Below, piece after piece: positions 1-64,000 of a DNA stretch of 64,000 nucleotides. The stretch is from Granulosicoccus antarcticus IMCC3135 (lineage in GTDB: Bacteria; Pseudomonadota; Gammaproteobacteria; Granulosicoccales; Granulosicoccaceae). The position numbers and the translations under genes were made by a program. Location of the stretch: contig NZ_CP018632.1 of the NCBI RefSeq assembly GCF_002215215.1, forward strand, positions 6,258,501 through 6,322,500. The letters run 5' to 3'. The notes below the pieces were generated by a model that was not told the DNA's origin, ran no database searches, and saw only the letters and a program-made list of their open reading frames with translations. Within the stretch, counting starts at the first letter, position 1; every line of letters starts with the position of its first letter.

Positions 1-641
1 CCATGGAAGAGCGCGACATGCCCGCCACCATTTTTCTGATTGGCAAGGCGCTGCGCGGTGGAATGATCTGGGTTAATCAGCTCAATCATGCGCTTAACAG
101 CTATCCACAGGTCTCCATGAGCATCATCAACAGCTTCCCGGGACTGGAACACGTCGAACGGCCCGCGGTTATCCATCATGTGCAGACCAAATTCAGTCCC
201 CAGCTGATCGAACAACTGATCGCACGCCTGGAAGATGCCCTTCCCTTGCATACCGCTCAACAGAAACTTTTTCTGAACAAAGACGATGTCCGGCAATTGC
301 AATCGCGAGGCATGTCATTCGGCTTTCATTCCAATGATCATTACAACTTGCAAACCTGCAATGAAGCTACTTTGCGTCAGCAGCTGGACAGCAGTGATCT
401 GGATGAGCTACTGGACACACGAACCTTTGCCTATCCCTTTGGCTACTGTGGTGACAGGGAAGCTGACCGACTCGAGGCCAGGGGATTCCAGCGAGCCATG
501 CTCGTCAGGAAGGACACACCTCACCCGCGAAAGACGAACATGATACGGTCCGAGCCAACGGGTCAGAGCGCCGCTGCGGTATTTTCTCAGCTGGAAGTGG
601 AAGAGCCGCTGATGGGCTTGCTGCGCTCATTGATTCTCTAA
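1..641 (+). CDS. polysaccharide deacetylase family protein, 5' end missing
   Basis: The reading frame is open from the window edge, so the N-terminus is missing; the ATG at 3 is probably internal. The visible 212 residues carry NodB-fold signatures: an ATIFLIG strand near the start, FGFHSNDHYNL (the metal-binding HSxxH motif), and FAYPFGYCGD (motif 3, substrate groove). The family removes acyl groups from polysaccharides such as chitin oligomers, peptidoglycan or exported glycans, using a metal. The catalytic Asp of motif 1 (usually TFDDG) would lie upstream of the window. Substrate cannot be told. A hairpin follows the stop by about 30 bases. Confidence 0.75.
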   Translation, partial: MEERDMPATIFLIGKALRGGMIWVNQLNHALNSYPQVSMSIINSFPGLEHVERPAVIHHVQTKFSPQLIEQLIARLEDALPLHTAQQKLFLNKDDVRQLQSRGMSFGFHSNDHYNLQTCNEATLRQQLDSSDLDELLDTRTFAYPFGYCGDREADRLEARGFQRAMLVRKDTPHPRKTNMIRSEPTGQSAAAVFSQLEVEEPLMGLLRSLIL

Positions 642-670
642 GAATCACTATTTTCAGACTTCCAGATACA

Positions 671-699
671 AGAAAGCCCCGCATGTAGCGAGGCTTTCT
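671..699. terminator. bidirectional hairpin terminator
   Basis: AGAAAGCC and AGGCTTTCT form the base of a stem that continues with CGC/GCG around a 5-base loop. It lies between the convergent deacetylase and cold-shock genes, about 30 bases from each stop. There is no long T-run on either side, so its strength is uncertain. Confidence 0.55.
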
Positions 700-725
700 C
701 GTCAAACAATGTCAGTTGACAGAGT

Positions 726-929
726 TTACATAGCAGATACGTTGACTGCCGCTGGACCTTTTTGGCCCTGCTCGATGTCGAAGCTCACTTTCTGACCTTC
801 GTCGAGAGTTTTGTAACCGTCGCCGGTGATTGCGGTGTGATGAACGAAAACGTCCTTACCGCCATCTTCTGGAGCGATGAAACCAAAACCTTTCGCCGCG
901 TCGAACCACTTAACTGTACCAGTACTCAA
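726..929 (-). CDS. cold-shock protein, CspA family, TTG start
   Basis: A 67-residue single cold-shock (OB-fold) domain that binds single-stranded RNA/DNA. RNP1 (KGFGFIAP) and RNP2 (DVFVHH) are present, and the chain ends in the usual AAVNVSAM tail. The frame is open far upstream to 1031, but family alignment puts the start at [12 protein letters not shown] there has AGGG seven bases upstream, so I place the start at 929. The gene is monocistronic, with a promoter-like element about 180 bases upstream, giving a long leader as in Escherichia coli cspA, where the leader acts as an RNA thermosensor. Whether this copy is cold-induced is not shown by the sequence. Confidence 0.9.
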
Positions 930-1111
930 GATAATACCCTGTATCAAAAAAACAACAATATGGACATGCCATTCAGAGAGCCAGAAGCTCTTTTGCTCCG
1001 CAAACCCTCTGCGCAGGAATGTCTCTAACAATGACCGTTCACGAATGAATTCGCTTCAAGCCGCTAACGTAAACAAGTCTTCAGAATACTCTGAGAACCG
1101 CTAACAGATTT

Positions 1112-1140
1112 AATATAAGTAGTTTGTCCGGCAAATACAA
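1112..1140 (-). promoter_or_regulatory. putative sigma-70 promoter of the cold-shock gene
   Basis: On the minus strand TTGTAT (1135-1140) and TATATT (1112-1117) are separated by 17 bases. The predicted transcript would start near 1105, leaving a leader of about 175 bases before the TTG at 929. The 355-base gene-free stretch 930-1284 holds this leader, and presumably the unrecognised rapA promoter on the other strand. Confidence 0.4.
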
Positions 1141-1284
1141 GCTTCGGGGAATTCAGATCTCAGCTGTAACATGACATTCAAGCTACAATTGCGTGTCAAT
1201 TCACCCAAAATCCCACCACATCACCATTCGTGAGGCCTTTCTCCGAAAAGTCCCCGCTGCACCCATCGTAAATATAAATCATCA

Positions 1285-4074
1285 ATGAGCAACGATTTTT
1301 CCGCAGGCCAACGCTGGATAAGCGATACCGAGTCCGACCTTGGACTAGGCACCATACTTGAGGTCGAGCACCGACAGATTACTGTGGTCTTTCTGGCCAC
1401 TGGTGAAACCCGAATCTATGCCAAGGAGTCTGCGCCGCTGACACGCGTAGCCTTTCAGGCTGGCGACATCATCAGCAGTCATGAAGGCTGGCAGTTACGT
1501 GTAGAAAAGACTGACGATATCGACGGTTTGAGAATCTATAGCGGCACGCGCGAGGATACTGGCGAGAAAACCATTCTCAATGAAGCATCGCTGGATAACT
1601 TTCTGCAGTTCCGCTCTCCCAAGGACCGGCTGTTCGCTGGTCTGATTGACGGACAGCGCTGGTTCGCCCTGCGCCGCAGCGTCTTCGAATGTCGCCATCA
1701 ATATGCTCAATCACCGGTTCGTGGACTCACGGGCGCCCGCGTCAGTGTTCTTCCACATCAGATCTACATTGCAGTGGAGGCCTTGAAACGTCATCACCCG
1801 CGCTTGCTACTGGCCGATGAGGTTGGACTCGGCAAGACCATTGAAGCCGGCATGATCGTCCATGGTTCACTGGCCAACAACCAGGTTAGCCGGGTGCTTA
1901 TCGTGGTGCCTTCGGCCTTGTTGCATCAATGGCTTGTGGAAATGCTGCGCAAGTTCAATCTGAACTTCCGCATCATGGATGCCGAAAGATTTGATGAACT
2001 ACGAGACACGGCCCCTGATGGCAATCCCTTTCTGGCCGAACAACTGGTTCTGTGTTCTCTGGACACCTTGCTGGAAAACGAAGAAATCGGCGATGCCGTA
2101 GCCGGTGCTGGCTGGGACATGCTGGTGGCTGATGAAGCCCATCACCTGAGCTGGGAACCGGAAGAACCTTCTGATGCCTATACGCTCATCGAAGAGCTGG
2201 CCATGGAGACACCGGCCGTCTTGCTGCTGACGGCAACGCCAGAACAACTCGGCCAGGCAGGCCACTTCGCCCGTCTACGCCTGCTGGATCCAGAACGTTT
2301 TGGCTCTCTGGAGCAGTACCTGGCCGAAGAATCATCCTTCGGCTGGGTCGCATCGGTTGCCGACAAACTGGCCGCCGACGAGCCACTGGATGAGGAGCAG
2401 ATTGTCAGCCTGCAGACCCTGCTCGGCGAAGAATTTACCGACAACGAACTCAAGACCCTCAGCTCGACCACAACCATGGCACTCAGCGACCTGGGACAGC
2501 GCCTGATTGGCAAACTGGTGGACCGGCATGGTACTGGTCGACTCATGTTCCGCAATACAAGGCGTGCCATCACAGGTTTTCCAGAACGAGAACTGCATAC
2601 CTACACGCTGGATGATGACTCTCTTGACAGCAAGGCTGTCTGGATACTGGAGTTCCTGCTTGAGCAATATCCTGAAAAAGTACTGGTCATCTGTTCTTCT
2701 CGGGATACCGTCCAGGAGCTTGCAGAGCATCTGCGCGTAGCCGGTGTGCAAAGTGCGCAGTTCCATGAAGACATGTCCATCGTTGAGAGAGACCGTGCAG
2801 CCGCCTGGTTTTCAGATCCTGAAGAAGATTGCCGACTGATGCTTTGCTCGGAAATCGGCAGCGAAGGTCGCAACTTCCAGTTTCTGCACCACCTGGTCAT
2901 GCTGGAATTACCACAAAGCCCCGACCTGCTCGAACAGCGCATTGGTCGACTCGATCGTATCGGTCAGACAGAAACCATCAAGATTCATGTCCCTGCAGCA
3001 CCAGGAACGCAAGACTCGCTGCTGCTGAGCTGGTACCACGAAGGTCTGAATGCATTCGAACGAATCTGTCGATCCGGCTCTGCGGTACGAGCACGCATCG
3101 CCGATCAGCTCGAACCACTACTGGCCAAGGCCGAAGCAGGCGACAACATTCCTGAAAAGGCCATCGCGACCCTTATCCAGGAGTCTCGCCAGCTAACCGA
3201 GCAATTGGACGCCGAGCTCGAATCCGGTCGTGACCGCCTGCTGGAACTCAATTCCAATCGCCCCGAACTGATCCAGGAACATCTGGACGAACTGGCACGC
3301 CTTGATCGCAACTATGCACTGCAGGATTTCATGGAAGCGGTATTCGATCGATTCGGGGTCGACATGGCTGAGCAGCGTGACCACTGGATTATCCATCCCA
3401 GTGATCACATGCAAGTTGATCACTTTCCCTTGCTGCCTGCCAGCGGCATGACACTCACCTTCGATCGCGCCACCGCGCTGACCAGAGAAGACTTCACCTA
3501 TCTGACCTGGGACCATCCGATGGTCACGGCTGCCATGGACCTGATTCTGGATGAAGGCTTCGGACAGGCTGACTGTCAGGTCATCAAGACCGATGCACTA
3601 CCGGCAAATCTGAGCTTCGTCGAAGCCAGCTATGTTCTTCAATGCACCGCTGATGCCCGCCTGAACATGGAGCGCTACCTGCCCGCACAGGTCCAGACCT
3701 GGAGCGTCGGCATTGATGGCAAGGACTACTCCGAGCAGGTGGCAGCTCTGGAGCTTGACAGCCTGAAACAGCGTTACGATCGTAATGCACTGCGCAAGGT
3801 TGTGCTCAAGAACCGCGATTCGCTGGAAAAACTCATCGATCGATCGGCGGCTCTGGCCGAAGAGGCACTACCGGAACTGGTTGCCATTGCCCGTGCAAAG
3901 ATCGACGAGGAACTGTCTGAGGCACGTGAGCGCCTGCTATCGCTGTCTCGTGTAAATCCGTCGGTCAAGGAAGAGGAAGTCAGGGCGGTCGACGAGCGTC
4001 ACCAGGCATTGATCGATGCGCTTGATGGCACCCATGCCAGACCGGTGTCCGCTCGAGTCATGTTCAATACCTGA
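1285..4074 (+). CDS. rapA: RNA polymerase-associated ATPase RapA (HepA), SNF2 family
   Basis: 929 residues, close to the 968 of the E. coli protein. RapA recycles RNA polymerase that stalls after termination, using ATP. The N-terminal Tudor-like region begins GQRWISDTESDLGLG. The helicase core follows: motif I DEVGLGKTIEAG near residue 178, motif II DEAHH near 282, LLLTATP (motif III), and in the second lobe SEGRNFQF and QRIGRLDRIGQ (motifs V and VI). The C-terminal part is the RapA-specific region. ATG start; no strong ribosome site is visible. xthA follows 23 bases after the stop on the same strand, so the two may be co-transcribed. Confidence 0.95.
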   Translation: MSNDFSAGQRWISDTESDLGLGTILEVEHRQITVVFLATGETRIYAKESAPLTRVAFQAGDIISSHEGWQLRVEKTDDIDGLRIYSGTREDTGEKTILNEASLDNFLQFRSPKDRLFAGLIDGQRWFALRRSVFECRHQYAQSPVRGLTGARVSVLPHQIYIAVEALKRHHPRLLLADEVGLGKTIEAGMIVHGSLANNQVSRVLIVVPSALLHQWLVEMLRKFNLNFRIMDAERFDELRDTAPDGNPFLAEQLVLCSLDTLLENEEIGDAVAGAGWDMLVADEAHHLSWEPEEPSDAYTLIEELAMETPAVLLLTATPEQLGQAGHFARLRLLDPERFGSLEQYLAEESSFGWVASVADKLAADEPLDEEQIVSLQTLLGEEFTDNELKTLSSTTTMALSDLGQRLIGKLVDRHGTGRLMFRNTRRAITGFPERELHTYTLDDDSLDSKAVWILEFLLEQYPEKVLVICSSRDTVQELAEHLRVAGVQSAQFHEDMSIVERDRAAAWFSDPEEDCRLMLCSEIGSEGRNFQFLHHLVMLELPQSPDLLEQRIGRLDRIGQTETIKIHVPAAPGTQDSLLLSWYHEGLNAFERICRSGSAVRARIADQLEPLLAKAEAGDNIPEKAIATLIQESRQLTEQLDAELESGRDRLLELNSNRPELIQEHLDELARLDRNYALQDFMEAVFDRFGVDMAEQRDHWIIHPSDHMQVDHFPLLPASGMTLTFDRATALTREDFTYLTWDHPMVTAAMDLILDEGFGQADCQVIKTDALPANLSFVEASYVLQCTADARLNMERYLPAQVQTWSVGIDGKDYSEQVAALELDSLKQRYDRNALRKVVLKNRDSLEKLIDRSAALAEEALPELVAIARAKIDEELSEARERLLSLSRVNPSVKEEEVRAVDERHQALIDALDGTHARPVSARVMFNT

Positions 4075-4097
4075 TCCAGCAAAGGCCAGAAAACACC

Positions 4098-4913
4098 ATG
4101 ATAATCGTATCCTTCAACGTCAACAGTGTCAGATTGCGAACGCATCAGCTGCAGGCTCTGGTCGACACCTGCTCGCCTGATGTCATTGGCTTGCAGGAAA
4201 CCAAAGTGGTTGACGATGACTTTCCGGTAGATGCCATGCGCGAGCTGGGCTATGAGGCTGTTTTCACCGGACAAAAGACGCATTATGGTGTAGCTCTGCT
4301 ATCCAAAACGCCCATGAGCAACGTCAGTTTCGGCTTTCCCAGCGATACCGCGGATGCTCAGAAGCGACTGGTTACGGCCACCGTGCAAAGCCCCGGTGGC
4401 GTTCCGGTTACCATCATCAATGGCTATTTTCCGCAGGGCGAAAATCGCAGTCATGAGACAAAGTTTCCGGCCAAACAAGCCTTCTACCAGAACCTGCAAG
4501 ACAAGTTGCTCACACAGCATACGCCTGAGGAAAACCTGCTTGTCATCGGCGATTTCAATGTAGCACCGGTAGATGCAGATCTTGGCATCGGCCCTGACAA
4601 TGTCAAGCGCTGGCTCAGAGCAGGCTCTACCAGCTTTCTGCCAGAAGAGCGTGAGTGGATGCAACGGCTCGCCGACTGGGGACTCGATGATAGCTATCGT
4701 GTCAAATACCCCGACCGCGACGATTTGTTCAGCTGGTTTGATTACCGCAGTAAAGGTTTTGATCGTGAGCCCAAACGTGGCCTGCGAATAGACCATCTGC
4801 TGTGCACGCGTTCAATGACACCCACCCTGGTGGACAGTGGCATAAATTACGATGTTCGCGCTATGGAGAAACCCTCTGATCATTGTCCGGTCTGGTCAGA
4901 GTTCGATATATGA
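4098..4913 (+). CDS. xthA: exodeoxyribonuclease III (AP endonuclease)
   Basis: 271 residues, the normal length for the Mg-dependent base-excision-repair nuclease that cuts at abasic sites and degrades duplex DNA 3' to 5'. The endonuclease/exonuclease/phosphatase fold is marked by N7 (FNVNS), E34 (LQETK), GYFPQGENRSHETKF, D152/N154 (GDFNVAP) and the catalytic SDHCPVW with His262, equivalent to N7, E34, D151, N153 and H259 of E. coli. It lies 23 bases downstream of rapA. The next gene is about 120 bases away and unrelated. Confidence 0.95.
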   Translation: MIIVSFNVNSVRLRTHQLQALVDTCSPDVIGLQETKVVDDDFPVDAMRELGYEAVFTGQKTHYGVALLSKTPMSNVSFGFPSDTADAQKRLVTATVQSPGGVPVTIINGYFPQGENRSHETKFPAKQAFYQNLQDKLLTQHTPEENLLVIGDFNVAPVDADLGIGPDNVKRWLRAGSTSFLPEEREWMQRLADWGLDDSYRVKYPDRDDLFSWFDYRSKGFDREPKRGLRIDHLLCTRSMTPTLVDSGINYDVRAMEKPSDHCPVWSEFDI

Positions 4914-5036
4914 TGTGTTGGAACTTCCATAATCGTGAAGTGTCTAATTCGGGTGGCTAGTCACAACTATTTTGACGACTGTTTAGTATTATCTCGATGA
5001 AAGGGGACTCTTCCTCTTTATTGACTCCGAAAGCCC

Positions 5037-6362
5037 GTGTCGACTTGTTCAGACGACAATCGCGGTCGACAGGGAATGATCGAGTTGAGAATATTGAATT
5101 TTTCAAGCCAGCTTACAAAGCTGAGCGAGGCTAGCTTGCCTGGCGCACCGGACTTTGGTCCACTGGAGTGTTCCATGCTTGCGATGATATGTATTGGGCT
5201 GATAATCGTTGTGCTGCTGCTGGCGCTCTATTGCTGGCGCCTGCGCACTGTTCCGACTGCATCCGCCAAGCCGGTCAGCATAGGCCACAGAATAGGCGAA
5301 ATACCCTACTCGGCAGAACTCGACCAGGTTGGGCCTGTGGTGCCGGAAACCGGCTCAAAGGCCTTTCAAAACAGCATTCACAAACTGGCCCAGTCGTGTT
5401 CAGACACACTCAAACCATCTGAGGGCAAGTCCATCGCCCTGACCAGTGCAGGCACCAGCGTCGGTGTGACCATGACGGCCATATCACTGGCACGCGAATT
5501 CGCTAATCAGGGCCAGCGTACCCTGCTACTGGATTTGAACCTGGCCAGACCAATGGTTCAGCAGGCAACCGGCACATTCAGCTTGCACGGCATCAGCAAC
5601 TACTTGATGTCAGGTCTGTTTGACGACATCGTCGTGCAAGACACCCGCTCACCACTGGACATCATCGGAATCGGCAATGTACCGGCCCAGACTTTTCAGA
5701 CATTCCTGCAGGGGGGCGAATTCAAGGAGTCTCTGACTGCCTTGATGGCGTTATACGACAGGATCATTGTGGATTGCCCTCCGATCACCGAGGCCGGTTC
5801 AGGCATCTCACGCCTGGCAGCCCTGTGCGATCTGCGACTACTGCTGATAGACATACAACTCGACACTGAATATTCCCCTCACGTTCAACAGGCCCTGAAC
5901 GTGCACGGACGCTGGCAGCACGGTACAACACGGCTTCTCCACAACAAGGTTGTTTCGCAGGCGAATACTCCTGAACCCACCCCCGTTCAATCCTTATCTT
6001 CCAGTGAGGGCTTCAGACCGATTCAGGCAGAAGCATGGATTATTCAACAGCCGGACGAGTACTACACCCTGAAACTCACCGAGCTCAGCTACCGCCCCAT
6101 CCTCACAAAACATCAGGTATCCATCTACGAAGGTCATCAGGTAGCCTGCTTCAAGCTGACCATACTGGGCAATCCCAACTACCTGTTGATTCTCGGCCAG
6201 TTCAGCAGCAAGAGCGAAGCCCAAAGCGTCGCCAGCTCTCTTGGCCTGACACAGGATTCCGTTATTCCTGTGACCTTTGCTACCGTCAAGCAAAGCATAA
6301 AACACGAGCTCAACCGGAAACCGAAAAGACAGCCACTTCCGATTCCAGAGCTTATTGACTAA
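5037..6362 (+). CDS. BY-kinase/ParA-like P-loop protein with degenerate Walker A and C-terminal SPOR-like domain
   Basis: Up to 441 residues. One transmembrane segment (about 45-66, MICIGLIIVVLLLALYCW) is followed by a CpsD/CapB-type ATPase fold at about 120-310. Walker A' (LLLDLNLARP) and Walker B (IIVDCPP) are clear, but the P-loop reads SAGTSVGVTMTA, without the usual GK[ST]. No tyrosine-rich tail is seen. Residues about 330-430 (WIIQQPDEYYTLKL ... YLLILGQFSSKSEAQ) resemble a SPOR domain, which binds denuded peptidoglycan. This could be an exopolysaccharide regulator or a septal protein; function is not established. Starts: GTG 5037 is the longest, ATG 5076 and TTG 5085 are alternatives (AGGGA at 5071-5075 best suits TTG 5085). 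Confidence 0.6.
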   Translation: MSTCSDDNRGRQGMIELRILNFSSQLTKLSEASLPGAPDFGPLECSMLAMICIGLIIVVLLLALYCWRLRTVPTASAKPVSIGHRIGEIPYSAELDQVGPVVPETGSKAFQNSIHKLAQSCSDTLKPSEGKSIALTSAGTSVGVTMTAISLAREFANQGQRTLLLDLNLARPMVQQATGTFSLHGISNYLMSGLFDDIVVQDTRSPLDIIGIGNVPAQTFQTFLQGGEFKESLTALMALYDRIIVDCPPITEAGSGISRLAALCDLRLLLIDIQLDTEYSPHVQQALNVHGRWQHGTTRLLHNKVVSQANTPEPTPVQSLSSSEGFRPIQAEAWIIQQPDEYYTLKLTELSYRPILTKHQVSIYEGHQVACFKLTILGNPNYLLILGQFSSKSEAQSVASSLGLTQDSVIPVTFATVKQSIKHELNRKPKRQPLPIPELID

Positions 6363-6430
6363 CCATTTCGACCAACCCTACCCTTGTCGCTAGTCACAGC
6401 ACTCCACCTTAGTTTAGCAATGACTTATTT

Positions 6431-6444
6431 CACCCATTTGGGTG
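6431..6444. repeat. 14-bp perfect palindrome upstream of the EamA gene
   Basis: CACCCATTTGGGTG is a perfect inverted repeat (6-bp arms, TT centre) between the SPOR-fusion gene and the EamA exporter. It could be a short terminator stem or an operator; there is no T-run. Confidence 0.35.
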
Positions 6445-6502
6445 TAGCGAGACGCCAAGGCTCTCACTAGGATAGCGCCCTGAGGATTCGGGGAGCGTGT
6501 AG

Positions 6503-7516
6503 ATGCGAGCGGCGTCGCTGGTTGGTTTATCAGGGTTATTTGTCATTCTATGGAGCTCGGGCTGGCTTGCCTCTCAGCTGGCCATGAACGATCTCAGCGT
6601 GATGAATTTACTCACTGCGCGTTATTTAATCGTCTTGCTGGGCCTGCTGTTCATCGTCACTGTAGCCGGACAATGGCGCCGCATACGGCTATCGGACTTG
6701 CTTGGCCAACTGTGTGTCGGCATCCTGTCACACGGCATTTATCTGATAACGGCACTCGGTGCTTTCCAGCAAGGGGTATCCGCAGCGGTAGTGACGTTTG
6801 TGATCACCTTGCATCCCATAGCAACGGCGATGCTGTCAGGCAGCGTCAACCATGAACAATTCACCGCTCGACAATGGAAGGGCCTGTTCGTTGGCTCTCT
6901 TGCTGTGCTTGTCCTTATCTCACACAGTCATGGCCAAGGCACATCCGGTCTTGCTCTGACACTGCCCTTCATGGCAGTCATTGCACTGACATTGGGAACA
7001 CTGTTGAATCGCCACCTTGAGCTAGAGAATCAATCCGCAAACACAACCCCTTTGCCGGTCTTTTTCACACTGCTGATTCAAAGCGCCGGGGCGCTGATAT
7101 TCCTGTTGCCAATCGGTGCGATACAAGGATCCATCAGCATGGATTTCAGTAGCAGACAATGGGTACTGCTACTCTGGTTAGCGCTGGTTGCCTCGATAGG
7201 AGCCTATGCAGTGCTGCAATTGCTACTACGAAACATGCCCAGCACTCAGGTAGCCTGCCTCACCTACCTGGTACCACCGGTAACCACGATTCAGATATAT
7301 CTGGTGTTCGGTGAACAGTTGGACAGCATCGATCTGACCGGTATTCTGCTAGCCGCTGCTGGCGTCATATGGGTGATGACATCGCCCAATGAGAATTCAT
7401 CGGACTCACAATACAAACTGCAACCTCGCGCACCAGGCCAGAGGCAGCCGACACTGACGTCATTGAACCTGAGGATATCCACCAATAGTGGACAAGCCGT
7501 TGATATCGAGCTGTAA
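6503..7516 (+). CDS. EamA-family (DMT) transporter
   Basis: 337 residues with about ten hydrophobic helices in two halves, the layout of the drug/metabolite transporter superfamily (RhaT/EamA inner-membrane exporters). The first half starts LSGLFVILWSSGWLASQLA and the second has the typical LWLALVASIGAYAVLQLLLR and LVPPVTTIQIYLVFGE stretches. The last 45 residues are hydrophilic and poorly conserved. The ATG at 6503 follows GGGGAG by about nine bases. Substrate is unknown; relatives export amino acids or metabolites. It converges on the BMP importer operon and shares a hairpin with it. Confidence 0.85.
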   Translation: MRAASLVGLSGLFVILWSSGWLASQLAMNDLSVMNLLTARYLIVLLGLLFIVTVAGQWRRIRLSDLLGQLCVGILSHGIYLITALGAFQQGVSAAVVTFVITLHPIATAMLSGSVNHEQFTARQWKGLFVGSLAVLVLISHSHGQGTSGLALTLPFMAVIALTLGTLLNRHLELENQSANTTPLPVFFTLLIQSAGALIFLLPIGAIQGSISMDFSSRQWVLLLWLALVASIGAYAVLQLLLRNMPSTQVACLTYLVPPVTTIQIYLVFGEQLDSIDLTGILLAAAGVIWVMTSPNENSSDSQYKLQPRAPGQRQPTLTSLNLRISTNSGQAVDIEL

Positions 7517-7536
7517 AAATAGGGGTGGAGATATAA

Positions 7537-7569
7537 AAGAGGCTCCGGAAAAATCCCTCGGAACCTCTT
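7537..7569. terminator. bidirectional terminator between convergent genes
   Basis: AAGAGG/CCTCTT base pairs plus an inner TCCG/CGGA stem around an A-rich loop, placed between the stop of the EamA gene and the end of the BMP operon. It is preceded by A-rich and followed by TTATT sequence. Confidence 0.6.
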
Positions 7570-7587
7570 ATTCACGCAAGACTTTAT

Positions 7588-8676
7588 TTACTTGGGTAAA
7601 TCGCCCTGCACACCTTGCACATAGAAGTTCATGCCCAGTAAGGTTCCGTCGTCCATCACCTCGCCTGCAGGCAGAATTTCTTCTCCAGCCTGATTCAGCA
7701 CTGGTCCCTGAAATGGGTGCAAAGTGCCACCAATGATGCCGTCTCGAACGACCTCTGCGGCCTCCTTTACATCATCAGGCACATCAGCGCTGTATTCCGG
7801 AAATGAGACCATGCCACTCTTGATTCCACCCCAGGTATCCATGGAAGCCCATGAACCGTCCATCGCCGCACGAGTGCGATCGACGTAATATGCATCCCAG
7901 TTGTCGATGATGGATGTCAGCTGAGACTTGGGTGCAAATGCGGACATGTCTGATGCCTGCCCAAAACCGTAAACACCCCTTTCTTCTGCCACCTGCAGCG
8001 GTGCTGGCGAATCGGTGTGCTGTGTGATGATGTCAGCGCCCTGGTCGATCAGTGCTTTGGCAGCATCTGCCTCTTTACCCGGGTCATACCAGCTGTTGAC
8101 CCAGACGACCTTGACCTCTGCATCCGGGTTGACCTTGCGCATGGCGATGGTAAAGGCATTGATACCACGAACCACCTCAGGAATCGGGAATGAACCGATA
8201 TAGCCGACGATGTTCGACTTGGTCATCATGCCAGCCATGGTGCCAATGACAGCTCGCCCTTCGTAGAAGCGCGCACCGTAAGTGGAAACATTATCCGTAC
8301 GCTTATAGCCGGTTGCGTGCTCGAATTTTACATCCGGAAAGTCCTTGGCAACCTTCAGTGTCGGATTCATGAAACCGAAAGAAGTGGTAAAGATCAGATT
8401 ATGACCACTGCTGGCCAGCTTGCGTATGACTCGCTCGGCATCAGCACCTTCAGGCACACTTTCAACAAAGGTGGTTTCCACCCCTTCACCGAATTCAGTT
8501 TCAAGGGCTTTACGACCTACATCGTGGCGGTAAGTCCAGCCATGATCGCCGACGGGTCCTACATAGATAAAACCCACTTTGAATGGATCAGCAGCCTGTG
8601 CTGACAGAGCGACAGCTGACAGAACAGCGGCTCCCAATACAACTCCCATTCGTTTCAAATACACACTCATTGACAT
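7588..8676 (-). CDS. BMP-family ABC transporter substrate-binding protein
   Basis: 362 residues from the ATG at 8676, which has GGAG six bases upstream; an in-frame ATG at 8703 is less likely. A Sec signal peptide ends VALSAQA before ADPFKVGFIYVGPVGDHGWTY, the typical opening of the PnrA/BmpA/Med family. These periplasmic proteins bind purine nucleosides or related compounds. There is no lipobox, so it is probably soluble. It is the last gene of a four-gene minus-strand cluster (ATPase, two permeases, binding protein) that together makes a complete importer. Its own 47-base upstream gap may allow separate translation control. Confidence 0.92.
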   Translation of the reverse strand: MSMSVYLKRMGVVLGAAVLSAVALSAQAADPFKVGFIYVGPVGDHGWTYRHDVGRKALETEFGEGVETTFVESVPEGADAERVIRKLASSGHNLIFTTSFGFMNPTLKVAKDFPDVKFEHATGYKRTDNVSTYGARFYEGRAVIGTMAGMMTKSNIVGYIGSFPIPEVVRGINAFTIAMRKVNPDAEVKVVWVNSWYDPGKEADAAKALIDQGADIITQHTDSPAPLQVAEERGVYGFGQASDMSAFAPKSQLTSIIDNWDAYYVDRTRAAMDGSWASMDTWGGIKSGMVSFPEYSADVPDDVKEAAEVVRDGIIGGTLHPFQGPVLNQAGEEILPAGEVMDDGTLLGMNFYVQGVQGDLPK

Positions 8677-8723
8677 GTAGATCTCCAGTTTCTTGAAAAA
8701 CAACCCTTTCCAGGAGTTCAGGC

Positions 8724-9647
8724 TCAGGTTGTCGGATGAAAAGCCTGGCCAATACTGGCAGGGGCATTACGACGAATGCGCCCCCGATCCCTGGAAATCA
8801 GCACCAGTACGAGGATAGTTGTGAGGTAGGGTAGCATCGACATCAATTGTGAAGGAACATTAATTCCCAGCGCCTGGCCATGTAATTGAAGGATGCTGAT
8901 GCCACCAAAAAGATAGGCTCCGAGCAACAATCGGCCTGGCTGCCACACGGAAAACACAACCAGCGCCAAGGCGATCCAGCCACGTCCAGCGCTCATGTTC
9001 TCCGACCACATCGGGGTATAGACCAGGGAAAGGTAGGCCCCGCCAAGCCCTGCACAAGCTCCGCCAAAAAGGGTAGCCAGATAGCGCACACGGACAACAC
9101 GGATGCCCAGAGCATGCGCGGCATGATGCGAATCACCGACGGCACGCAGCACCAGCCCCGCACGGGTTCGATTAAGAAACCAGGCGACCAGAGCCACCAT
9201 CAGAAAAGAGCCATAAACCAAGACGTCATGACTGAACAGCAAACGACCTACAATCGGCAAATCGCTTAACCAGGGTATATGCAAGGCAGGCAAACCGGCA
9301 AAGGCGATACCCACCAATGACTGGCCTATCAGTGCGCTGATTCCGATACCAAAGATGGTCAATGCCAACCCGGTCGCCACTTGCGACGATTGCAGGCTCA
9401 GGGTCAGGAATGCAAAAATCAGGGCCAGTAACATCCCCGCCAGCAGGCCTGCCACTATGCCCAGCGTAGCACTGCCTGAATAATGAGCGACCGCAAAGCT
9501 GCAAACCGCCCCGCCCAGCATCATGCCTTCAACGCCAAGATTGAGAACTCCGGCACGCTCCACGACCAACTCTCCGAGTGCCGCATAAACCAGAGGTGTC
9601 GCCGCCGTGATGATGGTCAGCACCGTGAGCATCAATGTCTCGTTCAT
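8724..9647 (-). CDS. nucleoside ABC transporter permease, NupQ type
   Basis: 307 residues from ATG 9647 (MNETLMLTV), chosen because GAGG lies nine bases upstream; a longer open frame to 9734 overlaps the previous gene. It has about eight to ten transmembrane segments and the branched-chain/sugar-type permease signature ELVVERAGVLNLGVEGMMLGGA. It pairs with the permease ending at 9658 to form the membrane channel of the BMP-dependent importer. The closest described relatives import guanosine and other nucleosides (Bacillus NupNOPQ); substrate here is inferred only from family. Confidence 0.9.
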   Translation of the reverse strand: MNETLMLTVLTIITAATPLVYAALGELVVERAGVLNLGVEGMMLGGAVCSFAVAHYSGSATLGIVAGLLAGMLLALIFAFLTLSLQSSQVATGLALTIFGIGISALIGQSLVGIAFAGLPALHIPWLSDLPIVGRLLFSHDVLVYGSFLMVALVAWFLNRTRAGLVLRAVGDSHHAAHALGIRVVRVRYLATLFGGACAGLGGAYLSLVYTPMWSENMSAGRGWIALALVVFSVWQPGRLLLGAYLFGGISILQLHGQALGINVPSQLMSMLPYLTTILVLVLISRDRGRIRRNAPASIGQAFHPTT

Positions 9648-9657
9648 GATATTTGCC

Positions 9658-10710
9658 TCATTTGAGCACGACGCGATAGTTGATGAGAACATCGGTGGCC
9701 AGCAAGAAAAACAGCAACATGCCCTGGAATACACCGGTGACCGCCAAAGGCAGATTCAAGGTGATCTGCGCGGTCTCCCCACCCAGATAGGACAGAGCCA
9801 TGACAAGGCTTGCGAACAATACGCCCACCGGATGCAAGCGTCCCAGAAAGGCGACGATGATGGCAGTGAACCCATAGCCTGGTGAAATACTCGGCAGCAG
9901 TTGGCCGATCGGCCCGGCCACTTCAAACAAGCCTGCCAGCCCTGCACAACCACCGCCCAACAACAGTGCAATCCAGATCAGCTTGGATTGATTGAAACCG
10001 GCATGGGCCCCTGCTCGGGGAGCAGCACCATTCACGCGCAATGCAAAACCGAGCAAAGTGCGGGACAACAAAACCCAGCCTGCCACCACAACACCCAGCG
10101 CGACCACAGCTCCAAGATGCAAACGGGTACCGTCAAGAATGCGCGGCAGCAGAGCGGCATCATGAAACAGTCGGGACTCGGGAAAGTTAAAACCATCAGG
10201 ATCCCGCATGGGTCCAGACACCAGCCATGACAATAAAAGAACAGCCACATAGGTCAGCATGAGGCTGGTCAGAATCTCATTGACGTTGAAGCGAGTCTTG
10301 AGCAGCGCGGGGATCGCAGCCCAGGCCATGCCGCCTGCGACACTGGCAAGCATCATCAGTGGCAGCACATACCAGACATCTACCTCGTAGAACAGCAAAG
10401 CTACGGCAGCCCCGGTAATGGCACCCAGTATCAACTGCCCCTCGGCACCGATATTCCATACCTGCGCACGAAACCCGATAGACAGAGCCACGCCGATAAT
10501 GACAAGCGGCGCCGCTTTCACTGCCAGCTCTGCAACCCCGTAGAGATTGCTGACTGGCTCGACAAAAAATGAATAGAAAGCAGCGCCTACAGGCACACCC
10601 AGAATGGCAAACAGTATCAGCCCTGCCAGCAAGGTGATGAGCAGCGCCAGCAAAGGAGCCAGATAACCCATTAAACGGGAGGGATCAGCTCGACGCTGCA
10701 AGGCAATCAT
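9658..10710 (-). CDS. nucleoside ABC transporter permease, NupP type
   Basis: 350 residues with multiple membrane segments and the conserved loop SIGFRAQVWNIGAEGQLILGAI, which contacts the ATPase. It starts with ATG at 10710, overlapping the ATPase stop by four bases (ATGA), so translation is probably coupled. Its stop lies about 10 bases from the next permease start. It forms a heterodimeric permease with that gene product. Confidence 0.92.
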   Translation of the reverse strand: MIALQRRADPSRLMGYLAPLLALLITLLAGLILFAILGVPVGAAFYSFFVEPVSNLYGVAELAVKAAPLVIIGVALSIGFRAQVWNIGAEGQLILGAITGAAVALLFYEVDVWYVLPLMMLASVAGGMAWAAIPALLKTRFNVNEILTSLMLTYVAVLLLSWLVSGPMRDPDGFNFPESRLFHDAALLPRILDGTRLHLGAVVALGVVVAGWVLLSRTLLGFALRVNGAAPRAGAHAGFNQSKLIWIALLLGGGCAGLAGLFEVAGPIGQLLPSISPGYGFTAIIVAFLGRLHPVGVLFASLVMALSYLGGETAQITLNLPLAVTGVFQGMLLFFLLATDVLINYRVVLK

Positions 10711-12260
10711 GATACGACTCCATCCAGTGTTTCACCACCCATCAACAGTCCCACTTGCTGAACCGTTATATCCCGCGTGCGAAAGAAAGTGGACAGGCGA
10801 CCTGCGCACAAGGCTCCTATTCGATCGGTGGCCTGCATTAATTCATCGAGATCCTGCGAAATGATCAATATCGCCGCACCATTGTCGGCCAGCTCCTGGA
10901 TCGCTGCATGGATGGCACTGGCGGCACCGGCATCAACACCCCAGGTGGGCTGCGACACCACCAATACACGCGGCGCCTGCAATATTTCACGACCGACTAT
11001 GAATTTCTGAAGATTGCCTCCAGACAGACTACTGGCCAGAGAATGAGCACCATGACACTGCACATTGAATCGCTGGATAATTTCATTGGCAAAATCTCGA
11101 TTACGCCTGGGTGAGATGAAACCCCATAGCCGCAGAGACTTTCGATGATGCGCGGTCAGGAAAGCATTATCTGCCAGCGACAGATCTGGCACGGCAGCGT
11201 GGCCGAGCCGCTCTTCCGGAACGCAGCACAAGCCTCGCCTGCGGCGCTCTCCAACACCTTCGTGCCCTACCTGCTGGCCGCAAAGCGTCAGGGCATCGGC
11301 GCTCTGGGCGCTGATTTCACCGGAGAGCACCTGTAATAATTCATCCTGTCCGTTGCCGGCGACACCGGCGATACCCACGATTTCACCGGCATGTACCTCA
11401 AGGTTGATTCCCTGTAGAGAAATGCCATGAGCATCGCTTGCCTGTTGCGAGAATGTATCCAGACTCAGCAGTACCTCCCCCGAATGCTCACCATCACGAA
11501 CACTGAGTGAAGGCACTTCACTACCCATCATCAACGCTGCCAGACTGTGAACCGATTCTGCCCGCGGGTCCGCCTCGGCAACCTTCTTGCCACCGCGCAG
11601 GATAGTGGCCTCATCACACAATTGCCGAATCTCTTCCAGCTTGTGGCTGATGTAGAGAATAGCCATACCTTCATCCGCCAGCCGTTCCAGCGTGACAAAC
11701 AAATCCTCGACTTCAGCCGGGGTCAATACCGAAGTCGGTTCATCCATGATCAGCAGTTTTGGCTCCTGCAACAGGCAACGCACTATTTCGATGCGTTGAC
11801 GCTCGCCGACGGACAGAGTGAACACCGAGCGTGCCGGATTCAGCGGCAGACCATAGCGCGCAGACACCTCAATGATTTGGTCACGCAGTTCATCACTGGC
11901 ATCGACATCCATACCCAGTGCAATATTTTCCAATACCGACAGCGAGTCGAACAGGGAAAAATGCTGGAAAACCATGGCGATCCCAAGCTCGCGGGCAAAA
12001 CCTGGAGAGGCAATATTCACCCGCTTGCCCTGCCAGTTGATACTGCCCGAGTCGCTGGCGAGCAAGCCATAGAGAATCTTTACCAGAGTACTCTTGCCTG
12101 CACCATTTTCGCCCAGCAGAGCATGTACGCGGCCCGCCTCTAATCGCAGATCAATGGCGTCGTTGGCCAGGCACCCCGGATAGGCTTTTGAAATACCGAT
12201 CATCTCAACCAGTGGCACCGCCATGCCGGATTGAGGTGACGCAATTGTGGAAGCTGGCAT
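10707..12260 (-). CDS. ABC transporter ATP-binding protein, duplicated NBD (NupO type)
   Basis: 517 residues with two nucleotide-binding domains in tandem. NBD1 (about 18-250): Walker A GENGAGKST, signature LSVGERQRIEIVRCL, Walker B LLIMDEPTSVLTP. NBD2 (about 265-510): degenerate Walker A GVAGNGQDEL, signature LSGGNLQKFIVGREI, and VLVVSQPTWGVD in place of Walker B. Such asymmetry is normal for sugar/nucleoside importers of this family. It is the first gene of the importer operon. The start could be ATG 12260 or the internal ATG at residue 13; neither has a strong ribosome site. Confidence 0.92.
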   Translation of the reverse strand: MPASTIASPQSGMAVPLVEMIGISKAYPGCLANDAIDLRLEAGRVHALLGENGAGKSTLVKILYGLLASDSGSINWQGKRVNIASPGFARELGIAMVFQHFSLFDSLSVLENIALGMDVDASDELRDQIIEVSARYGLPLNPARSVFTLSVGERQRIEIVRCLLQEPKLLIMDEPTSVLTPAEVEDLFVTLERLADEGMAILYISHKLEEIRQLCDEATILRGGKKVAEADPRAESVHSLAALMMGSEVPSLSVRDGEHSGEVLLSLDTFSQQASDAHGISLQGINLEVHAGEIVGIAGVAGNGQDELLQVLSGEISAQSADALTLCGQQVGHEGVGERRRRGLCCVPEERLGHAAVPDLSLADNAFLTAHHRKSLRLWGFISPRRNRDFANEIIQRFNVQCHGAHSLASSLSGGNLQKFIVGREILQAPRVLVVSQPTWGVDAGAASAIHAAIQELADNGAAILIISQDLDELMQATDRIGALCAGRLSTFFRTRDITVQQVGLLMGGETLDGVVS

Positions 12261-12461
12261 GACTGTCAGTCAGGAGGATACAGTGCCTCCAGTGTACCTT
12301 GCTCAAACGCAATTGAACCACAAGCCACTGCTGGCTTCGTTATTCAATGTCGAATATGCAAACCACAGCAGTTTCAGCTCAAACCTTGCAGACGCCGGTG
12401 GCAGCCCCTAGATAATCAAGATGCCAACTATCGGCACTCCTGTTCAAAATGAGATCCAGAA

Positions 12462-13094
12462 ATGAAAATTGACATCGTTTCCGACGTAGTGTGCCCATGG
12501 TGCATCATTGGCTACCGCCAGCTGCAGCAAGCTCTGGAGGCTACCGGCATCGAAGCTGAGATTCACTGGCACCCTTTTGAACTGAACCCCGACATGCCTG
12601 CTGAAGGCGAGGCGCTGCGGGACCATGTCATGCGAAAATATGGCTCTAGCGCCGAGGAAAGCGAAGCGAACCGTAGTCGACTAGTGAGCATCGGCGCCGA
12701 ACTTGATATTGATTTCAAGTTTGATGACACCTCTCACATCCGCAATACCTTCGATGCCCACCAGCTGATGCACTGGGCAGACACTCTGGGTCGCAAGAAC
12801 GATTTGAAACAGGCTCTGTTCCAGGCCTACTTCACCGAACAACTGGATGTCAGTGATCGCCAGGTGCTGATCGACAAAGCAGTCAGTCTTGGTCTTGACA
12901 AGGAAGAAGCCACTGCCGTGCTTGAGGACCAACGCTATGCAGAGACTGTTCGTAGCAATGAACAGCTGTGGGTATCCCGCGGCATTCAGGGTGTACCTGC
13001 GGTTATTCTGGGCGAGAAATATTTGTTGAGTGGTGCACAGGGTGTAGAGAATTTTAGCGCTGCACTCAAACAGGTCGAATCCGAGACAGCATGA
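12462..13094 (+). CDS. DsbA-family oxidoreductase, FrnE-like
   Basis: 210 residues with no signal peptide, so cytoplasmic. A thioredoxin fold with the active-site CPWC at residues 11-14 (DVVCPWCIIGYRQL), the alpha-helical insertion of the DsbA superfamily, and the cis-Pro loop IQGVPAVIL. FrnE-like proteins act as thiol-disulfide oxidoreductases or isomerases, sometimes linked to oxidative stress. The gene stands alone, divergent from the nucleoside importer across 200 bases, and ends at a strong hairpin. Confidence 0.88.
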   Translation: MKIDIVSDVVCPWCIIGYRQLQQALEATGIEAEIHWHPFELNPDMPAEGEALRDHVMRKYGSSAEESEANRSRLVSIGAELDIDFKFDDTSHIRNTFDAHQLMHWADTLGRKNDLKQALFQAYFTEQLDVSDRQVLIDKAVSLGLDKEEATAVLEDQRYAETVRSNEQLWVSRGIQGVPAVILGEKYLLSGAQGVENFSAALKQVESETA

Positions 13095-13119
13095 ATCCCG
13101 GCTCTCACTACTGATGTGC

Positions 13120-13159
13120 CAGCGGCCAGCCGGAATACAGCCACTCCGGCTTGCCGCTG
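13120..13159. terminator. long hairpin between convergent genes
   Basis: CAGCGGC-c-AGCCGGA and TCCGGCT-t-GCCGCTG form a 15-position stem with one mismatch around a 10-base loop. It lies between the FrnE-like gene and the gene ending at 13193. There is no clear T-run, so it may act as a terminator or as an mRNA-stabilising 3' structure. Confidence 0.55.
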
Positions 13160-13192
13160 AATGAGAACTGTCATCAGACAATTACAACAACA

Positions 13193-13708
13193 TCAGACGA
13201 TCGGTGGCACCGCATCTATTTCACCCATCAGACTGACCGAAGGATCATGTGATTGCACCTGCGCTGTAACCTCGGCAGCCTGCTCATCATCAACCTCGAT
13301 AATCATCAGCAACTCTCCTCGCTCGATGACCGCCTCATATTCCCTGATCTGACTGTGCGGCACTGATGCGCCGATCAAGGTAGAGGCAAGCACTCCGAAA
13401 GTGGCACCTCCTGCTGTCGATAATGCAAGTGCTGCCGCCAGCGCAGCCCCCCCGATAACAACACCCGGCAGAACCAGAGCCGCCCCTAACCCGGCAAGCA
13501 GACCTGTTGCTCCTCCAACCAGCACTCCTCGCTTGGATGCTGGCACCACATCATTCTCGAACTCACCGGCTTCAGGCATGGCACTGAATTCTGTCGACTC
13601 ATTGCCCAGCACACTGATATGCGATTCATCCAGCCCCTGCGCTTTAAGTAGCTCAATGATCCCAATGCCGGTCGGTTTGTCGGGTACTGAAAATATTATC
13701 TTCTTCAT
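13193..13708 (-). CDS. glycine-zipper membrane-associated protein, stress-protein-like
   Basis: 171 residues from ATG 13708, which has AGGAG nine bases upstream (the ATG at 13717 is immediately next to it and less likely). N-terminal about 55 residues: a small alpha/beta domain (KKIIFSVPDKPTGIGIIELL). The middle (about 60-125) is very rich in Gly and Ala (GVLVGGATGLLAGLGAALVLPGV), a glycine-zipper hairpin probably embedded in membrane. The C-terminal about 45 residues are a second small domain ending in acidic sequence. It resembles DUF1269/general-stress-type hypothetical proteins; function unknown. Confidence 0.7.
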   Translation of the reverse strand: MKKIIFSVPDKPTGIGIIELLKAQGLDESHISVLGNESTEFSAMPEAGEFENDVVPASKRGVLVGGATGLLAGLGAALVLPGVVIGGAALAAALALSTAGGATFGVLASTLIGASVPHSQIREYEAVIERGELLMIIEVDDEQAAEVTAQVQSHDPSVSLMGEIDAVPPIV

Positions 13709-13856
13709 CGAGCCCATCTCCTGTATCTGAGGCTAAATCCTACCCAGTTGACCCGACCGCCTTCCATAGCACTGTAAATACTACATTCAGGGCATGTAGA
13801 TGCGGCTGTAACGGACACTGAGCTCGTTAACAGGATAGGCACAAACAGGGTGTTTG

Positions 13857-14807
13857 ATGAGTGTAGAAACAGGTCGAGGCCGACGGGCACATACCCCTTA
13901 TCGCATAGGGCTACGAGGTTGGTGGGATATTGCACGCAGGCTCTTCGTCAGCATTGGCGAGCAGAACATGTCAATACTGGCTGCAGGTGTAGCCTTCTAC
14001 TCGCTATTGGCCATATTTCCTGCTCTGGCAGCAATAGTGACCACCTATGCTCTTCTGGCTGATCCTCAGACGGTTGTTACGCATCTGGAAAAAGCACAGA
14101 ATTTTCTGCCGGGCGATGTCATGTCTATATTCACCGAGCAGCTGACGGCATTGAGCTCGCAGCCCTCGGAAGGTCTCAGCTTTCAGCTGATATTCGGATT
14201 GCTACTGGCTCTCTGGAGTGCGCACAAGGGGGTAGATGCATTGACGGCAGCCATTGGTGTTGCCTACAAGGAGCCCGAGACTCGCAGCTTTATCAGGTTG
14301 AATCTGCTCACCTATATGATGACCGCAGCTGCCGTGTTGTTTGTGGTTGTCATTCTCTCACTGCTTGTTGTACTTCCCTCCATTACCGCACTGCTGTACC
14401 TGCCCGACTGGTGGAACACTCTGATTCCTGTTGCGCGCTGGATCGTCTTTGTCGCGGTGGTATCGCTCGCAATAGCGACCTTGTATCGATTTGCGCCATC
14501 ACGCCGACCTGCAAAATGGAAATGGCTGTCCACAGGTGCTGTTCTGGCAACCGTGCTCTGGCTGACAGGCTCAGCACTCTTCTCGGTCTATGTCAGCCAG
14601 TTCGGAACCTACAACGAGACTTACGGTGCGCTGGGTGCCATAGTTGTTCTATTACTCTGGCTGTTCATCAGTAGCTACGCCATTATCATCGGTGCAGCAT
14701 TGAACGCGGAAATGGAATACCAGACAGTAAGCGATACTACGCTGGGCCAGTCCCGCCCAATGGGCGAACGTGGAGCCGTGGTTGCGGATACGCTTCCAGG
14801 CGACTAA
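13857..14807 (+). CDS. YihY/BrkB-family inner-membrane protein
   Basis: 316 residues. ATG 13857 is preferred over the adjacent TTG 13854 because AGGG lies six bases upstream. About six membrane segments. Family marks are NMSILAAGVAFYSLLAIFPALAA near residue 40 and YGALGAIVVLLLWLFISSYAIIIGAALNAEMEY near the C-terminus. The family was once misnamed as ribonuclease BN; its true role (transport or envelope integrity) is not established. It ends 22 bases from the convergent histidine kinase gene. Confidence 0.9.
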   Translation: MSVETGRGRRAHTPYRIGLRGWWDIARRLFVSIGEQNMSILAAGVAFYSLLAIFPALAAIVTTYALLADPQTVVTHLEKAQNFLPGDVMSIFTEQLTALSSQPSEGLSFQLIFGLLLALWSAHKGVDALTAAIGVAYKEPETRSFIRLNLLTYMMTAAAVLFVVVILSLLVVLPSITALLYLPDWWNTLIPVARWIVFVAVVSLAIATLYRFAPSRRPAKWKWLSTGAVLATVLWLTGSALFSVYVSQFGTYNETYGALGAIVVLLLWLFISSYAIIIGAALNAEMEYQTVSDTTLGQSRPMGERGAVVADTLPGD

Positions 14808-14829
14808 ACATCACGCGACTCATCTCAGC

Positions 14830-16029
14830 TCAACACTGCGATGGCTTCGGTAATGGCAGGCACACGGTAAAGCGTGTGTCTTGTTTGTCCGATTTTACTC
14901 CGATACTGCCACCATGGGCTTCGGCAATACAGTGAGCAATGAACAAGCCCAATCCAAGCCCCTGGGCACTGCTACCGGAGCTTGAACGCACGAAGGGCTT
15001 GAATAACTCGCCCTGATCAGCAGAACTGATTGCCTCTCCCTCGTTAATGACTTCCAGCTGCAGCTGCCCATCAGTGCTCGTCGCAACCAGTCGCACGACA
15101 CCATCAGGATCACCATGTGTTAGCGCATTGCCCAATAAATTGGATGCCAACTGAGCCAGGCGACGCTCATCGCAGTCGAGCCTGCAATGCGGATCCAGAA
15201 CAGTTTCAATGACTCGCTTCGGATGCATGGTCTGTAGTTCGGCCACTACCTGATTCACAACATCCTGCAGCGGGACGTTTTCCTTGTATGCCAGAGACAT
15301 TCCACTACCCAGACGCCCTCTGGCGAAATCCAGCACATCATCAATCAGGCCTGCCATATGAACGGAGCTGCGGCGCATGATATCCAACGTCTCGATAGAG
15401 TCGGCATCCAGCTCTGCCATACCCAGCAATTCAATACCGCAACTCAGGCTACTTAGCGGCGTACGTAGATCGTGCCCAAGAACGGCAATGAACTGTTCCC
15501 GCAGTGCAGACATCTCCTGCTCATCAATCAGGTTTTTCTCGGTAATCTGCATGGCACGCGCCTGGTCCACCTGCTTGCCGATCAAGCCTGCAAACAGCTC
15601 GAACATCTGCACCGTCTCAGCTCGGTTCACCCGCCGTGGCTCAGGATCCAGCGCACACAAGGTGCCGAAAAAGGAGCCATCACCCAGCGCAATGGGTACC
15701 GATATATAGCTCTGAAAGCCGTACTGTGCAGGAATCGGATGATTGCAATAGAGTGAATCCTGATCCACATGATCAATGATCACGTTTTTGCTCAATTGGC
15801 GAACGCTATGACAGAAAGTCGTCTCCAGGGCCAGCTCCTGCCCCGATACAAGCCCGAATTCAAGCTCGTCCTGCACGCTACAAGCGACCCAATGAGAATC
15901 GGTTACTCGCGAGACAACAGCGAACCGCATATTGGTGGATCGACAGACAATATCGAGAATTGTGGGAACCACGTGGACGCTTTCAACAAGCTCCACATCC
16001 CTTAGCAACTGCTCAGGTAAAACAGACAT
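14830..16029 (-). CDS. GAF-domain sensor histidine kinase
   Basis: 399 residues with no membrane segment, so cytoplasmic. GAF domain at about 15-165 (TTFCHSVRQ, YGFQSYISVPIALGDGSFFGTLCALDP), then HisKA with the phospho-acceptor His near 185 (VLGHDLRTPLSSL), then HATPase with N-box LASNLLGNALTHG and G-box GLGLGLFIAHCIAEAHGG. The short GAF resembles those placed before kinases of the phytochrome-like class but lacks a recognisable chromophore Cys; ligand unknown. A lone receiver gene lies 205 bases upstream on the same strand and is a candidate partner. Confidence 0.9.
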   Translation of the reverse strand: MSVLPEQLLRDVELVESVHVVPTILDIVCRSTNMRFAVVSRVTDSHWVACSVQDELEFGLVSGQELALETTFCHSVRQLSKNVIIDHVDQDSLYCNHPIPAQYGFQSYISVPIALGDGSFFGTLCALDPEPRRVNRAETVQMFELFAGLIGKQVDQARAMQITEKNLIDEQEMSALREQFIAVLGHDLRTPLSSLSCGIELLGMAELDADSIETLDIMRRSSVHMAGLIDDVLDFARGRLGSGMSLAYKENVPLQDVVNQVVAELQTMHPKRVIETVLDPHCRLDCDERRLAQLASNLLGNALTHGDPDGVVRLVATSTDGQLQLEVINEGEAISSADQGELFKPFVRSSSGSSAQGLGLGLFIAHCIAEAHGGSIGVKSDKQDTRFTVCLPLPKPSQC

Positions 16030-16234
16030 AACCTACACGGCTCTCCCGAGTTCAAGTACATGCGCATGGTACAGAGAAAACCATGTAAATCCTGCATTGC
16101 CTGAGGCAATGAACAGATTTCTGGCATCCCGGCACACAAGCGCGACTGCTCTTTGGAGTATCTCGGATTAAGTCGGTTTTGACTACTACTTATTTGCAAC
16201 AAAGCGTCGTCGTTTCGCCCTGCTCACACACGCC

Positions 16235-16603
16235 TCAAAGCTCGTCAAATACGGTCTTGAACTCGTTGCGCATCTGACTCATGGAAATTGGCTTTCTGAT
16301 ATATCTGCAAATATTCAGATGTTGCGTATTCCTTCGCAACGCACTCTGGCTATTACCCGAACAAAACACCACTTTGCAATTGGCTCGCAGAGCCAGTGCC
16401 GTGGTTGCCACATCAATGCCGCTCTTGAGCTCACCCAGGTCCCAATCAGTGATCAGCACCTGTGGCGCGCAACGATTGACTTCATCCATTGCAGCCGTAA
16501 ATGTGCACGCACCTCTTGGCCTGTGCCCCATCCGGCTCAACAACTTCATCATCGCCGCATTCGTGCTCTCATCATCTTCCACGATAAGAATGTCCACTAT
16601 CAT
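16235..16603 (-). CDS. stand-alone response regulator receiver domain
   Basis: 122 residues, one CheY-like domain with no output domain. Acidic pocket EDD near 8-10; phospho-acceptor region VLITDWDLG near 50-58, where two Asp compete for the role; Thr replaced by Ser in VVFCSG; conserved Lys in YIRKPIS. It may pass phosphate to the GAF kinase downstream or act by protein interaction. Confidence 0.85.
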   Translation of the reverse strand: MIVDILIVEDDESTNAAMMKLLSRMGHRPRGACTFTAAMDEVNRCAPQVLITDWDLGELKSGIDVATTALALRANCKVVFCSGNSQSALRRNTQHLNICRYIRKPISMSQMRNEFKTVFDEL

Positions 16604-16916
16604 GAATGCCCACGACAGAGTCTGAAAAGCCCCTTCAGCCTTACGACTTCGGGGTTCATGGGATAGTCGGCATGCACTGGATATTCTCTATAGATTGGTT
16701 ACGTGCAAAATTAGTGTAATAGAGGCTCCTTTCTACCAACTTGTAACTATTGACCACGTAATATGCACTTTTTTACCTGAGTTCTAATTTGAGCCAGCCA
16801 CAGCTATAAGGCTCCGAACAAGCGTGTCTGTATTTCTTACCGAAAAAATGGTGTCCCCCCACTCGGCTTCTGTTTGATGACACTGTTTCACGTATCGAAG
16901 AAGCTCTGACAACGCA
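16604..16916. other. intergenic region with no gene seen
   Basis: 313 bases, AT-richer than its surroundings, between the divergent receiver gene and the broken mscS gene. It must hold both promoters, but I cannot name convincing -35/-10 pairs. No hairpin or repeat stood out. Confidence 0.5.
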
Positions 16917-17042
16917 ATGGAAAACGATGAAGCCGTTAACAATCTCGATGCTATCGATAGCATCGAGGAAGTTCAGCACACAGCGCTATCCACACTGAGC
17001 GAGATGCTGCGAAGTTTTTTCGAGCATATTCCATTTCTGCTA

Positions 17043-17060
17043 GGGCATGTCATCAATTAA
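17043..17060 (+). repeat. left terminal inverted repeat of the IS
   Basis: GGGCATGTCATCAATTAA; it matches the reverse complement of the right end at 17 of 18 positions (position 5 differs). The TAA at its inner end is the stop of the truncated mscS N-terminal frame. Confidence 0.93.
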
Positions 17061-17120
17061 AAGATAGATATTTTGACTTGTCGACCCGTTATAGTTGACG
17101 CCTACAGAGAACAGGCGTCG

Positions 17121-17896
17121 ATGGGGCTCCAAACCATGGTTGGACGATACGGGCTTTCCGACAGACAATGGCAGCAACTTGGCCCGTTGTTACCTGGTCG
17201 TGCTGACACGGTCGGTGTCACAGCCAAGGACAACCGACTATTTGTCGATGCCGTACTTTATCGCTACCGTGCCGGTATTCCCTGGCGGGATCTGCCAGCT
17301 CGTTTTGGTGACTTTCGTGTCATTCATACTCGCCATTGTCGGTGGTCGAAAAAAGGGATATGGGAGCTTGTTTTCAAGGTATTAAGCGAAGACGTAGACA
17401 ATGAATACGTGATGCTTGACAGTACGATTGTAAGAGCACATCAGCACAGCGCTGGCGCGGCTGGGAGCGAAAAAAAATAGAGTGCCTTGGGTTGTCGCGA
17501 GGGGGAATAAGTACCAAAATTCATGCACTGTGCGATGCATTGGGAAATCCGATCAGCTTCAAGCTCACACCCGGACAAGCATCGGATCTAGAGGGCGCTG
17601 ACGCACTGCTGCCAGGACTCACGGCCGGTGCGCTGCTGGCCGATCGAGCTTATGATGTCGAGCAACGCGTGCGTAAGCGATTGCGAGAGGCGAACACTGA
17701 GGCCGTTATTCCCAGTAAGAAGTCTCGCCTTGTAAAGATCGAACATGACCGTGATTTGTACAAAGCTCGACATCTGATCGAAAATTTCTTCGCTAAAATC
17801 AAGCAGTACCGTGCGATTGCGACGCGCTACGACAAGCGAGCATGCAATTTTCTGGGAGCGATTCACTTGGTTGCCGCCATTGAATGGCTTAATTGA
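17121..17896 (+). CDS. IS5-family transposase made by -1 frameshift (orfA + orfB)
   Basis: OrfA runs from about 17121 (ATG; the frame is open from TTG 17073) to the stop at 17480. OrfB is in the -1 frame and ends at 17896 inside the right inverted repeat. The frames overlap at a run of eight A (17470-17477), a classic slippery site; slipping there joins GSEKK to IECLGLSRGGISTKIH. The combined DDE catalytic set is present: D in VMLDSTIV, D in LLADRAYD, E in LIENFFAKIKQYR. The N-terminal part has the usual DUF4096-type helix region (LSDRQWQQLGPLLPG, GIPWRDLPARFG). Both halves look intact, so the enzyme is probably functional. Confidence 0.9.
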
Positions 17897-17906
17897 TGAC
17901 AGGCCC
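17889..17906 (-). repeat. right terminal inverted repeat of the IS
   Basis: Reads GGGCCTGTCATCAATTAA on the minus strand. It contains the orfB stop codon and is followed directly by the TA target duplicate. Confidence 0.93.
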
Positions 17907-18784
17907 TAGGTGGCTTGCTGACTTTGCTTCTGACCTGGGGCCTGGCTTATGTCGTATCAACCTTCGGTACACGCCTGCTGGCTCGATGGCAGAAGAGAGA
18001 CTCGGTCAAAGAACTGATCGTACGCCTACTGAGTATCATCACTTGGGTTTTCGGCCTGCTTCTGACCGCCATCATTCTGTTCCCCGGCCTGACACCTGCC
18101 AAGGCGCTGGGTGGACTGGGACTCGTATCCATCGCCGTGGGTCTGGCCTTCAAGGATATCTTCGAGAACTTCTTTGCCGGTATTCTGATCCTCTGGCGTT
18201 TTCCTTTCGAACGAGGCGACTACATCGAGTGCGAGGGGCTCGTTGGCAAGGTGGAACGCGTCATGGTTCGCATGAGCTATATCAGAGAAACCAATGGCGA
18301 ACTGACCGTTGTGCCCAACTCTTTCCTGTTCAAGAACCCTGTCACCGTGCTGACCAACAAAGCCAGCAGGCGGGTAATGATCACCACTGGCGTTGCCTAC
18401 GATGTGGATATCAAAGAGGCCGTTCAAGTGATTGAGACGGCAGTGAAAAGTTGTCACACACTAACCGATGACAAGCCGGTGCAGGTATTTCCGAAGGCCT
18501 TTGGCAGCAGCAGTATTGATATTGAAATCGCCTGGTGGACAGAATCCACCCCACTCGGTGTACGTCGCTCAACAGGCGAAGTCATTACCGCACTCAAGGC
18601 AGCCCTGGACAAGGCCGGTATCGAAATCCCTTTCCCCTACCGTACGTTGACGTTCAAGGAAGCTCTGCCTTTGAAGCAAATCGACTCATGAGAAGGCAGC
18701 CCCAAGCGCGCAATTCCAAAATAGCAGTCGTGTCCCAAAGGGGCCTGAAAAACTGTCTATTTCACACGCCTCTGGCAAGAAGGC

Positions 18785-21700
18785 TCACACAACTTTCGAT
18801 GGATTTTTCAGGAACAAACGCAAGCGTTCAATCTCCACCGGTTTGGTCAGATGATGATCAAACAACTCTTTGCAACTCTCCTCCAGCTCACTGCTGCCGG
18901 TCAGTGCCACAAACACGCAGTCACTCAGTACTGGCAATTTTTGCATCCGTGCCACCAGAGTGTAACCATCCTCATCGGGCAAACCGATATCAGCCAATAC
19001 CACGGTAGGTTGCAATGACTCAAGTGTCGCCATCGCCTGAGCGGCACTGTGGGCCAGATGCACCGTATGACCCGAACGCTCCAGCAATCGCTTCAGGACC
19101 CGTGCTGACTCCTCATGATCTTCCACCAGCAGAATACGCTGGCTGAGCTGGGTTGCCTGTCTGGCCAGATTTTCCTTGTTTCCTACATGACGGGCCAACG
19201 CTTCGAGTAATAAATGCCTGTCAATGGGCTTGGTCAGATAATCAGTGCAGCCCGCTGCCAGACATCGTTCGCGCTCCCCTTTCATGGCATTGGCCGTCAG
19301 CGCAATGATCGGCTCGTCAAAGCCTTGCTCGCGCAACGTCGTTGCCGCCTCATAGCCGTTGATTTCAGGCATCTGCATATCCAGTACGATCGCCTGAAAA
19401 CCCGAACTCGCCATTTTGGCCTTGCTGACCTTTCTGAGCGCCTCTGCTGCACCAGACGCTGTGCTGACCTTGGCACCCGCATCTTCCAGAATATGTTGAA
19501 CGACGTGCAGCACATCACGACGATCGTCAACAGCCAGCAATCGATACGGTATTCTGGGGGACTGCAGCGGCTCGCTGGGCTCGAGGGTCTGCCGCATTTG
19601 TGGCGTGACCAGTACCGATTTCCCCGACTCTTCTGCTGGCAACTTCAGGGTCAATGTACTGCCTTTGCCCAGTTCGCTCTTGATTGATATCTCACCGTCC
19701 ATACCAGAGGCGAGCCGCTGACTGATTGCAAGCCCAAGGCCGCTGCCACCGAAGCGCCTGGATATGGAAGAATCCGCCTGCCGGAATGCGACAAACACAT
19801 CTGCTTGCTGCTCTTCAGACATGCCGATCCCGGTGTCAATGATATGAAAGAAGACACAGGGGTCCGGGGTTTCCTGATATTCGACACGCAGAGTGACACT
19901 GCCTTGCTCAGTAAACTTGACAGCATTACCCGTCAGATTAACCAGTATCTGGCGTAGCCGTGTTGGATCTGTTTCCAGCGTTACGGGAAGCTTGCCAACG
20001 TAATCAACTCCCAGTGTCAACTGCTTGCGATCAGCCTGCATCTTCATCATGTCCAGTGTCTGTTCGATAATGTCCACTGGCGAGACATGCACTCGCTCAA
20101 GCTCCAGCTTGCCGGATTCTATTTTGGATAGATCAAGTATGTCGTTGATGAGACTGATCAGGAATCGACCATTTCGCTTGATCGTCCTGACACTCTGAAG
20201 ATTGTCAGGATCAGTCAAATGACTTTCCAGCAGGTCGGCATAGCCCAGAATTGCCGTCATCGGCGTCCGGATTTCATGGCTCATATTGGCCAAAAATTCG
20301 CTCTTGAAGCGATTGGCATTCTCAGCCTGCTCACGCGCATCCTCAGCCTGCAACTTCAAAACCTTGAGACGCTCTTCGGACTGATGTTTCTCGGTGACCT
20401 CTTCGGCAACAATATTGATGCCTGTAACCTCATCATTCTGACCCCGTACCGGAATCCAGCTCTCGACCCAATGTCGCATGACACCCGGGTAGGCAGGGGT
20501 CGTTCCGCTGAGTGGAATATTTCTGACAATCTCACCAGACTCAAGAACACTTCGTAACAAGGGTATTGCCTCTTCTGCAATATCCGGTAACAACTCCCCC
20601 AAACTCTTGCCGATATGATCCTCAGCGGGTATGCCGTTGATTTCAGCCAGGTGTTTATTGATTCGAGTCCAGCGCAAATTCCTGTCAAGCACGCATAAAC
20701 CAATGGGGGCACTGTTGTAGATGTCTTCTATTTCCTGCAACAGGGAACGACTTTTTAGTTCTGCCAACTCCAGTGCCACCTCCATCTGCCGGCGATGCGT
20801 TACATCGATGGCCGAAGGAATCAGGTGTGTCACTGTTCCATCCGGGTTACACATGGGCTGGATCTGAAAATCAACGGTGGCTTTCTGGTTCCCCTTCAGG
20901 TTGATTTGCACATCAAAACGCGAGCCTTCACCATTGGCCGCCCGCGAAATGGCACCATCCAGCAAGCGTTGAGATTCGGGTAAACCGACCCACCAGGGAG
21001 TTTCTCTGAAGTCTCTTCCGTACACATCCACTTCGCTGACGCCCGCACCATTCAATGCCGATTCGTTAGCCTGCAACAGAGTGCCATCGGTGGTGCAAAC
21101 ACCCACAAAGCTGTGCAGACTGTTGATGACCTTGTGTGTGAACTGCTCAGCCATCATGGCATCTGTGATATCAGTGAAGGTCACCACCATCCCGCCAGGA
21201 CGCTTATCAGATCGGCGGTATGGCAGTACTTGTCGCAGAAAGCAACGCCCATTGTGCGTCTGTACTTGCACCTGCACATTCACCCTACTATCGTTGAGTT
21301 CCGATAACGAGGGTAATACTGGCATGTGATCAACACGATGCGAGATATCCAGAATCGAACGATTGATATCCTCGTCAACCAGATTATAGATATCGCACAC
21401 GGCCGGAGTAAAGCGCAAAACGCGGTGTTCATCGTCCAGGAACAGCGTGGCCGCCTGACTGCCGACCAACAGGTTTTCCAGGTCATCATTCGCACGGCGC
21501 AAAGCACTATCACTGAGCTCAAGCTGCTGTTTCGAAGTATCCAGTTCCTCTACGGTCCCCGCCAGATCAGCCTGTGCAAGCCGGAGTTCATGCTCCAGCG
21601 GCAAACCTCCTATTGGCGCTTGCCGGGACGGCTTATCGGAGCCGCTTTGCAAAGCAGGCGAATGCTTGCCGATTCCGGTGTGCAATTCAGCCAAATCATT

Positions 21701-22078
21701 GTCGAGCAATGCGGCGGATTCCTGAACTATCACCATAAACAACCCACCTTCACAACCCGCGGCAGATAGAGGTTGCACCGTCAGGGTGACAGGCTTCGAA
21801 TCGCCATTGATCCGCAAAACAAAGTGATCACGAGTTTCTTGCTGCTGCGTGCGAGCCTGCACAAGCAAACGTTGCAAACCTGAGCGCAGAAAATCCTGTA
21901 CCTGCTGAAGGATATCGCCCTCTGAGCAGGCGAGCTGTGAATTCAAAAAACCGGAGGTATCAGCGGATTTTTCCAGAATCTGAAAATCGTCGTCGACGAT
22001 AGCCCACTGTGGCGTGAATTTCTCCAGGAGAACTCGTTGCGCAATGGCATTCAGCTCTCTTGACATCAATGCACTCAT
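18785..22078 (-). CDS. hybrid sensor histidine kinase with PAS domains and two receivers
   Basis: 1,097 residues, no clear membrane segment. Order: N-terminal PAS-like region (about 1-120), coiled coil (about 160-205), PAS with [23 protein letters not shown] (about 205-320) of the kind found in CheB-CheR fusion proteins, PAS 2 (325-440), PAS 3 (445-575), HisKA with His near 600 ([14 protein letters not shown]), HATPase ([24 protein letters not shown]), receiver 1 (Asp in [12 protein letters not shown] near 898) and receiver 2 (Asp in [13 protein letters not shown] near 1031). It lacks a DNA-binding output, so the final step must go through another protein. The signal is unknown. ATG 22078 and the ATG at residue 5 are alternative starts. 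Confidence 0.92.
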
Positions 22079-22475
22079 GCAACCATTGCCTGATCAACGA
22101 CAGGAACGCCACAGGCGATTGCGGCGTAGTGTGTGGCCTTGAACCATTCTGAACTGTAGCTATTCATGATCTCGAAAAATTTTCAGGCCACGTCGTGATT
22201 ATCAAACGAGCGATGTGCAGACGCGAATCCTACTACTCTACCTCAGAGGTAGAACGGCGCGCCCCAGATTGCAAAACTTACCCCGGCAACCGGCTTTGTC
22301 CGACTCAGGCGTTCAGTTTGTCCCGGCAAACTGCAAGTGCACAACGCTTGAGACAGTCCCTGCACTGAAGAAATTACCAGACAGCAGAGCACAGAGGCGG
22401 CAGTCGATACACTGCAGGCGTTGTAAAAGTCTGCCTCAGTAGGCATGGCAATCAGCCAACCACGGAGAATGTCAG
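22079..22475. other. intergenic region with a 17-bp palindrome
   Basis: 397 bases between the divergent hybrid kinase and the proline-rich gene. At 22237-22253, TCTACCTC and GAGGTAGA flank a single central A, a perfect inverted repeat suited to a dimeric regulator. No other structure or convincing gene was seen. Confidence 0.4.
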
Positions 22476-22718
22476 ATGCAAAACCCATCAAACGTAGCTA
22501 TTCACACTCACCGCAATCCGGCCCCCATTCCCCCCGACGATCCACCGGCAAAGCCGCCGGAGATTGACCCCGAAAGACCAGTGCCAGTGCCGCCAGACCA
22601 GCCACCACCGTCACCTCCGCCCAACCAGCCTACGCCCCCTATACAGGACCCGCCAGTGACTAACCCACCGCCGGTCATTGATCCGCGTCCTGAGCTGCCA
22701 GACCACATCATCACCTGA
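22476..22718 (+). CDS. small proline-rich protein
   Basis: 80 residues, about 40% proline, with acidic residues spaced between (PPDDPPAKPPEIDPERP). The ATG has GGAG eight bases upstream. The composition predicts an extended, disordered, acidic chain with no signal peptide or membrane segment. Similar tiny proline-rich proteins occur in many proteobacteria without known function. The opposite strand is also open over this stretch (a glycine-rich frame), but it lacks a ribosome site, so I prefer this strand. Confidence 0.5.
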   Translation: MQNPSNVAIHTHRNPAPIPPDDPPAKPPEIDPERPVPVPPDQPPPSPPPNQPTPPIQDPPVTNPPPVIDPRPELPDHIIT

Positions 22719-22755
22719 GCATCTTTGCCTCAGCTGACTCACGGTGTTGAGCTTG

Positions 22756-23739
22756 TTACAGCTGGGGCAGTTCCACACCCTCAAATAATTTCTGCCGCTC
22801 GCGCACGCTGTGGGCATTAAGAGCGGCATCAACTCGCTCAGTCGTCAGGTGGGGTGCGAACTGCTCGATAAAGTCATACATGAAGGGTCGCAGCTCACGA
22901 TGCTGTCGCATGCCGATATGCGTGGTGCTGCGATCAAACAGATGACCCGCATCCAGTAGCTTGAGATCGGCATCCAGTTTTTGCTCATAGGCCATTCGGG
23001 CGATGATGCCGACGCCTAATCCTGACCTTACGTAGGTCTTGATGACATCGGTATCAGCGGCTGTCAGGACAACATTGGGCTCCAGACCGCGCGCACGAAA
23101 TGCCTTATCCAGCTGTGATTGACCAGTAAACCCGAATACATAGGTAATCAGTGGAAAACTGGCCAGCGCTTCCAGAGTCAGACTGCCTAACTGCGATAAT
23201 TTGAACAGGGCATGCTCTGGCTTGACCACCACTGCCCGACTCCAGTAAGAGCAAGGCAGCATCACCAGATTGTCGTAATAGTGCTGCCCTTCCGTTGCGA
23301 TAACGAAATCAACTTCTCCGCTTTCTACCATCGTCGCCATCTGCCTGGGAGTTCCCTGATGCAGATGAATATTGACTCTGGGATAGCGATCCCCGAAAGA
23401 CTGGATAATGGCAGGCAGAACGTAGCGCGCCTGAGTATGAGTGGTCGCCAGTCGCAGCTCTCCGCTATTGGGGTCGGCATGCTGCCGGCCCAGATTGCGG
23501 ATATCGTCAGTTCCGGCAAGAATACGCTCAGCCACTGGAATGATGTCCTTACCCGCGGGAGTGATGGCAATGATCTGCCGACCGCTGCGCTCGAACAACT
23601 GCACGCCAACTTCATCTTCCAGCTGTTTGATCTGCTTGCTGACACCAGGTTGAGAGGTATGCAGCGACGCAGCCGTCTCGGAGACATTCAGATTGTTGCG
23701 CACCATCGCCACGATGCACCGCAATTGCTGCAGCTTCAC
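22756..23739 (-). CDS. cysB: LysR-family regulator CysB
   Basis: 327 residues, GTG start. Winged helix-turn-helix at about 1-60 with the CysB hallmark SQPGVSKQIKQLEDEVGVQLFER, then the two-lobed effector domain with THTQARYVLP (the sulfate/N-acetylserine binding stretch) and TADTDVIKTYVRSGLGVGIIA. CysB activates sulfur-assimilation genes in response to N-acetylserine. The GTG overlaps the stop of a 38-codon upstream frame by four bases (GTGA), so its translation is probably coupled to that remnant. Confidence 0.93.
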   Translation of the reverse strand: MKLQQLRCIVAMVRNNLNVSETAASLHTSQPGVSKQIKQLEDEVGVQLFERSGRQIIAITPAGKDIIPVAERILAGTDDIRNLGRQHADPNSGELRLATTHTQARYVLPAIIQSFGDRYPRVNIHLHQGTPRQMATMVESGEVDFVIATEGQHYYDNLVMLPCSYWSRAVVVKPEHALFKLSQLGSLTLEALASFPLITYVFGFTGQSQLDKAFRARGLEPNVVLTAADTDVIKTYVRSGLGVGIIARMAYEQKLDADLKLLDAGHLFDRSTTHIGMRQHRELRPFMYDFIEQFAPHLTTERVDAALNAHSVRERQKLFEGVELPQL

Positions 23740-23852
23740 GCCTGTGGATTCAATTCAGTATCCAGGCCGAGCCGCTCATGCATCATCTCGAATACCTGGA
23801 ACAGACCGACCGGGGCTGCTCCAATGATTACCACATCTGTCTGGATACTCAT
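23736..23852 (-). pseudogene. N-terminal remnant of a TrxR-like ferredoxin-NADP reductase, coupled to cysB
   Basis: A 38-codon frame, ATG 23852 to TGA 23736. Its first 22 residues (MSIQTDVVIIGAAPVGLFQ then VFE) match the start of thioredoxin-reductase-like ferredoxin-NADP reductases, whose FAD-binding loop is normally GAGPVG; here it is GAAPVG. The other 300 or so residues are missing. The last 16 codons (MMHERLGLDTELNPQA) could be the enzyme's C-terminus joined by internal deletion, but that is a guess. The TGA overlaps the cysB GTG by four bases, so the fragment may persist as a translated leader for cysB. Confidence 0.6.
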
Positions 23853-23881
23853 GGTCTGACTCCTGCGCGTGATTAAGGGTT

Positions 23882-24523
23882 TTACTGCACGAAGTAACGA
23901 AAACCCAGACCAAAGGTGACTTCATCGATGAGGTCTACACCAACGTAAGCTTCACCGGCGGCGATCGGCAGAACCAGACCGCCACCGATACCGATCTCAT
24001 TGCTCGAATCACTGCTGCCGCTTTTCACTCTCAGGAGGTGATAGCCGAAGTTTGCGTACCATCCAAGACCACTGTCTGCCAGAGGATTCTTGCCACTCAG
24101 CAAAGCCTCCAGCGACAGACCTGACAGGTCGGTATCGGTTCCACCCACACTGTACTCGCCCGTGTGATAACTGGCCTTCGCAGCGATATCCAGTTTGTCA
24201 CTGATTCGCTGCCTGGACAGGAAATAGAGAAGACCCAACCCGACAGGATTGCCATCACGATTGCCAAACTCGCTCACGCCGATATCGCCAATAAGTACGA
24301 CTTCAGGAGAGAGACGAAAATTGACGCGCGCGCCGATATTCTGAAAATCATTGTCAGCCAGATCACCAGTCATGAAACCCAGCTCGACAGTCAGATCCGA
24401 CATATTGGCCGGACTTGCCGAGCGACCACTGGGCAGCCCCATGAACTCGGCCTGCACATTACTCACCATGAGTGATGCTGCAAAAACCAGTGTCAAAAGT
24501 GATTGGGTTTTAAATGAAATCAT
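23882..24523 (-). CDS. YfaZ-like outer-membrane beta-barrel protein
   Basis: 213 residues with a Sec signal peptide (cleavage after SNVQA) and alternating beta strands ending in aromatic FGLGFRYFVQ, close to the C-terminal Phe signature for BAM insertion. The stretch VELGFMTGDLADNDFQNIGARVNFRL fits the YfaZ family. It is likely an eight-stranded small barrel of unknown function. It lies between cysB and prfC on the same strand, with short gaps of 30 and 53 bases or so. Confidence 0.72.
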   Translation of the reverse strand: MISFKTQSLLTLVFAASLMVSNVQAEFMGLPSGRSASPANMSDLTVELGFMTGDLADNDFQNIGARVNFRLSPEVVLIGDIGVSEFGNRDGNPVGLGLLYFLSRQRISDKLDIAAKASYHTGEYSVGGTDTDLSGLSLEALLSGKNPLADSGLGWYANFGYHLLRVKSGSSDSSNEIGIGGGLVLPIAAGEAYVGVDLIDEVTFGLGFRYFVQ

Positions 24524-24576
24524 TGAGCAATTACCGAAATATCCTGACTATTGAAATTATTTGAAAATCGAAAAAA

Positions 24577-26172
24577 TTAATTGAACACCTGTTCACGCGT
24601 CGCCAGAAACTCGACATTCGGCCAGCGCTCCTGAGACATCTGCAGGTTCACCCGCGTAGGCGCCAGATAGACCAGTTCGCCGGAGTGATCGATGGACAGG
24701 TTCATATCCAGCTTGCGAGTGAAATCGGACAACATCTTTTCATCCTCACATCGTATCCAGCGCGCCTGCTGCACACCTACCGTCTCAAACTGACACTCCA
24801 CCTTGTACTCATCCCGCAGACGCTGAGCAACTACCTCGAACTGCAGCACACCGACAGCCCCCAGAATCAGATCATTGCTTACCATTGGCTTGAATAACTG
24901 TGTGGCACCCTCTTCGCATAACTGACTAAGCCCTTTCTGCAAGGCCTTCATCTTCAGTGGGTCCTTCAGCACTGCACGCCGGAACAGCTCGGGAGCAAAA
25001 TTGGGAATACCTGTAAATGCCAGATCTTCACCTTCTGTAAAGGTATCTCCGATACGGATGGTGCCGTGATTGTGCAGACCGATGATGTCACCGCTGAATG
25101 CCTCCTCAACATGCCCACGATCGGCCGCCATGAAAGTCAGTGCGTCATTGAGGCGTACTTCCTTGCCCAGACGTACATGCTTCACCTTCATGCCCTTGGA
25201 GAATGTGCCGGAACAGATGCGGACAAAGGCCACTCGATCGCGATGCTGGGGATCCATGTTTGCCTGAATCTTGAACGCAAATCCGGTGAATTTCTCTTCG
25301 CTTGGCTTGACCTCGCGAGTCACCGTGTTGCGCTCTTGTGGACCCGGGGCATACTTGACAAAATCGTCCAGCAATTCTGCAACACCAAAATTATTGATGG
25401 CAGAGCCGAAATACACTGGCGTAAGATCGCCAGCCCGATAGGCATCAAGATCAAATTCGTTGCAGGCACCCTGAACCAGCTCAACCTCTTCACGCAGTTC
25501 TCTGGCCATATCCCCAAGCAGTTCATCCAACTTCGGATTGTCCAGACCTTCCACCACTTCTCCGGTCTGTACTTTGCCGCCATGAGTCGAGGAATAGAAA
25601 TGGACCTTGCCGGTATGCAGGTGATAGACGCCCTTGAACCGCTTGCCCATGCCGATAGGCCAGGTAATTGGCGCACAGCGGATTTTGAGCATGCTCTCGA
25701 CTTCGTCCATCAGATCAATGGGGTCGCGCCCCTCTCGATCCATCTTGTTGATGAACGTCATGACGGGCGTTGTACGCAGCCGGCAGACATCCATCAGCTT
25801 TTCAGTACGTCCCTCAACCCCTTTGGCCACATCGATGACCATGAGTGCAGAATCCACAGCCGTCAGCGTTCGATAGGTATCTTCCGAGAAGTCTTCGTGC
25901 CCCGGAGTATCCAGCAGATTGACAATATGATCGCGATAGGGGAACTGCATCACCGAAGAGGTCACGGAAATACCGCGCTCTTTTTCCATTGCCATCCAGT
26001 CCGAGGTGGCATGTCGCGCAGCTTTACGCCCCTTGACGGTTCCGGCCAGCTGAATGGCACCACCGAACAACAGCAGCTTTTCTGTAAGCGTGGTCTTGCC
26101 GGCGTCAGGATGCGAGATGATCGCAAACGTTCGTCGCCGGTTGATTTCCTTAGTCAATCTGGCATCAGCCAT
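24577..26172 (-). CDS. prfC: peptide chain release factor 3
   Basis: 531 residues, normal length (E. coli 529). A translational GTPase that removes RF1/RF2 from the ribosome after peptide release. G1 [15 protein letters not shown], the switch region with [23 protein letters not shown]3 [14 protein letters not shown] and G4 NKMDREGRD are all present, followed by the EF-Tu-like domain 2 and the RF3 C-terminal domain. ATG start about 40 bases after rimI ends. Confidence 0.96.
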
Positions 26173-26219
26173 GGGAGATTACTACCTCAAATAGCCGCGC
26201 AGTATACCGCGCCGCTCGC

Positions 26220-26711
26220 CTAGCTTGAAAACTGATCCTCGGCACCGGGCAGATTTCTGGCCATAACCAGCGCATCTTCACGTCCATCGCGCGTGTTGTA
26301 GTAGTTCTTTCGTAACCCTATCTCATTGAACCCGGAACGCTGATAAAGCTCAACGGCTCTGGTATTGGAGGGGCGCACCTCCAGAAACATGATGTGTGCA
26401 CGCTTGGCGATTGACTGACTGGCCAGATACTCAAGCAAGATGGGCGCATAACCCTGTCGCTGCCAGGGCTTGTCGATACACAGATTGAGAACATGTGCCT
26501 CATCGGCACCGATCTGCAGAATACCGTAACCGATAATCTTGTCGTCAATCATCATCAGTGGACAGATATAGCCAGCCTTCAGACAATCGCGAAAGATGCC
26601 ATCGGTCCATGCATATTCGTAGTTCCGACGATCCATGATGCCGATATTGGCGACATGATCGGGACGCATAGGGGCAAAGACAGGTACAGCCGCAGATAGA
26701 CTGGCACTCAC
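26220..26711 (-). CDS. rimI: ribosomal protein S18 alanine N-acetyltransferase
   Basis: 163 residues from a GTG at 26711 that overlaps the upstream gene's stop by four bases (GTGA), with GGAG about ten bases upstream; a longer frame to 26819 exists but would overlap the neighbour by 112 bases. GNAT fold: the acetyl-CoA loop appears as LCIDKPWQRQGYAPILLEYL, then FLEVRPSNTRAVELYQRSGFNEIGLRKNYY, the RimI signature, and DALVMARNL at the end. It acetylates the N-terminus of S18. Confidence 0.92.
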   Translation of the reverse strand: MSASLSAAVPVFAPMRPDHVANIGIMDRRNYEYAWTDGIFRDCLKAGYICPLMMIDDKIIGYGILQIGADEAHVLNLCIDKPWQRQGYAPILLEYLASQSIAKRAHIMFLEVRPSNTRAVELYQRSGFNEIGLRKNYYNTRDGREDALVMARNLPGAEDQFSS

Positions 26712-27517
26712 AGGGAAATATCTCCGCTCAATTCCGCGCTTAATAACTTCAATATCTGCCATGACTGCCGTTTCAACAACGGTTGCTCCAGCAGGTGTCG
26801 TGGGTGGGCAATGCGCCATATCGGCAGTTGCCGCCCCGGCTCTGGCAAACGTGCACGGTGTGGCTCAGCAGCGATATCACTTGCATCAAATGGCCAGGTT
26901 TCCATCAGTACCAGCACAGCACGCGTCTGCGGTGTGACAGCGGCCCCTGCCACACTCATATCGGGTGTCGCCAGGGGTTCGGCTGACATGATGCACTGAC
27001 GAGTGTCTCTGCCACTGAGTTTGATGGAGCGCAACATCAGATCGAACAATCGTGCTGCATCGCCTTCCAGCGCTGCGGTTACCGGGCCGGTGTCTGCTTG
27101 CTGGACAATGATGAGCAATGAGGCTTCTGCTGCGCCCAGCACCGGAAACACCGAACCTCGATGATGAATCGGTGCCAATGCCCCGGACAAGGCCCACGCC
27201 CCCAACTCGGCAATGGACGCGGGAGGCTGCACAGTAAAGGCCTGCTGCACCGAAACCGGAACCGCAGGCACTACCAAAGGTACCCGCACTTCAGCTACTT
27301 CAGCTACTTCAGCTACTTCAGCTACTTCAGCTACTTCAGCTACTTCAGCTACTTCAGCTACTTCAGCTACTTCAGCTACTTCAGCTACTTCAGCTACTTC
27401 AGCTACTTCAGCTACTTCAGCTACTTCAATCGCTTCAGGTGCGACGGCGAACCGTGACACCCAGGGCACAACCCCCATGGTTTTCAGACATTGTTGCTGT
27501 CGAGCCGAGAATCGCAT
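26708..27517 (-). CDS. HolD-like (DNA polymerase III psi) / UDG-fold protein with VAE tandem repeat
   Basis: 269 residues from ATG 27517. The N-terminus RFSARQQQCLKTMGVVPWVSR resembles the clamp-loader psi subunit tail that binds chi. The C-terminal half (about 125-265) has uracil-DNA-glycosylase-family features, LEGDAARLFDLMLRSIKLS and IAHPRHLLEQPLLKRQSW, without the usual catalytic GEAPG loop. Between the two, 15 perfect copies of a 9-base unit encode Val-Ala-Glu repeats. Position just before rimI with a four-base overlap is typical for psi-like genes. The best guess is a divergent psi subunit; an inactive UDG-like protein is the alternative. Confidence 0.6.
   Translation of the reverse strand: MRFSARQQQCLKTMGVVPWVSRFAVAPEAIEVAEVAEVAEVAEVAEVAEVAEVAEVAEVAEVAEVAEVAEVAEVAEVRVPLVVPAVPVSVQQAFTVQPPASIAELGAWALSGALAPIHHRGSVFPVLGAAEASLLIIVQQADTGPVTAALEGDAARLFDLMLRSIKLSGRDTRQCIMSAEPLATPDMSVAGAAVTPQTRAVLVLMETWPFDASDIAAEPHRARLPEPGRQLPIWRIAHPRHLLEQPLLKRQSWQILKLLSAELSGDISL
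27288..27422 (-). repeat. 9-bp minisatellite, 15 perfect copies, inside the holD-like gene
   Basis: The + strand reads ACTTCAGCT fifteen times without change (135 bases), followed by one diverged copy. Read on the minus strand, this gives Val-Ala-Glu units. Perfect identity shows recent expansion or active slippage. Because the unit is a multiple of three, length change alters the linker length without shifting the frame. Confidence 0.95.
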
Positions 27518-27545
27518 CAGGGTACCTGCTGGTAGCGCATCGTGT

Positions 27546-28310
27546 TCAGAGCGAGTGCTTGGTACGCTTGCGATAGACACGGAACAGATAATAGACCGGA
27601 CCTGACAAGGCATAGATTGCCGAGGCGATAAGAATCATCTTGCCAGGGTCTACCGCCGTCACCACAAACAACAAGAGCAGGCCCAGCAACATGGCAAAGG
27701 GCACTTTGCGGTTGGTTCCCAGATCCTTGAAACTGTAATAGGTGAAGGTGCTGACCATGGCGATCCCAGTGAACAGCGTCATGATGCCGACCAAGACCAC
27801 AACATCTGGCCCACTGACACCCACACCATCCATCACCCAGACAAAGCTTGCGAGCACGGCCGCAGCCGACGGACAGGCAAGTCCCTGAAAAAAGCGTTTG
27901 TCGGCCGTTCCCACAGCCACATTGAATCTGGCCAATCGCAGACCGCAGCAGGCGGTGTAGACGAACGCCAACACCCAGCCAAGCTGGCCGTGGTATTCGG
28001 CGGTCAGACTGGACAACGACCAGCTGTACATCAGAAAGGCTGGTGCCATGCCGAAAGAAATCATATCGGCCATGCTGTCGTACTCGGCACCAAACGCCGT
28101 CGTGGTGTTGGTCATGCGAGCTACTCGCCCGTCAGCCCCATCCAGCACCATGGCAACAATGATGGCGATGCCTGCATTCTGGTAGGACCCTCCATAGGCC
28201 AGAATAATGCTGTAGAACCCGGCAAACAACGCACTCGTCGTAAACAGATTGGGCAGCAGATATATCCCTCTGGACGGCCGCTTTCGCCCCTCGCTTGACT
28301 CCACCATCAT
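27546..28310 (-). CDS. pssA: CDP-diacylglycerol--serine O-phosphatidyltransferase
   Basis: 254 residues, an integral membrane CDP-alcohol phosphatidyltransferase with about six to eight helices. The catalytic motif DGADGRVARM with GAEYDSMAD (D-x2-DG-x2-AR-x8-G-x3-D-x3-D) lies at about 57-83. It makes phosphatidylserine, precursor of phosphatidylethanolamine. This is the Bacillus/alphaproteobacterial-type membrane enzyme, not the peripheral E. coli type. It lies downstream of ilvBH and 28 bases upstream of the holD-like start. Confidence 0.93.
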   Translation of the reverse strand: MMVESSEGRKRPSRGIYLLPNLFTTSALFAGFYSIILAYGGSYQNAGIAIIVAMVLDGADGRVARMTNTTTAFGAEYDSMADMISFGMAPAFLMYSWSLSSLTAEYHGQLGWVLAFVYTACCGLRLARFNVAVGTADKRFFQGLACPSAAAVLASFVWVMDGVGVSGPDVVVLVGIMTLFTGIAMVSTFTYYSFKDLGTNRKVPFAMLLGLLLLFVVTAVDPGKMILIASAIYALSGPVYYLFRVYRKRTKHSL

Positions 28311-28330
28311 CCGTACCTCTTTACACTGAA

Positions 28331-28352
28331 GCCGGCAGTTTACCTTGCCGGC
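28331..28352 (-). terminator. hairpin after ilvH
   Basis: GCCGGCA and TGCCGGC form a 7-bp GC-rich stem with an 8-base loop between ilvH and pssA. No T-run follows, so it may only attenuate read-through. Confidence 0.4.
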
Positions 28353-28373
28353 GACAGTCTCGAACGCTCAGTG

Positions 28374-28868
28374 TCAAGGCTTCAGGCTTTTATCACCACG
28401 AGCAATGCCCGTAGCGCCCGAACGCACCGCTTCAATGATGTTATCCCGCCCGATGGCATCAAGAAAAGCCGACAACTTGTGATCATCGCCAGTCAGCTCG
28501 ATAACGTAACTTGACTCTGTTACATCGAGGATGCGTCCACGGAAAATATCCGTCATGCGTTTGAGCTCTTCACGACCTGAATCGACCGCTCGCACCTTGA
28601 CCATCATTATTTCCCGTTCAATAAACGGTACTTCCGTCAGATCTGTCAGGCGTACGACATCCACCAGTTTGTTCAACTGTTTGATGATTTGCTCAACAAC
28701 TCTATCGGTACCAATGGTAACGATCGTCATGCGTGACAAAGTCGGATCGTGCGTCGCTGCAACCGTCAATGACTCGATGTTATAGCCACGAGCACTGAAC
28801 AGGCCAGCAACACGTGACAGTGCACCGGATTCGTTTTCCAGCAGAACAGCAATTACGTGCCTACGCAT
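28374..28868 (-). CDS. ilvH: acetolactate synthase small (regulatory) subunit
   Basis: 164 residues. N-terminal ACT domain (HVIAVLLENESGALSRVAGLFSARGYNIESLTV) binds valine for feedback inhibition, and the C-terminal IlvH-specific domain follows. It activates the catalytic subunit. Its ATG overlaps the ilvB stop by one base (TAATG), so the two subunits are translated in a coupled way. Confidence 0.96.
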   Translation of the reverse strand: MRRHVIAVLLENESGALSRVAGLFSARGYNIESLTVAATHDPTLSRMTIVTIGTDRVVEQIIKQLNKLVDVVRLTDLTEVPFIEREIMMVKVRAVDSGREELKRMTDIFRGRILDVTESSYVIELTGDDHKLSAFLDAIGRDNIIEAVRSGATGIARGDKSLKP

Positions 28869-30664
28869 TACGCCAGCTCCCGTGCAGGGTTCAAACGCAT
28901 CTCGTGATGCCCTTTACCAGCTTCAATCATGGGATAGACATTTTCGGTCTGATCAGTCTGAAAATCCATGAACACCAGACGATCCTTCATGGCAAAGGCT
29001 TCCTTCAAAGCGCCTTCAACATCCGATGGCTTGTCAATACGCATACCGACGTGCCCATAACTCTCAGCCAGCTTGACGAAGTCAGGCAAGGCATCCATGT
29101 ACGAATGCGAGTAGCGTTTGTCGTAGTTGAACTCCTGCCACTGACGCACCATACCCATATAACGATTATTCAGGCTGATGACCTTGATGGGAGTGCTGTA
29201 CTGCATAGCGGTAGAGAGTTCCTGAATACACATCTGGACACTCGCCTCACCAGTAACGCAGGCAACCACTTCATCAGGGTAGGCCAGTTGTACGCCAATG
29301 GCCGCCGGAAGACCGAAGCCCATGGTGCCCAGACCGCCGGAATTGATCCAGCGACGTGGCTTGTTGAAGCCGTAGAACTGCGCTGCCCACATCTGGTGCT
29401 GACCGACATCGGAGCAGATAAAGGCGTCGCCATTGGTCTCACGTGACAAGGCTTCAACGACTGCCTGCGGCTTGATCAGCGTATCGCTGAGCTCATAGGC
29501 CATGCAGTTGGTGCTGCGCCACTGAGTGATGGTCGCCCACCATTGTGCAATATCGGCAGGATCGGCCCGCTTGCTGGTGTCTTTGATCAGAGCAATCATC
29601 GCGTCAAGCACGTGAGTAACGTTACCCACGATAGGCACGTCAACCGTTACGTTCTTGGAAATCGAAGCCGGATCGACATCGATATGCACAATTTTGGCTT
29701 CCGGACAGAAGCTCTCGATTTCACCCGTTACACGGTCATCAAAGCGCGCACCAATGGCAATCAGCACATCACAATCGTGCATGGCCATGTTGGCTTCATA
29801 GGTGCCGTGCATGCCCAGCATGCCCAGGTTCTGTTTGTTGGAAGCTGGAAAAGCACCCAGTCCCATCAGGGTTTGCGTAATGGGATAGCCCAGTATTTCG
29901 GTAAATTCGCGCAGTTGTGCCGAGGCATTGCCCAGCACGACGCCGCCGCCCGAATAGATCATGGGACGTTTGGCAGACAGGATGAGATCCACCGCTTTGC
30001 GAATCTGACCCGGATGACCTTGCTCGGCAGGACTGTAGGAGCGCATGTTGACGGTCTTGGGGTAACTGAATGGGACCGTTACACCCGGCGCTGTAAAATC
30101 CTTGGGAATATCCACAACAACAGGACCCGGACGACCGGTTGTCGCCACGTGAAACGCCTTCTTGAGGGTTTCAGCAAAGTTTTCCAGTGAATCCACCAGG
30201 AAGTTGTGCTTGACGCAGGGACGCGTAATGCCAACGCAGTCCACTTCCTGAAAGGCATCACTACCGATAAAACGGCTGTTTACCTGTCCGGAGAGCACCA
30301 CCATGGGAATTGAATCCATGAAGGCTGTTGCTATACCCGTCACCGCATTGGTCGCACCCGGACCGGATGTCACCAGAACCACACCCGGTTTGCCCGTTGC
30401 ACGCGCGTAACCATCAGCAGCATGGGTTGCCCCTTGCTCGTGCCGCACCAGAATATGCTTGACCGAGTTCTGCTCGTACAGGGCATCATAGATGTGCAGC
30501 ACAGCCCCACCTGGATAACCAAATAGAAATTCCACGCCCTCTTCTTTGAGCGCTTCGATCAGTATCTCACCACCGGATAATTCCACCGCTTTCTGTCCTC
30601 GTATTTCGCTTGTTTTATTCAGGGACGCCGACGACAATTGAGGTGAGTGGCGCACGGCCATCAC
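28868..30664 (-). CDS. ilvB: acetolactate synthase large (catalytic) subunit
   Basis: Up to 598 residues. A thiamine-diphosphate enzyme making acetolactate/acetohydroxybutyrate for valine, leucine and isoleucine. The catalytic Glu lies in VRHEQGATHAADGYARA; GDG-like metal motif GEASVQMCIQEL with a Glu in place of the usual Asp of GD; and NNRYMGMVRQWQ. The long frame starts GTG 30664/ATG 30661. Homologues begin near VELSGGEILIEALK, where a GTG at 30583 has GAGG about ten bases upstream, so the first 27 residues may not be made. It could equally be called ilvI. Confidence 0.94.
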   Translation of the reverse strand: MMAVRHSPQLSSASLNKTSEIRGQKAVELSGGEILIEALKEEGVEFLFGYPGGAVLHIYDALYEQNSVKHILVRHEQGATHAADGYARATGKPGVVLVTSGPGATNAVTGIATAFMDSIPMVVLSGQVNSRFIGSDAFQEVDCVGITRPCVKHNFLVDSLENFAETLKKAFHVATTGRPGPVVVDIPKDFTAPGVTVPFSYPKTVNMRSYSPAEQGHPGQIRKAVDLILSAKRPMIYSGGGVVLGNASAQLREFTEILGYPITQTLMGLGAFPASNKQNLGMLGMHGTYEANMAMHDCDVLIAIGARFDDRVTGEIESFCPEAKIVHIDVDPASISKNVTVDVPIVGNVTHVLDAMIALIKDTSKRADPADIAQWWATITQWRSTNCMAYELSDTLIKPQAVVEALSRETNGDAFICSDVGQHQMWAAQFYGFNKPRRWINSGGLGTMGFGLPAAIGVQLAYPDEVVACVTGEASVQMCIQELSTAMQYSTPIKVISLNNRYMGMVRQWQEFNYDKRYSHSYMDALPDFVKLAESYGHVGMRIDKPSDVEGALKEAFAMKDRLVFMDFQTDQTENVYPMIEAGKGHHEMRLNPARELA

Positions 30665-30963
30665 CCACGTCTGTTAGCATCACGATTGCGCTGTAGAGGG
30701 CGGCTGGCAAACAAATGTGCACTTGTCACGAATGGGCAGTGGTGGGTTGAACCGCCTGTGATATCACCACGAGAGATAATTCGGGTGTGTGACTTGAGCT
30801 GAATGCCGTGCCGGATTGTGTCGAACCCCTTACGTGGTTGGAGTATAACGCCTTGCAAGCGGTAACGGGAGACCAGAAAGAGGCTCATGATAGATTGGCA
30901 CGAACCAAGCAGCATATTGTCGAACAGCTATCTGTCGACTGTGAAAAAACATTGAAGCACATC
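30665..30963. other. divergent promoter region between ilvB and the BepA-like gene
   Basis: About 300 bases. No leader peptide rich in Val, Leu or Ile and no attenuator hairpin was found on the ilvB strand. The frame of the protease gene is open back to 30808, but that part does not look like a signal peptide. Confidence 0.4.
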
Positions 30964-32463
30964 GTGTATTCGAAACATTCTTGCCCATCATTCAGCGACA
31001 GTGCCAAAGTCACTCGATCCGGTGGCTGGCTGCGCCGTAGCTGCAGCTGCCTGCTGCTGGGCGTCATGCTGTCAATCAGCGCCGCTGCCGTCATGGCGCA
31101 GCAGAACCTCCCTGATATGGGAGAACCGGCAGATAACGCGCTGTCGCCCAACGAAGAGCGCCAGCTCGGTGCGCAGTTCATGCGCCAGATACGCTCTCAA
31201 CTACCGATAATCAGGGACGTCCAGCTGAGTGAATACATCCAGAGCCTGGGCACACAGTTAGCACACGCAGCAGGCAAGAGCGATGCACAGGATTTCACGT
31301 TTTTTCTCATTGATGATCCACAAATCAACGCTTTTGCCATCCCGGGCGGCTATGTCGGTGTGAACTCAGGCCTCATTGCCGTCATGGGTCAGGAAGAACA
31401 ACTCGCCAGTGTCGTGGCCCACGAGGTGGCTCACGTAACACAAAGGCACCACGCCCGCGCCTTTGCAACCGGCAACCGGGCCACCCTGAGCACCGCTGCG
31501 GCCATACTGGCGGCCATCATTATCGGGCAGGCATCACCCCAGGCAGGACAGGCGGCACTGGCAGCAGGTCTGGCGGCCAGCCAGCAATCAGCCATCAACT
31601 TCACCCGTAGCAACGAGGTCGAAGCTGACCGCATCGGTATCGAAATTCTGGCCAATGCCGGCTACGACTCTCGGGCCATGGCCGAATCGTTCTCGATTCT
31701 GCGCAAAAAGAATTCGCTCAATACTTCCGATCTACAGCTCGAATACCTTCGGACTCACCCGCTTGATAACAACCGGATTGCCGAAGCCACAGACCGTGCG
31801 GATAACAAACCGCATATCGCACGACTCAACTCGCCTGACTACGCCCTGTTTCGGGCCAGACTGGCCGTGCTCAGCGCCAGCGATTCCAGTGAGTTGATGC
31901 GCACCTATCTGGCCCAGTATCAGAGAAAGCCGACTGTCGGCAGTAGTTACGCCCTGGCGCTGATCCACCAGAGGGCCAACCGCCCTGACGATGCCAAACG
32001 CTACCTGAAGGAACTGGACACGCTGATCTCGGCCAATCCAATGGTTGAGTTACTGCGAGCAGACATCGCCGGTCTGAACAACCAGCGCAGCGACGATGCG
32101 GTACTTTCGGCACTTTCAGAGCTTTACCCTGAACGCTATTCGATCGTTGAAAAGCGTCTGGACCAGCTCACGCAGGACAGACGCCTGGGCCAGGCAAAGC
32201 AGGTTGCCACACACTACCTGCGCAATACCAGCAATCCCGATCCACTCGCCTGGCGTCAGCTGGCAAGCATTCAGGAACAACTGGATGACCAGGCCGGTAG
32301 CCACGAATCTCTGGCCCGCTACTTTGAAGCCCTCGATGAGCTGGGACGTGCCACCAGTCAGCTGGAATTGGCGTTGCGGCAAGTACCTGCAGCGTCACAG
32401 GACAAGTTGCGGCTGGAGGCCAGTTTGAAGGAGTTGCGTAACAAGGCGACCAGCCTGCGTTAG
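30964..32463 (+). CDS. periplasmic M48 metalloprotease with TPR repeats, BepA-like
   Basis: 499 residues from GTG 30964, which has GAAG six bases upstream and gives a length close to E. coli BepA (487); the frame is open to GTG 30808. Signal peptide ends ISAAAVMA. M48 domain: zinc site HEVAHVTQRH (HExxH) plus a second motif NEVEADRIGIEILANAGYD supplying the third ligand Glu. Residues about 300-495 form TPR-like helices. BepA-type proteases help assemble or degrade outer-membrane proteins such as LptD. The gene stands alone and ends at a strong hairpin. Confidence 0.9.
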   Translation: MYSKHSCPSFSDSAKVTRSGGWLRRSCSCLLLGVMLSISAAAVMAQQNLPDMGEPADNALSPNEERQLGAQFMRQIRSQLPIIRDVQLSEYIQSLGTQLAHAAGKSDAQDFTFFLIDDPQINAFAIPGGYVGVNSGLIAVMGQEEQLASVVAHEVAHVTQRHHARAFATGNRATLSTAAAILAAIIIGQASPQAGQAALAAGLAASQQSAINFTRSNEVEADRIGIEILANAGYDSRAMAESFSILRKKNSLNTSDLQLEYLRTHPLDNNRIAEATDRADNKPHIARLNSPDYALFRARLAVLSASDSSELMRTYLAQYQRKPTVGSSYALALIHQRANRPDDAKRYLKELDTLISANPMVELLRADIAGLNNQRSDDAVLSALSELYPERYSIVEKRLDQLTQDRRLGQAKQVATHYLRNTSNPDPLAWRQLASIQEQLDDQAGSHESLARYFEALDELGRATSQLELALRQVPAASQDKLRLEASLKELRNKATSLR

Positions 32464-32477
32464 CACAATCTGAGATC

Positions 32478-32509
32478 GCCATGCCTACGCATTTCTGCGT
32501 AGACATGGC
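32478..32509. terminator. strong bidirectional hairpin terminator
   Basis: GCCATG-c-CTACGCA and TGCGTAG-a-CATGGC form a 14-position stem with one mismatch and a TTTC loop. It is followed by TCTTCTTC on the + strand and lies between the convergent protease and pckA genes. Confidence 0.75.
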
Positions 32510-32535
32510 TCTTCTTCAGCTTGTGGAAGCTATCC

Positions 32536-34161
32536 TCAGGCGATTGTCGGACCTGCCGCAACCAGCGCCTTGCCACTCTCGGTATCAGTGAATTGCACAA
32601 AGTTGTCGATGAACAACTGAGCCAGCTTGTCTGCCGCTGTTTGCCACTCAGACGCATCTTCGTAAGTATTGCGAGGATCCAGCAGTTGTGATTCAACAGC
32701 AGGCAAGGTTGTAGGCACCTGTAAATTGAATACCGGGACAACGCTCGTTTCGCTGTTTTCGATGGAGCCATCGAGGATCGCATCGATAATGGCACGTGTT
32801 GCCTTGATTGAAATTCGCTTGCCAGAACCATTCCAGCCGGTATTGACCAGATAAGCCTTGGCTCCGGAGGCCTCCATGCGCTTGCCCAGCACTTCAGCAT
32901 ACTGAGTTGGGTGCAGACTCAGAAAGGCCTTCCCGAAACAGGCAGAAAAAGTAGGTTGTGGTTTGGTGATGCCCAGCTCGGTGCCGGCCATCTTGGCCGT
33001 GAATCCTGCCAGAAAATGGTACCGAGCCTGCTCAGGTGTCAGCATGGATACCGCTGGCAACACACCAAAAGCATCAGCAGTCAGGAAAATCACCTTGTCG
33101 GCATGACCTGCACGAGATACCGGCTTGACGATATTGTCAATGTGGTACATCGGGTAGGAGACGCGTGCGTTCTCAGCCTTGCTGGCATCATCAAAATCAA
33201 TAACACCATCGTCGTTTACTACAACGTTCTCCAGTAGTGCATCACGTCGGATAGCGCCATAGATGTCAGGCTCAGCTTCGGCACTCAGTCGAATGGTCTT
33301 TGCATAGCAGCCACCTTCGAAATTGAAAACACCGTCATCATCCCAGCCGTGCTCATCATCACCGATCAGCTTGCGCTTCGGATCAGTAGACAACGTGGTC
33401 TTGCCAGTACCGGACAAACCGAAAAAGACAGCGGTATCGCCAGCCTCACCGACGTTTGCCGAGCAATGCATGGAAGCAATGCCTTTGAGTGGCAACAGGT
33501 AGTTCATGTACGAGAACATCCCTTTCTTCATCTCGCCACCGTACCAGGTGCCACCGATCAACTGAACTTTCTGCGTGTAGTTGAAAGCCACGAAGTTTTC
33601 AGAGTTCAAGCCGTGCTCCTGCCACTTGTCATTGACAACCGAGGCGGCATTCATCACAACGAAATCAGGCGTGAAATCAGCCAGTTCCGAAGCCGAAGGA
33701 CGGATAAACATATTGGTAACGAAATGCGCCTGCCAGGCAACTTCGGTAATGAACCTCACCCCCAGGCGAGAGTTCTCGTTAGCGCCGCAGAATGCATCTA
33801 CGACGAACAGGCGCTTACCGTTAAGATGATTGGATACCAGCGCTTTCAAGTCTTCCCAGACGGCCTCTGAGATGGCCTTGTTGTCGTTGGCACCCTGGTC
33901 AGCCCACCACAAGGTATCTTCCGTCAAAGCGTCCTTGACGATGTACTTGTCTTTCGGACTACGACCCGTAAACGCACCCGTATCGACAGCGATAGCACCT
34001 GACTGAGTCAATGTGCCGCACTCCAGCCCAGTCAGATCGCTTTTGGTCTCTTCCAGGAACAATTGCTCATAGGTCGGGTTGTGGACAATGTCCGTGACAG
34101 TAGGGATACCGTACGGTGTCAGATCCAGACTGGGAGAGAGGACGCGAGCCGTCTGATTCAT
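32536..34161 (-). CDS. pckA: phosphoenolpyruvate carboxykinase (ATP)
   Basis: 541 residues from ATG 34161 (AGGAG seven bases upstream); the frame is open to 34287 but without a ribosome site. It converts oxaloacetate and ATP to phosphoenolpyruvate, the first step of gluconeogenesis. Motifs: [11 protein letters not shown] (substrate loop), the kinase-1a P-loop [11 protein letters not shown], the kinase-2 [26 protein letters not shown] and the adenine-binding end region. Monocistronic, with a 440-base upstream region and a hairpin terminator after the stop. Confidence 0.96.
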
Positions 34162-34602
34162 AATGATGCTCCTGAATAAAGTTGAACGCTTAAGCTTTTC
34201 GATGAGCCGAAACAAGTGCTGACTGTAACGGCTTGATTGCGCGGAACTATACTGTACAGAAGCGACTCGGAAAACCCACGAGCGCACAAAATTCTTATGA
34301 AAACAGCAACTTGAGCGTCAACTACGTAGTTTTTGTAACTTCACTACATCTGGTTATGAAGCCTGTCGACACGTACATGTCAGAGTTATCCTAGGCTTAC
34401 GAACCACCCCCTGTCTGGTATGGTAGTAAAGAGGGGTATTGAGGGAACAAGAAAATTAATTCTCGTAATTTCAATTCATAACCTGTTTTGTCATCAAATC
34501 GACTTTTTTGATGTTATTTACAGGTGCCAGGAGTCAGGAAAACCACAGCGACCGGCCAGTCCGGTCGCTGAGAAAACCTGCCCGGGCAGGCGTTCTGGCC
34601 TC
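34162..34602. other. pckA upstream region with a 12-bp palindrome
   Basis: 441 bases. AACTACGTAGTT at 34320-34331 is a perfect palindrome about 160 bases upstream of the pckA start and is a possible regulator site. The distal part holds the terminator of the OmpA gene (34547-34569). No gene was seen. Confidence 0.4.
34547..34569 (-). terminator. hairpin terminator of the OmpA lipoprotein gene
   Basis: AGCGACCGG and CCGGTCGCT form a perfect 9-bp stem around a 5-base loop, about 35 bases after the stop at 34603. On the minus strand GTGGTTTTCC follows. Confidence 0.7.
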
Positions 34603-35823
34603 TTACTGGAGTACCGAAAACTCTACACGTCGATTGGCAGCTCTGCCCTGCTCCGTCAGATTGGAGGTTCGAGGCTTGGACTCACCAAACGCCTGAGGCT
34701 TGAGACGCGAACCGGATATTCCGGCGTCCACAAGATAGCGAGCGACCGCGATGGCTCTTCGCTTGGACAGTTGCAGATTGGCTGACGCCGCACCTTCGTT
34801 ATCCGTGTGTGCTTCAATAATGACTCGAATGTCCGGATAATCACGCAGTGTTTGCGCCACACCGGCGAGAACGACATTTGCCTCGCTTGTCAGCCTGGCA
34901 GAACCAGCTCGAAAATTGACACCTTCGACCACGCCATCAAAGATAGGACAGCCATCCACTCTGACCGGAGCTCCAGGAGCCGTATCCAGACACTTGTCTT
35001 CGGCATCAGGTACTTTGTCGCCATCCGCATCCGGCGGCGTGATCTTTTCAGGCTTTACCGGCGGCAACTCCTCAACAGGCTCTGGTTCAATCACCGGTAC
35101 CGGAGGTAGCTGATCGACGATCGGACCGACAATTGGCACATCATCCACCGCTGAAGGCGCTACTGGTTGTCCTGTGCTTCGAGGACTGCCATATCGATGT
35201 GAACCGATCCGGTACACCAGACCCAACTGCACATACTTGGCATCAGTTTCGTGTGCCACCAGCTCTGCACGTAGCCCCAGTCCATTATTCAGGCCATATT
35301 CAAGCCCGAGGCCAGCCAGTAGATGTACATCATTGACGCGTTCGAACTCTACGCCACTGGCATCGTTCTCCAAGGCACCCAGACCCAGTCGGCCGAATAC
35401 CGAAAAGCCTTCTCGACGCGCACGATCGTTGGGTTGATTCAACCCGTAGACCAGCCCGCTAACACCAGCGACGGTATAGTCGATGGTACCTGTCGGTTCC
35501 AGCGTCGCCTCACCCAGACTGGCAATATGCCCCTCCACACTGAAACGATTATCAATATCGTAGCCAAGCGTCAGTGAGCCTCCAGCGCCCATGGAGTCAT
35601 CCACCGAGACGCCAGTAACACCACTGGTATCGGGCTCCAGCTGGCTTGCCAGCACCCCTGCACCGACGTAGACCCGATTGCGAAAATCTCTGTTTTCACT
35701 GCTATTTCCAAGCGTACTACAACCACTCAGAACAATAATGCAACCCAGCATAGCGGCAGGAACTGCCGCACGCGAGACTCCTTGTGCACTCCGCTGAGCG
35801 CCTTGTTTGCCAGTTTGATTCAT
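34603..35823 (-). CDS. OmpA-family outer-membrane lipoprotein
   Basis: 406 residues. Signal peptide with lipobox LSGC near residue 35, then an OmpA-like beta barrel (about 50-205, RNRVYVGAGVLASQLEP to YVQLGLVYRIG), a Pro-rich linker with one TSP3-type calcium loop (DADGDKVPDAEDKC), and an OmpA peptidoglycan-binding domain (about 290-405). The last carries EAHTDNEGAASANLQLSKRR, with the Asp and Arg that hold diaminopimelate. It would link the outer membrane to peptidoglycan. Its ATG overlaps the stop of the TSP3 gene by four bases (ATGA), so the two products are made together. Confidence 0.9.
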   Translation of the reverse strand: MNQTGKQGAQRSAQGVSRAAVPAAMLGCIIVLSGCSTLGNSSENRDFRNRVYVGAGVLASQLEPDTSGVTGVSVDDSMGAGGSLTLGYDIDNRFSVEGHIASLGEATLEPTGTIDYTVAGVSGLVYGLNQPNDRARREGFSVFGRLGLGALENDASGVEFERVNDVHLLAGLGLEYGLNNGLGLRAELVAHETDAKYVQLGLVYRIGSHRYGSPRSTGQPVAPSAVDDVPIVGPIVDQLPPVPVIEPEPVEELPPVKPEKITPPDADGDKVPDAEDKCLDTAPGAPVRVDGCPIFDGVVEGVNFRAGSARLTSEANVVLAGVAQTLRDYPDIRVIIEAHTDNEGAASANLQLSKRRAIAVARYLVDAGISGSRLKPQAFGESKPRTSNLTEQGRAANRRVEFSVLQ

Positions 35824-38800
35824 GAGCGCGAACCGGTCTCCTTGCGACGACGCAATCTGGCAATCAGCATCATGATGCTGCCGCCGAACAACAGAGGCAG
35901 CAGCGGGTCAGTTCCAGTGCTCTCGCCACCCGTGGCAATACTGCAGCCAAAACCAGAACCACCAAGGCCTGTTTCTATAACACCATTGGATGCCAGACCT
36001 TGCTGCACATCTGGAACTCCGTTGCCATCCGCATCAGGCAGATCGACGGGCACGCCCTGCGATGGAGACTGACTATCATCGGCAAACGGGCCTGCAAAAC
36101 CATTACCGTCAGAATCCGGATCAGAGCTGTCGACCACGCCATCACCATCGGTATCTGCCCCAGTCACAAAATCAGCATCCATGGAATCATCGATACTGTC
36201 ATTGTCGACATCGTTGCCACCGGTCGAATCGACATCGTTGACGTCAGGGATACCGTCACCATCGGTATCAGTCAACTGATCGTTACGACTGTCCTGGTTG
36301 ACATCCTCACCACCGGCTTCACTCAAGTCGCTGATACCGTCACCATCACTGTCCAGGTCGATGAAATTAGGAATGCCATCACCATCAATGTCCGCAGGCG
36401 CTGACAGATCACCAGCCTGGACATCGTCCAGTCCATCACCGTTGGCATCCACGAAGTTGTCTACCCGGCCATCGTTGTCCTGATCACTGCCAGTACCCCA
36501 ATTTTCGAATCGATCAGACAGACCGTCCTGATCACTATCCAGATCACGCACATCGGGTATGCGGTCCATATCGGTATCACGCAATGTCAGCACATCGTTT
36601 GCCAGCGAATCGTCAACGCCGTCGCCATTACTGTCGGTAAACTCATCTACACGTCCGTCAGCATTCGCATCGACAAGCCCGACTTCCTGCATGTCCGTCA
36701 ACCCATCATTGTCTGAATCCAGATCCAGCATATCGGCCACACCGTCCTGATCCGTATCCAGCACAGATTCACCAGAACCTTGCGCTAGTCCGAACTGATC
36801 AACCTGCGCTGAGGAGGCCAGACGACCGCTAGCCGAAACAGCAGTGCGCCCCGCCTCCAGAGAATCAAACAAACCATCGTTATCACTGTCCAGATCCCGA
36901 TAGTCTGGAATCCCGTCGCTGTCCGTATCCCGGCCAGTCTCTACCGCATCAAGTACACCATCGTTGTCACTATCGCGATCCAGACGATCAATCACCCCAT
37001 CGCTGTCGCTGTCGGCGCTACCTTCCACCAGGTCCGAGATGCCATCGTTGTCATCGTCAGTGTCCTGAGAGTCGGGCTGACCGTCGCCGTCATGGTCAGC
37101 ACTCGGTGAAGGCTCTGGCTCTACCGGTGTACTGCCATCAGTGAACTGAACCGAACTGTCCTGAAAATCTGCTGTACCGTCACCATTGGTATCAACTGGT
37201 TGTGCTGTATCCGGGCCCACTTCCTCCGCATCACTGACACCGTCATTGTCAGAATCCTGCTCTCGATAATCTCCGGCACCATCGCCATCGCTATCTGTTG
37301 GATTGGATGCACTACCGGTGTTCTCGACGCTATCAGGAATGCCATCTGCATCCGAGTCGACATCACGGTAATCCGGCTGGCCGTCCTGGTCTGTATCAAA
37401 ACGTGGCAAAGCGCTTGCCTGCACAGCATCATCAACACCCTTGTCATCTTCGTCCACGAAACCATCGATACGACCATCACCGTCAGCATCGACACCACCG
37501 GCTTCCACAAGATCGAAAATCCCATCGCCATCGCTATCGATATCCATATAGTCCGGCGTACCGTCACCATCAGTATCGAACAGAGGCTGACTGATGGTGC
37601 CTGAATCATCACTGGACTCGATCACATTGGCAATGCCGTTGGCACCCACGTTGATGCGAATATCAATGGCACCGATATCAACAGGATCCAGAGTTGCAAT
37701 AGTCGCCGCATCGAGACGCCCTTCGATCAGATCCAGGATGCCGTCGTTGTCACTGTCCAGGTCATACCCATCCGGGGTACCGTCACCATCTGAATCGCGG
37801 GAGTTCGCATCGGCAACACCATCGCCATTCGCATCGATGATGCCTTCTTCGGTGTCCAGAATAGAGTCGTTGTCATCGTCCAGATCGTCCTGATTGACAA
37901 TGCCATCGGCATCACGGTCCGGATGAACATCGTCATTGGCAGCAAGCTGATCACCATCGTTGGTATCACCACCGTTGGTATCGCCACCAGCACTGCCATC
38001 GCTGTTTCCATCCGTACTACCGCCGCTGACGCTAGCCGAGTCACGATAATCGGGAATACCATCGCCATCGGTATCTGCCGGTGACTGCACATCGTCACCA
38101 ACTTCCTGACGATCACCAATGCCATCGCCATCACTGTCCGATTCACGGTAGTCACCGGCGCCATCACCATCTGTGTCGCGAGGAGCGCTGGGATTGCTAC
38201 CGGCTTCTACCTGATCAGGGATGGTGTCGCCATCGGAATCCAGATCACGAAAATCCAGGATGGAGTCACCATCCGTATCGAACAATGGCAACGCGGTTGA
38301 CTGGACGGTGTCATCCACGCCCTTGCCATCTTCATCATAGAAACCATCCAGCCGGCCATCGGTATCACTGTCAACACCGCCTGCTTCTATCAGGTCGAAG
38401 ATGCCGTCATTGTCGCTGTCAAGATCGCGAAAATCGGCAATACCATCCTGGTCGGTATCGGGCAGAGAGAATTTCATCTGACCTGAATCAGGACTGGTTT
38501 CTATTTCATCGGCAATACCATTCTGACCGACCGGAATATTGATATCGATTGCGCCATTGGGAACCCGATCCAGTGCAGTCACCGAATCACGGGACAGACG
38601 GGCTTCCATGTTATCCAGAATACCGTCGTTGTCACTGTCCAGATCAAGCGCATCAGGCGCACCGTCATTGTCGGTATCGACAGAACTGCCGTCGAGAAAC
38701 CCATCGCCATCATTGTCAACAGCACCTTCATCGCTATCCAGGATGCCGTCGTTATCGTCATCCAGATCGTCCTGGTTGCGGATACCATCGCCGTCTGAAT

Positions 38801-39017
38801 CAGGTCCATTCACAGCCGAACCCTGTGCCGCAACACCGGCAATTTCATTCAGGGTAAAAGGGTTGGTGTCGTCTTCTGCAGCTATGCCGACTGCAGAAAA
38901 AGAACCCAGTACCAGGCCAATGGCCAGCGTCAAGGTGCTGCGAGTCAGAGCTGATCCGGTTGTTGGCTCAGGTACACGGAGGTTCTTCAAACCAGAGTGC
39001 GAAGGCTTCTTCATCAT
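35820..39017 (-). CDS. TSP3-repeat protein with C-terminal Cys/TM/Arg sorting-type tail
   Basis: 1,065 residues. Signal peptide (about 25-46, ending VGIAA), then almost entirely thrombospondin-type-3 calcium loops (DxDxDGxxD) to about residue 1000. The first 600 residues are an internal duplication: DNDGILDNMEARLS...GAIDINIPVGQNGIAD recurs as DNDGILDLIEGRLD...GAIDIRINVGANGIAN. The tail GLGGSGFGCSIATGG, DPLLPLLFGGSIMMLIA and RLRRRK has the tripartite Cys, hydrophobic, Arg form of JDVT-CTERM/MYXO-CTERM-type signals, which a dedicated protease recognises; no such protease is in the window. Predicted surface-exposed calcium-stiffened rod. It is coupled to the OmpA lipoprotein downstream by ATGA overlap. 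Confidence 0.85.
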   Translation of the reverse strand: MMKKPSHSGLKNLRVPEPTTGSALTRSTLTLAIGLVLGSFSAVGIAAEDDTNPFTLNEIAGVAAQGSAVNGPDSDGDGIRNQDDLDDDNDGILDSDEGAVDNDGDGFLDGSSVDTDNDGAPDALDLDSDNDGILDNMEARLSRDSVTALDRVPNGAIDINIPVGQNGIADEIETSPDSGQMKFSLPDTDQDGIADFRDLDSDNDGIFDLIEAGGVDSDTDGRLDGFYDEDGKGVDDTVQSTALPLFDTDGDSILDFRDLDSDGDTIPDQVEAGSNPSAPRDTDGDGAGDYRESDSDGDGIGDRQEVGDDVQSPADTDGDGIPDYRDSASVSGGSTDGNSDGSAGGDTNGGDTNDGDQLAANDDVHPDRDADGIVNQDDLDDDNDSILDTEEGIIDANGDGVADANSRDSDGDGTPDGYDLDSDNDGILDLIEGRLDAATIATLDPVDIGAIDIRINVGANGIANVIESSDDSGTISQPLFDTDGDGTPDYMDIDSDGDGIFDLVEAGGVDADGDGRIDGFVDEDDKGVDDAVQASALPRFDTDQDGQPDYRDVDSDADGIPDSVENTGSASNPTDSDGDGAGDYREQDSDNDGVSDAEEVGPDTAQPVDTNGDGTADFQDSSVQFTDGSTPVEPEPSPSADHDGDGQPDSQDTDDDNDGISDLVEGSADSDSDGVIDRLDRDSDNDGVLDAVETGRDTDSDGIPDYRDLDSDNDGLFDSLEAGRTAVSASGRLASSAQVDQFGLAQGSGESVLDTDQDGVADMLDLDSDNDGLTDMQEVGLVDANADGRVDEFTDSNGDGVDDSLANDVLTLRDTDMDRIPDVRDLDSDQDGLSDRFENWGTGSDQDNDGRVDNFVDANGDGLDDVQAGDLSAPADIDGDGIPNFIDLDSDGDGISDLSEAGGEDVNQDSRNDQLTDTDGDGIPDVNDVDSTGGNDVDNDSIDDSMDADFVTGADTDGDGVVDSSDPDSDGNGFAGPFADDSQSPSQGVPVDLPDADGNGVPDVQQGLASNGVIETGLGGSGFGCSIATGGESTGTDPLLPLLFGGSIMMLIARLRRRKETGSRS

Positions 39018-39192
39018 GATATTTGACTGACCGCCTGGCGGTCCCTGTTAGCGATTCCTTAATCCCCGGAAACCACTTTAATTCCGGCACTTTGGATAAG
39101 ATAACAGGTTACTCGGTCGTTTAGCACGACCTCCATCACGTCTGTCTGGCTAGTTTACAAGGCGTTGAATTACCACACACTTTAGTCGCGCA

Positions 39193-41007
39193 CTACGGGT
39201 TTCGCAATATGCGAATCTCAACACGTCGGTTGGTTGCACGATCCGCCGGTGTCATATTTTGCACCAAGGGCAATAACTCACCATAACCCTCGGCCTCAAG
39301 CCGATCTGGCACGACACCCTCGCCCGCAAGGAAGGACGCAACCGCTTGAGCACGCTGTTTTGACAGCCTTAAATTAATCTGAGCATCACCACTATTATCA
39401 GTGTGTGCCATGACAGCAATGCGAATCCGGGGATTGTTACGCATTGTAGCAATGACGCTACCCAGAGAATTCCGGGCGTTAGCTGACAATTCACTGGAGC
39501 CATCTGGAAAGTCAAGTCCGTCAACAACTCCCGATATACTGACCCCCGGCGCAAAGCCTGGCTCTGGCAACGGCATGATAGGTATTCTTGATCGTGCCGT
39601 CGTATCAACAGACATAGCCGACTGCAAGTCTGGCTCCTCGCTGACAACAGCTTTGGCTTCTGCCGTCTTGAGCGAGCTCTTTTCACGTGTTGGCGAAGCA
39701 CTCACGACATCCTGAGTATCAACCAGACCATCGCGCTGCGAATCGCGCTGTCGCGGGTCACTGACAACAATGACTCGCCTCACTGCAAGCATGGGCTGAA
39801 CGGACAGCTGACCCGCATCCTGATCGGGCAATGTGACAACATCCACTCGGCGATTTTGCAGACGGCCCACCGCTGTACTGTTGCTACCCAACGGTTCTGT
39901 CTCACCCATACCAACAGCCTGCAACTGTCGTTCATGCACACCGCGACTCTGCAGATACTGCGAGACGACCTGAGCACGTCCGGTAGACAAATTCATGTTC
40001 ATGTCGCTCTTGCCTTGAGAATCTGTATGGGCTCGCACTTGTACTCGCGACTCTGGAAAAGCCAGCAGGGTTTCTGCAACCTCATTGAGCTGAGCGCGTG
40101 CAGATGGCGACAGCCAGCTGGATCCACTGCGAAAGCGCACATCGCTCAGCACGGCATCAAACAAACCACAGCCCGTATTATCAACAGTTATATGCGCGAT
40201 CGTTTCGGGGCAATCGTCTCGCGAATCGAGCACACCATCGGCATCTGCATCGCCGCGACGCATAGCGGGACGCCAACGATCGGCCATTGACAACGCCATT
40301 GCCTCGATCTCGGGGCCGGCTGTATTAGCCGCCCCCAGAGAGGGCTCGGCAGCACCAGCTACCATCTGCCCACGACTTGATGCCTGAACACCGAAACGGT
40401 AGACCGCGCCCAGCCCGATATAGGACACATCGGCATCGAAACGGGTGATATCAGCCCGCAAACCCAGACCGTTGGAAAGTCCGTATTCGGCACCTAGCCC
40501 CAGCACAGGGCCTGACTCACTGTTTTCCAGTTCAACAATATCCGAAGACCGTTTCAACGAGCCATACCCCAGCCGGGCGTAGGCACTCAACCCTTCTCGC
40601 CGTGAACGCATTTGCGATCCGCTGAGACCATAGATCAGCGCACTGACGGATGCCGAGGTGTGATCAACCGCGCTCTGTGATTCACGCAATTGCGACTCCC
40701 CCAGAATCGAGGTATCCAGCTCCACGGCTACTCTGTCATGCAGATCGTAGCCGAGCCTCAGCTGGGTCGTCATGGCATTGGAGCTCTCTACCTCGAGAGC
40801 CTCACTCGACGACAGATGAGAGCCACCCAGGGAGGCCCCTGCGTACAGACGACTGCGAAAGTCGCTGGAGCCAGATGGCAGTTGCAAAGAGGGCTGACCT
40901 GACGGCATTACACAGCCCGTCAGGACACTACCAATCAGCACAGCAAGAATCGAACGATACCTGCCGGGTGCTGCATTCAATCTGCGCGAATTTCGAGGAA
41001 AATTCAT
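39193..41007 (-). CDS. OmpA-family lipoprotein with two OmpA domains
   Basis: 604 residues from ATG 41007 (AGGA about ten bases upstream). Lipobox LTGC near residue 31; beta barrel at about 50-205 (RSRLYAGASLGGSHLS to YIGLGAVYRFG). First OmpA domain at about 270-390: FRSGSSWLSP, RAHTDSQGKSDMNMNLSTGRAQ and NRRVDV. A linker of about 100 residues follows, then a second OmpA domain at about 490-604: FPDGSSELSA, MAHTDNSGDAQINLRLSKQRAQ and NRRVEI. Both domains keep the peptidoglycan-binding Asp and Arg. Two such domains in one chain are uncommon and could grip two glycan strands. It lies in line with the TSP3 gene, 175 bases upstream. Confidence 0.88.
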   Translation of the reverse strand: MNFPRNSRRLNAAPGRYRSILAVLIGSVLTGCVMPSGQPSLQLPSGSSDFRSRLYAGASLGGSHLSSSEALEVESSNAMTTQLRLGYDLHDRVAVELDTSILGESQLRESQSAVDHTSASVSALIYGLSGSQMRSRREGLSAYARLGYGSLKRSSDIVELENSESGPVLGLGAEYGLSNGLGLRADITRFDADVSYIGLGAVYRFGVQASSRGQMVAGAAEPSLGAANTAGPEIEAMALSMADRWRPAMRRGDADADGVLDSRDDCPETIAHITVDNTGCGLFDAVLSDVRFRSGSSWLSPSARAQLNEVAETLLAFPESRVQVRAHTDSQGKSDMNMNLSTGRAQVVSQYLQSRGVHERQLQAVGMGETEPLGSNSTAVGRLQNRRVDVVTLPDQDAGQLSVQPMLAVRRVIVVSDPRQRDSQRDGLVDTQDVVSASPTREKSSLKTAEAKAVVSEEPDLQSAMSVDTTARSRIPIMPLPEPGFAPGVSISGVVDGLDFPDGSSELSANARNSLGSVIATMRNNPRIRIAVMAHTDNSGDAQINLRLSKQRAQAVASFLAGEGVVPDRLEAEGYGELLPLVQNMTPADRATNRRVEIRILRNP

Positions 41008-41154
41008 GAATAATCTGTTCCTGCCAATCAGTCGGCGTTTGCAGAACAGCAAAAGCAAGTTCCAAACCGCAGGGGCACAATCAGTGACGGCTACGTGGTG
41101 CTTCTGTAGAACAGTCCTCGAAACAGGGTATTTCTTTGCCTACCCTCACACAAT

Positions 41155-42303
41155 TTACAAAACCCGCAACTCCACACGATTATTCAAACGACGACCACCT
41201 GGAGTGAAATTATCGGCACGCGGCTGTATCGAGCCAAATGCACGTGCTTTCAGGCGTTTTACAGCCACGCCCTGCGCCACCAGAAAGCGGGCAACGGCGA
41301 CAGCACGTTCACGCGACAGAGTTTGAGCACGATCAGGATCTGTGTAGGTCTGCGTGTGAACACGAATTTCCACAAGCAGTTCCGGATAAAGATTCAGAGA
41401 GCCGGCCAGACGTGAAAGCAGAGTTTTGCCCACTGCCGTCAGCGTGGTTGTTTCACCTTCAAACTCCACACCTTGCTGCACACCACTGAACAAGGCACAA
41501 CCTTGAGAGTTCAAGGGCTCACCTGCCGCAGGCACAGCACAGGAGCTGACGGATGGACCACTCAATGGGGCATTATTACCCGCGACTACCGCTTCCTGGA
41601 TAGGTGCGGCCGCAGGTGCGGCCGCAGGTACGGGTTCTGGAACCAGCTCCGGCTCGGGCTTGCTAACTGTCGGCTTTACAACCGCTGGACGAGGTACTGC
41701 AGCAGGTGTTGCCCGTGAACCGTTTCTGGTACGACTTTGCAGCCCACCAGGTCGCCAATAGACCGATGCCATGGCAACTTGTGCGTCACCGTCAAAGCTT
41801 GTCAATTCGCCACGAACGCCCCAGCTGGAACCCACCGGCCATTGAATACCGGCTCCCAGCCAAAGCGCGGTATTGTCCTTTTCCGCCAATTGCACATCTG
41901 AATCATTCGTGATCTTGTTGAGTCCGAATCGCACATAACCAGACCATCCATCCTGTCGATGCGCAAGCTCGGTATCCCCCAGTACATAAAGAACCCCACC
42001 CAGCGACAGGGCAGAATAATCGATGGATTCGCCGGCTGAGAGCTCTGCCTTGCCAAGATCGGTGTACGCAATCTCGATTCCCAGCCTGTCATTGATGTCC
42101 CTTCCCAGGTACAGACCAGCGGCTGTCGAACTTTCCTTGTCCAACGAGAAGTCAGATCCATCGGTGTCTGGCGTCAGTCGTGAGATACCGGCACCCGCAC
42201 CCGCATACCATTTGCCTTGCTGAGCAAGGAGAGGTGATGCAGAAAAGGCGCTAATGCCAAGAACGACGACGCAAGCAATATGACGGGACACGGAATTGGA
42301 CAT
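41155..42303 (-). CDS. OmpA-family outer-membrane protein with altered peptidoglycan motif
   Basis: 382 residues. Sec signal peptide ending SPLLA, without a lipobox. OmpA-like barrel at about 30-190, then a Pro/Ala linker (about 195-250) with PEPELVPEPVPAAAPAAAP and a C-terminal OmpA domain. In that domain the usual HTDNxG is HTQTYTDPDRAQ, so the Asp that contacts diaminopimelate is replaced by Gln, although LSRERA and NNRVEL remain. It may bind peptidoglycan weakly or not at all. It lies 147 bases upstream of the double-OmpA gene on the same strand and is the first gene of the envelope cluster. Confidence 0.87.
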   Translation of the reverse strand: MSNSVSRHIACVVVLGISAFSASPLLAQQGKWYAGAGAGISRLTPDTDGSDFSLDKESSTAAGLYLGRDINDRLGIEIAYTDLGKAELSAGESIDYSALSLGGVLYVLGDTELAHRQDGWSGYVRFGLNKITNDSDVQLAEKDNTALWLGAGIQWPVGSSWGVRGELTSFDGDAQVAMASVYWRPGGLQSRTRNGSRATPAAVPRPAVVKPTVSKPEPELVPEPVPAAAPAAAPIQEAVVAGNNAPLSGPSVSSCAVPAAGEPLNSQGCALFSGVQQGVEFEGETTTLTAVGKTLLSRLAGSLNLYPELLVEIRVHTQTYTDPDRAQTLSRERAVAVARFLVAQGVAVKRLKARAFGSIQPRADNFTPGGRRLNNRVELRVL

Positions 42304-42773
42304 GGATGATCAGACACTCGTGGTTCGTGGCGGCCAGTTTGAAACCACCTTACTTCAATCGGTATTCAGGTTCTGTTAACTGTGGTCAATTACCGAAACG
42401 CCCCTCGGCGCCGTTAGATCACAGGCGACAACTATAGGACGTTTCCAGACATTCCTGAAAAAAATACTAGCAACTAACACTGATCAAGGCTTCACCACAT
42501 CGGATAACAGGCGCATCTTGCACAAAAGGCAAGACGAGACCACCACAGGGCTTGGGCAATGGGTCAGTGAGTATGGGGGATAGAGGATGCATAAAAACAG
42601 CCATCCTTGGCTATCGAGAGCATCCTTGCCAGCAAATACCACTTGGAGGAGTGTTGCAGCGTGAACCAAATCACACATCTGCAACTCCATTAGATGCCCC
42701 AAGCATTGATGTGTCAACTTTTACCTGCGAAAAACGCATTATAATTCATCAATAATGTGTATTTTAATATCGT
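42304..42773. other. intergenic region upstream of the OmpA cluster
   Basis: 470 bases. On the minus strand TTCAGG (42454-42459) and TATAGT (42431-42436), 17 bases apart, could be a weak sigma-70 promoter, giving a leader of about 120 bases for the OmpA gene at 42303. Several short open frames cross the rest, but none has a ribosome site or a recognisable product. Confidence 0.35.
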
Positions 42774-43442
42774 TTACTTGCGCGCCAGCCGCAGCTTGTG
42801 AAGCTGAAACAATACGATCCCCAGCAGAACCGACACCACCATGAGCACAACACTCAGTGTCAGCTGAAAATCAGACCCTAAACGGATCCCTGCCCCCAGC
42901 AACACGAAGACCAGCATTTGCGGCACGTAGCCGATCGCGGAAGCCAGCAGGAATTTCCAGCGTGGCACCTGAGTAAAGCCGATACAGACATTGGTCATCA
43001 GGTTGGTACCCAGTGGCTGTAAACGCAGTATGAGCACTTTGATGAAAACATCGTTCTCCAGCATCAGCTCCAGACGTGAGATGAAGGCTGGAAAGCGCTG
43101 TCGAATCCGCTCACTGAAGAAGGCTGTTGAAATACTCACCGTCAGATAGCAGCCTGCCAATGCTGAAACCAGCGCCAGCAACAGGCCCGGCATGACTCCA
43201 TAAGCCAGGCCGCCGATGAACGCGACAAGCTGACGCGGCAAACCTACGCTGGTAGCAACAACACTAACAGCCACAAAGACCACGGCTCCTACCGCCCCGG
43301 CCGACTCGAGCATGTGCCCCCATTGCTTCGCCGGAATCCATTGCGAGGGTGGAAACAGCAGAGTAAGAAGAATGATCGACAAAAGTAGTACCACCAGAAT
43401 CAGGGCGGTATGGCGCTTTGTCAGACGCGATGCGAAACTCAT
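42774..43442 (-). CDS. TVP38/TMEM64 (VTT domain) membrane protein
   Basis: 222 residues from ATG 43442; the frame is open to GTG 43490. About six hydrophobic segments. The VTT core reads VGLPRQLVAFIGGLAYGVMPGLLLALVSALAGCYLTV and RLQPLGTNLMTNVCIGFTQVPRWKFLLASAIGYVPQMLV. This DedA-like family includes lipid scramblase-type transporters of the inner membrane. Substrate is not known here. No strong ribosome site is visible at either start. Confidence 0.85.
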   Translation of the reverse strand: MSFASRLTKRHTALILVVLLLSIILLTLLFPPSQWIPAKQWGHMLESAGAVGAVVFVAVSVVATSVGLPRQLVAFIGGLAYGVMPGLLLALVSALAGCYLTVSISTAFFSERIRQRFPAFISRLELMLENDVFIKVLILRLQPLGTNLMTNVCIGFTQVPRWKFLLASAIGYVPQMLVFVLLGAGIRLGSDFQLTLSVVLMVVSVLLGIVLFQLHKLRLARK

Positions 43443-43545
43443 GTGCAATAGAAACCGGCGATGATGATTACCCTGACACCAGAGTGACACCTAAAGTGCC
43501 ACAGAAAAAGCCCCGATTTCGCAACTGCAGTTTTCCTGCGAGGAA

Positions 43546-43647
43546 CTACAGCAAGATCACCAGCATCAGCGCGAGAATCGCAACCCAGGCTCCACCAAGG
43601 ACCAGAACCCGCATTGGCCCTCTGTCGTCATGTCTTTTTGCATGCAT
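43546..43647 (-). CDS. possible 33-residue single-pass membrane protein
   Basis: ATG 43647 with GAGG about ten bases upstream, ending TAG at 43546. The sequence begins with a basic, hydrophilic MHAKRHDDRGPMR, followed by a 20-residue hydrophobic helix to the C-terminus (VLVLGGAWVAILALMLVILL). The layout is typical of small inner-membrane proteins with N-in topology. It sits between the VTT gene and the DUF481-like gene, about 100 bases from each. Existence rests on the ribosome site and composition only. Confidence 0.42.
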   Translation of the reverse strand: MHAKRHDDRGPMRVLVLGGAWVAILALMLVILL

Positions 43648-43787
43648 TTCGCTAACACCTCACAATTCACCAGGGTGTCGGCGGCGCCCATCACTCAATT
43701 GCGCGACGGGTTGGCGACCGATATCTTATATATCCAGATATCGTGCCAATGGATTACAGCAAATAACCTGCACAATCTGAAAAAAGC

Positions 43788-44474
43788 TTAGAAACCGACG
43801 GTAAAACTGACAGCGGTATCCGAGTCGTTCACCGCATCAATCCCGTCAATATCCACTCGTCGAATGCGATAACTCAGCTTGACAGCCCCCTGGGCCAGAC
43901 GCATGGATACCCCTGTCTCCAGTTGTGACTGTGTAGAACTGGGGCTGCTGAATACCTCACCATCCAGCTGCAGCTTGAAAAGATCGGCCAACACCTGGCT
44001 TGCCCCACCGCGCACGGTACCCACCTGCTCGTCTGCATCCTCAAGGCCGGTTTGTGGGGTGAAATCAATCATGCGATAGCCTAGCCCGGCTTCCACCCAA
44101 AGCTGTTGACTGGCCGTGGCAATCAGCTGCGCACCCAGACCACCAATCAGCAATGTGTCTCTGTCGATACCCAAGGCCTTCTCCAGACGAACTCGCCCAT
44201 CACCGAAGGTGTACAACTTGTCGGTGAACCAGTAGCGCGGCTCGTAACCGATCTCATAGCTATTGTTGTCCGAACGGTACCATTCCGCATACAGATAGTG
44301 ACTCAGAGGTCGCTCGTTCAGGCTCAGGTGCCCACGCAGGCGCGTCGCACTATCGCCATCTCGCACCACCGTGCCACCTTCAAGACCACCCGTCCATTCT
44401 GCCTGCACGCTGGCAGGCCCGAGACAGAAAAGCAGCGCGGCGGTTATCCCGGTGGCAGATCTTGAAAGAGACAT
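43788..44474 (-). CDS. DUF481-like outer-membrane beta-barrel protein
   Basis: 228 residues from ATG 44474; GTG 44492 is an alternative. Sec signal peptide ending ASVQA, then alternating beta strands with LNERPLSHYLYAEWYRSDNNSYEIGYEPRYWF and a terminal AVSFTVGF, ending in Phe as BAM substrates do. The pattern matches the YdiY/DUF481 salt-induced outer-membrane family, but identity looks low. It is transcribed away from the giant gene across 455 bases. Confidence 0.65.
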   Translation of the reverse strand: MSLSRSATGITAALLFCLGPASVQAEWTGGLEGGTVVRDGDSATRLRGHLSLNERPLSHYLYAEWYRSDNNSYEIGYEPRYWFTDKLYTFGDGRVRLEKALGIDRDTLLIGGLGAQLIATASQQLWVEAGLGYRMIDFTPQTGLEDADEQVGTVRGGASQVLADLFKLQLDGEVFSSPSSTQSQLETGVSMRLAQGAVKLSYRIRRVDIDGIDAVNDSDTAVSFTVGF

Positions 44475-44929
44475 TAGTGAGGTCCAGAGCACGTTTCGGA
44501 GGAGCTCCAGTGTACGCCATCACAGTTATCGAACTGCTCGACTCAACGTAAACAATTGAGCACCCGCAGAGCTGCTCGTCTTGACGAATCCAGGCTGCCT
44601 GTCACTCATCGCATTTGCATTTCTCGAACTTTCCCGAGAATTCAAGACATCTTTGCGTGACTTAATTACAGGCCATAACGCTTACCCGGTTATATCTGTA
44701 ACCCGTTAGGAATGGCCTGCTCTTGGACACTGTTATGAGAAGCAAGGCACAGGCATTGCTGCTGACAATTCTTTTGGATCTTAGTCATCACTATGCCCAA
44801 ACTTGCATTAGTGACTGATAGATCGACAGTAAATGCAGATTTTAAAAGACGAAATCATTGCTGCCTTGAGAATTACTGATAGCAAAATACTGATCTGCAC
44901 TTCATTGAATTCAGCCGGGTATTCCCAAT
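44475..44929. other. gene-free region upstream of the giant TSP3-OmpA gene
   Basis: 455 bases between divergent genes, AT-rich near the giant gene. The only clear structure is the nested inverted repeat at 44670-44718 described separately. No ORF with a ribosome site was seen. Promoters for both genes must be here but are not identified. Confidence 0.45.
44670..44718 (+). promoter_or_regulatory. nested inverted repeat, possible structured leader or operator
   Basis: AGGCCAT (44670-44676) pairs with ATGGCCT (44712-44718). Inside, AACG pairs with CGTT, and GGTTA-TATCTG-TAACC makes a perfect 5-bp hairpin at the tip. The whole forms an imperfect stem of about 16 pairs with one bulge, about 210 bases upstream of the giant gene's start. 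Confidence 0.35.
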
Positions 44930-47900
44930 ATGTCAAACTGCAAGCACGGAACGCGAGTTATACTCGCAACGTATATTGCTAAATATATCGCCAGTATATT
45001 TAGCCTCATACGAATCATTGCACCCAGACCTCGCTACTTACGAGTATTGCTGGCAGCCTTTGTCCTTTCGTCAATTTCCTCGTTTGCCATGGCAATCGAC
45101 ACCGATGGTGATGGCATAGAAAACATCAAGGATCTGGATGATGACAATGACGGCATCCTGGATATTGATGAGATTAGTTGCGGGGTCTCGGGAGAGGTGG
45201 CTTGGGAGCACAATGACAACAATGGGATGTCGTTAAATGCCAGTGTCAGCTCGAGCATATCGAGCGTTGTTTCCAACACCACCGATATCAGTTTTGGTAG
45301 TGGCTTCATAGCCCCCACCAGTACTTACGAGCACATACTCAATGGTGCTAACGAAACGACATTAGTCGGAGCAAGATCAAACGGTGAATATGCCGAAGTC
45401 GGATTTACAATAAACGGACCCGCGTATTTCACCGCCACCCAGAATGGAATGGTAGTCGGCGCTGCTAATGGTGGCCAAGGCAGTGCTGCTGGTGACTATG
45501 AAATAGCGGCAGAAATATCCAGTGATAACTTTGCCACCTCGGTTTTACTGTATGACGACGGCTACATTGCCACACCTGGAACGCAATATTCTGTTAGTCG
45601 CAATTCATTCAGCCCGTACCTGATGACCTCAGGTACTGCTTACAAAGTGAGAATGTACCTCTTTAACGAGCAGAACTTCTACGCAGGCTCAGGCACTGTC
45701 ACATTCGATGATTTCAAATTGGCCATTAATGCGAGTTGCGCTACTGACTCGGATAATGACTCCGTTCAGAACTCCGAGGACATAGATTCGGACAATGACG
45801 GCATCCCTGACAATATTGAAGGTCAGGAATCTGCCAGCTATATAGCCCCCCTGAATCTGGATACCGATGGTGATGGGATCGACGATGCCTATGATGAAGA
45901 CAACGGTGGCACCCCCGTCAGCATACCCAATACCGATGCAAACGCAGCCGACAGCGCTGATTACCTGGATACCGACAGTGATGATGATGGTGTCCTCGAC
46001 TCCATTGAAGGCTTTGATGCCAATGGCGATGGCATTGCAGATACCCTACCCGCTCCGGGCAATGCAGATACCGACGGTGATGGTCTGAACGACAACTATG
46101 ACACTGTCGTTGGCCCTGCTCCCGGAAACTCCATTGGCTCCAACGCCCCCTTGCAAAACACAGACGGTGCCTTGGATGAGCCCGATTGGCGTGATACCGA
46201 TGATGACGATGACCTGGCACTCACCTCTGCAGAAGATACCAACAGCAACGCCAACCTGGCAGATGATGATGCGGATGCCGATAGCAAACCGAACTATCTT
46301 GAATCAAGTACTGCCGATGCTGATGGCGACGGCACGAAAGACCAGAGCGATGCGAATGATGCCGACGCCTGCATCCCCTCAGCCTTTGCCACCGGTTGCA
46401 CCACTGATACTGATGGAGACGGCACCGCTGATAGCGTAGAGACATCAACCACTGACACTGATAACGATGGCACGCCGGACTATCAGGAGTCATCAAGCGA
46501 CGATGCTGATGGCGACGGCACTGCGGATCAGACTGACCCCGAAGATGCCAACGCTTGCGTTCCTTCCACATTTGGTAATGGCTGTACCATCGATACTGAC
46601 GGTGATGGAAGCCCAGACAGTGTTGAAACCGCTGCTGCTGATACAGACAACGATGGCACACCGGACTATCAAGAATCATCAAGCGCCGATGCCGATGGCG
46701 ACGGCACTACGGATCAGAATGACCTCGAAGATGCCAATGCGTGTGTTCCTTCGGCATTCGGCAATGGTTGTGCCACCGATACCGACGGTGATGGAAGCCC
46801 GGACAGCGTCGAAACGGCTGGCGCTGATTCGGACGGCGATGGCACTCCGGACTACCAGGAGTCATCAAGCGCCGATACCGATGGTGACGGCACCACTGAC
46901 CAGAATGATGCTGCCAACTCAGATGCCTGTATTCCTTCCGCATTCGGTAATAACTGCACCACCGATACTGATGGTGATGGAAGCCCGGACAGCGTAGAGA
47001 CGGAGACAACTGACACCGATGGCGATAGCACTCCAGATTACCAAGAGTCATCTTCAGCCGATGCAGATGGTGATGGCATCACCGACCAGAATGACGCCGC
47101 TGATGCCAATGCCTGCATTCCGTCTGCATTCGGTACTGGCTGCGCTACCGATACCGATGGTGACGGAAGCCCTGATAGTGTAGAAACAGAGACGACTGAT
47201 ACAGACGGTGATACCAAGCCAGATTACCTGGAATCTTCGATCGACGATGCCGATAATGATGGCACCATGGACCAGGCTGATTCGGACGATAGCGATGCCT
47301 GCATTCCTTCCGCATTCGGTAATGGCTGTACCACTGATACTGATGGTGATGGCTCACCTGACAGTGTAGAAACTGAAGCCGCTGATAGCGACAGTGACGG
47401 CACGCCGGATTATCAGGAGTCTTCCACAGTGGATGCCGATGCCGATGGTATTTTCGCCCAGAACGATCCGGACGAAGCCGATGCCTGCATCCCTTCCGCA
47501 TTCGGTACTGGCTGCGCCACTGACACTGACGGTGACGGATCCCCTGACAGTGTCGAAACTGAAACCGCTGATACCGACAATGACGGCACACCGGACTATC
47601 AGGAGTCATCCGCAGTGGATGCCGATGCCGATGGCACTTTCGCCCAGAACGACCCGGATGAAGCTGATGTCTGCATCCCTTCTGCCTTTGGCACTGGCTG
47701 TACAACCGATACCGACAACGATGGCACGCCTGACAGCGTTGAAACAGAAACGGCCGATGCGGACAATGACGGCACGCCGGATTACCAGGAATCATCAACA
47801 GACGATCTGGACAACGACGGCACGCCGGATCAAAGTGATTCAGACGGTACGAATGTTTGCATTCCCTCCACCTTCGGCACGGGCTGTACTGCCGATACCG

Positions 47901-50900
47901 ATGGCGATGGTGCACCCGATAGTGCGGAAACCGAAGCTGCTGATACCGACGGCGATACCAAACCGGATTACCAGGAATCTTCAACCGATGATGCCGATAG
48001 TGATGGCACTACCGATCAGAATGATCCAGCCGATGCAGATGCCTGTATTCCTTCAGCGTTTGGAAATGGTTGCACCACGGATACTGACGCCGATGGCACT
48101 CCTGATAGCATAGAAACAGAGACTGCCGATACCGACAACGATGGCACTCCGGATTATCAGGAATCCTCCTCCGACGATGCGGATGCCGATGGCAGTGCTG
48201 CACAGAACGACCCGGACGAGTCTGACGTCTGCATCCCTTCTGCCTTTGGCACTGGCTGTACAACCGATACCGACAACGATGGCACGCCTGACAGCGTTGA
48301 AACAGAAACGGCCGATGCGGACAATGACGGCACGCCGGATTACCAGGAATCATCAACAGACGATCTGGACAACGACGGCACGCCGGATCAAAGTGATTCA
48401 GACGGTACGAATGTTTGCATTCCCTCCACCTTCGGCACGGGCTGTACTGCCGATACCGATGGCGATGCTATTCCCGACAATGCAGAAACCCAGAACGCTG
48501 ACACGGACAGTGACGGCAAGCCTGATTATCAGGAATCATCGATCAATGATTTTGATAATGATGGCACTACCGACCAGAATGATCCAGCTGATGGCAATGC
48601 CTGCATCCCTTCCGCGTTCGGCAATGGTTGTACGACTGATACCGACAATGACGGTACGCCTGACAGCGTAGAGACCGAAGCGGCGGATAGCGACAGTGAC
48701 GGCACTCCGGATTACCAGGAATCTTCAATCGACGATACCGATTCAGATGGCACAACCGTGCAGAATGATCCGGACGAGACTGATGCCTGTATTCCCACCG
48801 CATTTGGCAATGGTTGTACAACGGATACTGACGGCGATGGCACTCCTGATAGCATAGAAACAGAGACTGCCGATACCGACAATGACGGCACACCTGACTA
48901 TCAGGAATCCTCCATAGATGATTCTGATAACGACGGCACGACCGATCAGAATGACTCAGACGGTGTTAATGTCTGCGAGCCTTCAGAATTTGGTAATGGC
49001 TGCTCAATCGATACCGATGGTGATGGTATCCCTGACAGTGTAGAAACCGAAGCCGCTGATACAGACAACGACAGCAAGCCTGATTATCAGGAGTCATCAA
49101 TTGATGATGCCGATAACGATGGTACAAGCGATCAGAATGATCCGGCTGATGCCGATGCTTGTATTCCTTCAGCATTCGGTAACGGTTGTACGACCGACAC
49201 TGATAACGACGGCACACCTGACAGTGTAGAAACCTCGTCCACTGATACGGACAACGACAGCAAGCCTGATTATCAGGAGTCATCAATTGATGATGCCGAT
49301 AACGATGGTACAAGCGATCAGAATGATCCGGCTGATGCCGATGCTTGTATTCCTTCAGCATTCGGTAACGGTTGTACCACTGATACTGATGGCGATGGTA
49401 CGCCTGACAGTGTAGAGACCGAGGCAGCTGACAGCGACAATGACGGCACACCTGACTACCAGGAGTCTTCAACCACGGATGCTGATAGTGATGGTACTTC
49501 CGCACTGAACGATCCGGATGAGGCTGATGCCTGTATCCCCTCCTCGTTCGGCAACGGTTGTACGATTGACAGCGACGACGATGGTACGCCTGACAGTGTC
49601 GAAACAGAAACGGCCGATACGGACAGTGATGGCAAACCGGATTATCAGGAATCAGCAACGGCCGATGCGGATGCGGATGGCACCACAGACTTGAATGACC
49701 CTGCTGATGCCGATGCCTGTATTCCGTCAGCATTCGGTAACGGTTGTACCACTGATACTGATGGTGACGGTACGCCTGACAGCGTAGAGACAGAAACGGC
49801 CGATACGGACAGTGACGGCAAGCCGGATTATCAGGAATCAGCGACGGCCGATGCGGATGCAGATGGCACCACAGACCTGAATGACCCTGCTGATGCCGAT
49901 GCCTGTATTCCTTCGGCATTCGGTAACGGTTGTACCACTGATACTGACGGTGACGGTACGCCTGACAGTGTAGAGACCGAGGCAGCTGACAGCGACAATG
50001 ACGGCACACCTGACTACCAGGAGTCTTCAACCACGGATGCTGATAGTGATGGTACTTCCGCACTGAACGACCCGGACGAGGCTGATGCCTGTATCCCCTC
50101 CTCCTTCGGCAACGGTTGTACGATTGACAGCGACGGTGATGGTACGCCTGACAGCGTCGAGACCGAAGCGGCGGATAGCGACAATGATGGCACACCTGAT
50201 TATCAGGAATCCTCAACAACAGATGCCGATAGTGATGGCACCTCCGCATTGAATGATCCGGACGAGGCTGATGCCTGCATCCCTTCCAACTTCGGTAACG
50301 GTTGTACCACTGATACTGACGGTGACGGTACGCCTGACAGTGTAGAAACTGAAACGGCCGATACAGACAGTGATGGCAAGCCGGATTACCAGGAATCAGC
50401 GACTGCCGATACGGATGCAGATGGCACCACGGATCTGAATGACCCGGCCGATACTGATGCTTGTATTCCATCAGCATTCGGTAACGGTTGTACCACTGAT
50501 ACTGACGGTGACGGTACGCCTGACAGTGTAGAGACAGAAACGGCCGATACGGACAGTGACGGCAAGCCGGATTATCAGGAATCAGCGACGGCCGATGCGG
50601 ATGCAGATGGCACCACAGACCTGAATGACCCTGCTGATGCCGATGCCTGTATTCCTTCGGCATTCGGTAACGGTTGTACCACTGATACTGATGGCGATGG
50701 TACGCCTGACAGCGTAGAGACCGAGGCAGCTGACAGCGACAATGACGGCACACCTGACTACCAGGAGTCTTCAACCACGGATGCTGATAGTGATGGTACT
50801 TCCGCACTGAACGATCCAGATGAAACAGATGCCTGCATTCCTTCCAACTTCGGCAACGGCTGTACAACGGACACCGACGGTGATGGTACGCCTGACAGTG

Positions 50901-53900
50901 TCGAAACAGAAACGGCCGATACAGACAGTGATGGCAAACCGGATTATCAGGAATCAGCGACTGCCGATGCGGATGCTGATGGCACCGCCGACCTGTTAGA
51001 CCCAGCGGATGCAGATATCTGTATCCCTTCAGCCTTCGCAGCTGGCTGCACAACGGACTCTGATGTTGATGGCATTCCTGACAGCGTGGAAACAGAGACA
51101 AATGATACGGATGTAGACGGTACACCTGATTATCTGGATATCGACAGCGATAACGATGGAATTCCTGACCATTCAGAAACCAACGCCATGGGCGTATTGA
51201 TCGATACCGACACTGACGGCACACCGGATTATCGGGATCTGGATTCGGACAATGACACCATTCTGGATGCCATCGAAGATAATACTACCCCGCTCCTTGC
51301 GTATAGTGATTCAGACGGAGATGGTGTTGATGATGCCATTGATGTTGACCTCACTGGTGGTAACGATGTCAATGCAAACGGTGTAGATGATGCCTATGAG
51401 CCGACTGATACAGATGCTGACGGAACACCGGATCATCGCGATACCGATAGTGACGATGACGGGATGGACGATGTATTTGAAGGCGTCGTCGATACCGACG
51501 GTGATGGTGCATTCGACTACACCGATACCGACTCCGATGCTGATGGCATTGCAGATGCCGACGAAGGTCTGAACGATACAGACAACGATGGCATACGCGA
51601 CTCGCTTGAACAGGACTCGGACAACGATGGCATAGGCGACCTGAGCGAAGGTACTGCTGATGCAGATAATGATGGTGTGCCTAACTACCAGGATATCGAT
51701 TCTGACGGCGATGGCATTCCGGACTCACTGGAAGGCGCTGTCGACACCGACAGCGATGGCATCCCCGACTTTCTGGACACTGACAGCGACGCTGACAGCA
51801 TTCCGGATTCACTGGAAGCCGGTGCAGACCCTGCCAACCCACTGGATAGCGACAATGACAACGCCCCCGACCATCTGGATCTGGATTCCGATGGCGATGG
51901 CATCACTGACAGTGTTGAAGCCGGTTCGAATGGTTCAGACCCGGTTGATACCGACAACGATTCCATTCCCGATTATCTGGAACTGGATTCTGACGGCGAT
52001 GGCATCAGCGATGCAAATGAAGGCCTGCTCGACAGCGATGGCGATGGCATCCCCGACACCGTGGATCCGGATGACAACAATGACGGTATTCCTGATGACA
52101 AAGCCGGCAGTGGTGACCTGGATGGCGATGGCATTGTGAACACCCTTGATGATGATATCGACAATGATGGAATCAGCAACGCTACAGAGAAGATGATCGA
52201 TACGGATGGGGACGGCCTTGCCAACTTCATGGATCTTGATTCGGACAATGACGGCATCCCTGATGCGGTTGAATCCGTCGGCGATCTTGATGGCGACGGA
52301 GCTGCAAACTATCGTGATCTGGACAGTGATGGTGATGGTATTGCCGATGCGGAAGAAGCAGGCGATGATCCGACCTCCCCTGTCGATACCGATGGCAATG
52401 CAAGTCCGAACTACCTGGATACCGATTCGGATGGTGACGGTATTCCTGACAACATCGAAGGCGTCGTGGATAGCGACAACGACTCGAAGCCGAACTACGT
52501 AGACACGGATTCGGATGGTGACTCCATACCTGACAGCATTGAGAGTGGCATCGACACTGATGGTGACGGAGCTTCCGACTATGTGGATCTGGATGCAGAC
52601 AACGATGGCATCGCCGACTCGGTAGAAGCCGGCAGCGACCCGCTGAATCCGGTAAATTCAGACAATGAAGGCGTCAGTGATTATCGCGATACCGATAGTG
52701 ATAACGACGGTATTGCAGATCAGGATGAAGGTGTCATCGACAGCGATGGAGATGGCCTGCCAGATTCAACCGACCCTGATGCCAACAATGACGGCATTGC
52801 CGATGCAGACTTGGGCAACGGTGATACTGACGGCGATGGAGTACCGGATTATCTGGATAGCGATATCGATGGTGACGGCATTGCCAACATCAGCGAAGCT
52901 TTCGAGGGTGATGTACAGAGCGATTCGGATAACGATGGTATCCCCAACTTCCTCGATCTGGATTCTGATGGCGATGGCATACCCGATATTCTGGAGAATG
53001 TTCTGGATGCCGATGGTGATGGCACCGCTGACTTTCTTGATCTGGACAGTGACGGTGACGGCATTGCAGACGCTCTGGAAGCCGGCCCTGATGCAAGCAT
53101 GCCAGTCGATTCTGACAACGATGGCATACCTGACTACCGTGATGAGGATGCAGACGGTGACTCACTCATAGACAGCCTTGAACAGGCCGGAGATATCGAC
53201 AATGACGGCATCCCCAACTATCTGGACTCCGACTCGGACAATGACGGAATTTCAGACGAAGAGGAAGGTAGTCTCGATACCGATGGAGACGGCATCGTCG
53301 ATGCTCAGGATCTGGACTCGGATGGCGATGGCAACAGTGATGCCGAGGAAGGCACCGGCGACAGCGATGGCGATGGTATACCCGACTCACGCGACTCTGA
53401 CTCTGATAATGACGGAATCAGCGATGTGCTTGAAGGTAGTGCCGATACCGATGGTGATGGTGTGATAGACGCACTCGACAAGGACACTGACAACGACGGC
53501 ATTCTGGATGCGCTTGAGGTGGGTAAAAATCCTCTCAATCCATTAGATACAGATCATGACGGTGTACCGGATTATCGTGATCTGGACTCTGACAATGATG
53601 GCCTGAGCGATACGTTTGAAGCTGGCGGTCTGGACGATGACGGTAATGGCCGAATTGACAACTTTGTCGACAACAACAACGATGGTCTGGATGACGGCGT
53701 TGCAGCAATACCACTACCTGTGGACGATTTTGACAAGGACAGCATTCCTGACTTTCGTGATCTGGATAGCGACAATGACGGCTTGTCAGACCTTCTGGAA
53801 ACTTCTGGAGGCGCCATCGACAACGACAGAGACGGTAAGGTGGATAACTTTGTCGACGGCAATGGCGACGGACTGGATGATGGAATGGCATTGGCACCAG

Positions 53901-55618
53901 CCCGTATCAGTGACGTTGACGAAGATGGACAATCCAATCACCTGGATCTGGATACCGACAACGACGGTGTCATGGATCTGGTGGAAGCCGGCGGCAAGGA
54001 TGAGAATGGCGACGGCATTGTAGACTCCATGGCTGATAGCGACGATGACGGTATTCCCGACCTGGTCGATGTTGATGTCACTGGCGGTGTTGACATCGAT
54101 AACGATGGTATTGATGACAGTGCGGATGCCAGCTTCGTCAATGAGGATGATACCGATGGTGATGGTGTAATCGATTCACGTGATCCGGATATCGACGGTG
54201 ACGGCTTTGCCAACTACCTGCAATCAGACGGTCAACCCTTACTAGGGGCTGCATTGCCCGATACCGATGGCGATGGCATTCCTGATGTCAGCGAGGCCAA
54301 CGAGACGGGTGAATGGCACACGGGCTTGTCCGGCAGTGGTTGCAGTATCTCCTCCTCCCCTGCTCCGGGTCAGCGCACTATCGATCCGGTACTACCATTA
54401 CTGGCACTCGCGGCACTGATGTCTCTGGCACTGCGCCAGAGGCGTGCTTCACGCCGCTGCCTGTCAGTCGTGGCGGCTTCCTGCCTGGTCAGTAGCTGCG
54501 CAACGGGGCTGAATAAACCAAGCCCTGAACCCGCAGAGTTGCACGATGGTGATGCTAAAACCGAATCCATCGAACATTACGGCAGTCATCACAGCCTCGA
54601 ACGTCACCTCTATGTCGGCATTGGTCTGGGCATGAGTAAACTGGAACCTGAAGCACGGGGTCTGGCTAATGCCCGTGTTGATGATTCCAGTCATGTCGGA
54701 GGCCAGGTAACCCTGGGTATGGATGTCAACAAATGGGTGTCAGGCGAAGTCCACTATGCCGATCTGGGTAGTGCCGGAGTCACTCCGGGAGGCCGCATCA
54801 GTTACAACATAGCCGGTGCCAGCGCACTGTTCTATGCAGGTAAAAATCGACACGATTGGCGCCGTCAGGGGTTTACTGCCTACACCCGTGTCGGTATCGG
54901 CTTTCTGAACAACAGCGCTGTTGGAGAAGTGAATATCAACAATGACAAGGGTTCCCACCTGCTCTTTGGTGTCGGACTCGAATACGCCGCTACCAAGGGC
55001 ATCGGGCTGCGTGCAGAGTACATCTCCTTTGACGAGGACGTCAGCTACGCGCAATTGGCACTGATCTACCGGACTGGACGACGCGAAGAGCACCCTGCTG
55101 CATTGCCACCGGTTGTCGAAAAACCAGCTGAAATTGAAGTGCTGACAACCACAGCGGTTGTCAGCCAGCCTTTAGTCGATGGAGATAAAGACGGTATCAT
55201 CGATGACGTTGATGCCTGCCCGGGCTCAGCTGTCGGGTCTGCTGTTGATGCGACCGGCTGTATGCATTTTGCGGGCGTTATTGAAGGTATCAATTTTCAA
55301 GCAGGCTCGGCGATTCTGACATCGCCTTCCATCGTCAAACTGACACAGGCTGTCACGACTTTACAGAGTCATCCTGATGTAATCCTCAGCATATCGTCGC
55401 ATTCCGACAACTATGGCCCTTCAGAGTCGAACCTGCATTTGTCGATCGAACGTGCACAATCAGTCAAGGATTTTCTGGTCGACGGTGGTATTGACGCAGA
55501 ACGAATCACCGTCATTGCTCATGGAGAAACTCAGCCAATCGCCAGTAATGATACGTCTGAGGGACGACTCAAGAACCGCCGGGTAGATATTGTCATGGAG
55601 ACACCACTGAAGCCATAG
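44930..55618 (+). CDS. giant 3,562-residue TSP3-repeat protein fused to an OmpA-family module
   Basis: One uninterrupted frame. Order: long basic N-region and signal peptide (cleavage near residue 55, FAMA); short TSP3 (57-82); a beta-rich domain of about 185 residues flanked by Cys, not recognised; TSP3 loops (270-450); 25 tandem 62-residue units each with CIPSAFGNGC (450-2040); classic TSP3 loops (DSDGDGIPD, 2040-3120). A sorting-type tail then follows: GSGCS with Cys3138, DPVLPLLALAALMSLAL, RQRRASRR. The frame continues directly into a lipoprotein-like signal (VSSC, Cys3190), an OmpA barrel (about 3215-3375), one TSP3 loop, and an OmpA peptidoglycan domain with SSHSDN and NRRVDI (3445-3555). 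The paralogous locus at 34603-39017 has the two parts as separate overlapping genes. An internal ATG at 54419 could give a separate OmpA lipoprotein, but no ribosome site is visible there. Function unknown; likely a calcium-dependent surface or trans-envelope fibre. Confidence 0.88.
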   Translation: MSNCKHGTRVILATYIAKYIASIFSLIRIIAPRPRYLRVLLAAFVLSSISSFAMAIDTDGDGIENIKDLDDDNDGILDIDEISCGVSGEVAWEHNDNNGMSLNASVSSSISSVVSNTTDISFGSGFIAPTSTYEHILNGANETTLVGARSNGEYAEVGFTINGPAYFTATQNGMVVGAANGGQGSAAGDYEIAAEISSDNFATSVLLYDDGYIATPGTQYSVSRNSFSPYLMTSGTAYKVRMYLFNEQNFYAGSGTVTFDDFKLAINASCATDSDNDSVQNSEDIDSDNDGIPDNIEGQESASYIAPLNLDTDGDGIDDAYDEDNGGTPVSIPNTDANAADSADYLDTDSDDDGVLDSIEGFDANGDGIADTLPAPGNADTDGDGLNDNYDTVVGPAPGNSIGSNAPLQNTDGALDEPDWRDTDDDDDLALTSAEDTNSNANLADDDADADSKPNYLESSTADADGDGTKDQSDANDADACIPSAFATGCTTDTDGDGTADSVETSTTDTDNDGTPDYQESSSDDADGDGTADQTDPEDANACVPSTFGNGCTIDTDGDGSPDSVETAAADTDNDGTPDYQESSSADADGDGTTDQNDLEDANACVPSAFGNGCATDTDGDGSPDSVETAGADSDGDGTPDYQESSSADTDGDGTTDQNDAANSDACIPSAFGNNCTTDTDGDGSPDSVETETTDTDGDSTPDYQESSSADADGDGITDQNDAADANACIPSAFGTGCATDTDGDGSPDSVETETTDTDGDTKPDYLESSIDDADNDGTMDQADSDDSDACIPSAFGNGCTTDTDGDGSPDSVETEAADSDSDGTPDYQESSTVDADADGIFAQNDPDEADACIPSAFGTGCATDTDGDGSPDSVETETADTDNDGTPDYQESSAVDADADGTFAQNDPDEADVCIPSAFGTGCTTDTDNDGTPDSVETETADADNDGTPDYQESSTDDLDNDGTPDQSDSDGTNVCIPSTFGTGCTADTDGDGAPDSAETEAADTDGDTKPDYQESSTDDADSDGTTDQNDPADADACIPSAFGNGCTTDTDADGTPDSIETETADTDNDGTPDYQESSSDDADADGSAAQNDPDESDVCIPSAFGTGCTTDTDNDGTPDSVETETADADNDGTPDYQESSTDDLDNDGTPDQSDSDGTNVCIPSTFGTGCTADTDGDAIPDNAETQNADTDSDGKPDYQESSINDFDNDGTTDQNDPADGNACIPSAFGNGCTTDTDNDGTPDSVETEAADSDSDGTPDYQESSIDDTDSDGTTVQNDPDETDACIPTAFGNGCTTDTDGDGTPDSIETETADTDNDGTPDYQESSIDDSDNDGTTDQNDSDGVNVCEPSEFGNGCSIDTDGDGIPDSVETEAADTDNDSKPDYQESSIDDADNDGTSDQNDPADADACIPSAFGNGCTTDTDNDGTPDSVETSSTDTDNDSKPDYQESSIDDADNDGTSDQNDPADADACIPSAFGNGCTTDTDGDGTPDSVETEAADSDNDGTPDYQESSTTDADSDGTSALNDPDEADACIPSSFGNGCTIDSDDDGTPDSVETETADTDSDGKPDYQESATADADADGTTDLNDPADADACIPSAFGNGCTTDTDGDGTPDSVETETADTDSDGKPDYQESATADADADGTTDLNDPADADACIPSAFGNGCTTDTDGDGTPDSVETEAADSDNDGTPDYQESSTTDADSDGTSALNDPDEADACIPSSFGNGCTIDSDGDGTPDSVETEAADSDNDGTPDYQESSTTDADSDGTSALNDPDEADACIPSNFGNGCTTDTDGDGTPDSVETETADTDSDGKPDYQESATADTDADGTTDLNDPADTDACIPSAFGNGCTTDTDGDGTPDSVETETADTDSDGKPDYQESATADADADGTTDLNDPADADACIPSAFGNGCTTDTDGDGTPDSVETEAADSDNDGTPDYQESSTTDADSDGTSALNDPDETDACIPSNFGNGCTTDTDGDGTPDSVETETADTDSDGKPDYQESATADADADGTADLLDPADADICIPSAFAAGCTTDSDVDGIPDSVETETNDTDVDGTPDYLDIDSDNDGIPDHSETNAMGVLIDTDTDGTPDYRDLDSDNDTILDAIEDNTTPLLAYSDSDGDGVDDAIDVDLTGGNDVNANGVDDAYEPTDTDADGTPDHRDTDSDDDGMDDVFEGVVDTDGDGAFDYTDTDSDADGIADADEGLNDTDNDGIRDSLEQDSDNDGIGDLSEGTADADNDGVPNYQDIDSDGDGIPDSLEGAVDTDSDGIPDFLDTDSDADSIPDSLEAGADPANPLDSDNDNAPDHLDLDSDGDGITDSVEAGSNGSDPVDTDNDSIPDYLELDSDGDGISDANEGLLDSDGDGIPDTVDPDDNNDGIPDDKAGSGDLDGDGIVNTLDDDIDNDGISNATEKMIDTDGDGLANFMDLDSDNDGIPDAVESVGDLDGDGAANYRDLDSDGDGIADAEEAGDDPTSPVDTDGNASPNYLDTDSDGDGIPDNIEGVVDSDNDSKPNYVDTDSDGDSIPDSIESGIDTDGDGASDYVDLDADNDGIADSVEAGSDPLNPVNSDNEGVSDYRDTDSDNDGIADQDEGVIDSDGDGLPDSTDPDANNDGIADADLGNGDTDGDGVPDYLDSDIDGDGIANISEAFEGDVQSDSDNDGIPNFLDLDSDGDGIPDILENVLDADGDGTADFLDLDSDGDGIADALEAGPDASMPVDSDNDGIPDYRDEDADGDSLIDSLEQAGDIDNDGIPNYLDSDSDNDGISDEEEGSLDTDGDGIVDAQDLDSDGDGNSDAEEGTGDSDGDGIPDSRDSDSDNDGISDVLEGSADTDGDGVIDALDKDTDNDGILDALEVGKNPLNPLDTDHDGVPDYRDLDSDNDGLSDTFEAGGLDDDGNGRIDNFVDNNNDGLDDGVAAIPLPVDDFDKDSIPDFRDLDSDNDGLSDLLETSGGAIDNDRDGKVDNFVDGNGDGLDDGMALAPARISDVDEDGQSNHLDLDTDNDGVMDLVEAGGKDENGDGIVDSMADSDDDGIPDLVDVDVTGGVDIDNDGIDDSADASFVNEDDTDGDGVIDSRDPDIDGDGFANYLQSDGQPLLGAALPDTDGDGIPDVSEANETGEWHTGLSGSGCSISSSPAPGQRTIDPVLPLLALAALMSLALRQRRASRRCLSVVAASCLVSSCATGLNKPSPEPAELHDGDAKTESIEHYGSHHSLERHLYVGIGLGMSKLEPEARGLANARVDDSSHVGGQVTLGMDVNKWVSGEVHYADLGSAGVTPGGRISYNIAGASALFYAGKNRHDWRRQGFTAYTRVGIGFLNNSAVGEVNINNDKGSHLLFGVGLEYAATKGIGLRAEYISFDEDVSYAQLALIYRTGRREEHPAALPPVVEKPAEIEVLTTTAVVSQPLVDGDKDGIIDDVDACPGSAVGSAVDATGCMHFAGVIEGINFQAGSAILTSPSIVKLTQAVTTLQSHPDVILSISSHSDNYGPSESNLHLSIERAQSVKDFLVDGGIDAERITVIAHGETQPIASNDTSEGRLKNRRVDIVMETPLKP
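46270..51049 (+). repeat. tandem array of 186-bp coding repeats (25 full units plus one partial)
   Basis: The last Cys codon of the first CIPSAF...GC motif ends at 46399 and that of the last at 51049, exactly 25 x 186 bases apart, so no net insertion or deletion has occurred. The 62-residue unit is TTDTDGDGTPDSVETEAADS..., ...DYQESS..., ...ACIPSAFGNGC. Some blocks are identical in DNA: 47671-47909 equals 48229-48467 (239 bases, three units apart). Others repeat one, three or four units apart. This shows recent unequal recombination. Confidence 0.93.
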
Positions 55619-55651
55619 ACCACGCCCCTACCCTTCCCAGGCTTGCGCTTT

Positions 55652-56386
55652 CTATACAGACTTGAGCAGGTGATATCGATGAGTTTGCCGATCAAATTCG
55701 ACCAGTCGATAACCCTTTGCAAAAAGCTTTTGCATTTCCGAACGAACACGGAGACGTTCGGAAATCGCCTGCTCCAGATCTGTCTTGATCAGCTCGCCAA
55801 AATTGGCAGGGATGGTGATATACCTGAGCGCCTCTGAATGCCCGGCAGGCATGGCACTGCCGGTTCGCACACGCTCTGCGACCGCCGGATCGTCGAGCTG
55901 CCATTCAGCAACAAGCCTGTCCGAGGGAACACTGGCATTGATACCCAGCATCTCGCCATAATAGTTCTCATGGTAAATGCCAGCCGTTGCCCCCAGGTGT
56001 GTGATGTTGAGTGTGGCATTCACACTCAATAGTGGATCATAAGTCCAGCGAACCCGGGTGATCTTGCGCTCCAGACACCAGCTGCGCTGATACCACTTCA
56101 ACTGTGCACCCAGCCCCATCCCCCGACACTCGGGATGTACTGCCAGTCGGTGAGAATGTTGTGTCGCGGGCGTCGCACTGGGGAATGCAAACAGGAATCC
56201 TGACAGACGCTCCCCCTGAAAGGCACCGGCAACCAGACCACCCTCATGCTGTATGGCAAGCATGATATCGGAGTTGTCGGCCGGATCATCCTCGCCCCAC
56301 ACCAATCTCTGAAAGTGTTCAGCCTGCTTGAGCTCAGCAACGGAGCGCAGCTCGCGAATGATCATGTCAGCACTGGCAGAACCCAT
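55652..56386 (-). CDS. GNAT-family acyltransferase, COG3375 type, partner of the racemase
   Basis: 244 residues from ATG 56386 (ATG 56365 is an alternative). GNAT fold with HSHRLAVHPECRGMGLGAQLKWYQRSWCL (acyl-CoA loop) and TYDPLLSVNATLNITHLGATAGIYHENYYGEM, the signature of a group often encoded beside N-succinylamino-acid racemases. In Geobacillus a member succinylates D-amino acids as the first step of conversion to L-amino acids. Here the ATG lies just after the racemase stop, so the two are co-translated. Activity is inferred from this context. Confidence 0.8.
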   Translation of the reverse strand: MGSASADMIIRELRSVAELKQAEHFQRLVWGEDDPADNSDIMLAIQHEGGLVAGAFQGERLSGFLFAFPSATPATQHSHRLAVHPECRGMGLGAQLKWYQRSWCLERKITRVRWTYDPLLSVNATLNITHLGATAGIYHENYYGEMLGINASVPSDRLVAEWQLDDPAVAERVRTGSAMPAGHSEALRYITIPANFGELIKTDLEQAISERLRVRSEMQKLFAKGYRLVEFDRQTHRYHLLKSV

Positions 56387-56388
56387 AG

Positions 56389-57540
56389 TCACACTGTTTC
56401 CCGGTGCTGTGTCACCGTCTCGAGATAGTCGTAATTCAATGTCACACCGATACCTGCACCATTCGCAGGTACTGCCATCTGCCCATCGATCGCCTCCAGC
56501 GGCTCGTTGACGATATCGTGCAGAAAATAGCGACTGGCACTGGAAGTGTCGCCGGGCTTGGTGAAATTCTTGAGCGTTGCCAGGTGAATATTGTGCGCCC
56601 GACCAATGCCAGCCTCCAGCATGCCACCACACCAGACAGGCGCATCGAAGGCGGCACAGACATCATGAATGGCACGTGCCTCCATGAAGCCCCCCACCCT
56701 GCCCACCTTGATATTGATAACCCGGGCTGCACCTGCGACCAATGCCTGACGGGCATCCACCGCGGTGCGAATGCTTTCGTCCAGACAGATGGAAGTTCGC
56801 AGCAAGGCCTGGACCTTGGCATGATCGTGAATATCATCAAAGGCCAGTGGCTGCTCGATATAGTCGAGTGCAAAATCGTCCAGAGCCTGCATGATCGACA
56901 GATCTGACAGACCATAACCTGTATTGGCATCCACCGTCAATTTGATATCGGGATGCTGCTTGCGCACCGCTTCCACCAGTTTGACATCGTGACCTTGCCG
57001 TATCTTGAGCTTGGTGCGCTTGTAGCCTTGAGCCAGCGACTCATCAATCCGCTCCAGAGTCGTCTCGATGGAGGCTATGCCCAGACTGACACCGACATCC
57101 ACATGATCTCCCACACCACCAAGAACGGTCTGTAAAGGTACATTCAGGCTTTTCGCCCACAAATCCCAAACGGCCATCTCCACCATGGCCTTGGCCATAC
57201 GATTGCCACGCCAGGGAGACAGCACGGCTTGCAACTCATAAGGTGAACGGAATCGCTTGCCCACTATTTCAGGCAAAAGCACCTCTCGCAGGAAAGCCAT
57301 GGCCCCGGCAATCGTCTCCTCCAGATAATCCGGAAAGGGATCCATGACACCTTCCGCAATACCATCCAGCCCCCCGCTCTTCAAGATCAGAAGAGGAATG
57401 GTCTTGCCGATCATGGTGCCGGTGGATATGACAAACGGCGTGATCAACGGCAAGCTGATGATGCGAAGCTCGGCAGACTCGATCCGTATCCCACCACTCA
57501 TTTCATGCGGCGAGTGCGGTAAAGCATTGTGTTCAGACAT
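56389..57540 (-). CDS. o-succinylbenzoate synthase / N-succinylamino-acid racemase family protein
   Basis: 383 residues of the enolase superfamily, MenC/NSAR branch. N-terminal capping domain, then a barrel with the catalytic Lys pair in KRTKLKIRQG (KxK) and INIKVGRVGG, and metal ligands in LTVDANTGY (Asp), YIEQPL (Glu) and CLDESI (Asp). The loop WCGGMLEAGIGRAHNIHLA is typical of the racemase group. With no other menaquinone gene nearby and a GNAT acyltransferase downstream, a role in N-succinylamino-acid racemisation is more likely than menaquinone synthesis. Start ATG 57540 or ATG 57501. Confidence 0.83.
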   Translation of the reverse strand: MSEHNALPHSPHEMSGGIRIESAELRIISLPLITPFVISTGTMIGKTIPLLILKSGGLDGIAEGVMDPFPDYLEETIAGAMAFLREVLLPEIVGKRFRSPYELQAVLSPWRGNRMAKAMVEMAVWDLWAKSLNVPLQTVLGGVGDHVDVGVSLGIASIETTLERIDESLAQGYKRTKLKIRQGHDVKLVEAVRKQHPDIKLTVDANTGYGLSDLSIMQALDDFALDYIEQPLAFDDIHDHAKVQALLRTSICLDESIRTAVDARQALVAGAARVINIKVGRVGGFMEARAIHDVCAAFDAPVWCGGMLEAGIGRAHNIHLATLKNFTKPGDTSSASRYFLHDIVNEPLEAIDGQMAVPANGAGIGVTLNYDYLETVTQHRETV

Positions 57541-57768
57541 CAGCGTATGAATTGTTCAACATAAACCTCAAGGGCATCAGGCTACAGCTCATTTTTCACA
57601 GAAGCCAGGTTCTGGAAAAGGAAACTGAGTTATCTGAAGGCTCGACAATACTGCAGCTTTTGATTCGCTATGACACGCACACAAACAATCCGCCACGAGT
57701 AATAGCGTAGAAGATACAGGAGCTGGATATTTTTGAGGGAGGTCAGCCAGATTGCTGACGTAGGGTAA

Positions 57769-57844
57769 TGGTGGGGCGTGCTGGGTTCGAACCAGCGACC
57801 ACCTGATTAAAAGTCAGATGCTCTACCAACTGAGCTAACGCCCC
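57769..57844 (-). tRNA. tRNA-Lys (anticodon TTT)
   Basis: 76 bases including an encoded CCA. Acceptor stem GGGGCGT/ACGCCCC with discriminator A; D arm GCTCAGTTGGTAGAGC; anticodon arm with loop CTTTTAA; T arm GCTGG-TTCGAAC-CCAGC. It lies about 95 bases downstream of the Tol-Pal operon, as in many gammaproteobacteria. Confidence 0.95.
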
Positions 57845-57940
57845 CGAATACCACTAACGGCCGGGTGACCGTGTCGACATGTCATTGCTGCTCGACTTGC
57901 CGAGCGCAAATTATAACGCATAAATATAGCTTGTGGGGTA

Positions 57941-58918
57941 CTAAAGTCCTTCTCTATCCATTTTTTGTAGACGCTTTCTCGCTAATACTGCTGCAGAGCG
58001 CCCGGGATAGTCATCCTGCACACCCGTAAGGATGCTTCGAGCCTGTTCATACTCGCCTTGTTCGTACAGAGCGAAGCCGATTTTGAGACGTGCGTCAGGT
58101 ACTTTGGTGCTGTTGGAGAAAGAATTGACGACGACTCCGAAATTTCGCAGCGCCTCTTCGAAGCTGCGCTGGGCGTACATGGCTTCACCCTGCCAGTACC
58201 AGGCATTGTCCGAGTAAGGGCCATCCGGAAACTTTTTCAGAAAATCGTCAAACGAGGCCACTGCACTATCATTCTGGCCACGGGCCAGCAAGTCATAGGC
58301 TCGGGTGTAACCTGCTTTTTCAGCCTGGGTTGCCGTATCGCGCAGTTTACCGCCGGGGGGGCGTGGTCCGTCGCCAAAATCAGCGTCATTCGAGTACGGA
58401 ATGCTCACACCTTCTTCTGATACAAATACGCCAGCGGGCACCTCGGCACTAGTGGCAGCGGTTTCATCAAGCCCACCTGCCGTCTCGTCCAGCAAGCCAC
58501 TACCTGCCAGCCCGCCTTCTCCACCCAGCAATCCCAGTGAGTCCTGAGCCTCTTCCAGATCAGTAATGCGTCGATCGGTATCGGCATACAGGTCGGAGTT
58601 GCGTTTGGTCAGGGTCTGGATATCGTAGTTCAGGTTTTCTATCTCGCCACGCAGACCGCGTATCTCCTTCTGCAGACCATCGATGCGTTGCAACTGATCC
58701 AGCAGCGATTGATCCATGACCCTCTCGATCCGTGCCAGCCTGCTATCCAGCTTGTCAAGCGTTGGCTTCTCCTGAGCCAGTACCGGCTTTGCAGCCAGCA
58801 GCAGACAGGTGCAAGCCAGTGCCAGCGCCTTCGTACAGAGACGGCGGGATGCCGGGCGAGCGGCACGCAACTGCAGCTGTTGTAATGGTTGGAAACTGGA
58901 AATATTCTTGTGATTCAT
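57941..58918 (-). CDS. cpoB: Tol-Pal system coordinator CpoB (YbgF)
   Basis: 325 residues from ATG 58918, chosen because the signal peptide (ending KPVLA) directly follows it; the frame is open to 59092. A short coiled coil (about 60-125, LDQLQRIDGLQKEIRGLRGEIENL) drives trimer formation. TPR repeats follow at about 205-325 (YTRAYDLLARGQNDSAVASFDDFL, DNAWYWQGEAMYAQRSFEEALRNFG). CpoB links Tol-Pal to PBP1B during constriction. Last gene of the operon, 77 bases after pal. Confidence 0.93.
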   Translation of the reverse strand: MNHKNISSFQPLQQLQLRAARPASRRLCTKALALACTCLLLAAKPVLAQEKPTLDKLDSRLARIERVMDQSLLDQLQRIDGLQKEIRGLRGEIENLNYDIQTLTKRNSDLYADTDRRITDLEEAQDSLGLLGGEGGLAGSGLLDETAGGLDETAATSAEVPAGVFVSEEGVSIPYSNDADFGDGPRPPGGKLRDTATQAEKAGYTRAYDLLARGQNDSAVASFDDFLKKFPDGPYSDNAWYWQGEAMYAQRSFEEALRNFGVVVNSFSNSTKVPDARLKIGFALYEQGEYEQARSILTGVQDDYPGRSAAVLARKRLQKMDREGL

Positions 58919-58994
58919 CAGCGTGGCAGTCCTGCAACTTGATCTCGACATCAGCAAAACTTGCCGGGCATCTGGCCGGCAAGACGAAACACTC

Positions 58995-59528
58995 TTAATT
59001 CGGAATGGACACTTCGTAAATGACATTGACGCGTCGATTCTTGGCCCAGGCATCACTGTTGTGGCTGTCATCCACCGGCAACTCTTCACCATAGGACACC
59101 GTACGTGTCTGGGCAGAACTCACACCTTGCAACTGCAGCATGCGGGCAACCGTCTTGGCTCGATCTTCACCCAGTGCAATATTGTATTCACGGGAACCGC
59201 GCTCATCGGTATGACCTTCCAGACGTATGCGCCCTTCAGGGTTCTGTGCCAGAAAGCGACCGTGCTGCGCCACGATATCGAGAAACTCAGGCCGCAGCTC
59301 TGACGTATCGTAGTCAAAATAGATGACGCGCTCCAGCGGCGCCTTGCCGGCTATGGAGTTGGGATCGATTTCTGATCCATCCTGCAAGCCATCAATGGTG
59401 ACCGGTTGCACAATGGCTTCTCTGGTACTGGCGTCCAGTAGCGCCGAATTATCGCGCGCAGGGGTGGAACCGCAGGCACTCAGCGACAAGGCGGCGAGAA
59501 CAGTGAAAATGAGTTGAGTTCTGGACAT
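58995..59528 (-). CDS. pal: peptidoglycan-associated lipoprotein Pal
   Basis: 177 residues. Signal peptide with lipobox LSAC (Cys19), a short linker, and an OmpA domain with VIYFDYDTSELRPE, LEGHTDERGSREYNIALGEDRA and KNRRVNVIYEV. It anchors the outer membrane to peptidoglycan and binds TolB. Located 25 bases or so after tolB. Confidence 0.96.
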   Translation of the reverse strand: MSRTQLIFTVLAALSLSACGSTPARDNSALLDASTREAIVQPVTIDGLQDGSEIDPNSIAGKAPLERVIYFDYDTSELRPEFLDIVAQHGRFLAQNPEGRIRLEGHTDERGSREYNIALGEDRAKTVARMLQLQGVSSAQTRTVSYGEELPVDDSHNSDAWAKNRRVNVIYEVSIPN

Positions 59529-59553
59529 GGATAAGACTCTCGGTTATCTCTGA

Positions 59554-60990
59554 TTACTTGGAATAGGGGGACCAGGCAGGCTCTCGCACTGAACCACCAT
59601 CATTCAGCGACAGGCTTTGCACAACACTGCCATCAAGTGACACGGCACCCAGTGTGCCTCTGCCATTTTTCTCGGTAGCGTAGATGATCATCTGCCCGTT
59701 GGGCGAAAAGCTCGGCGACTCATCCAGTGTCCCCTGTGTCAGAGTCTGAAACAGACCTGAGGCACGATCCAGCAGTCCGATCTGGAAACCAGCTCCAGCG
59801 CCATGCACGAATGCCACCGACGAGCCATCAGGCGATACGGTGGCGCTGGCGTTGTACTTACCTTCAAACGTGATGCGATTGGCTCGACCGCCGCGGGCAG
59901 AGACTTCGTACAGTTGCGGTCCACCACTTCGATCGGAGGTAAATATCAATGTTTCATCGTCGCGCCAGACCGCTTCAGTGTCAATCGCATCACTATCGGT
60001 TACACGACGAAACTCGCCTGAGTCGATTTGCAGTACGTAGATATCGGCATTGCCTTCAAAAGACAGCGTTACCGCAAGCCGTTCACCATCAGGCGACCAG
60101 CTGGGGGCGCCATTGATGCCGGTACGCGGAGGCATTTTGATCCGACTGCCCTTTTCACGATCCTGAATATAGATGGCAGACTGGGTGCGATTCTCGAAGG
60201 ATACGTAGGCGATGCGAATACCATCGGGTGCCCAGGCAGGCGAAAGAATCGGTCGAGGCGAGTCCAGCATGGTTTGTGGGTTCTCTCCATCAGCGTCGGC
60301 CAGTTGCAACAGATACCTGCGATCTCCATCGCCAACGCTACCAGAGACAGAAACAAACGAGATCTGGGTGTTGAATGCGCCGGGTATGCCCAGAATTTCT
60401 TCGTAGACTTCGTCTGAAATCTGGTGTGCCGCACTGCGCAGCGTCTGGTCTGTCACCTGAAAATTGAAGCCGGTCATCAGTGACTGCTGCAGAACATCAT
60501 AGAGCTGAAATTCAACGACATAGCCGTCACCCGCAGGTCGAATACCACCGATAAGCAGGAAATCTGCACCTGACAGGCGCCAGTTGGCATATCGCGGTAC
60601 ATCACCGCTAACCGGCTTGGCGACCAGATCATCTCGATTCAGAGGCGCAAAATTGCCACTTCGATGCAGATCTGCATCGACAATGGCGGCCACATCCTCG
60701 GGAACTTCACCCGTGCCGGACCAGCCGAATGGCACGATGGCAATGGGGATGGCGTTTTCACCGCCCTGGGTGATTTCGATTTCAATAACGGCCTGTGCTG
60801 GCGCTACCAGGACACTGGACAGCAACAGGGCCGCCAGGGCACCTGACGCCAGAGGCCGAGCGGCACTCAGCCTCTTGACCCCACAAACCTTTCGACAGAG
60901 CCTGCTTGCGAGGCCCGCAACCGGACGCAGCAAGACGCCCGAGGCTGGCTTGAGAGCCAGAGTTCGGATCATCGACAGAAATTCGCTCAT
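59554..60990 (-). CDS. tolB: Tol-Pal system protein TolB
   Basis: 478 residues from ATG 60990; E. coli TolB has 430, the difference being an unusually long N-terminal extension before the signal peptide core (LASGALAALLLSSVLVAPAQA). The true start may be further inside. The N-terminal D1 domain (IPIAIVPFGWSG, DLHRSGNFAPL) is followed by a six-blade WD40-like propeller (SPAWAPDGIRIAYVS, APSWSPDGERLAVTLS, SPDGSSVAFVHGAG). Periplasmic; it passes signals between TolA and Pal. Confidence 0.95.
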   Translation of the reverse strand: MSEFLSMIRTLALKPASGVLLRPVAGLASRLCRKVCGVKRLSAARPLASGALAALLLSSVLVAPAQAVIEIEITQGGENAIPIAIVPFGWSGTGEVPEDVAAIVDADLHRSGNFAPLNRDDLVAKPVSGDVPRYANWRLSGADFLLIGGIRPAGDGYVVEFQLYDVLQQSLMTGFNFQVTDQTLRSAAHQISDEVYEEILGIPGAFNTQISFVSVSGSVGDGDRRYLLQLADADGENPQTMLDSPRPILSPAWAPDGIRIAYVSFENRTQSAIYIQDREKGSRIKMPPRTGINGAPSWSPDGERLAVTLSFEGNADIYVLQIDSGEFRRVTDSDAIDTEAVWRDDETLIFTSDRSGGPQLYEVSARGGRANRITFEGKYNASATVSPDGSSVAFVHGAGAGFQIGLLDRASGLFQTLTQGTLDESPSFSPNGQMIIYATEKNGRGTLGAVSLDGSVVQSLSLNDGGSVREPAWSPYSK

Positions 60991-61148
60991 ACGCGCTTTG
61001 TAATACAAATCTTTAGTGTCCAAGGTTTGCAAGTCAGTGGGATCCTAAACTATCGCTCAGTTTAATAGAGTCAAGCTTAGACCAATCGGTAATTAACCCC
61101 AAAAGGTATTCCACCGCCAGCGGATCGTCAAACTGCGTTACAAAGCAA

Positions 61149-62879
61149 TCAATCCGGCCGAAAATAGAATTTCAAACTCCGATCAAACAGCTTGGAGTCG
61201 GGGGCTCTAGGCAAAGGTGAGGACGCAAGTACCGCGTTTTCAACAGATTTACGCAAAGCGGCACTCCCTCCTTCACAAGTCTCAACTTTAACGTTGAGCA
61301 CATCACCAGTCACCGACTGCGTCACGCTGACGGTGCAATCCACCTTGCCACTGGTGCCGGGAGGCTTGCGCCAACTACGTCCGACTTGTTGCCGGATTGA
61401 ATTAAGATAGAGGTCGCGCAAACGCAAAAGTTCCTGTCGCTCTTGTCGTGCCTGCTTTGCATTCTCAGCCGTGGCAGCCTCCGCCAGTCGGGCTGCCTCT
61501 TCGGCCTGACGGGCCTCTTCAGCGGCAAGTGCCGCAGCTTTCGCAGCCGCGGCTTTCTCTGCCGCAGCCACTCGTTCTTGTTCCTTTTTGCGCGCCGCTT
61601 CCGCAGCCTTGGCCTCTTCGGCCTTGCGCGCCTCTTCGGCAATCCGGGCGGTTTCAGCTTCTTCAGCCTTACGTGCTTCTTCAGCAACCCGGGCAGTCTC
61701 GGCCTCTTCAGCCTGCCGTGCTTCTTCAGCAACCCGAGCAGTCTCAGCCTCTTCAGCCTGCCGTGCTTCCTCAGCAACCCGAGCAGTCTCAGCCTCTTCG
61801 ACAGCCTTCTGCTGCTGTGCCTCTTCTTCCTGCAGTTTCTGCTCGGCGATTCGCACCGCTTGTGCAGCCTCTTCTGCCAGACGTTCCTCTTCCAGCTTGG
61901 CGGCAGCCAGTTCTTCCTCGATTCGCGCCTTTTCAGCGGCAGCCTCTTTTTGCTCCTGCTCGGCAGCGGCACGCTTTTCTTCTTCCAGTGCGTCGACACG
62001 CTCCTGCTCAACGCGCTCGCGCTCAAGCTGCGCATCACGGCTTGCCTGCAGCGCTTCCTGGCGCTCTTGCTCAGCCAGTCTTGCTTCTTCTTCCAGTCGG
62101 GCCTTTTGCTGCTCTGCCAGCTTCGCCTCTTCTTCGAGACGTACCTTTTCTTCAGCTGCTTCTGTTTTTTGTGCCGCCGCGATACGAGCCTCTTCCTGCA
62201 ATTGCCGCGTGCGCTCCTCGGCTTCGCGCTGCACCTGTGAAAGCCGATCACGCTCTTCATCGGTTTTCAATCGGGCTTCATCGATTCGCCTGGTTTCCTG
62301 CTCCAACTGGCGCTGAGCGGCACTGATACGCTCCTCTTCACGCAGACGTTCCTGGCGCAAACGTTCCAGCGTTATCTCTCGCTCCAGAACCTGTCGCTCG
62401 GTCAGGCTTGCTTCCTGTTGTCGTAACGTTTCAAGCTCGGCCTGTTCGGTTGCTGCACGTTCGCGCTGTAGCTCGCGTTGCTGCTCCAGCTCGGTGGCCT
62501 GTTGCTGCAGATCCACAATGCGCTGCTTTTGATCTTCCGATGCGCTGCGTTGTTGCTCAGTCAGCTCTTCAGCCTCCTTCAACCGAGCTTCTGCCGCAGA
62601 ACGAGCCTGCTCCAGCGCCGCCACTGTGGACTCCAGGGCCTGCTGTTCGGCTATCGCATCCTGCGCTCGTTGTTCATCCAGCTGTTGTAAGCGTTCGACC
62701 TCAGCCTGAATGTCGGCCTCACTCACCGCCACAGCCTGAATCGGTGCCTCTGCACCCAGCTCCACACCGCTGCTCGCAGGCTGCTTGTTGAATTGGAACA
62801 CCATGGCAACCACCAGCGATACGTGCAAGAGCACGGAGAGCAGGATAGCGAACGGATATTTTCGAATGAGTGCGAACAC
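61149..62879 (-). CDS. tolA: Tol-Pal system protein TolA
   Basis: 576 residues, longer than E. coli TolA (421). Inner-membrane anchor near residues 10-28 (FAILLSVLLHVSLVVAMVF), followed by a long Ala/Glu/Arg-rich helix (about 50-480) with many heptads. A C-terminal domain of about 90 residues has LYLNSIRQQVGRSWRKPPG, a Cys pair and LFDRSLKFYFRPD; it binds TolB and Pal. The extra length comes from helix repeats (61623-61802). Confidence 0.93.
   Translation of the reverse strand: MFALIRKYPFAILLSVLLHVSLVVAMVFQFNKQPASSGVELGAEAPIQAVAVSEADIQAEVERLQQLDEQRAQDAIAEQQALESTVAALEQARSAAEARLKEAEELTEQQRSASEDQKQRIVDLQQQATELEQQRELQRERAATEQAELETLRQQEASLTERQVLEREITLERLRQERLREEERISAAQRQLEQETRRIDEARLKTDEERDRLSQVQREAEERTRQLQEEARIAAAQKTEAAEEKVRLEEEAKLAEQQKARLEEEARLAEQERQEALQASRDAQLERERVEQERVDALEEEKRAAAEQEQKEAAAEKARIEEELAAAKLEEERLAEEAAQAVRIAEQKLQEEEAQQQKAVEEAETARVAEEARQAEEAETARVAEEARQAEEAETARVAEEARKAEEAETARIAEEARKAEEAKAAEAARKKEQERVAAAEKAAAAKAAALAAEEARQAEEAARLAEAATAENAKQARQERQELLRLRDLYLNSIRQQVGRSWRKPPGTSGKVDCTVSVTQSVTGDVLNVKVETCEGGSAALRKSVENAVLASSPLPRAPDSKLFDRSLKFYFRPD
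61623..61802 (-). repeat. 45-bp coding repeat in tolA, four units
   Basis: Four near-identical units of 15 residues (AEEAETARVAEEARQ and variants with K for Q or I for V) lie in tandem within the TolA helix. The third and fourth differ by a few bases. A fifth degenerate copy (AEEAKAAEAARKKEQ) follows. Length change here would alter the reach of TolA across the periplasm. Confidence 0.85.
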
Positions 62880-63061
62880 GATGCCTAGACCGAGCTGATC
62901 AGACGTGATGGCCGTTGCCCGAACCGGGCAGTAGCCTCAGACATGCCAGCGACGTGTGCATTCGCACCCGAACACCCTGCCTGGCGCGATGATGCCTGTG
63001 CACCAGTGCCATTGAGGATATTCGTCAGATGTGAGGGCCGCATAGTCATGTCGAATTGTAA

Positions 63062-63508
63062 TTATCGCTCCGGGTCGGACATCAAACCAATCTCTGGCGC
63101 ACCTGATAATTGCAGGGTTACCATCGCTTGCATGATCTGACCATAGTTTATGCTGGCGTCTCCCGCCACCAATACCCGTCTTTCAGGGTTGAGCCGCAAC
63201 ACGGCACTGGCCAATCGTTGCACCTCTTCACGAGTCAACGGCTTGTCCGTTTCCTCACCCACATTCAAATACCACTCACCGGAACTATCCACCGACAGAA
63301 TCAGTGGCTCCTGTGCCTCACCGGCATCCGCAATAGGTGTTGCAGCAGCATCGGGCAGATCGATTTCGACACCGGTCTGCAACAGCGGCGCTGTAATCAT
63401 GAAGATCACCAGCAATACCAGCATGACGTCTATATAGGGCACGACATTGATCTCGGCCACCATACGTCGTGGCCGTCGATTGGCGCGAATGGGCCGAATG
63501 GCTCGCAT
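63062..63508 (-). CDS. tolR: Tol-Pal system protein TolR
   Basis: 148 residues, ExbD/TolR family. A single helix at about 20-42 (VVPYIDVMLVLLVIFMITAPLL) carries the conserved Asp (D27 in YIDVMLVL) of the proton path. The periplasmic domain follows. The ATG overlaps the tolQ stop by one base (TGATG). About 180 bases separate it from tolA. Confidence 0.95.
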   Translation of the reverse strand: MRAIRPIRANRRPRRMVAEINVVPYIDVMLVLLVIFMITAPLLQTGVEIDLPDAAATPIADAGEAQEPLILSVDSSGEWYLNVGEETDKPLTREEVQRLASAVLRLNPERRVLVAGDASINYGQIMQAMVTLQLSGAPEIGLMSDPER

Positions 63509-64000
63509 CAGCTGGTTTCCGTATCACCGCCAACCCGGCGGATGGCCTGACGTTGCAAGACCGTGGAGAATTCTTCGGCAAAGTTCTCGTAACGATTCAG
63601 CAGCCGATCAACATCGGTGGCAAAGCGGTTATAGAAAATGACCGCTGGAATCGCTGCGAACAAGCCAACGGCCGTTGCAATCAGCGCCTCGGCAATGCCG
63701 GGAGCGACCATCGCCAATGTTGCCTGCTGCACATTGCCCAGAGCAGTGAAGGAATTCATGATGCCCCAAACCGTACCAAAAAGACCAATATAGGGACTGA
63801 TGGAACCCACGGTTGCCAGAAAAGGCAGATGATTTTCGATGAGTTCGGCTTCACGCGAGACGGCGATGCGCATGGCCCGACCTGAACCATCCATGATGAT
63901 TTCATCATTGCTGGTCTTGCGACGCAAACGTCCGAACTCGGAAAAACCGGCCTCGAAAATACGCTCAAGCCCATCCAGCGTGCCGCGACGCATCGTCAGC
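63508..64000 (-). CDS. tolQ: Tol-Pal system protein TolQ, N-terminus outside the window
   Basis: C-terminal 160 or so residues of an MotA/TolQ/ExbB-family protein, cut by the window end. [24 protein letters not shown] and [28 protein letters not shown] are the two membrane segments that pack against TolR. It forms the proton-driven motor of the Tol-Pal system with TolR. Confidence 0.95.

Follow-up and report, generated by a model that had tools for sequence, protein, structure and literature searches.

In E. coli, the psi subunit (HolD) of the replicative clamp loader is held by its N-terminus. Structure 3GLI contains the clamp loader with the N-terminal psi peptide bound (PMC13213242), and a 2024 review describes how this N-terminus enters the collar and contacts three DnaX subunits (PMC11253446). 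A 2012 review treats psi as described only from gammaproteobacteria and leaves open why chi spreads wider than psi, the latter being either missing or too diverged (PMC3290774). The psi of Pseudomonas aeruginosa (HolD, PA4679) is divergent and nearly twice the size of the E. coli protein, and it combines a conserved clamp-loader peptide and a long disordered N-terminal region with a psi-like core (PMC3197488, PMC8879598); homology searches are reported not to identify it (PMC8879598). E. coli psi serves as the template for the core in these two papers, whose accessible portions do not mention uracil-DNA glycosylases (UDG). UDGs with a role at the replication machinery are known: UNG2 is tied to it by a disordered tail (PMC9266487), and vaccinia D4 is a replication part independently of catalysis (PMC1936997). 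In a literature search no publication came up that connects psi or HolD to UDG, although Aravind and Koonin 2000 on UDG evolution, Gulbis 2004 and Jarvis 2005 could carry such a remark.

The DNA analysed here, termed the window, is a stretch of 64,000 nucleotides from Granulosicoccus antarcticus IMCC3135. It contains a predicted psi (HolD) ortholog with a clamp-loader peptide, a long linker and a degenerate family-4 UDG core. The protein shares the listed traits of P. aeruginosa psi, but it has an acidic linker with a perfect minisatellite inside. E. coli psi (1EM8, 3SXU, 3GLI, 8GIY) has in common with it the docking peptide, the position directly before rimI and a core homology seen between profiles; it differs in a much shorter core, in the absence of a long linker and in that no direct sequence similarity to UDG was detected. 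Family-4 UDGs (TIGR00758; 1UI0, 4ZBX) resemble the core in profile, predicted fold and HP motif, but unlike the window family they retain the GExPG motif and the iron-sulphur cysteines. UNG2 and vaccinia D4 are analogues that belong to another UDG family and have other partners, and a common descent of the tethers is not claimed. Coding minisatellites and VNTR loci likewise present perfect in-frame arrays in disordered regions, but the host in the window is a replication gene and not one for a surface protein. As a whole, the locus is likely to encode a psi with a docking peptide, a near-neutral linker grown by slippage and a dead UDG core, psi itself having probably descended from a peptide-bearing UDG.

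The holD locus and its family

The holD gene (26708..27517, minus strand) encodes 269 aa plus stop and was assigned by an N-terminal HMM, a UDG-core HMM and its place upstream of rimI. The gene order is pssA-like, holD, rimI, then prfC, all on the minus strand: a pssA-like CDP-alcohol phosphatidyltransferase identified by domain scans (27546..28310), holD, the rimI open frame (26220..26819; TIGR01575, E 8.9e-33) and prfC for release factor 3 (24577..26172; TIGR00503, E 9.7e-258). The N-terminal part of the rimI frame overlaps holD, and the true rimI start probably lies downstream of the open-frame start. The holD gene of E. coli K-12 likewise overlaps the start of rimI, and the order holD-rimI is common to both organisms. 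The holD start at 27517 agrees with the conserved N-terminus of the relatives, while an alternative in-frame ATG at 27613 falls within the upstream pssA-like gene. The gene is single copy in the 7.78-Mb, one-contig genome, which also has a gene for chi (PF04364, E 7.7e-37). Other UDG-superfamily genes are present in this genome, including a fusion of a UdgX-type domain with a putative DNA repair domain, TIGR03915 (L074:421-2040); one further frame looks like Ung.

Scanned alone, the window protein had no Pfam match, neither to the psi family PF03603 nor to the UDG family PF03167, and NCBIfam returned nothing useful. A search of the whole genome with PF03603 gave no match either, the gathering cut-off of this model being an annotation threshold and not a biological feature. 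A scan of genome contigs produced one actinobacterial match that was repeat-driven and was rejected. Orthologs were searched in 95 relatives. Alignment A1 comprised 25 proteins, namely the window protein, 22 others of its genus and two from other genera of its family; two more orthologs stayed outside it, L021 because a contig end truncates it and L030 because the motif filter had passed it over. The members share an N-terminal MG[IV]..W motif and a C-terminal core ending in HP..LL..P..KR.AW..LK, and the linker between is unalignable. Singly scanned at E<=1, nine of the 25 matched the Pfam UDG family (best 5.7e-7) and eight the Pfam psi family PF03603 (best 1.2e-4). Against PDB, the first match of the A1 profile was the family-4 UDG 1ui0 (E 4.8e-5).

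Minisatellite and linker

TRF reported at 27288..27428 (minus strand) a 9-bp period in 15.7 copies with 100 % match and a score of 282. In translation the array is (Glu-Val-Ala)15, exactly 15 consecutive EVA units at residues 31-75 of the 269-aa protein, bordered by decayed partial units GAAGCGATT and GAAGTGCGG; the 15 identical 9-bp units noticed in the sequence-only reading were thus confirmed. The array is far above chance: the best TRF score was 53 in 200 codon shuffles of the gene and 58 in 30 shuffles of the window. Within the 141 bp no substitution was present, which by the rule of three places a rough upper bound of about 2 % on the divergence since copying, and the array would have arisen from one unit by recent in-frame slippage. 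The earlier expectation that slippage adds or removes Val-Ala-Glu without loss of frame was judged a sound inference. Since the 9-bp unit always keeps the frame, an on/off contingency switch by copy change is ruled out. Antisense open frames across the array were read as by-products of the 9-bp period.

A genome sample of 400 kb (20 stretches of 20 kb, from 7.78 Mb) contained 20 arrays with a TRF score of at least 50, six of them with at least five copies. The six include two long near-perfect arrays, one of 18 bp x 10.7 (100 %; L356:6418-6609) and one of 9 bp x 10.6 (98 %; 3195-3290). The EVA array is ordinary for its genome, and the minisatellite alone is of little importance: it is a clean example of slippage growth in the linker of a replication protein, and the specialist interest lies in the gene beneath the array, not in the array. 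Near-variant 9-mer arrays with up to three mismatches occurred in seven of 95 genomes, but a reversed control pattern matched ten of 95, so these matches are uninformative. Other repeats in the window lie in a 3569-aa open frame (44909-55615) that holds some 25 copies of a 186-bp unit between 46315 and 50985, and in a 595-aa minus-strand frame (61152-62936), TolA-like by reading, with repeats of 45 bp x 4.2 and 42 bp x 2.

By the A1 alignment the hypervariable linker spans 110 residues (23-132; 27122..27451, minus strand), 19 of them acidic and two basic. A long acidic, low-complexity linker of this kind would leave the core free to move. Arrays with a TRF score of at least 50 were present in 11 of the 25 family linkers; their units are unrelated, and all 18 array rows have a period divisible by 3. 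We take this to mean that the linker was lengthened repeatedly and independently by in-frame duplication in this lineage. Among apparently intact UDGs that bear the psi docking peptide (psi-UDGs, see below), an array was found in only one of 86 linkers (Fisher p 1e-7 versus 11/25, kinship ignored).

The sequence-only reading had suggested that unit number tunes the reach of the clamp-loader contact. As an adaptive knob, the array would determine how far chi and SSB can reach at the clamp loader, or their effective concentration close to it, and a perfect, in-frame array within a tether that joins two binding parts would suit such a role. Yet linkers of 11-187 aa (median 68, window 110) coexist and are tolerated among the 25 members, one EVA unit alters the expected coil size by only about 1.4-1.6 %, the genome has comparable perfect arrays at other places, and 9-bp units are unable to switch the frame. 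Tuning was therefore not supported, and we regard it as quite improbable. Still less credit is given to a function of the (EVA)n tract itself, for example as a rigid acidic helix or a binding motif; 15 identical, strongly acidic units might invite it, but EVA occurs in no other member's linker, the units differ in every array-bearing member, and the exact 27-bp (27-mer) array pattern was found, by a pattern search of 95 genomes, in the window gene only. Most likely the copy number reflects near-neutral slippage, because one unit shifts the coil size by only about 1.5 %; with perfect arrays present elsewhere in the genome, the simplest explanation is a linker that tolerates such near-neutral slippage. 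The unit number would drift with little effect, since the linker need only be flexible and in frame.

Predicted N-terminal docking peptide

Residues 1-22, ending ..LKTMGVVPWVSR (27452..27517, minus strand), are the predicted DnaX-collar docking peptide, identified by a match to profile A2. This HMM was built from the 30-residue N-termini of 80 intact UDG proteins and included no psi. Among 177,635 PDB sequences its top four matches were all E. coli psi (3gli_O, E 0.0033; 9oyg_J, 0.0034; 3sxu_B, 0.046; 8giy_F, 0.051). A2 matched the window protein with E 1.3e-7 (Z=100), 21 of the 25 window-family proteins including that of the window, and all 27 E. coli-type psi, E. coli itself at 2.9e-5. Five-fold cross-validation recovered 78 of the 80 building sequences. 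At E<0.01 the peptide was present in 104 of 116 open frames of the class set described below, a count that includes the 80 which built the model, one genome twice and one false match. By homology to E. coli psi, for which this contact was shown, the peptide probably docks on the DnaX collar.

The family-4 UDGs of phages and of bacteria outside the class that were compared are almost all without this peptide: it was found in one of 80 on viral contigs and in none of 25 loci from outside the Gammaproteobacteria. The sole peptide-bearing UDG on a viral contig (L207:513-1280) is either host DNA or a captured psi-UDG. Most of the family-4 UDGs at L292-L313 and L315, from group f180 of the same phylum outside the class, have another conserved N-terminal peptide, YLREIGV.TP, which is perhaps a related docking peptide.

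UDG-like core

The C-terminal stretch, residues 95-269 (26711..27235, minus strand), contains a degenerate family-4 UDG-like core according to profiles and model. A remnant of UDG motif B, HPRHLL, is located by alignment at residues 238-243 (26789..26806, minus strand), and an HP-type motif occurs in 21 of the 25 family members, the window's included. The window protein lacks GExPG as well as the four cysteines of the iron-sulphur cluster, and has two Cys in total; in the family both GExPG and CxxC were found in 0 of 25. With these motifs lost, no glycosylase activity is expected of the core. As a catalytically dead family-4 UDG it would presumably bind chi, and hence SSB.

The UDG-core HMM matched the window protein with E 1.2e-5 (Z=100) and recovered all 25 window-family proteins; at E<0.01 it recovered not one of the 27 E. 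coli-type psi. The window family is thus the bridge between UDG and E. coli-type psi. The sequence-only reading had proposed a psi-like N-terminus and a UDG-like C-terminal domain, to be looked for with HolD and UDG profiles. The Pfam search with the single protein failed for both, whereas the family profiles bore out either part, and they alone did so (A2 for the N-terminus, the UDG-core HMM for the C-terminus). By hhalign, the full-length window family matched the intact psi-UDGs with a probability of 99.7. With N-termini removed, a single comparison of the cores gave a probability of 99.3 (E 3e-20) for window family and intact UDG. The core of E. coli-type psi scored 49.8 against the window family (E 2.5e-8, a single comparison; maximum 16.7 in 200 column shuffles) and 33.2 against UDG (200 shuffles: mean 11.8, sd 2.1, maximum 18.9). 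Reversed-alignment controls scored 19.6 and 19.0.

An AlphaFold2 model of the window protein built without an alignment had a pLDDT of 34 and was set aside. A core model built with UDG rows reached a pLDDT of 71, and its Z was 9.9-11.0 with family-4 UDGs and 8.1-8.2 with E. coli MUG; because UDG rows were used in building, this model is biased toward the UDG fold. E. coli psi structures were absent among the 50 matches listed for it, which is uninformative either way.

The likeness of psi and UDG might reflect a shared alpha/beta architecture instead of descent, with the psi-like peptide of UDGs acquired by convergence on the collar. The core of E. coli-type psi is indeed tied to UDG by profile-profile comparison only, the direct HMM matching none, and the trees (below) leave the order undecided. 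However, the window-family psi is connected to UDG at the sequence level in every member and, N-terminus included, over its whole length; the scores of column shuffles and reversed alignments are far below those observed, psi and psi-UDGs share the place before rimI, and the peptide is nearly confined to the gammaproteobacterial proteins (1/80 on viral contigs, 0/25 outside the class). We consider convergence unlikely. Common descent is preferred, and psi and family-4 UDG appear to form one family in Gammaproteobacteria.

Distribution in Gammaproteobacteria and probable origin of psi

For the class sample, 143 gammaproteobacterial genomes were taken, roughly one from each family. The A1 profile at E 0.01 matched 114 of these, and 97 had a protein with both GExPG and HPxxLL, an apparently intact family-4 UDG. 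Nearly all of these bear the docking peptide of psi, mostly upstream of rimI; a same-strand RimI frame followed within 600 nt downstream at 84 of 116 loci (70 of the 97 intact ones), and at the remaining loci the RimI frame was farther away or there was none in the fetched piece. Scanned in NCBIfam, five intact psi-UDGs all scored above the TIGR00758 cut-off for uracil-DNA glycosylase family 4. PF03603 was over its cut-off in eight of the 143 genomes. In two of them (G103 and G116) the matched segment was the N-terminus of a protein of UDG type; the remaining six were without an intact psi-UDG.

A gene for chi was detected in 119 of the 143 genomes. The psi-like gene and chi occurred together in 104 genomes, the psi-like gene alone in 12, chi alone in 15 and neither in 12 (Fisher p 1.2e-4, kinship ignored). 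The psi-UDGs could instead be repair enzymes that visit the clamp loader via the peptide, without binding chi, the real psi being another protein. In favour of this speak the five of 97 intact psi-UDG genomes without detected chi and the 15 chi-positive genomes without a detected psi-like gene. But chi was present in 92 of the 97 intact psi-UDG genomes versus 119/143 overall, and in the class sample a PF03603-type psi never occurred in one genome alongside a separate intact psi-UDG. This alternative is less likely than not. Somewhat better than even, in our estimate, is the reading from sequence comparison that in most Gammaproteobacteria psi is a working family-4 UDG tethered to the clamp-loader collar, with uracil excision built into the replisome, and that the psi of E. 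coli, of P. aeruginosa and of the window are inactive descendants that kept peptide and scaffold and lost the chemistry, perhaps several times.

The UDG N-terminus profile ranks E. coli psi first and the core-only comparison of E. coli psi with UDG lies far above the shuffles; hence psi probably descends from a clamp-loader-tethered UDG. The direction from UDG to psi is inferred because family-4 UDGs with intact motifs also occur in phages and outside the class, whereas psi has been described only from gammaproteobacteria. The ancestral UDG would have carried the same peptide, and in most of the sampled Gammaproteobacteria the family gene would still encode that UDG. In many chi-bearing bacteria the missing psi probably goes under the name 'family 4 UDG'. 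If this is true, annotations have called it a family-4 UDG all along, base-excision repair was built into the clamp loader of bacteria, and psi is one more of the small number of replication components known to be retired enzymes.

In a tree of the core family the degenerate rows form long branches, so that placement and order of descent are not settled. The RimI tree gave at least 15 state changes and placed E. coli-type psi and window-family psi in different clades, a pattern that points to repeated loss of catalysis in the psi family, although the starred branches force only one change. Intermediate forms were observed at L041 and L047 (G103), L043 (G130) and L038 (G149): these are either UDG-like proteins whose GExPG is changed or short psi that have an HP motif resembling that of UDG.

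Follow-up and report, generated by a model that had tools for sequence, protein, structure and literature searches.

A fused adhesin-OmpA frame of Granulosicoccus antarcticus with an internal sorting tail and an internal lipoprotein signal: a probable precursor of two envelope proteins

Introduction

Among described systems, the layout treated here is approached by MXAN_5598 of Myxococcus xanthus, in which an adhesin region, an internal MYXO-CTERM, a barrel and an OmpA domain follow one another and for which processing of the N-terminal portion has been proposed (Guo, Haft, Wall 2025, PMC11980579). According to that paper, the myxosortase MrtX cuts MYXO-CTERM in a Cys-dependent manner, at its Cys, with prior lipidation and T2SS delivery being proposed, and internal sorting tags are proposed to be functional (PMC11980579). 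Also in myxobacteria, TraA and TraB, encoded by two genes, act at a ratio of 1:1 (PMC12045341). The JDVT-CTERM/MrtJ system (NF033191, NF033192), in the form in which it has been described, consists of one MrtJ and one neighbouring target that bears a terminal tag.

The window analysed here is a stretch of 64,000 nucleotides of the Granulosicoccus antarcticus IMCC3135 genome (NZ_CP018632.1, positions 6,258,501 to 6,322,500), to which coordinates without a prefix refer. It holds a giant frame in which a sorting tail and a lipoprotein signal both lie inside the encoded protein, as well as a paralogous locus in which the corresponding parts are separate genes.

Results

Positions 44930-55618 of the plus strand translate as one open reading frame that runs through 3,562 codons without interruption by a stop, as the first-pass annotation had reported, and the 3,562-aa product comprises a signal peptide, a TSP3 stalk, a JDVT-CTERM tail, an internal lipoprotein signal, a barrel and an OmpA domain. 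The N-terminal signal peptide, assigned by eye, would occupy residues 1-55 (45094 being its last base and 44930 its first) and end between AMA and ID; the stalk includes 25 copies of a TSP3-like tandem repeat of 186 bp (62 aa), with two cysteines per unit, at 46315-50985 on the same strand. The junction between stalk and OmpA part reads GSGC(3138)SI...DPVLPLLALAALMSLALRQRRASRR, then CLSVVAASCLVSSC(3190), then the barrel and the OmpA domain. Its first element is the sorting tail at 54329-54445, composed of GSGC(3138)SI, a hydrophobic helix and an Arg cluster; the basic linker RQRRASRR (54434-54457) is at once the end of this tail and the n-region of the second signal, whose h-region CLSVVAASCLVSS, followed by the lipobox Cys3190 (54458-54499), is short, with 13 residues and two cysteines among them. 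The internal bacterial-lipoprotein signal is thus complete in basic n-region, h-region and lipobox Cys, and lipidation is predicted. The codons of Cys3138 (54341-54343) and Cys3190 (54497-54499) are found where they had been placed before.

Downstream, an eight-strand outer-membrane barrel is recognised at 54605-55072 by Pfam, by an AlphaFold model and by a Foldseek match to OmpA, and a peptidoglycan-binding OmpA domain (PF00691) with the conserved D and R residues lies at 55295-55579, both on the plus strand. The model shows eight strands and an OmpA-type domain, and Foldseek matches it to E. coli OmpA and to peptidoglycan-binding domains; as modelled, the OmpA part is a member of the OmpA family with an eight-strand barrel and a peptidoglycan-binding domain. 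A TraB identity was considered and rejected, since this part scores 69 bits against the TraB profile NF033763, whose cut-off is 700.

Against the NF033191 profile the tail scores 28.6 bits, above the curated cut-off of 27, and it keeps the JDVT-CTERM order of Cys motif, hydrophobic helix and basic cluster; it is not C-terminal, since the OmpA protein continues for over 380 residues beyond it. Judged by its sequence, the internal tail is predicted to work like a JDVT-CTERM tag. Three fused JDVT proteins occur in the host genome, namely the present one and the products of frames of 5,309 and 5,496 codons. A fourth fusion is encoded there by a frame of 5,469 codons (L174, G000 C1:5936000-5942500): its passenger is Ig- or cadherin-like and is followed by a GlyGly-CTERM at C1:5938967, an internal AxA signal, a barrel and an OmpA domain, so that the layout recurs with a different passenger and tail.

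The intramembrane protease MrtJ is encoded in the host genome at C1:1516440-1516724 (107-108 bits, cut-off 75) with its EExxxR and HxxxN motifs, and it is present in nearly all genomes of the Granulosicoccus family; no MrtJ gene adjoins the fused gene itself. In two genomes of another family (L153:2-2759 and L154) the gene order is TSP3-JDVT, OmpA barrel, MrtJ, with a tail of 39.9 bits, an arrangement that ties MrtJ to the adhesin-OmpA pair, and MrtJ is the candidate cognate protease of the fused JDVT tails. It may be added that the MrtJ gene immediately follows an OmpA-barrel gene in the host (L165:8426-10551, minus strand) and in two relatives (L166, L167), and that the TSP3 part of L153 and L154 also matches the profiles of the myxobacterial proteins CglD and MtsD. 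In families other than that of Granulosicoccus the fused tails mostly lack a Cys and resemble GlyGly-CTERM; rhombosortase exceeds its cut-off in all 14 genomes examined there, compared with 14 out of 30 controls (p = 0.0005 by Fisher's test, uncorrected for kinship). The T2SS component GspD is present.

In a search of 57 relatives many OmpA parts turned out to lie in frames whose length greatly exceeds what an OmpA protein needs. We catalogued 41 distinct junctions of the fused kind, of which 38 belong to the Granulosicoccus family and three to another family; two regular-expression surveys of junctions missed or mis-framed some loci. With further fused junctions read by eye, the layout extends over the Granulosicoccus family and at least six other families of the class. 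A few frames longer than 1,000 aa from the class search proved unrelated, and the myxobacterial genomes reached via the loci contained no giant fused frames. The layout had been taken for an unusual route to an envelope fibre, but it is not rare: it is frequent in its own family and recurs in further families of the Gammaproteobacteria, and an example from Myxococcus has been published.

All 41 catalogued junctions possess two hydrophobic segments with a basic linker between them, the net charge of which ranges from +2 to +8 (mean +5) and is preceded by 60 residues averaging about -12. A lipobox terminates the second segment in 23 junctions, where shuffled sequences would yield 3.0; the remaining junctions finish with an AxA-like signal-peptidase-I site, these cut sites having been assigned by eye. 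The conservation of these features, in the form of either lipobox or AxA, indicates that the second signal still has the properties of a functional signal peptide, in two chemically distinct versions. Within the Granulosicoccus family a subgroup (L064 and L067 in G016, L065 in G020) has lost the tail Cys and kept the lipobox, and its tail is GlyGly-like, clearly so in G016 and less so in G020; this is an apparent switch of sorting protease.

Both organisations, fused and split, were found among relatives. In the window the split form lies on the minus strand and had correctly been recognised as two coupled genes with a four-base overlap: the TSP3 protein (35820-39017) ends in a C-terminal JDVT-type tail of 21.5 bits, below the cut-off of 27, and its stop overlaps, as ATGA, the start of an OmpA-barrel lipoprotein (34603-35823) that has AAGGAG upstream. 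The gene order at this locus is conserved as VTT protein, OmpA barrel (41155-42303), a barrel with two OmpA domains (39193-41058), the TSP3 and OmpA parts, and PEPCK (32536-34287), the last serving as the syntenic anchor; the three genes given here with coordinates are likewise on the minus strand. As a separate matter, 34603-42303 is a cluster of three OmpA-barrel genes beside PEPCK, one of them with two OmpA domains, that is conserved family-wide, and in several relatives (L099-L105) the interval from the fused gene to PEPCK holds further tandem TSP3 and OmpA units, which suggests local duplication.

At the PEPCK syntenic locus the TSP3 and OmpA parts form one frame in most of the relatives that have the locus and two genes in three genomes, the host included; the TSP3 part is absent in three. 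When the label "fused" is mapped onto a tree of 64 OmpA parts, about 11 changes are required, at least six of which well-supported branches make unavoidable; the split OmpA gene of the host falls among fused orthologues. Parsimony favours a fused ancestor for the PEPCK-locus clade, so that the split pair at 34603-39017 is probably derived from a fused form; the first-pass annotation, according to which this locus "keeps" two genes, had implied the opposite polarity. From a DNA alignment of the junctions the ease of this change can be understood: where the orthologue is fused, the Arg cluster that belongs to the sorting tail abuts the second h-region and is common to both signals; where it is split, the junction is longer, the frames are offset and the OmpA gene brings its own ATG and its own n-region. 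An independent start of the OmpA part in relatives, which had been named as a finding that would speak against the fusion, accordingly exists in the split relatives only and is missing from the fused ones.

Discussion

The reading that we favour, at a probability of roughly 70%, is that 44930-55618 encodes one precursor of two envelope proteins, from which an internal membrane hairpin is cut out on both sides to leave adhesin and anchor at 1:1. The tail helix of such a protein stops transfer with the arginines inside and a second signal restarts it, as established topology rules have it. In the proposed sequence of events the TSP3 stalk would be exported by Sec until the JDVT-CTERM helix acts as a stop-transfer segment and leaves the Arg cluster in the cytoplasm, where the same cluster would double as the n-region of the internal second signal peptide, and export of the barrel and OmpA part would resume. 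MrtJ would then cut the tail, probably beside a lipidated Cys3138, LspA would cut before Cys3190 (LepB taking its place at the AxA sites of sister proteins), and the hairpin between both cuts would be removed. The products, in equal numbers, would be a surface-anchored TSP3 fibre and a barrel bound to peptidoglycan via its OmpA domain.

Two cuts are favoured because both signals are kept in 41 of 41 junctions, a signal-peptidase-I variant exists, matching proteases are present and fused and split orthologues interchange. The architecture, the kept signals, the presence of the proteases and the interchange are direct results of this analysis; from the sequences we infer both cuts, the lipidation and the pairing at the surface. 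The earlier suggestion that cleavage at tail and lipobox yields a stoichiometric pair thereby becomes the best-supported reading on the strength of kept signals, proteases and interchange, the cleavage itself staying an expectation.

Other explanations must be weighed against the same evidence. That the protein remains uncut and extends across the envelope, from a TSP3 stalk on the outside to the barrel and OmpA domain at its base, the hairpin staying embedded, would agree with the single uninterrupted frame, and the first-pass annotation had offered a whole protein across the outer membrane as its alternative; we regard this as unlikely, given that both sorting signals and their cut sites are conserved over 41 junctions, that orthologues occur as separate genes, and that a transmembrane helix and a signal peptide would have to sit between the surface part and the outer-membrane barrel. 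The alternation of lipobox and AxA in the second signal, moreover, is meaningful only if the protein is cut there. A cut at one side only, whereby signal peptidase frees the barrel and TSP3 keeps a two-helix anchor, or the reverse, finds a parallel in M. xanthus, where some tagged protein is reported to reach the surface uncut when myxosortase is lacking (PMC11980579); the retention of MrtJ in nearly every genome of the family and a tail that passes its curated cut-off make it a slightly more doubtful proposition still.

The OmpA part might also be an overlapping in-frame gene started within the tail, the fusion product being minor. The junction has a sole in-frame ATG (54419-54421, plus strand; MSLALRQRRASRR...) in the tail helix, 26 codons before the lipobox Cys, and one orthologue (L020) shows a strong GGAGG before the equivalent ATG. 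The Shine-Dalgarno score at 54419, however, is -1.7 against a background mean of -2.5 and a mean of -3.3 for real starts, thus not above background, in a test of low power because even real starts of the genus have weak sites; six fused loci have no junction ATG at all, and the ATG is unconserved among six close orthologues (L027, L054, L055, L057, L058 and L060). Such a start appears about as improbable as an uncut protein. Finally, a sequencing or assembly error by which two genes lost the stop or frameshift that separated them could be imagined from the split state of the in-genome paralogue, but the host genome is a single finished contig and fused frames recur in many separate assemblies, 15 of them at one orthologous locus; this recurrence refutes an error as the source of the fusion, and its probability is negligible.

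Should the two-product precursor be real, it would explain the role of the barrel-OmpA partners of sorted surface proteins, give MrtJ, a protease with a function so far deduced from sequence, a definite class of substrates, and provide natural fused and split orthologues with which sorting tags inside proteins can be tested. To our knowledge, there are hardly any descriptions of bacterial polyproteins that carry two export signals and lose a membrane hairpin by excision. With odds only a little better than even, we further propose a general class of bacterial surface precursors in which an adhesin, an internal sorting tag, an internal signal peptide and an outer-membrane anchor share one chain; the hairpin would be excised by MrtJ or rhombosortase on one side and signal peptidase I or II on the other, fibre and anchor would stand at 1:1, and the class, with an Arg cluster common to both signals, would have arisen or reverted more than once.

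Set beside known systems, the protein has the adhesin, internal sorting tag, barrel and OmpA domain of MXAN_5598 in one frame, and the two are alike in their large adhesin region and Cys-containing internal tag; they differ in that the Myxococcus protein uses MYXO-CTERM and the myxosortase MrtX, not JDVT-CTERM and MrtJ. It is one protein treated in one sentence of a passage that mentions no second signal peptide, and the likeness is to this published description, not to a sequence (PMC11980579). So far as that passage goes, MXAN_5598 is the one internal-tag adhesin-OmpA fusion in print; what is new is the breadth of such fusions, the two protease systems and the interchange of fused and split forms. 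Our case shares with JDVT-CTERM/MrtJ the over-cut-off tail, an MrtJ in the genome and the invariant Cys, and departs from the described form in having several distant targets, three of which bear internal tags. The GlyGly-CTERM/rhombosortase system is comparable in that other families, and one additional host protein, combine this fused layout with GlyGly-like tails; the 44930-55618 protein has a different tail type. PdsO (sortase-associated OmpA-like, TIGR03789) is likewise OmpA-like and has a sorted surface target as its partner, but it belongs to a sortase system and the score is 56 against a cut-off of 152. TraA and TraB resemble the split paralogue, by analogy only, in that the gene of a tagged surface adhesin overlaps the next one, which encodes a barrel, a short TSP3 and OmpA (PMC12045341, PMC11980579); they differ in being two genes and in the variable recognition domain and MYXO-CTERM of TraA, and a fused precursor would fix the 1:1 ratio at which that pair acts.
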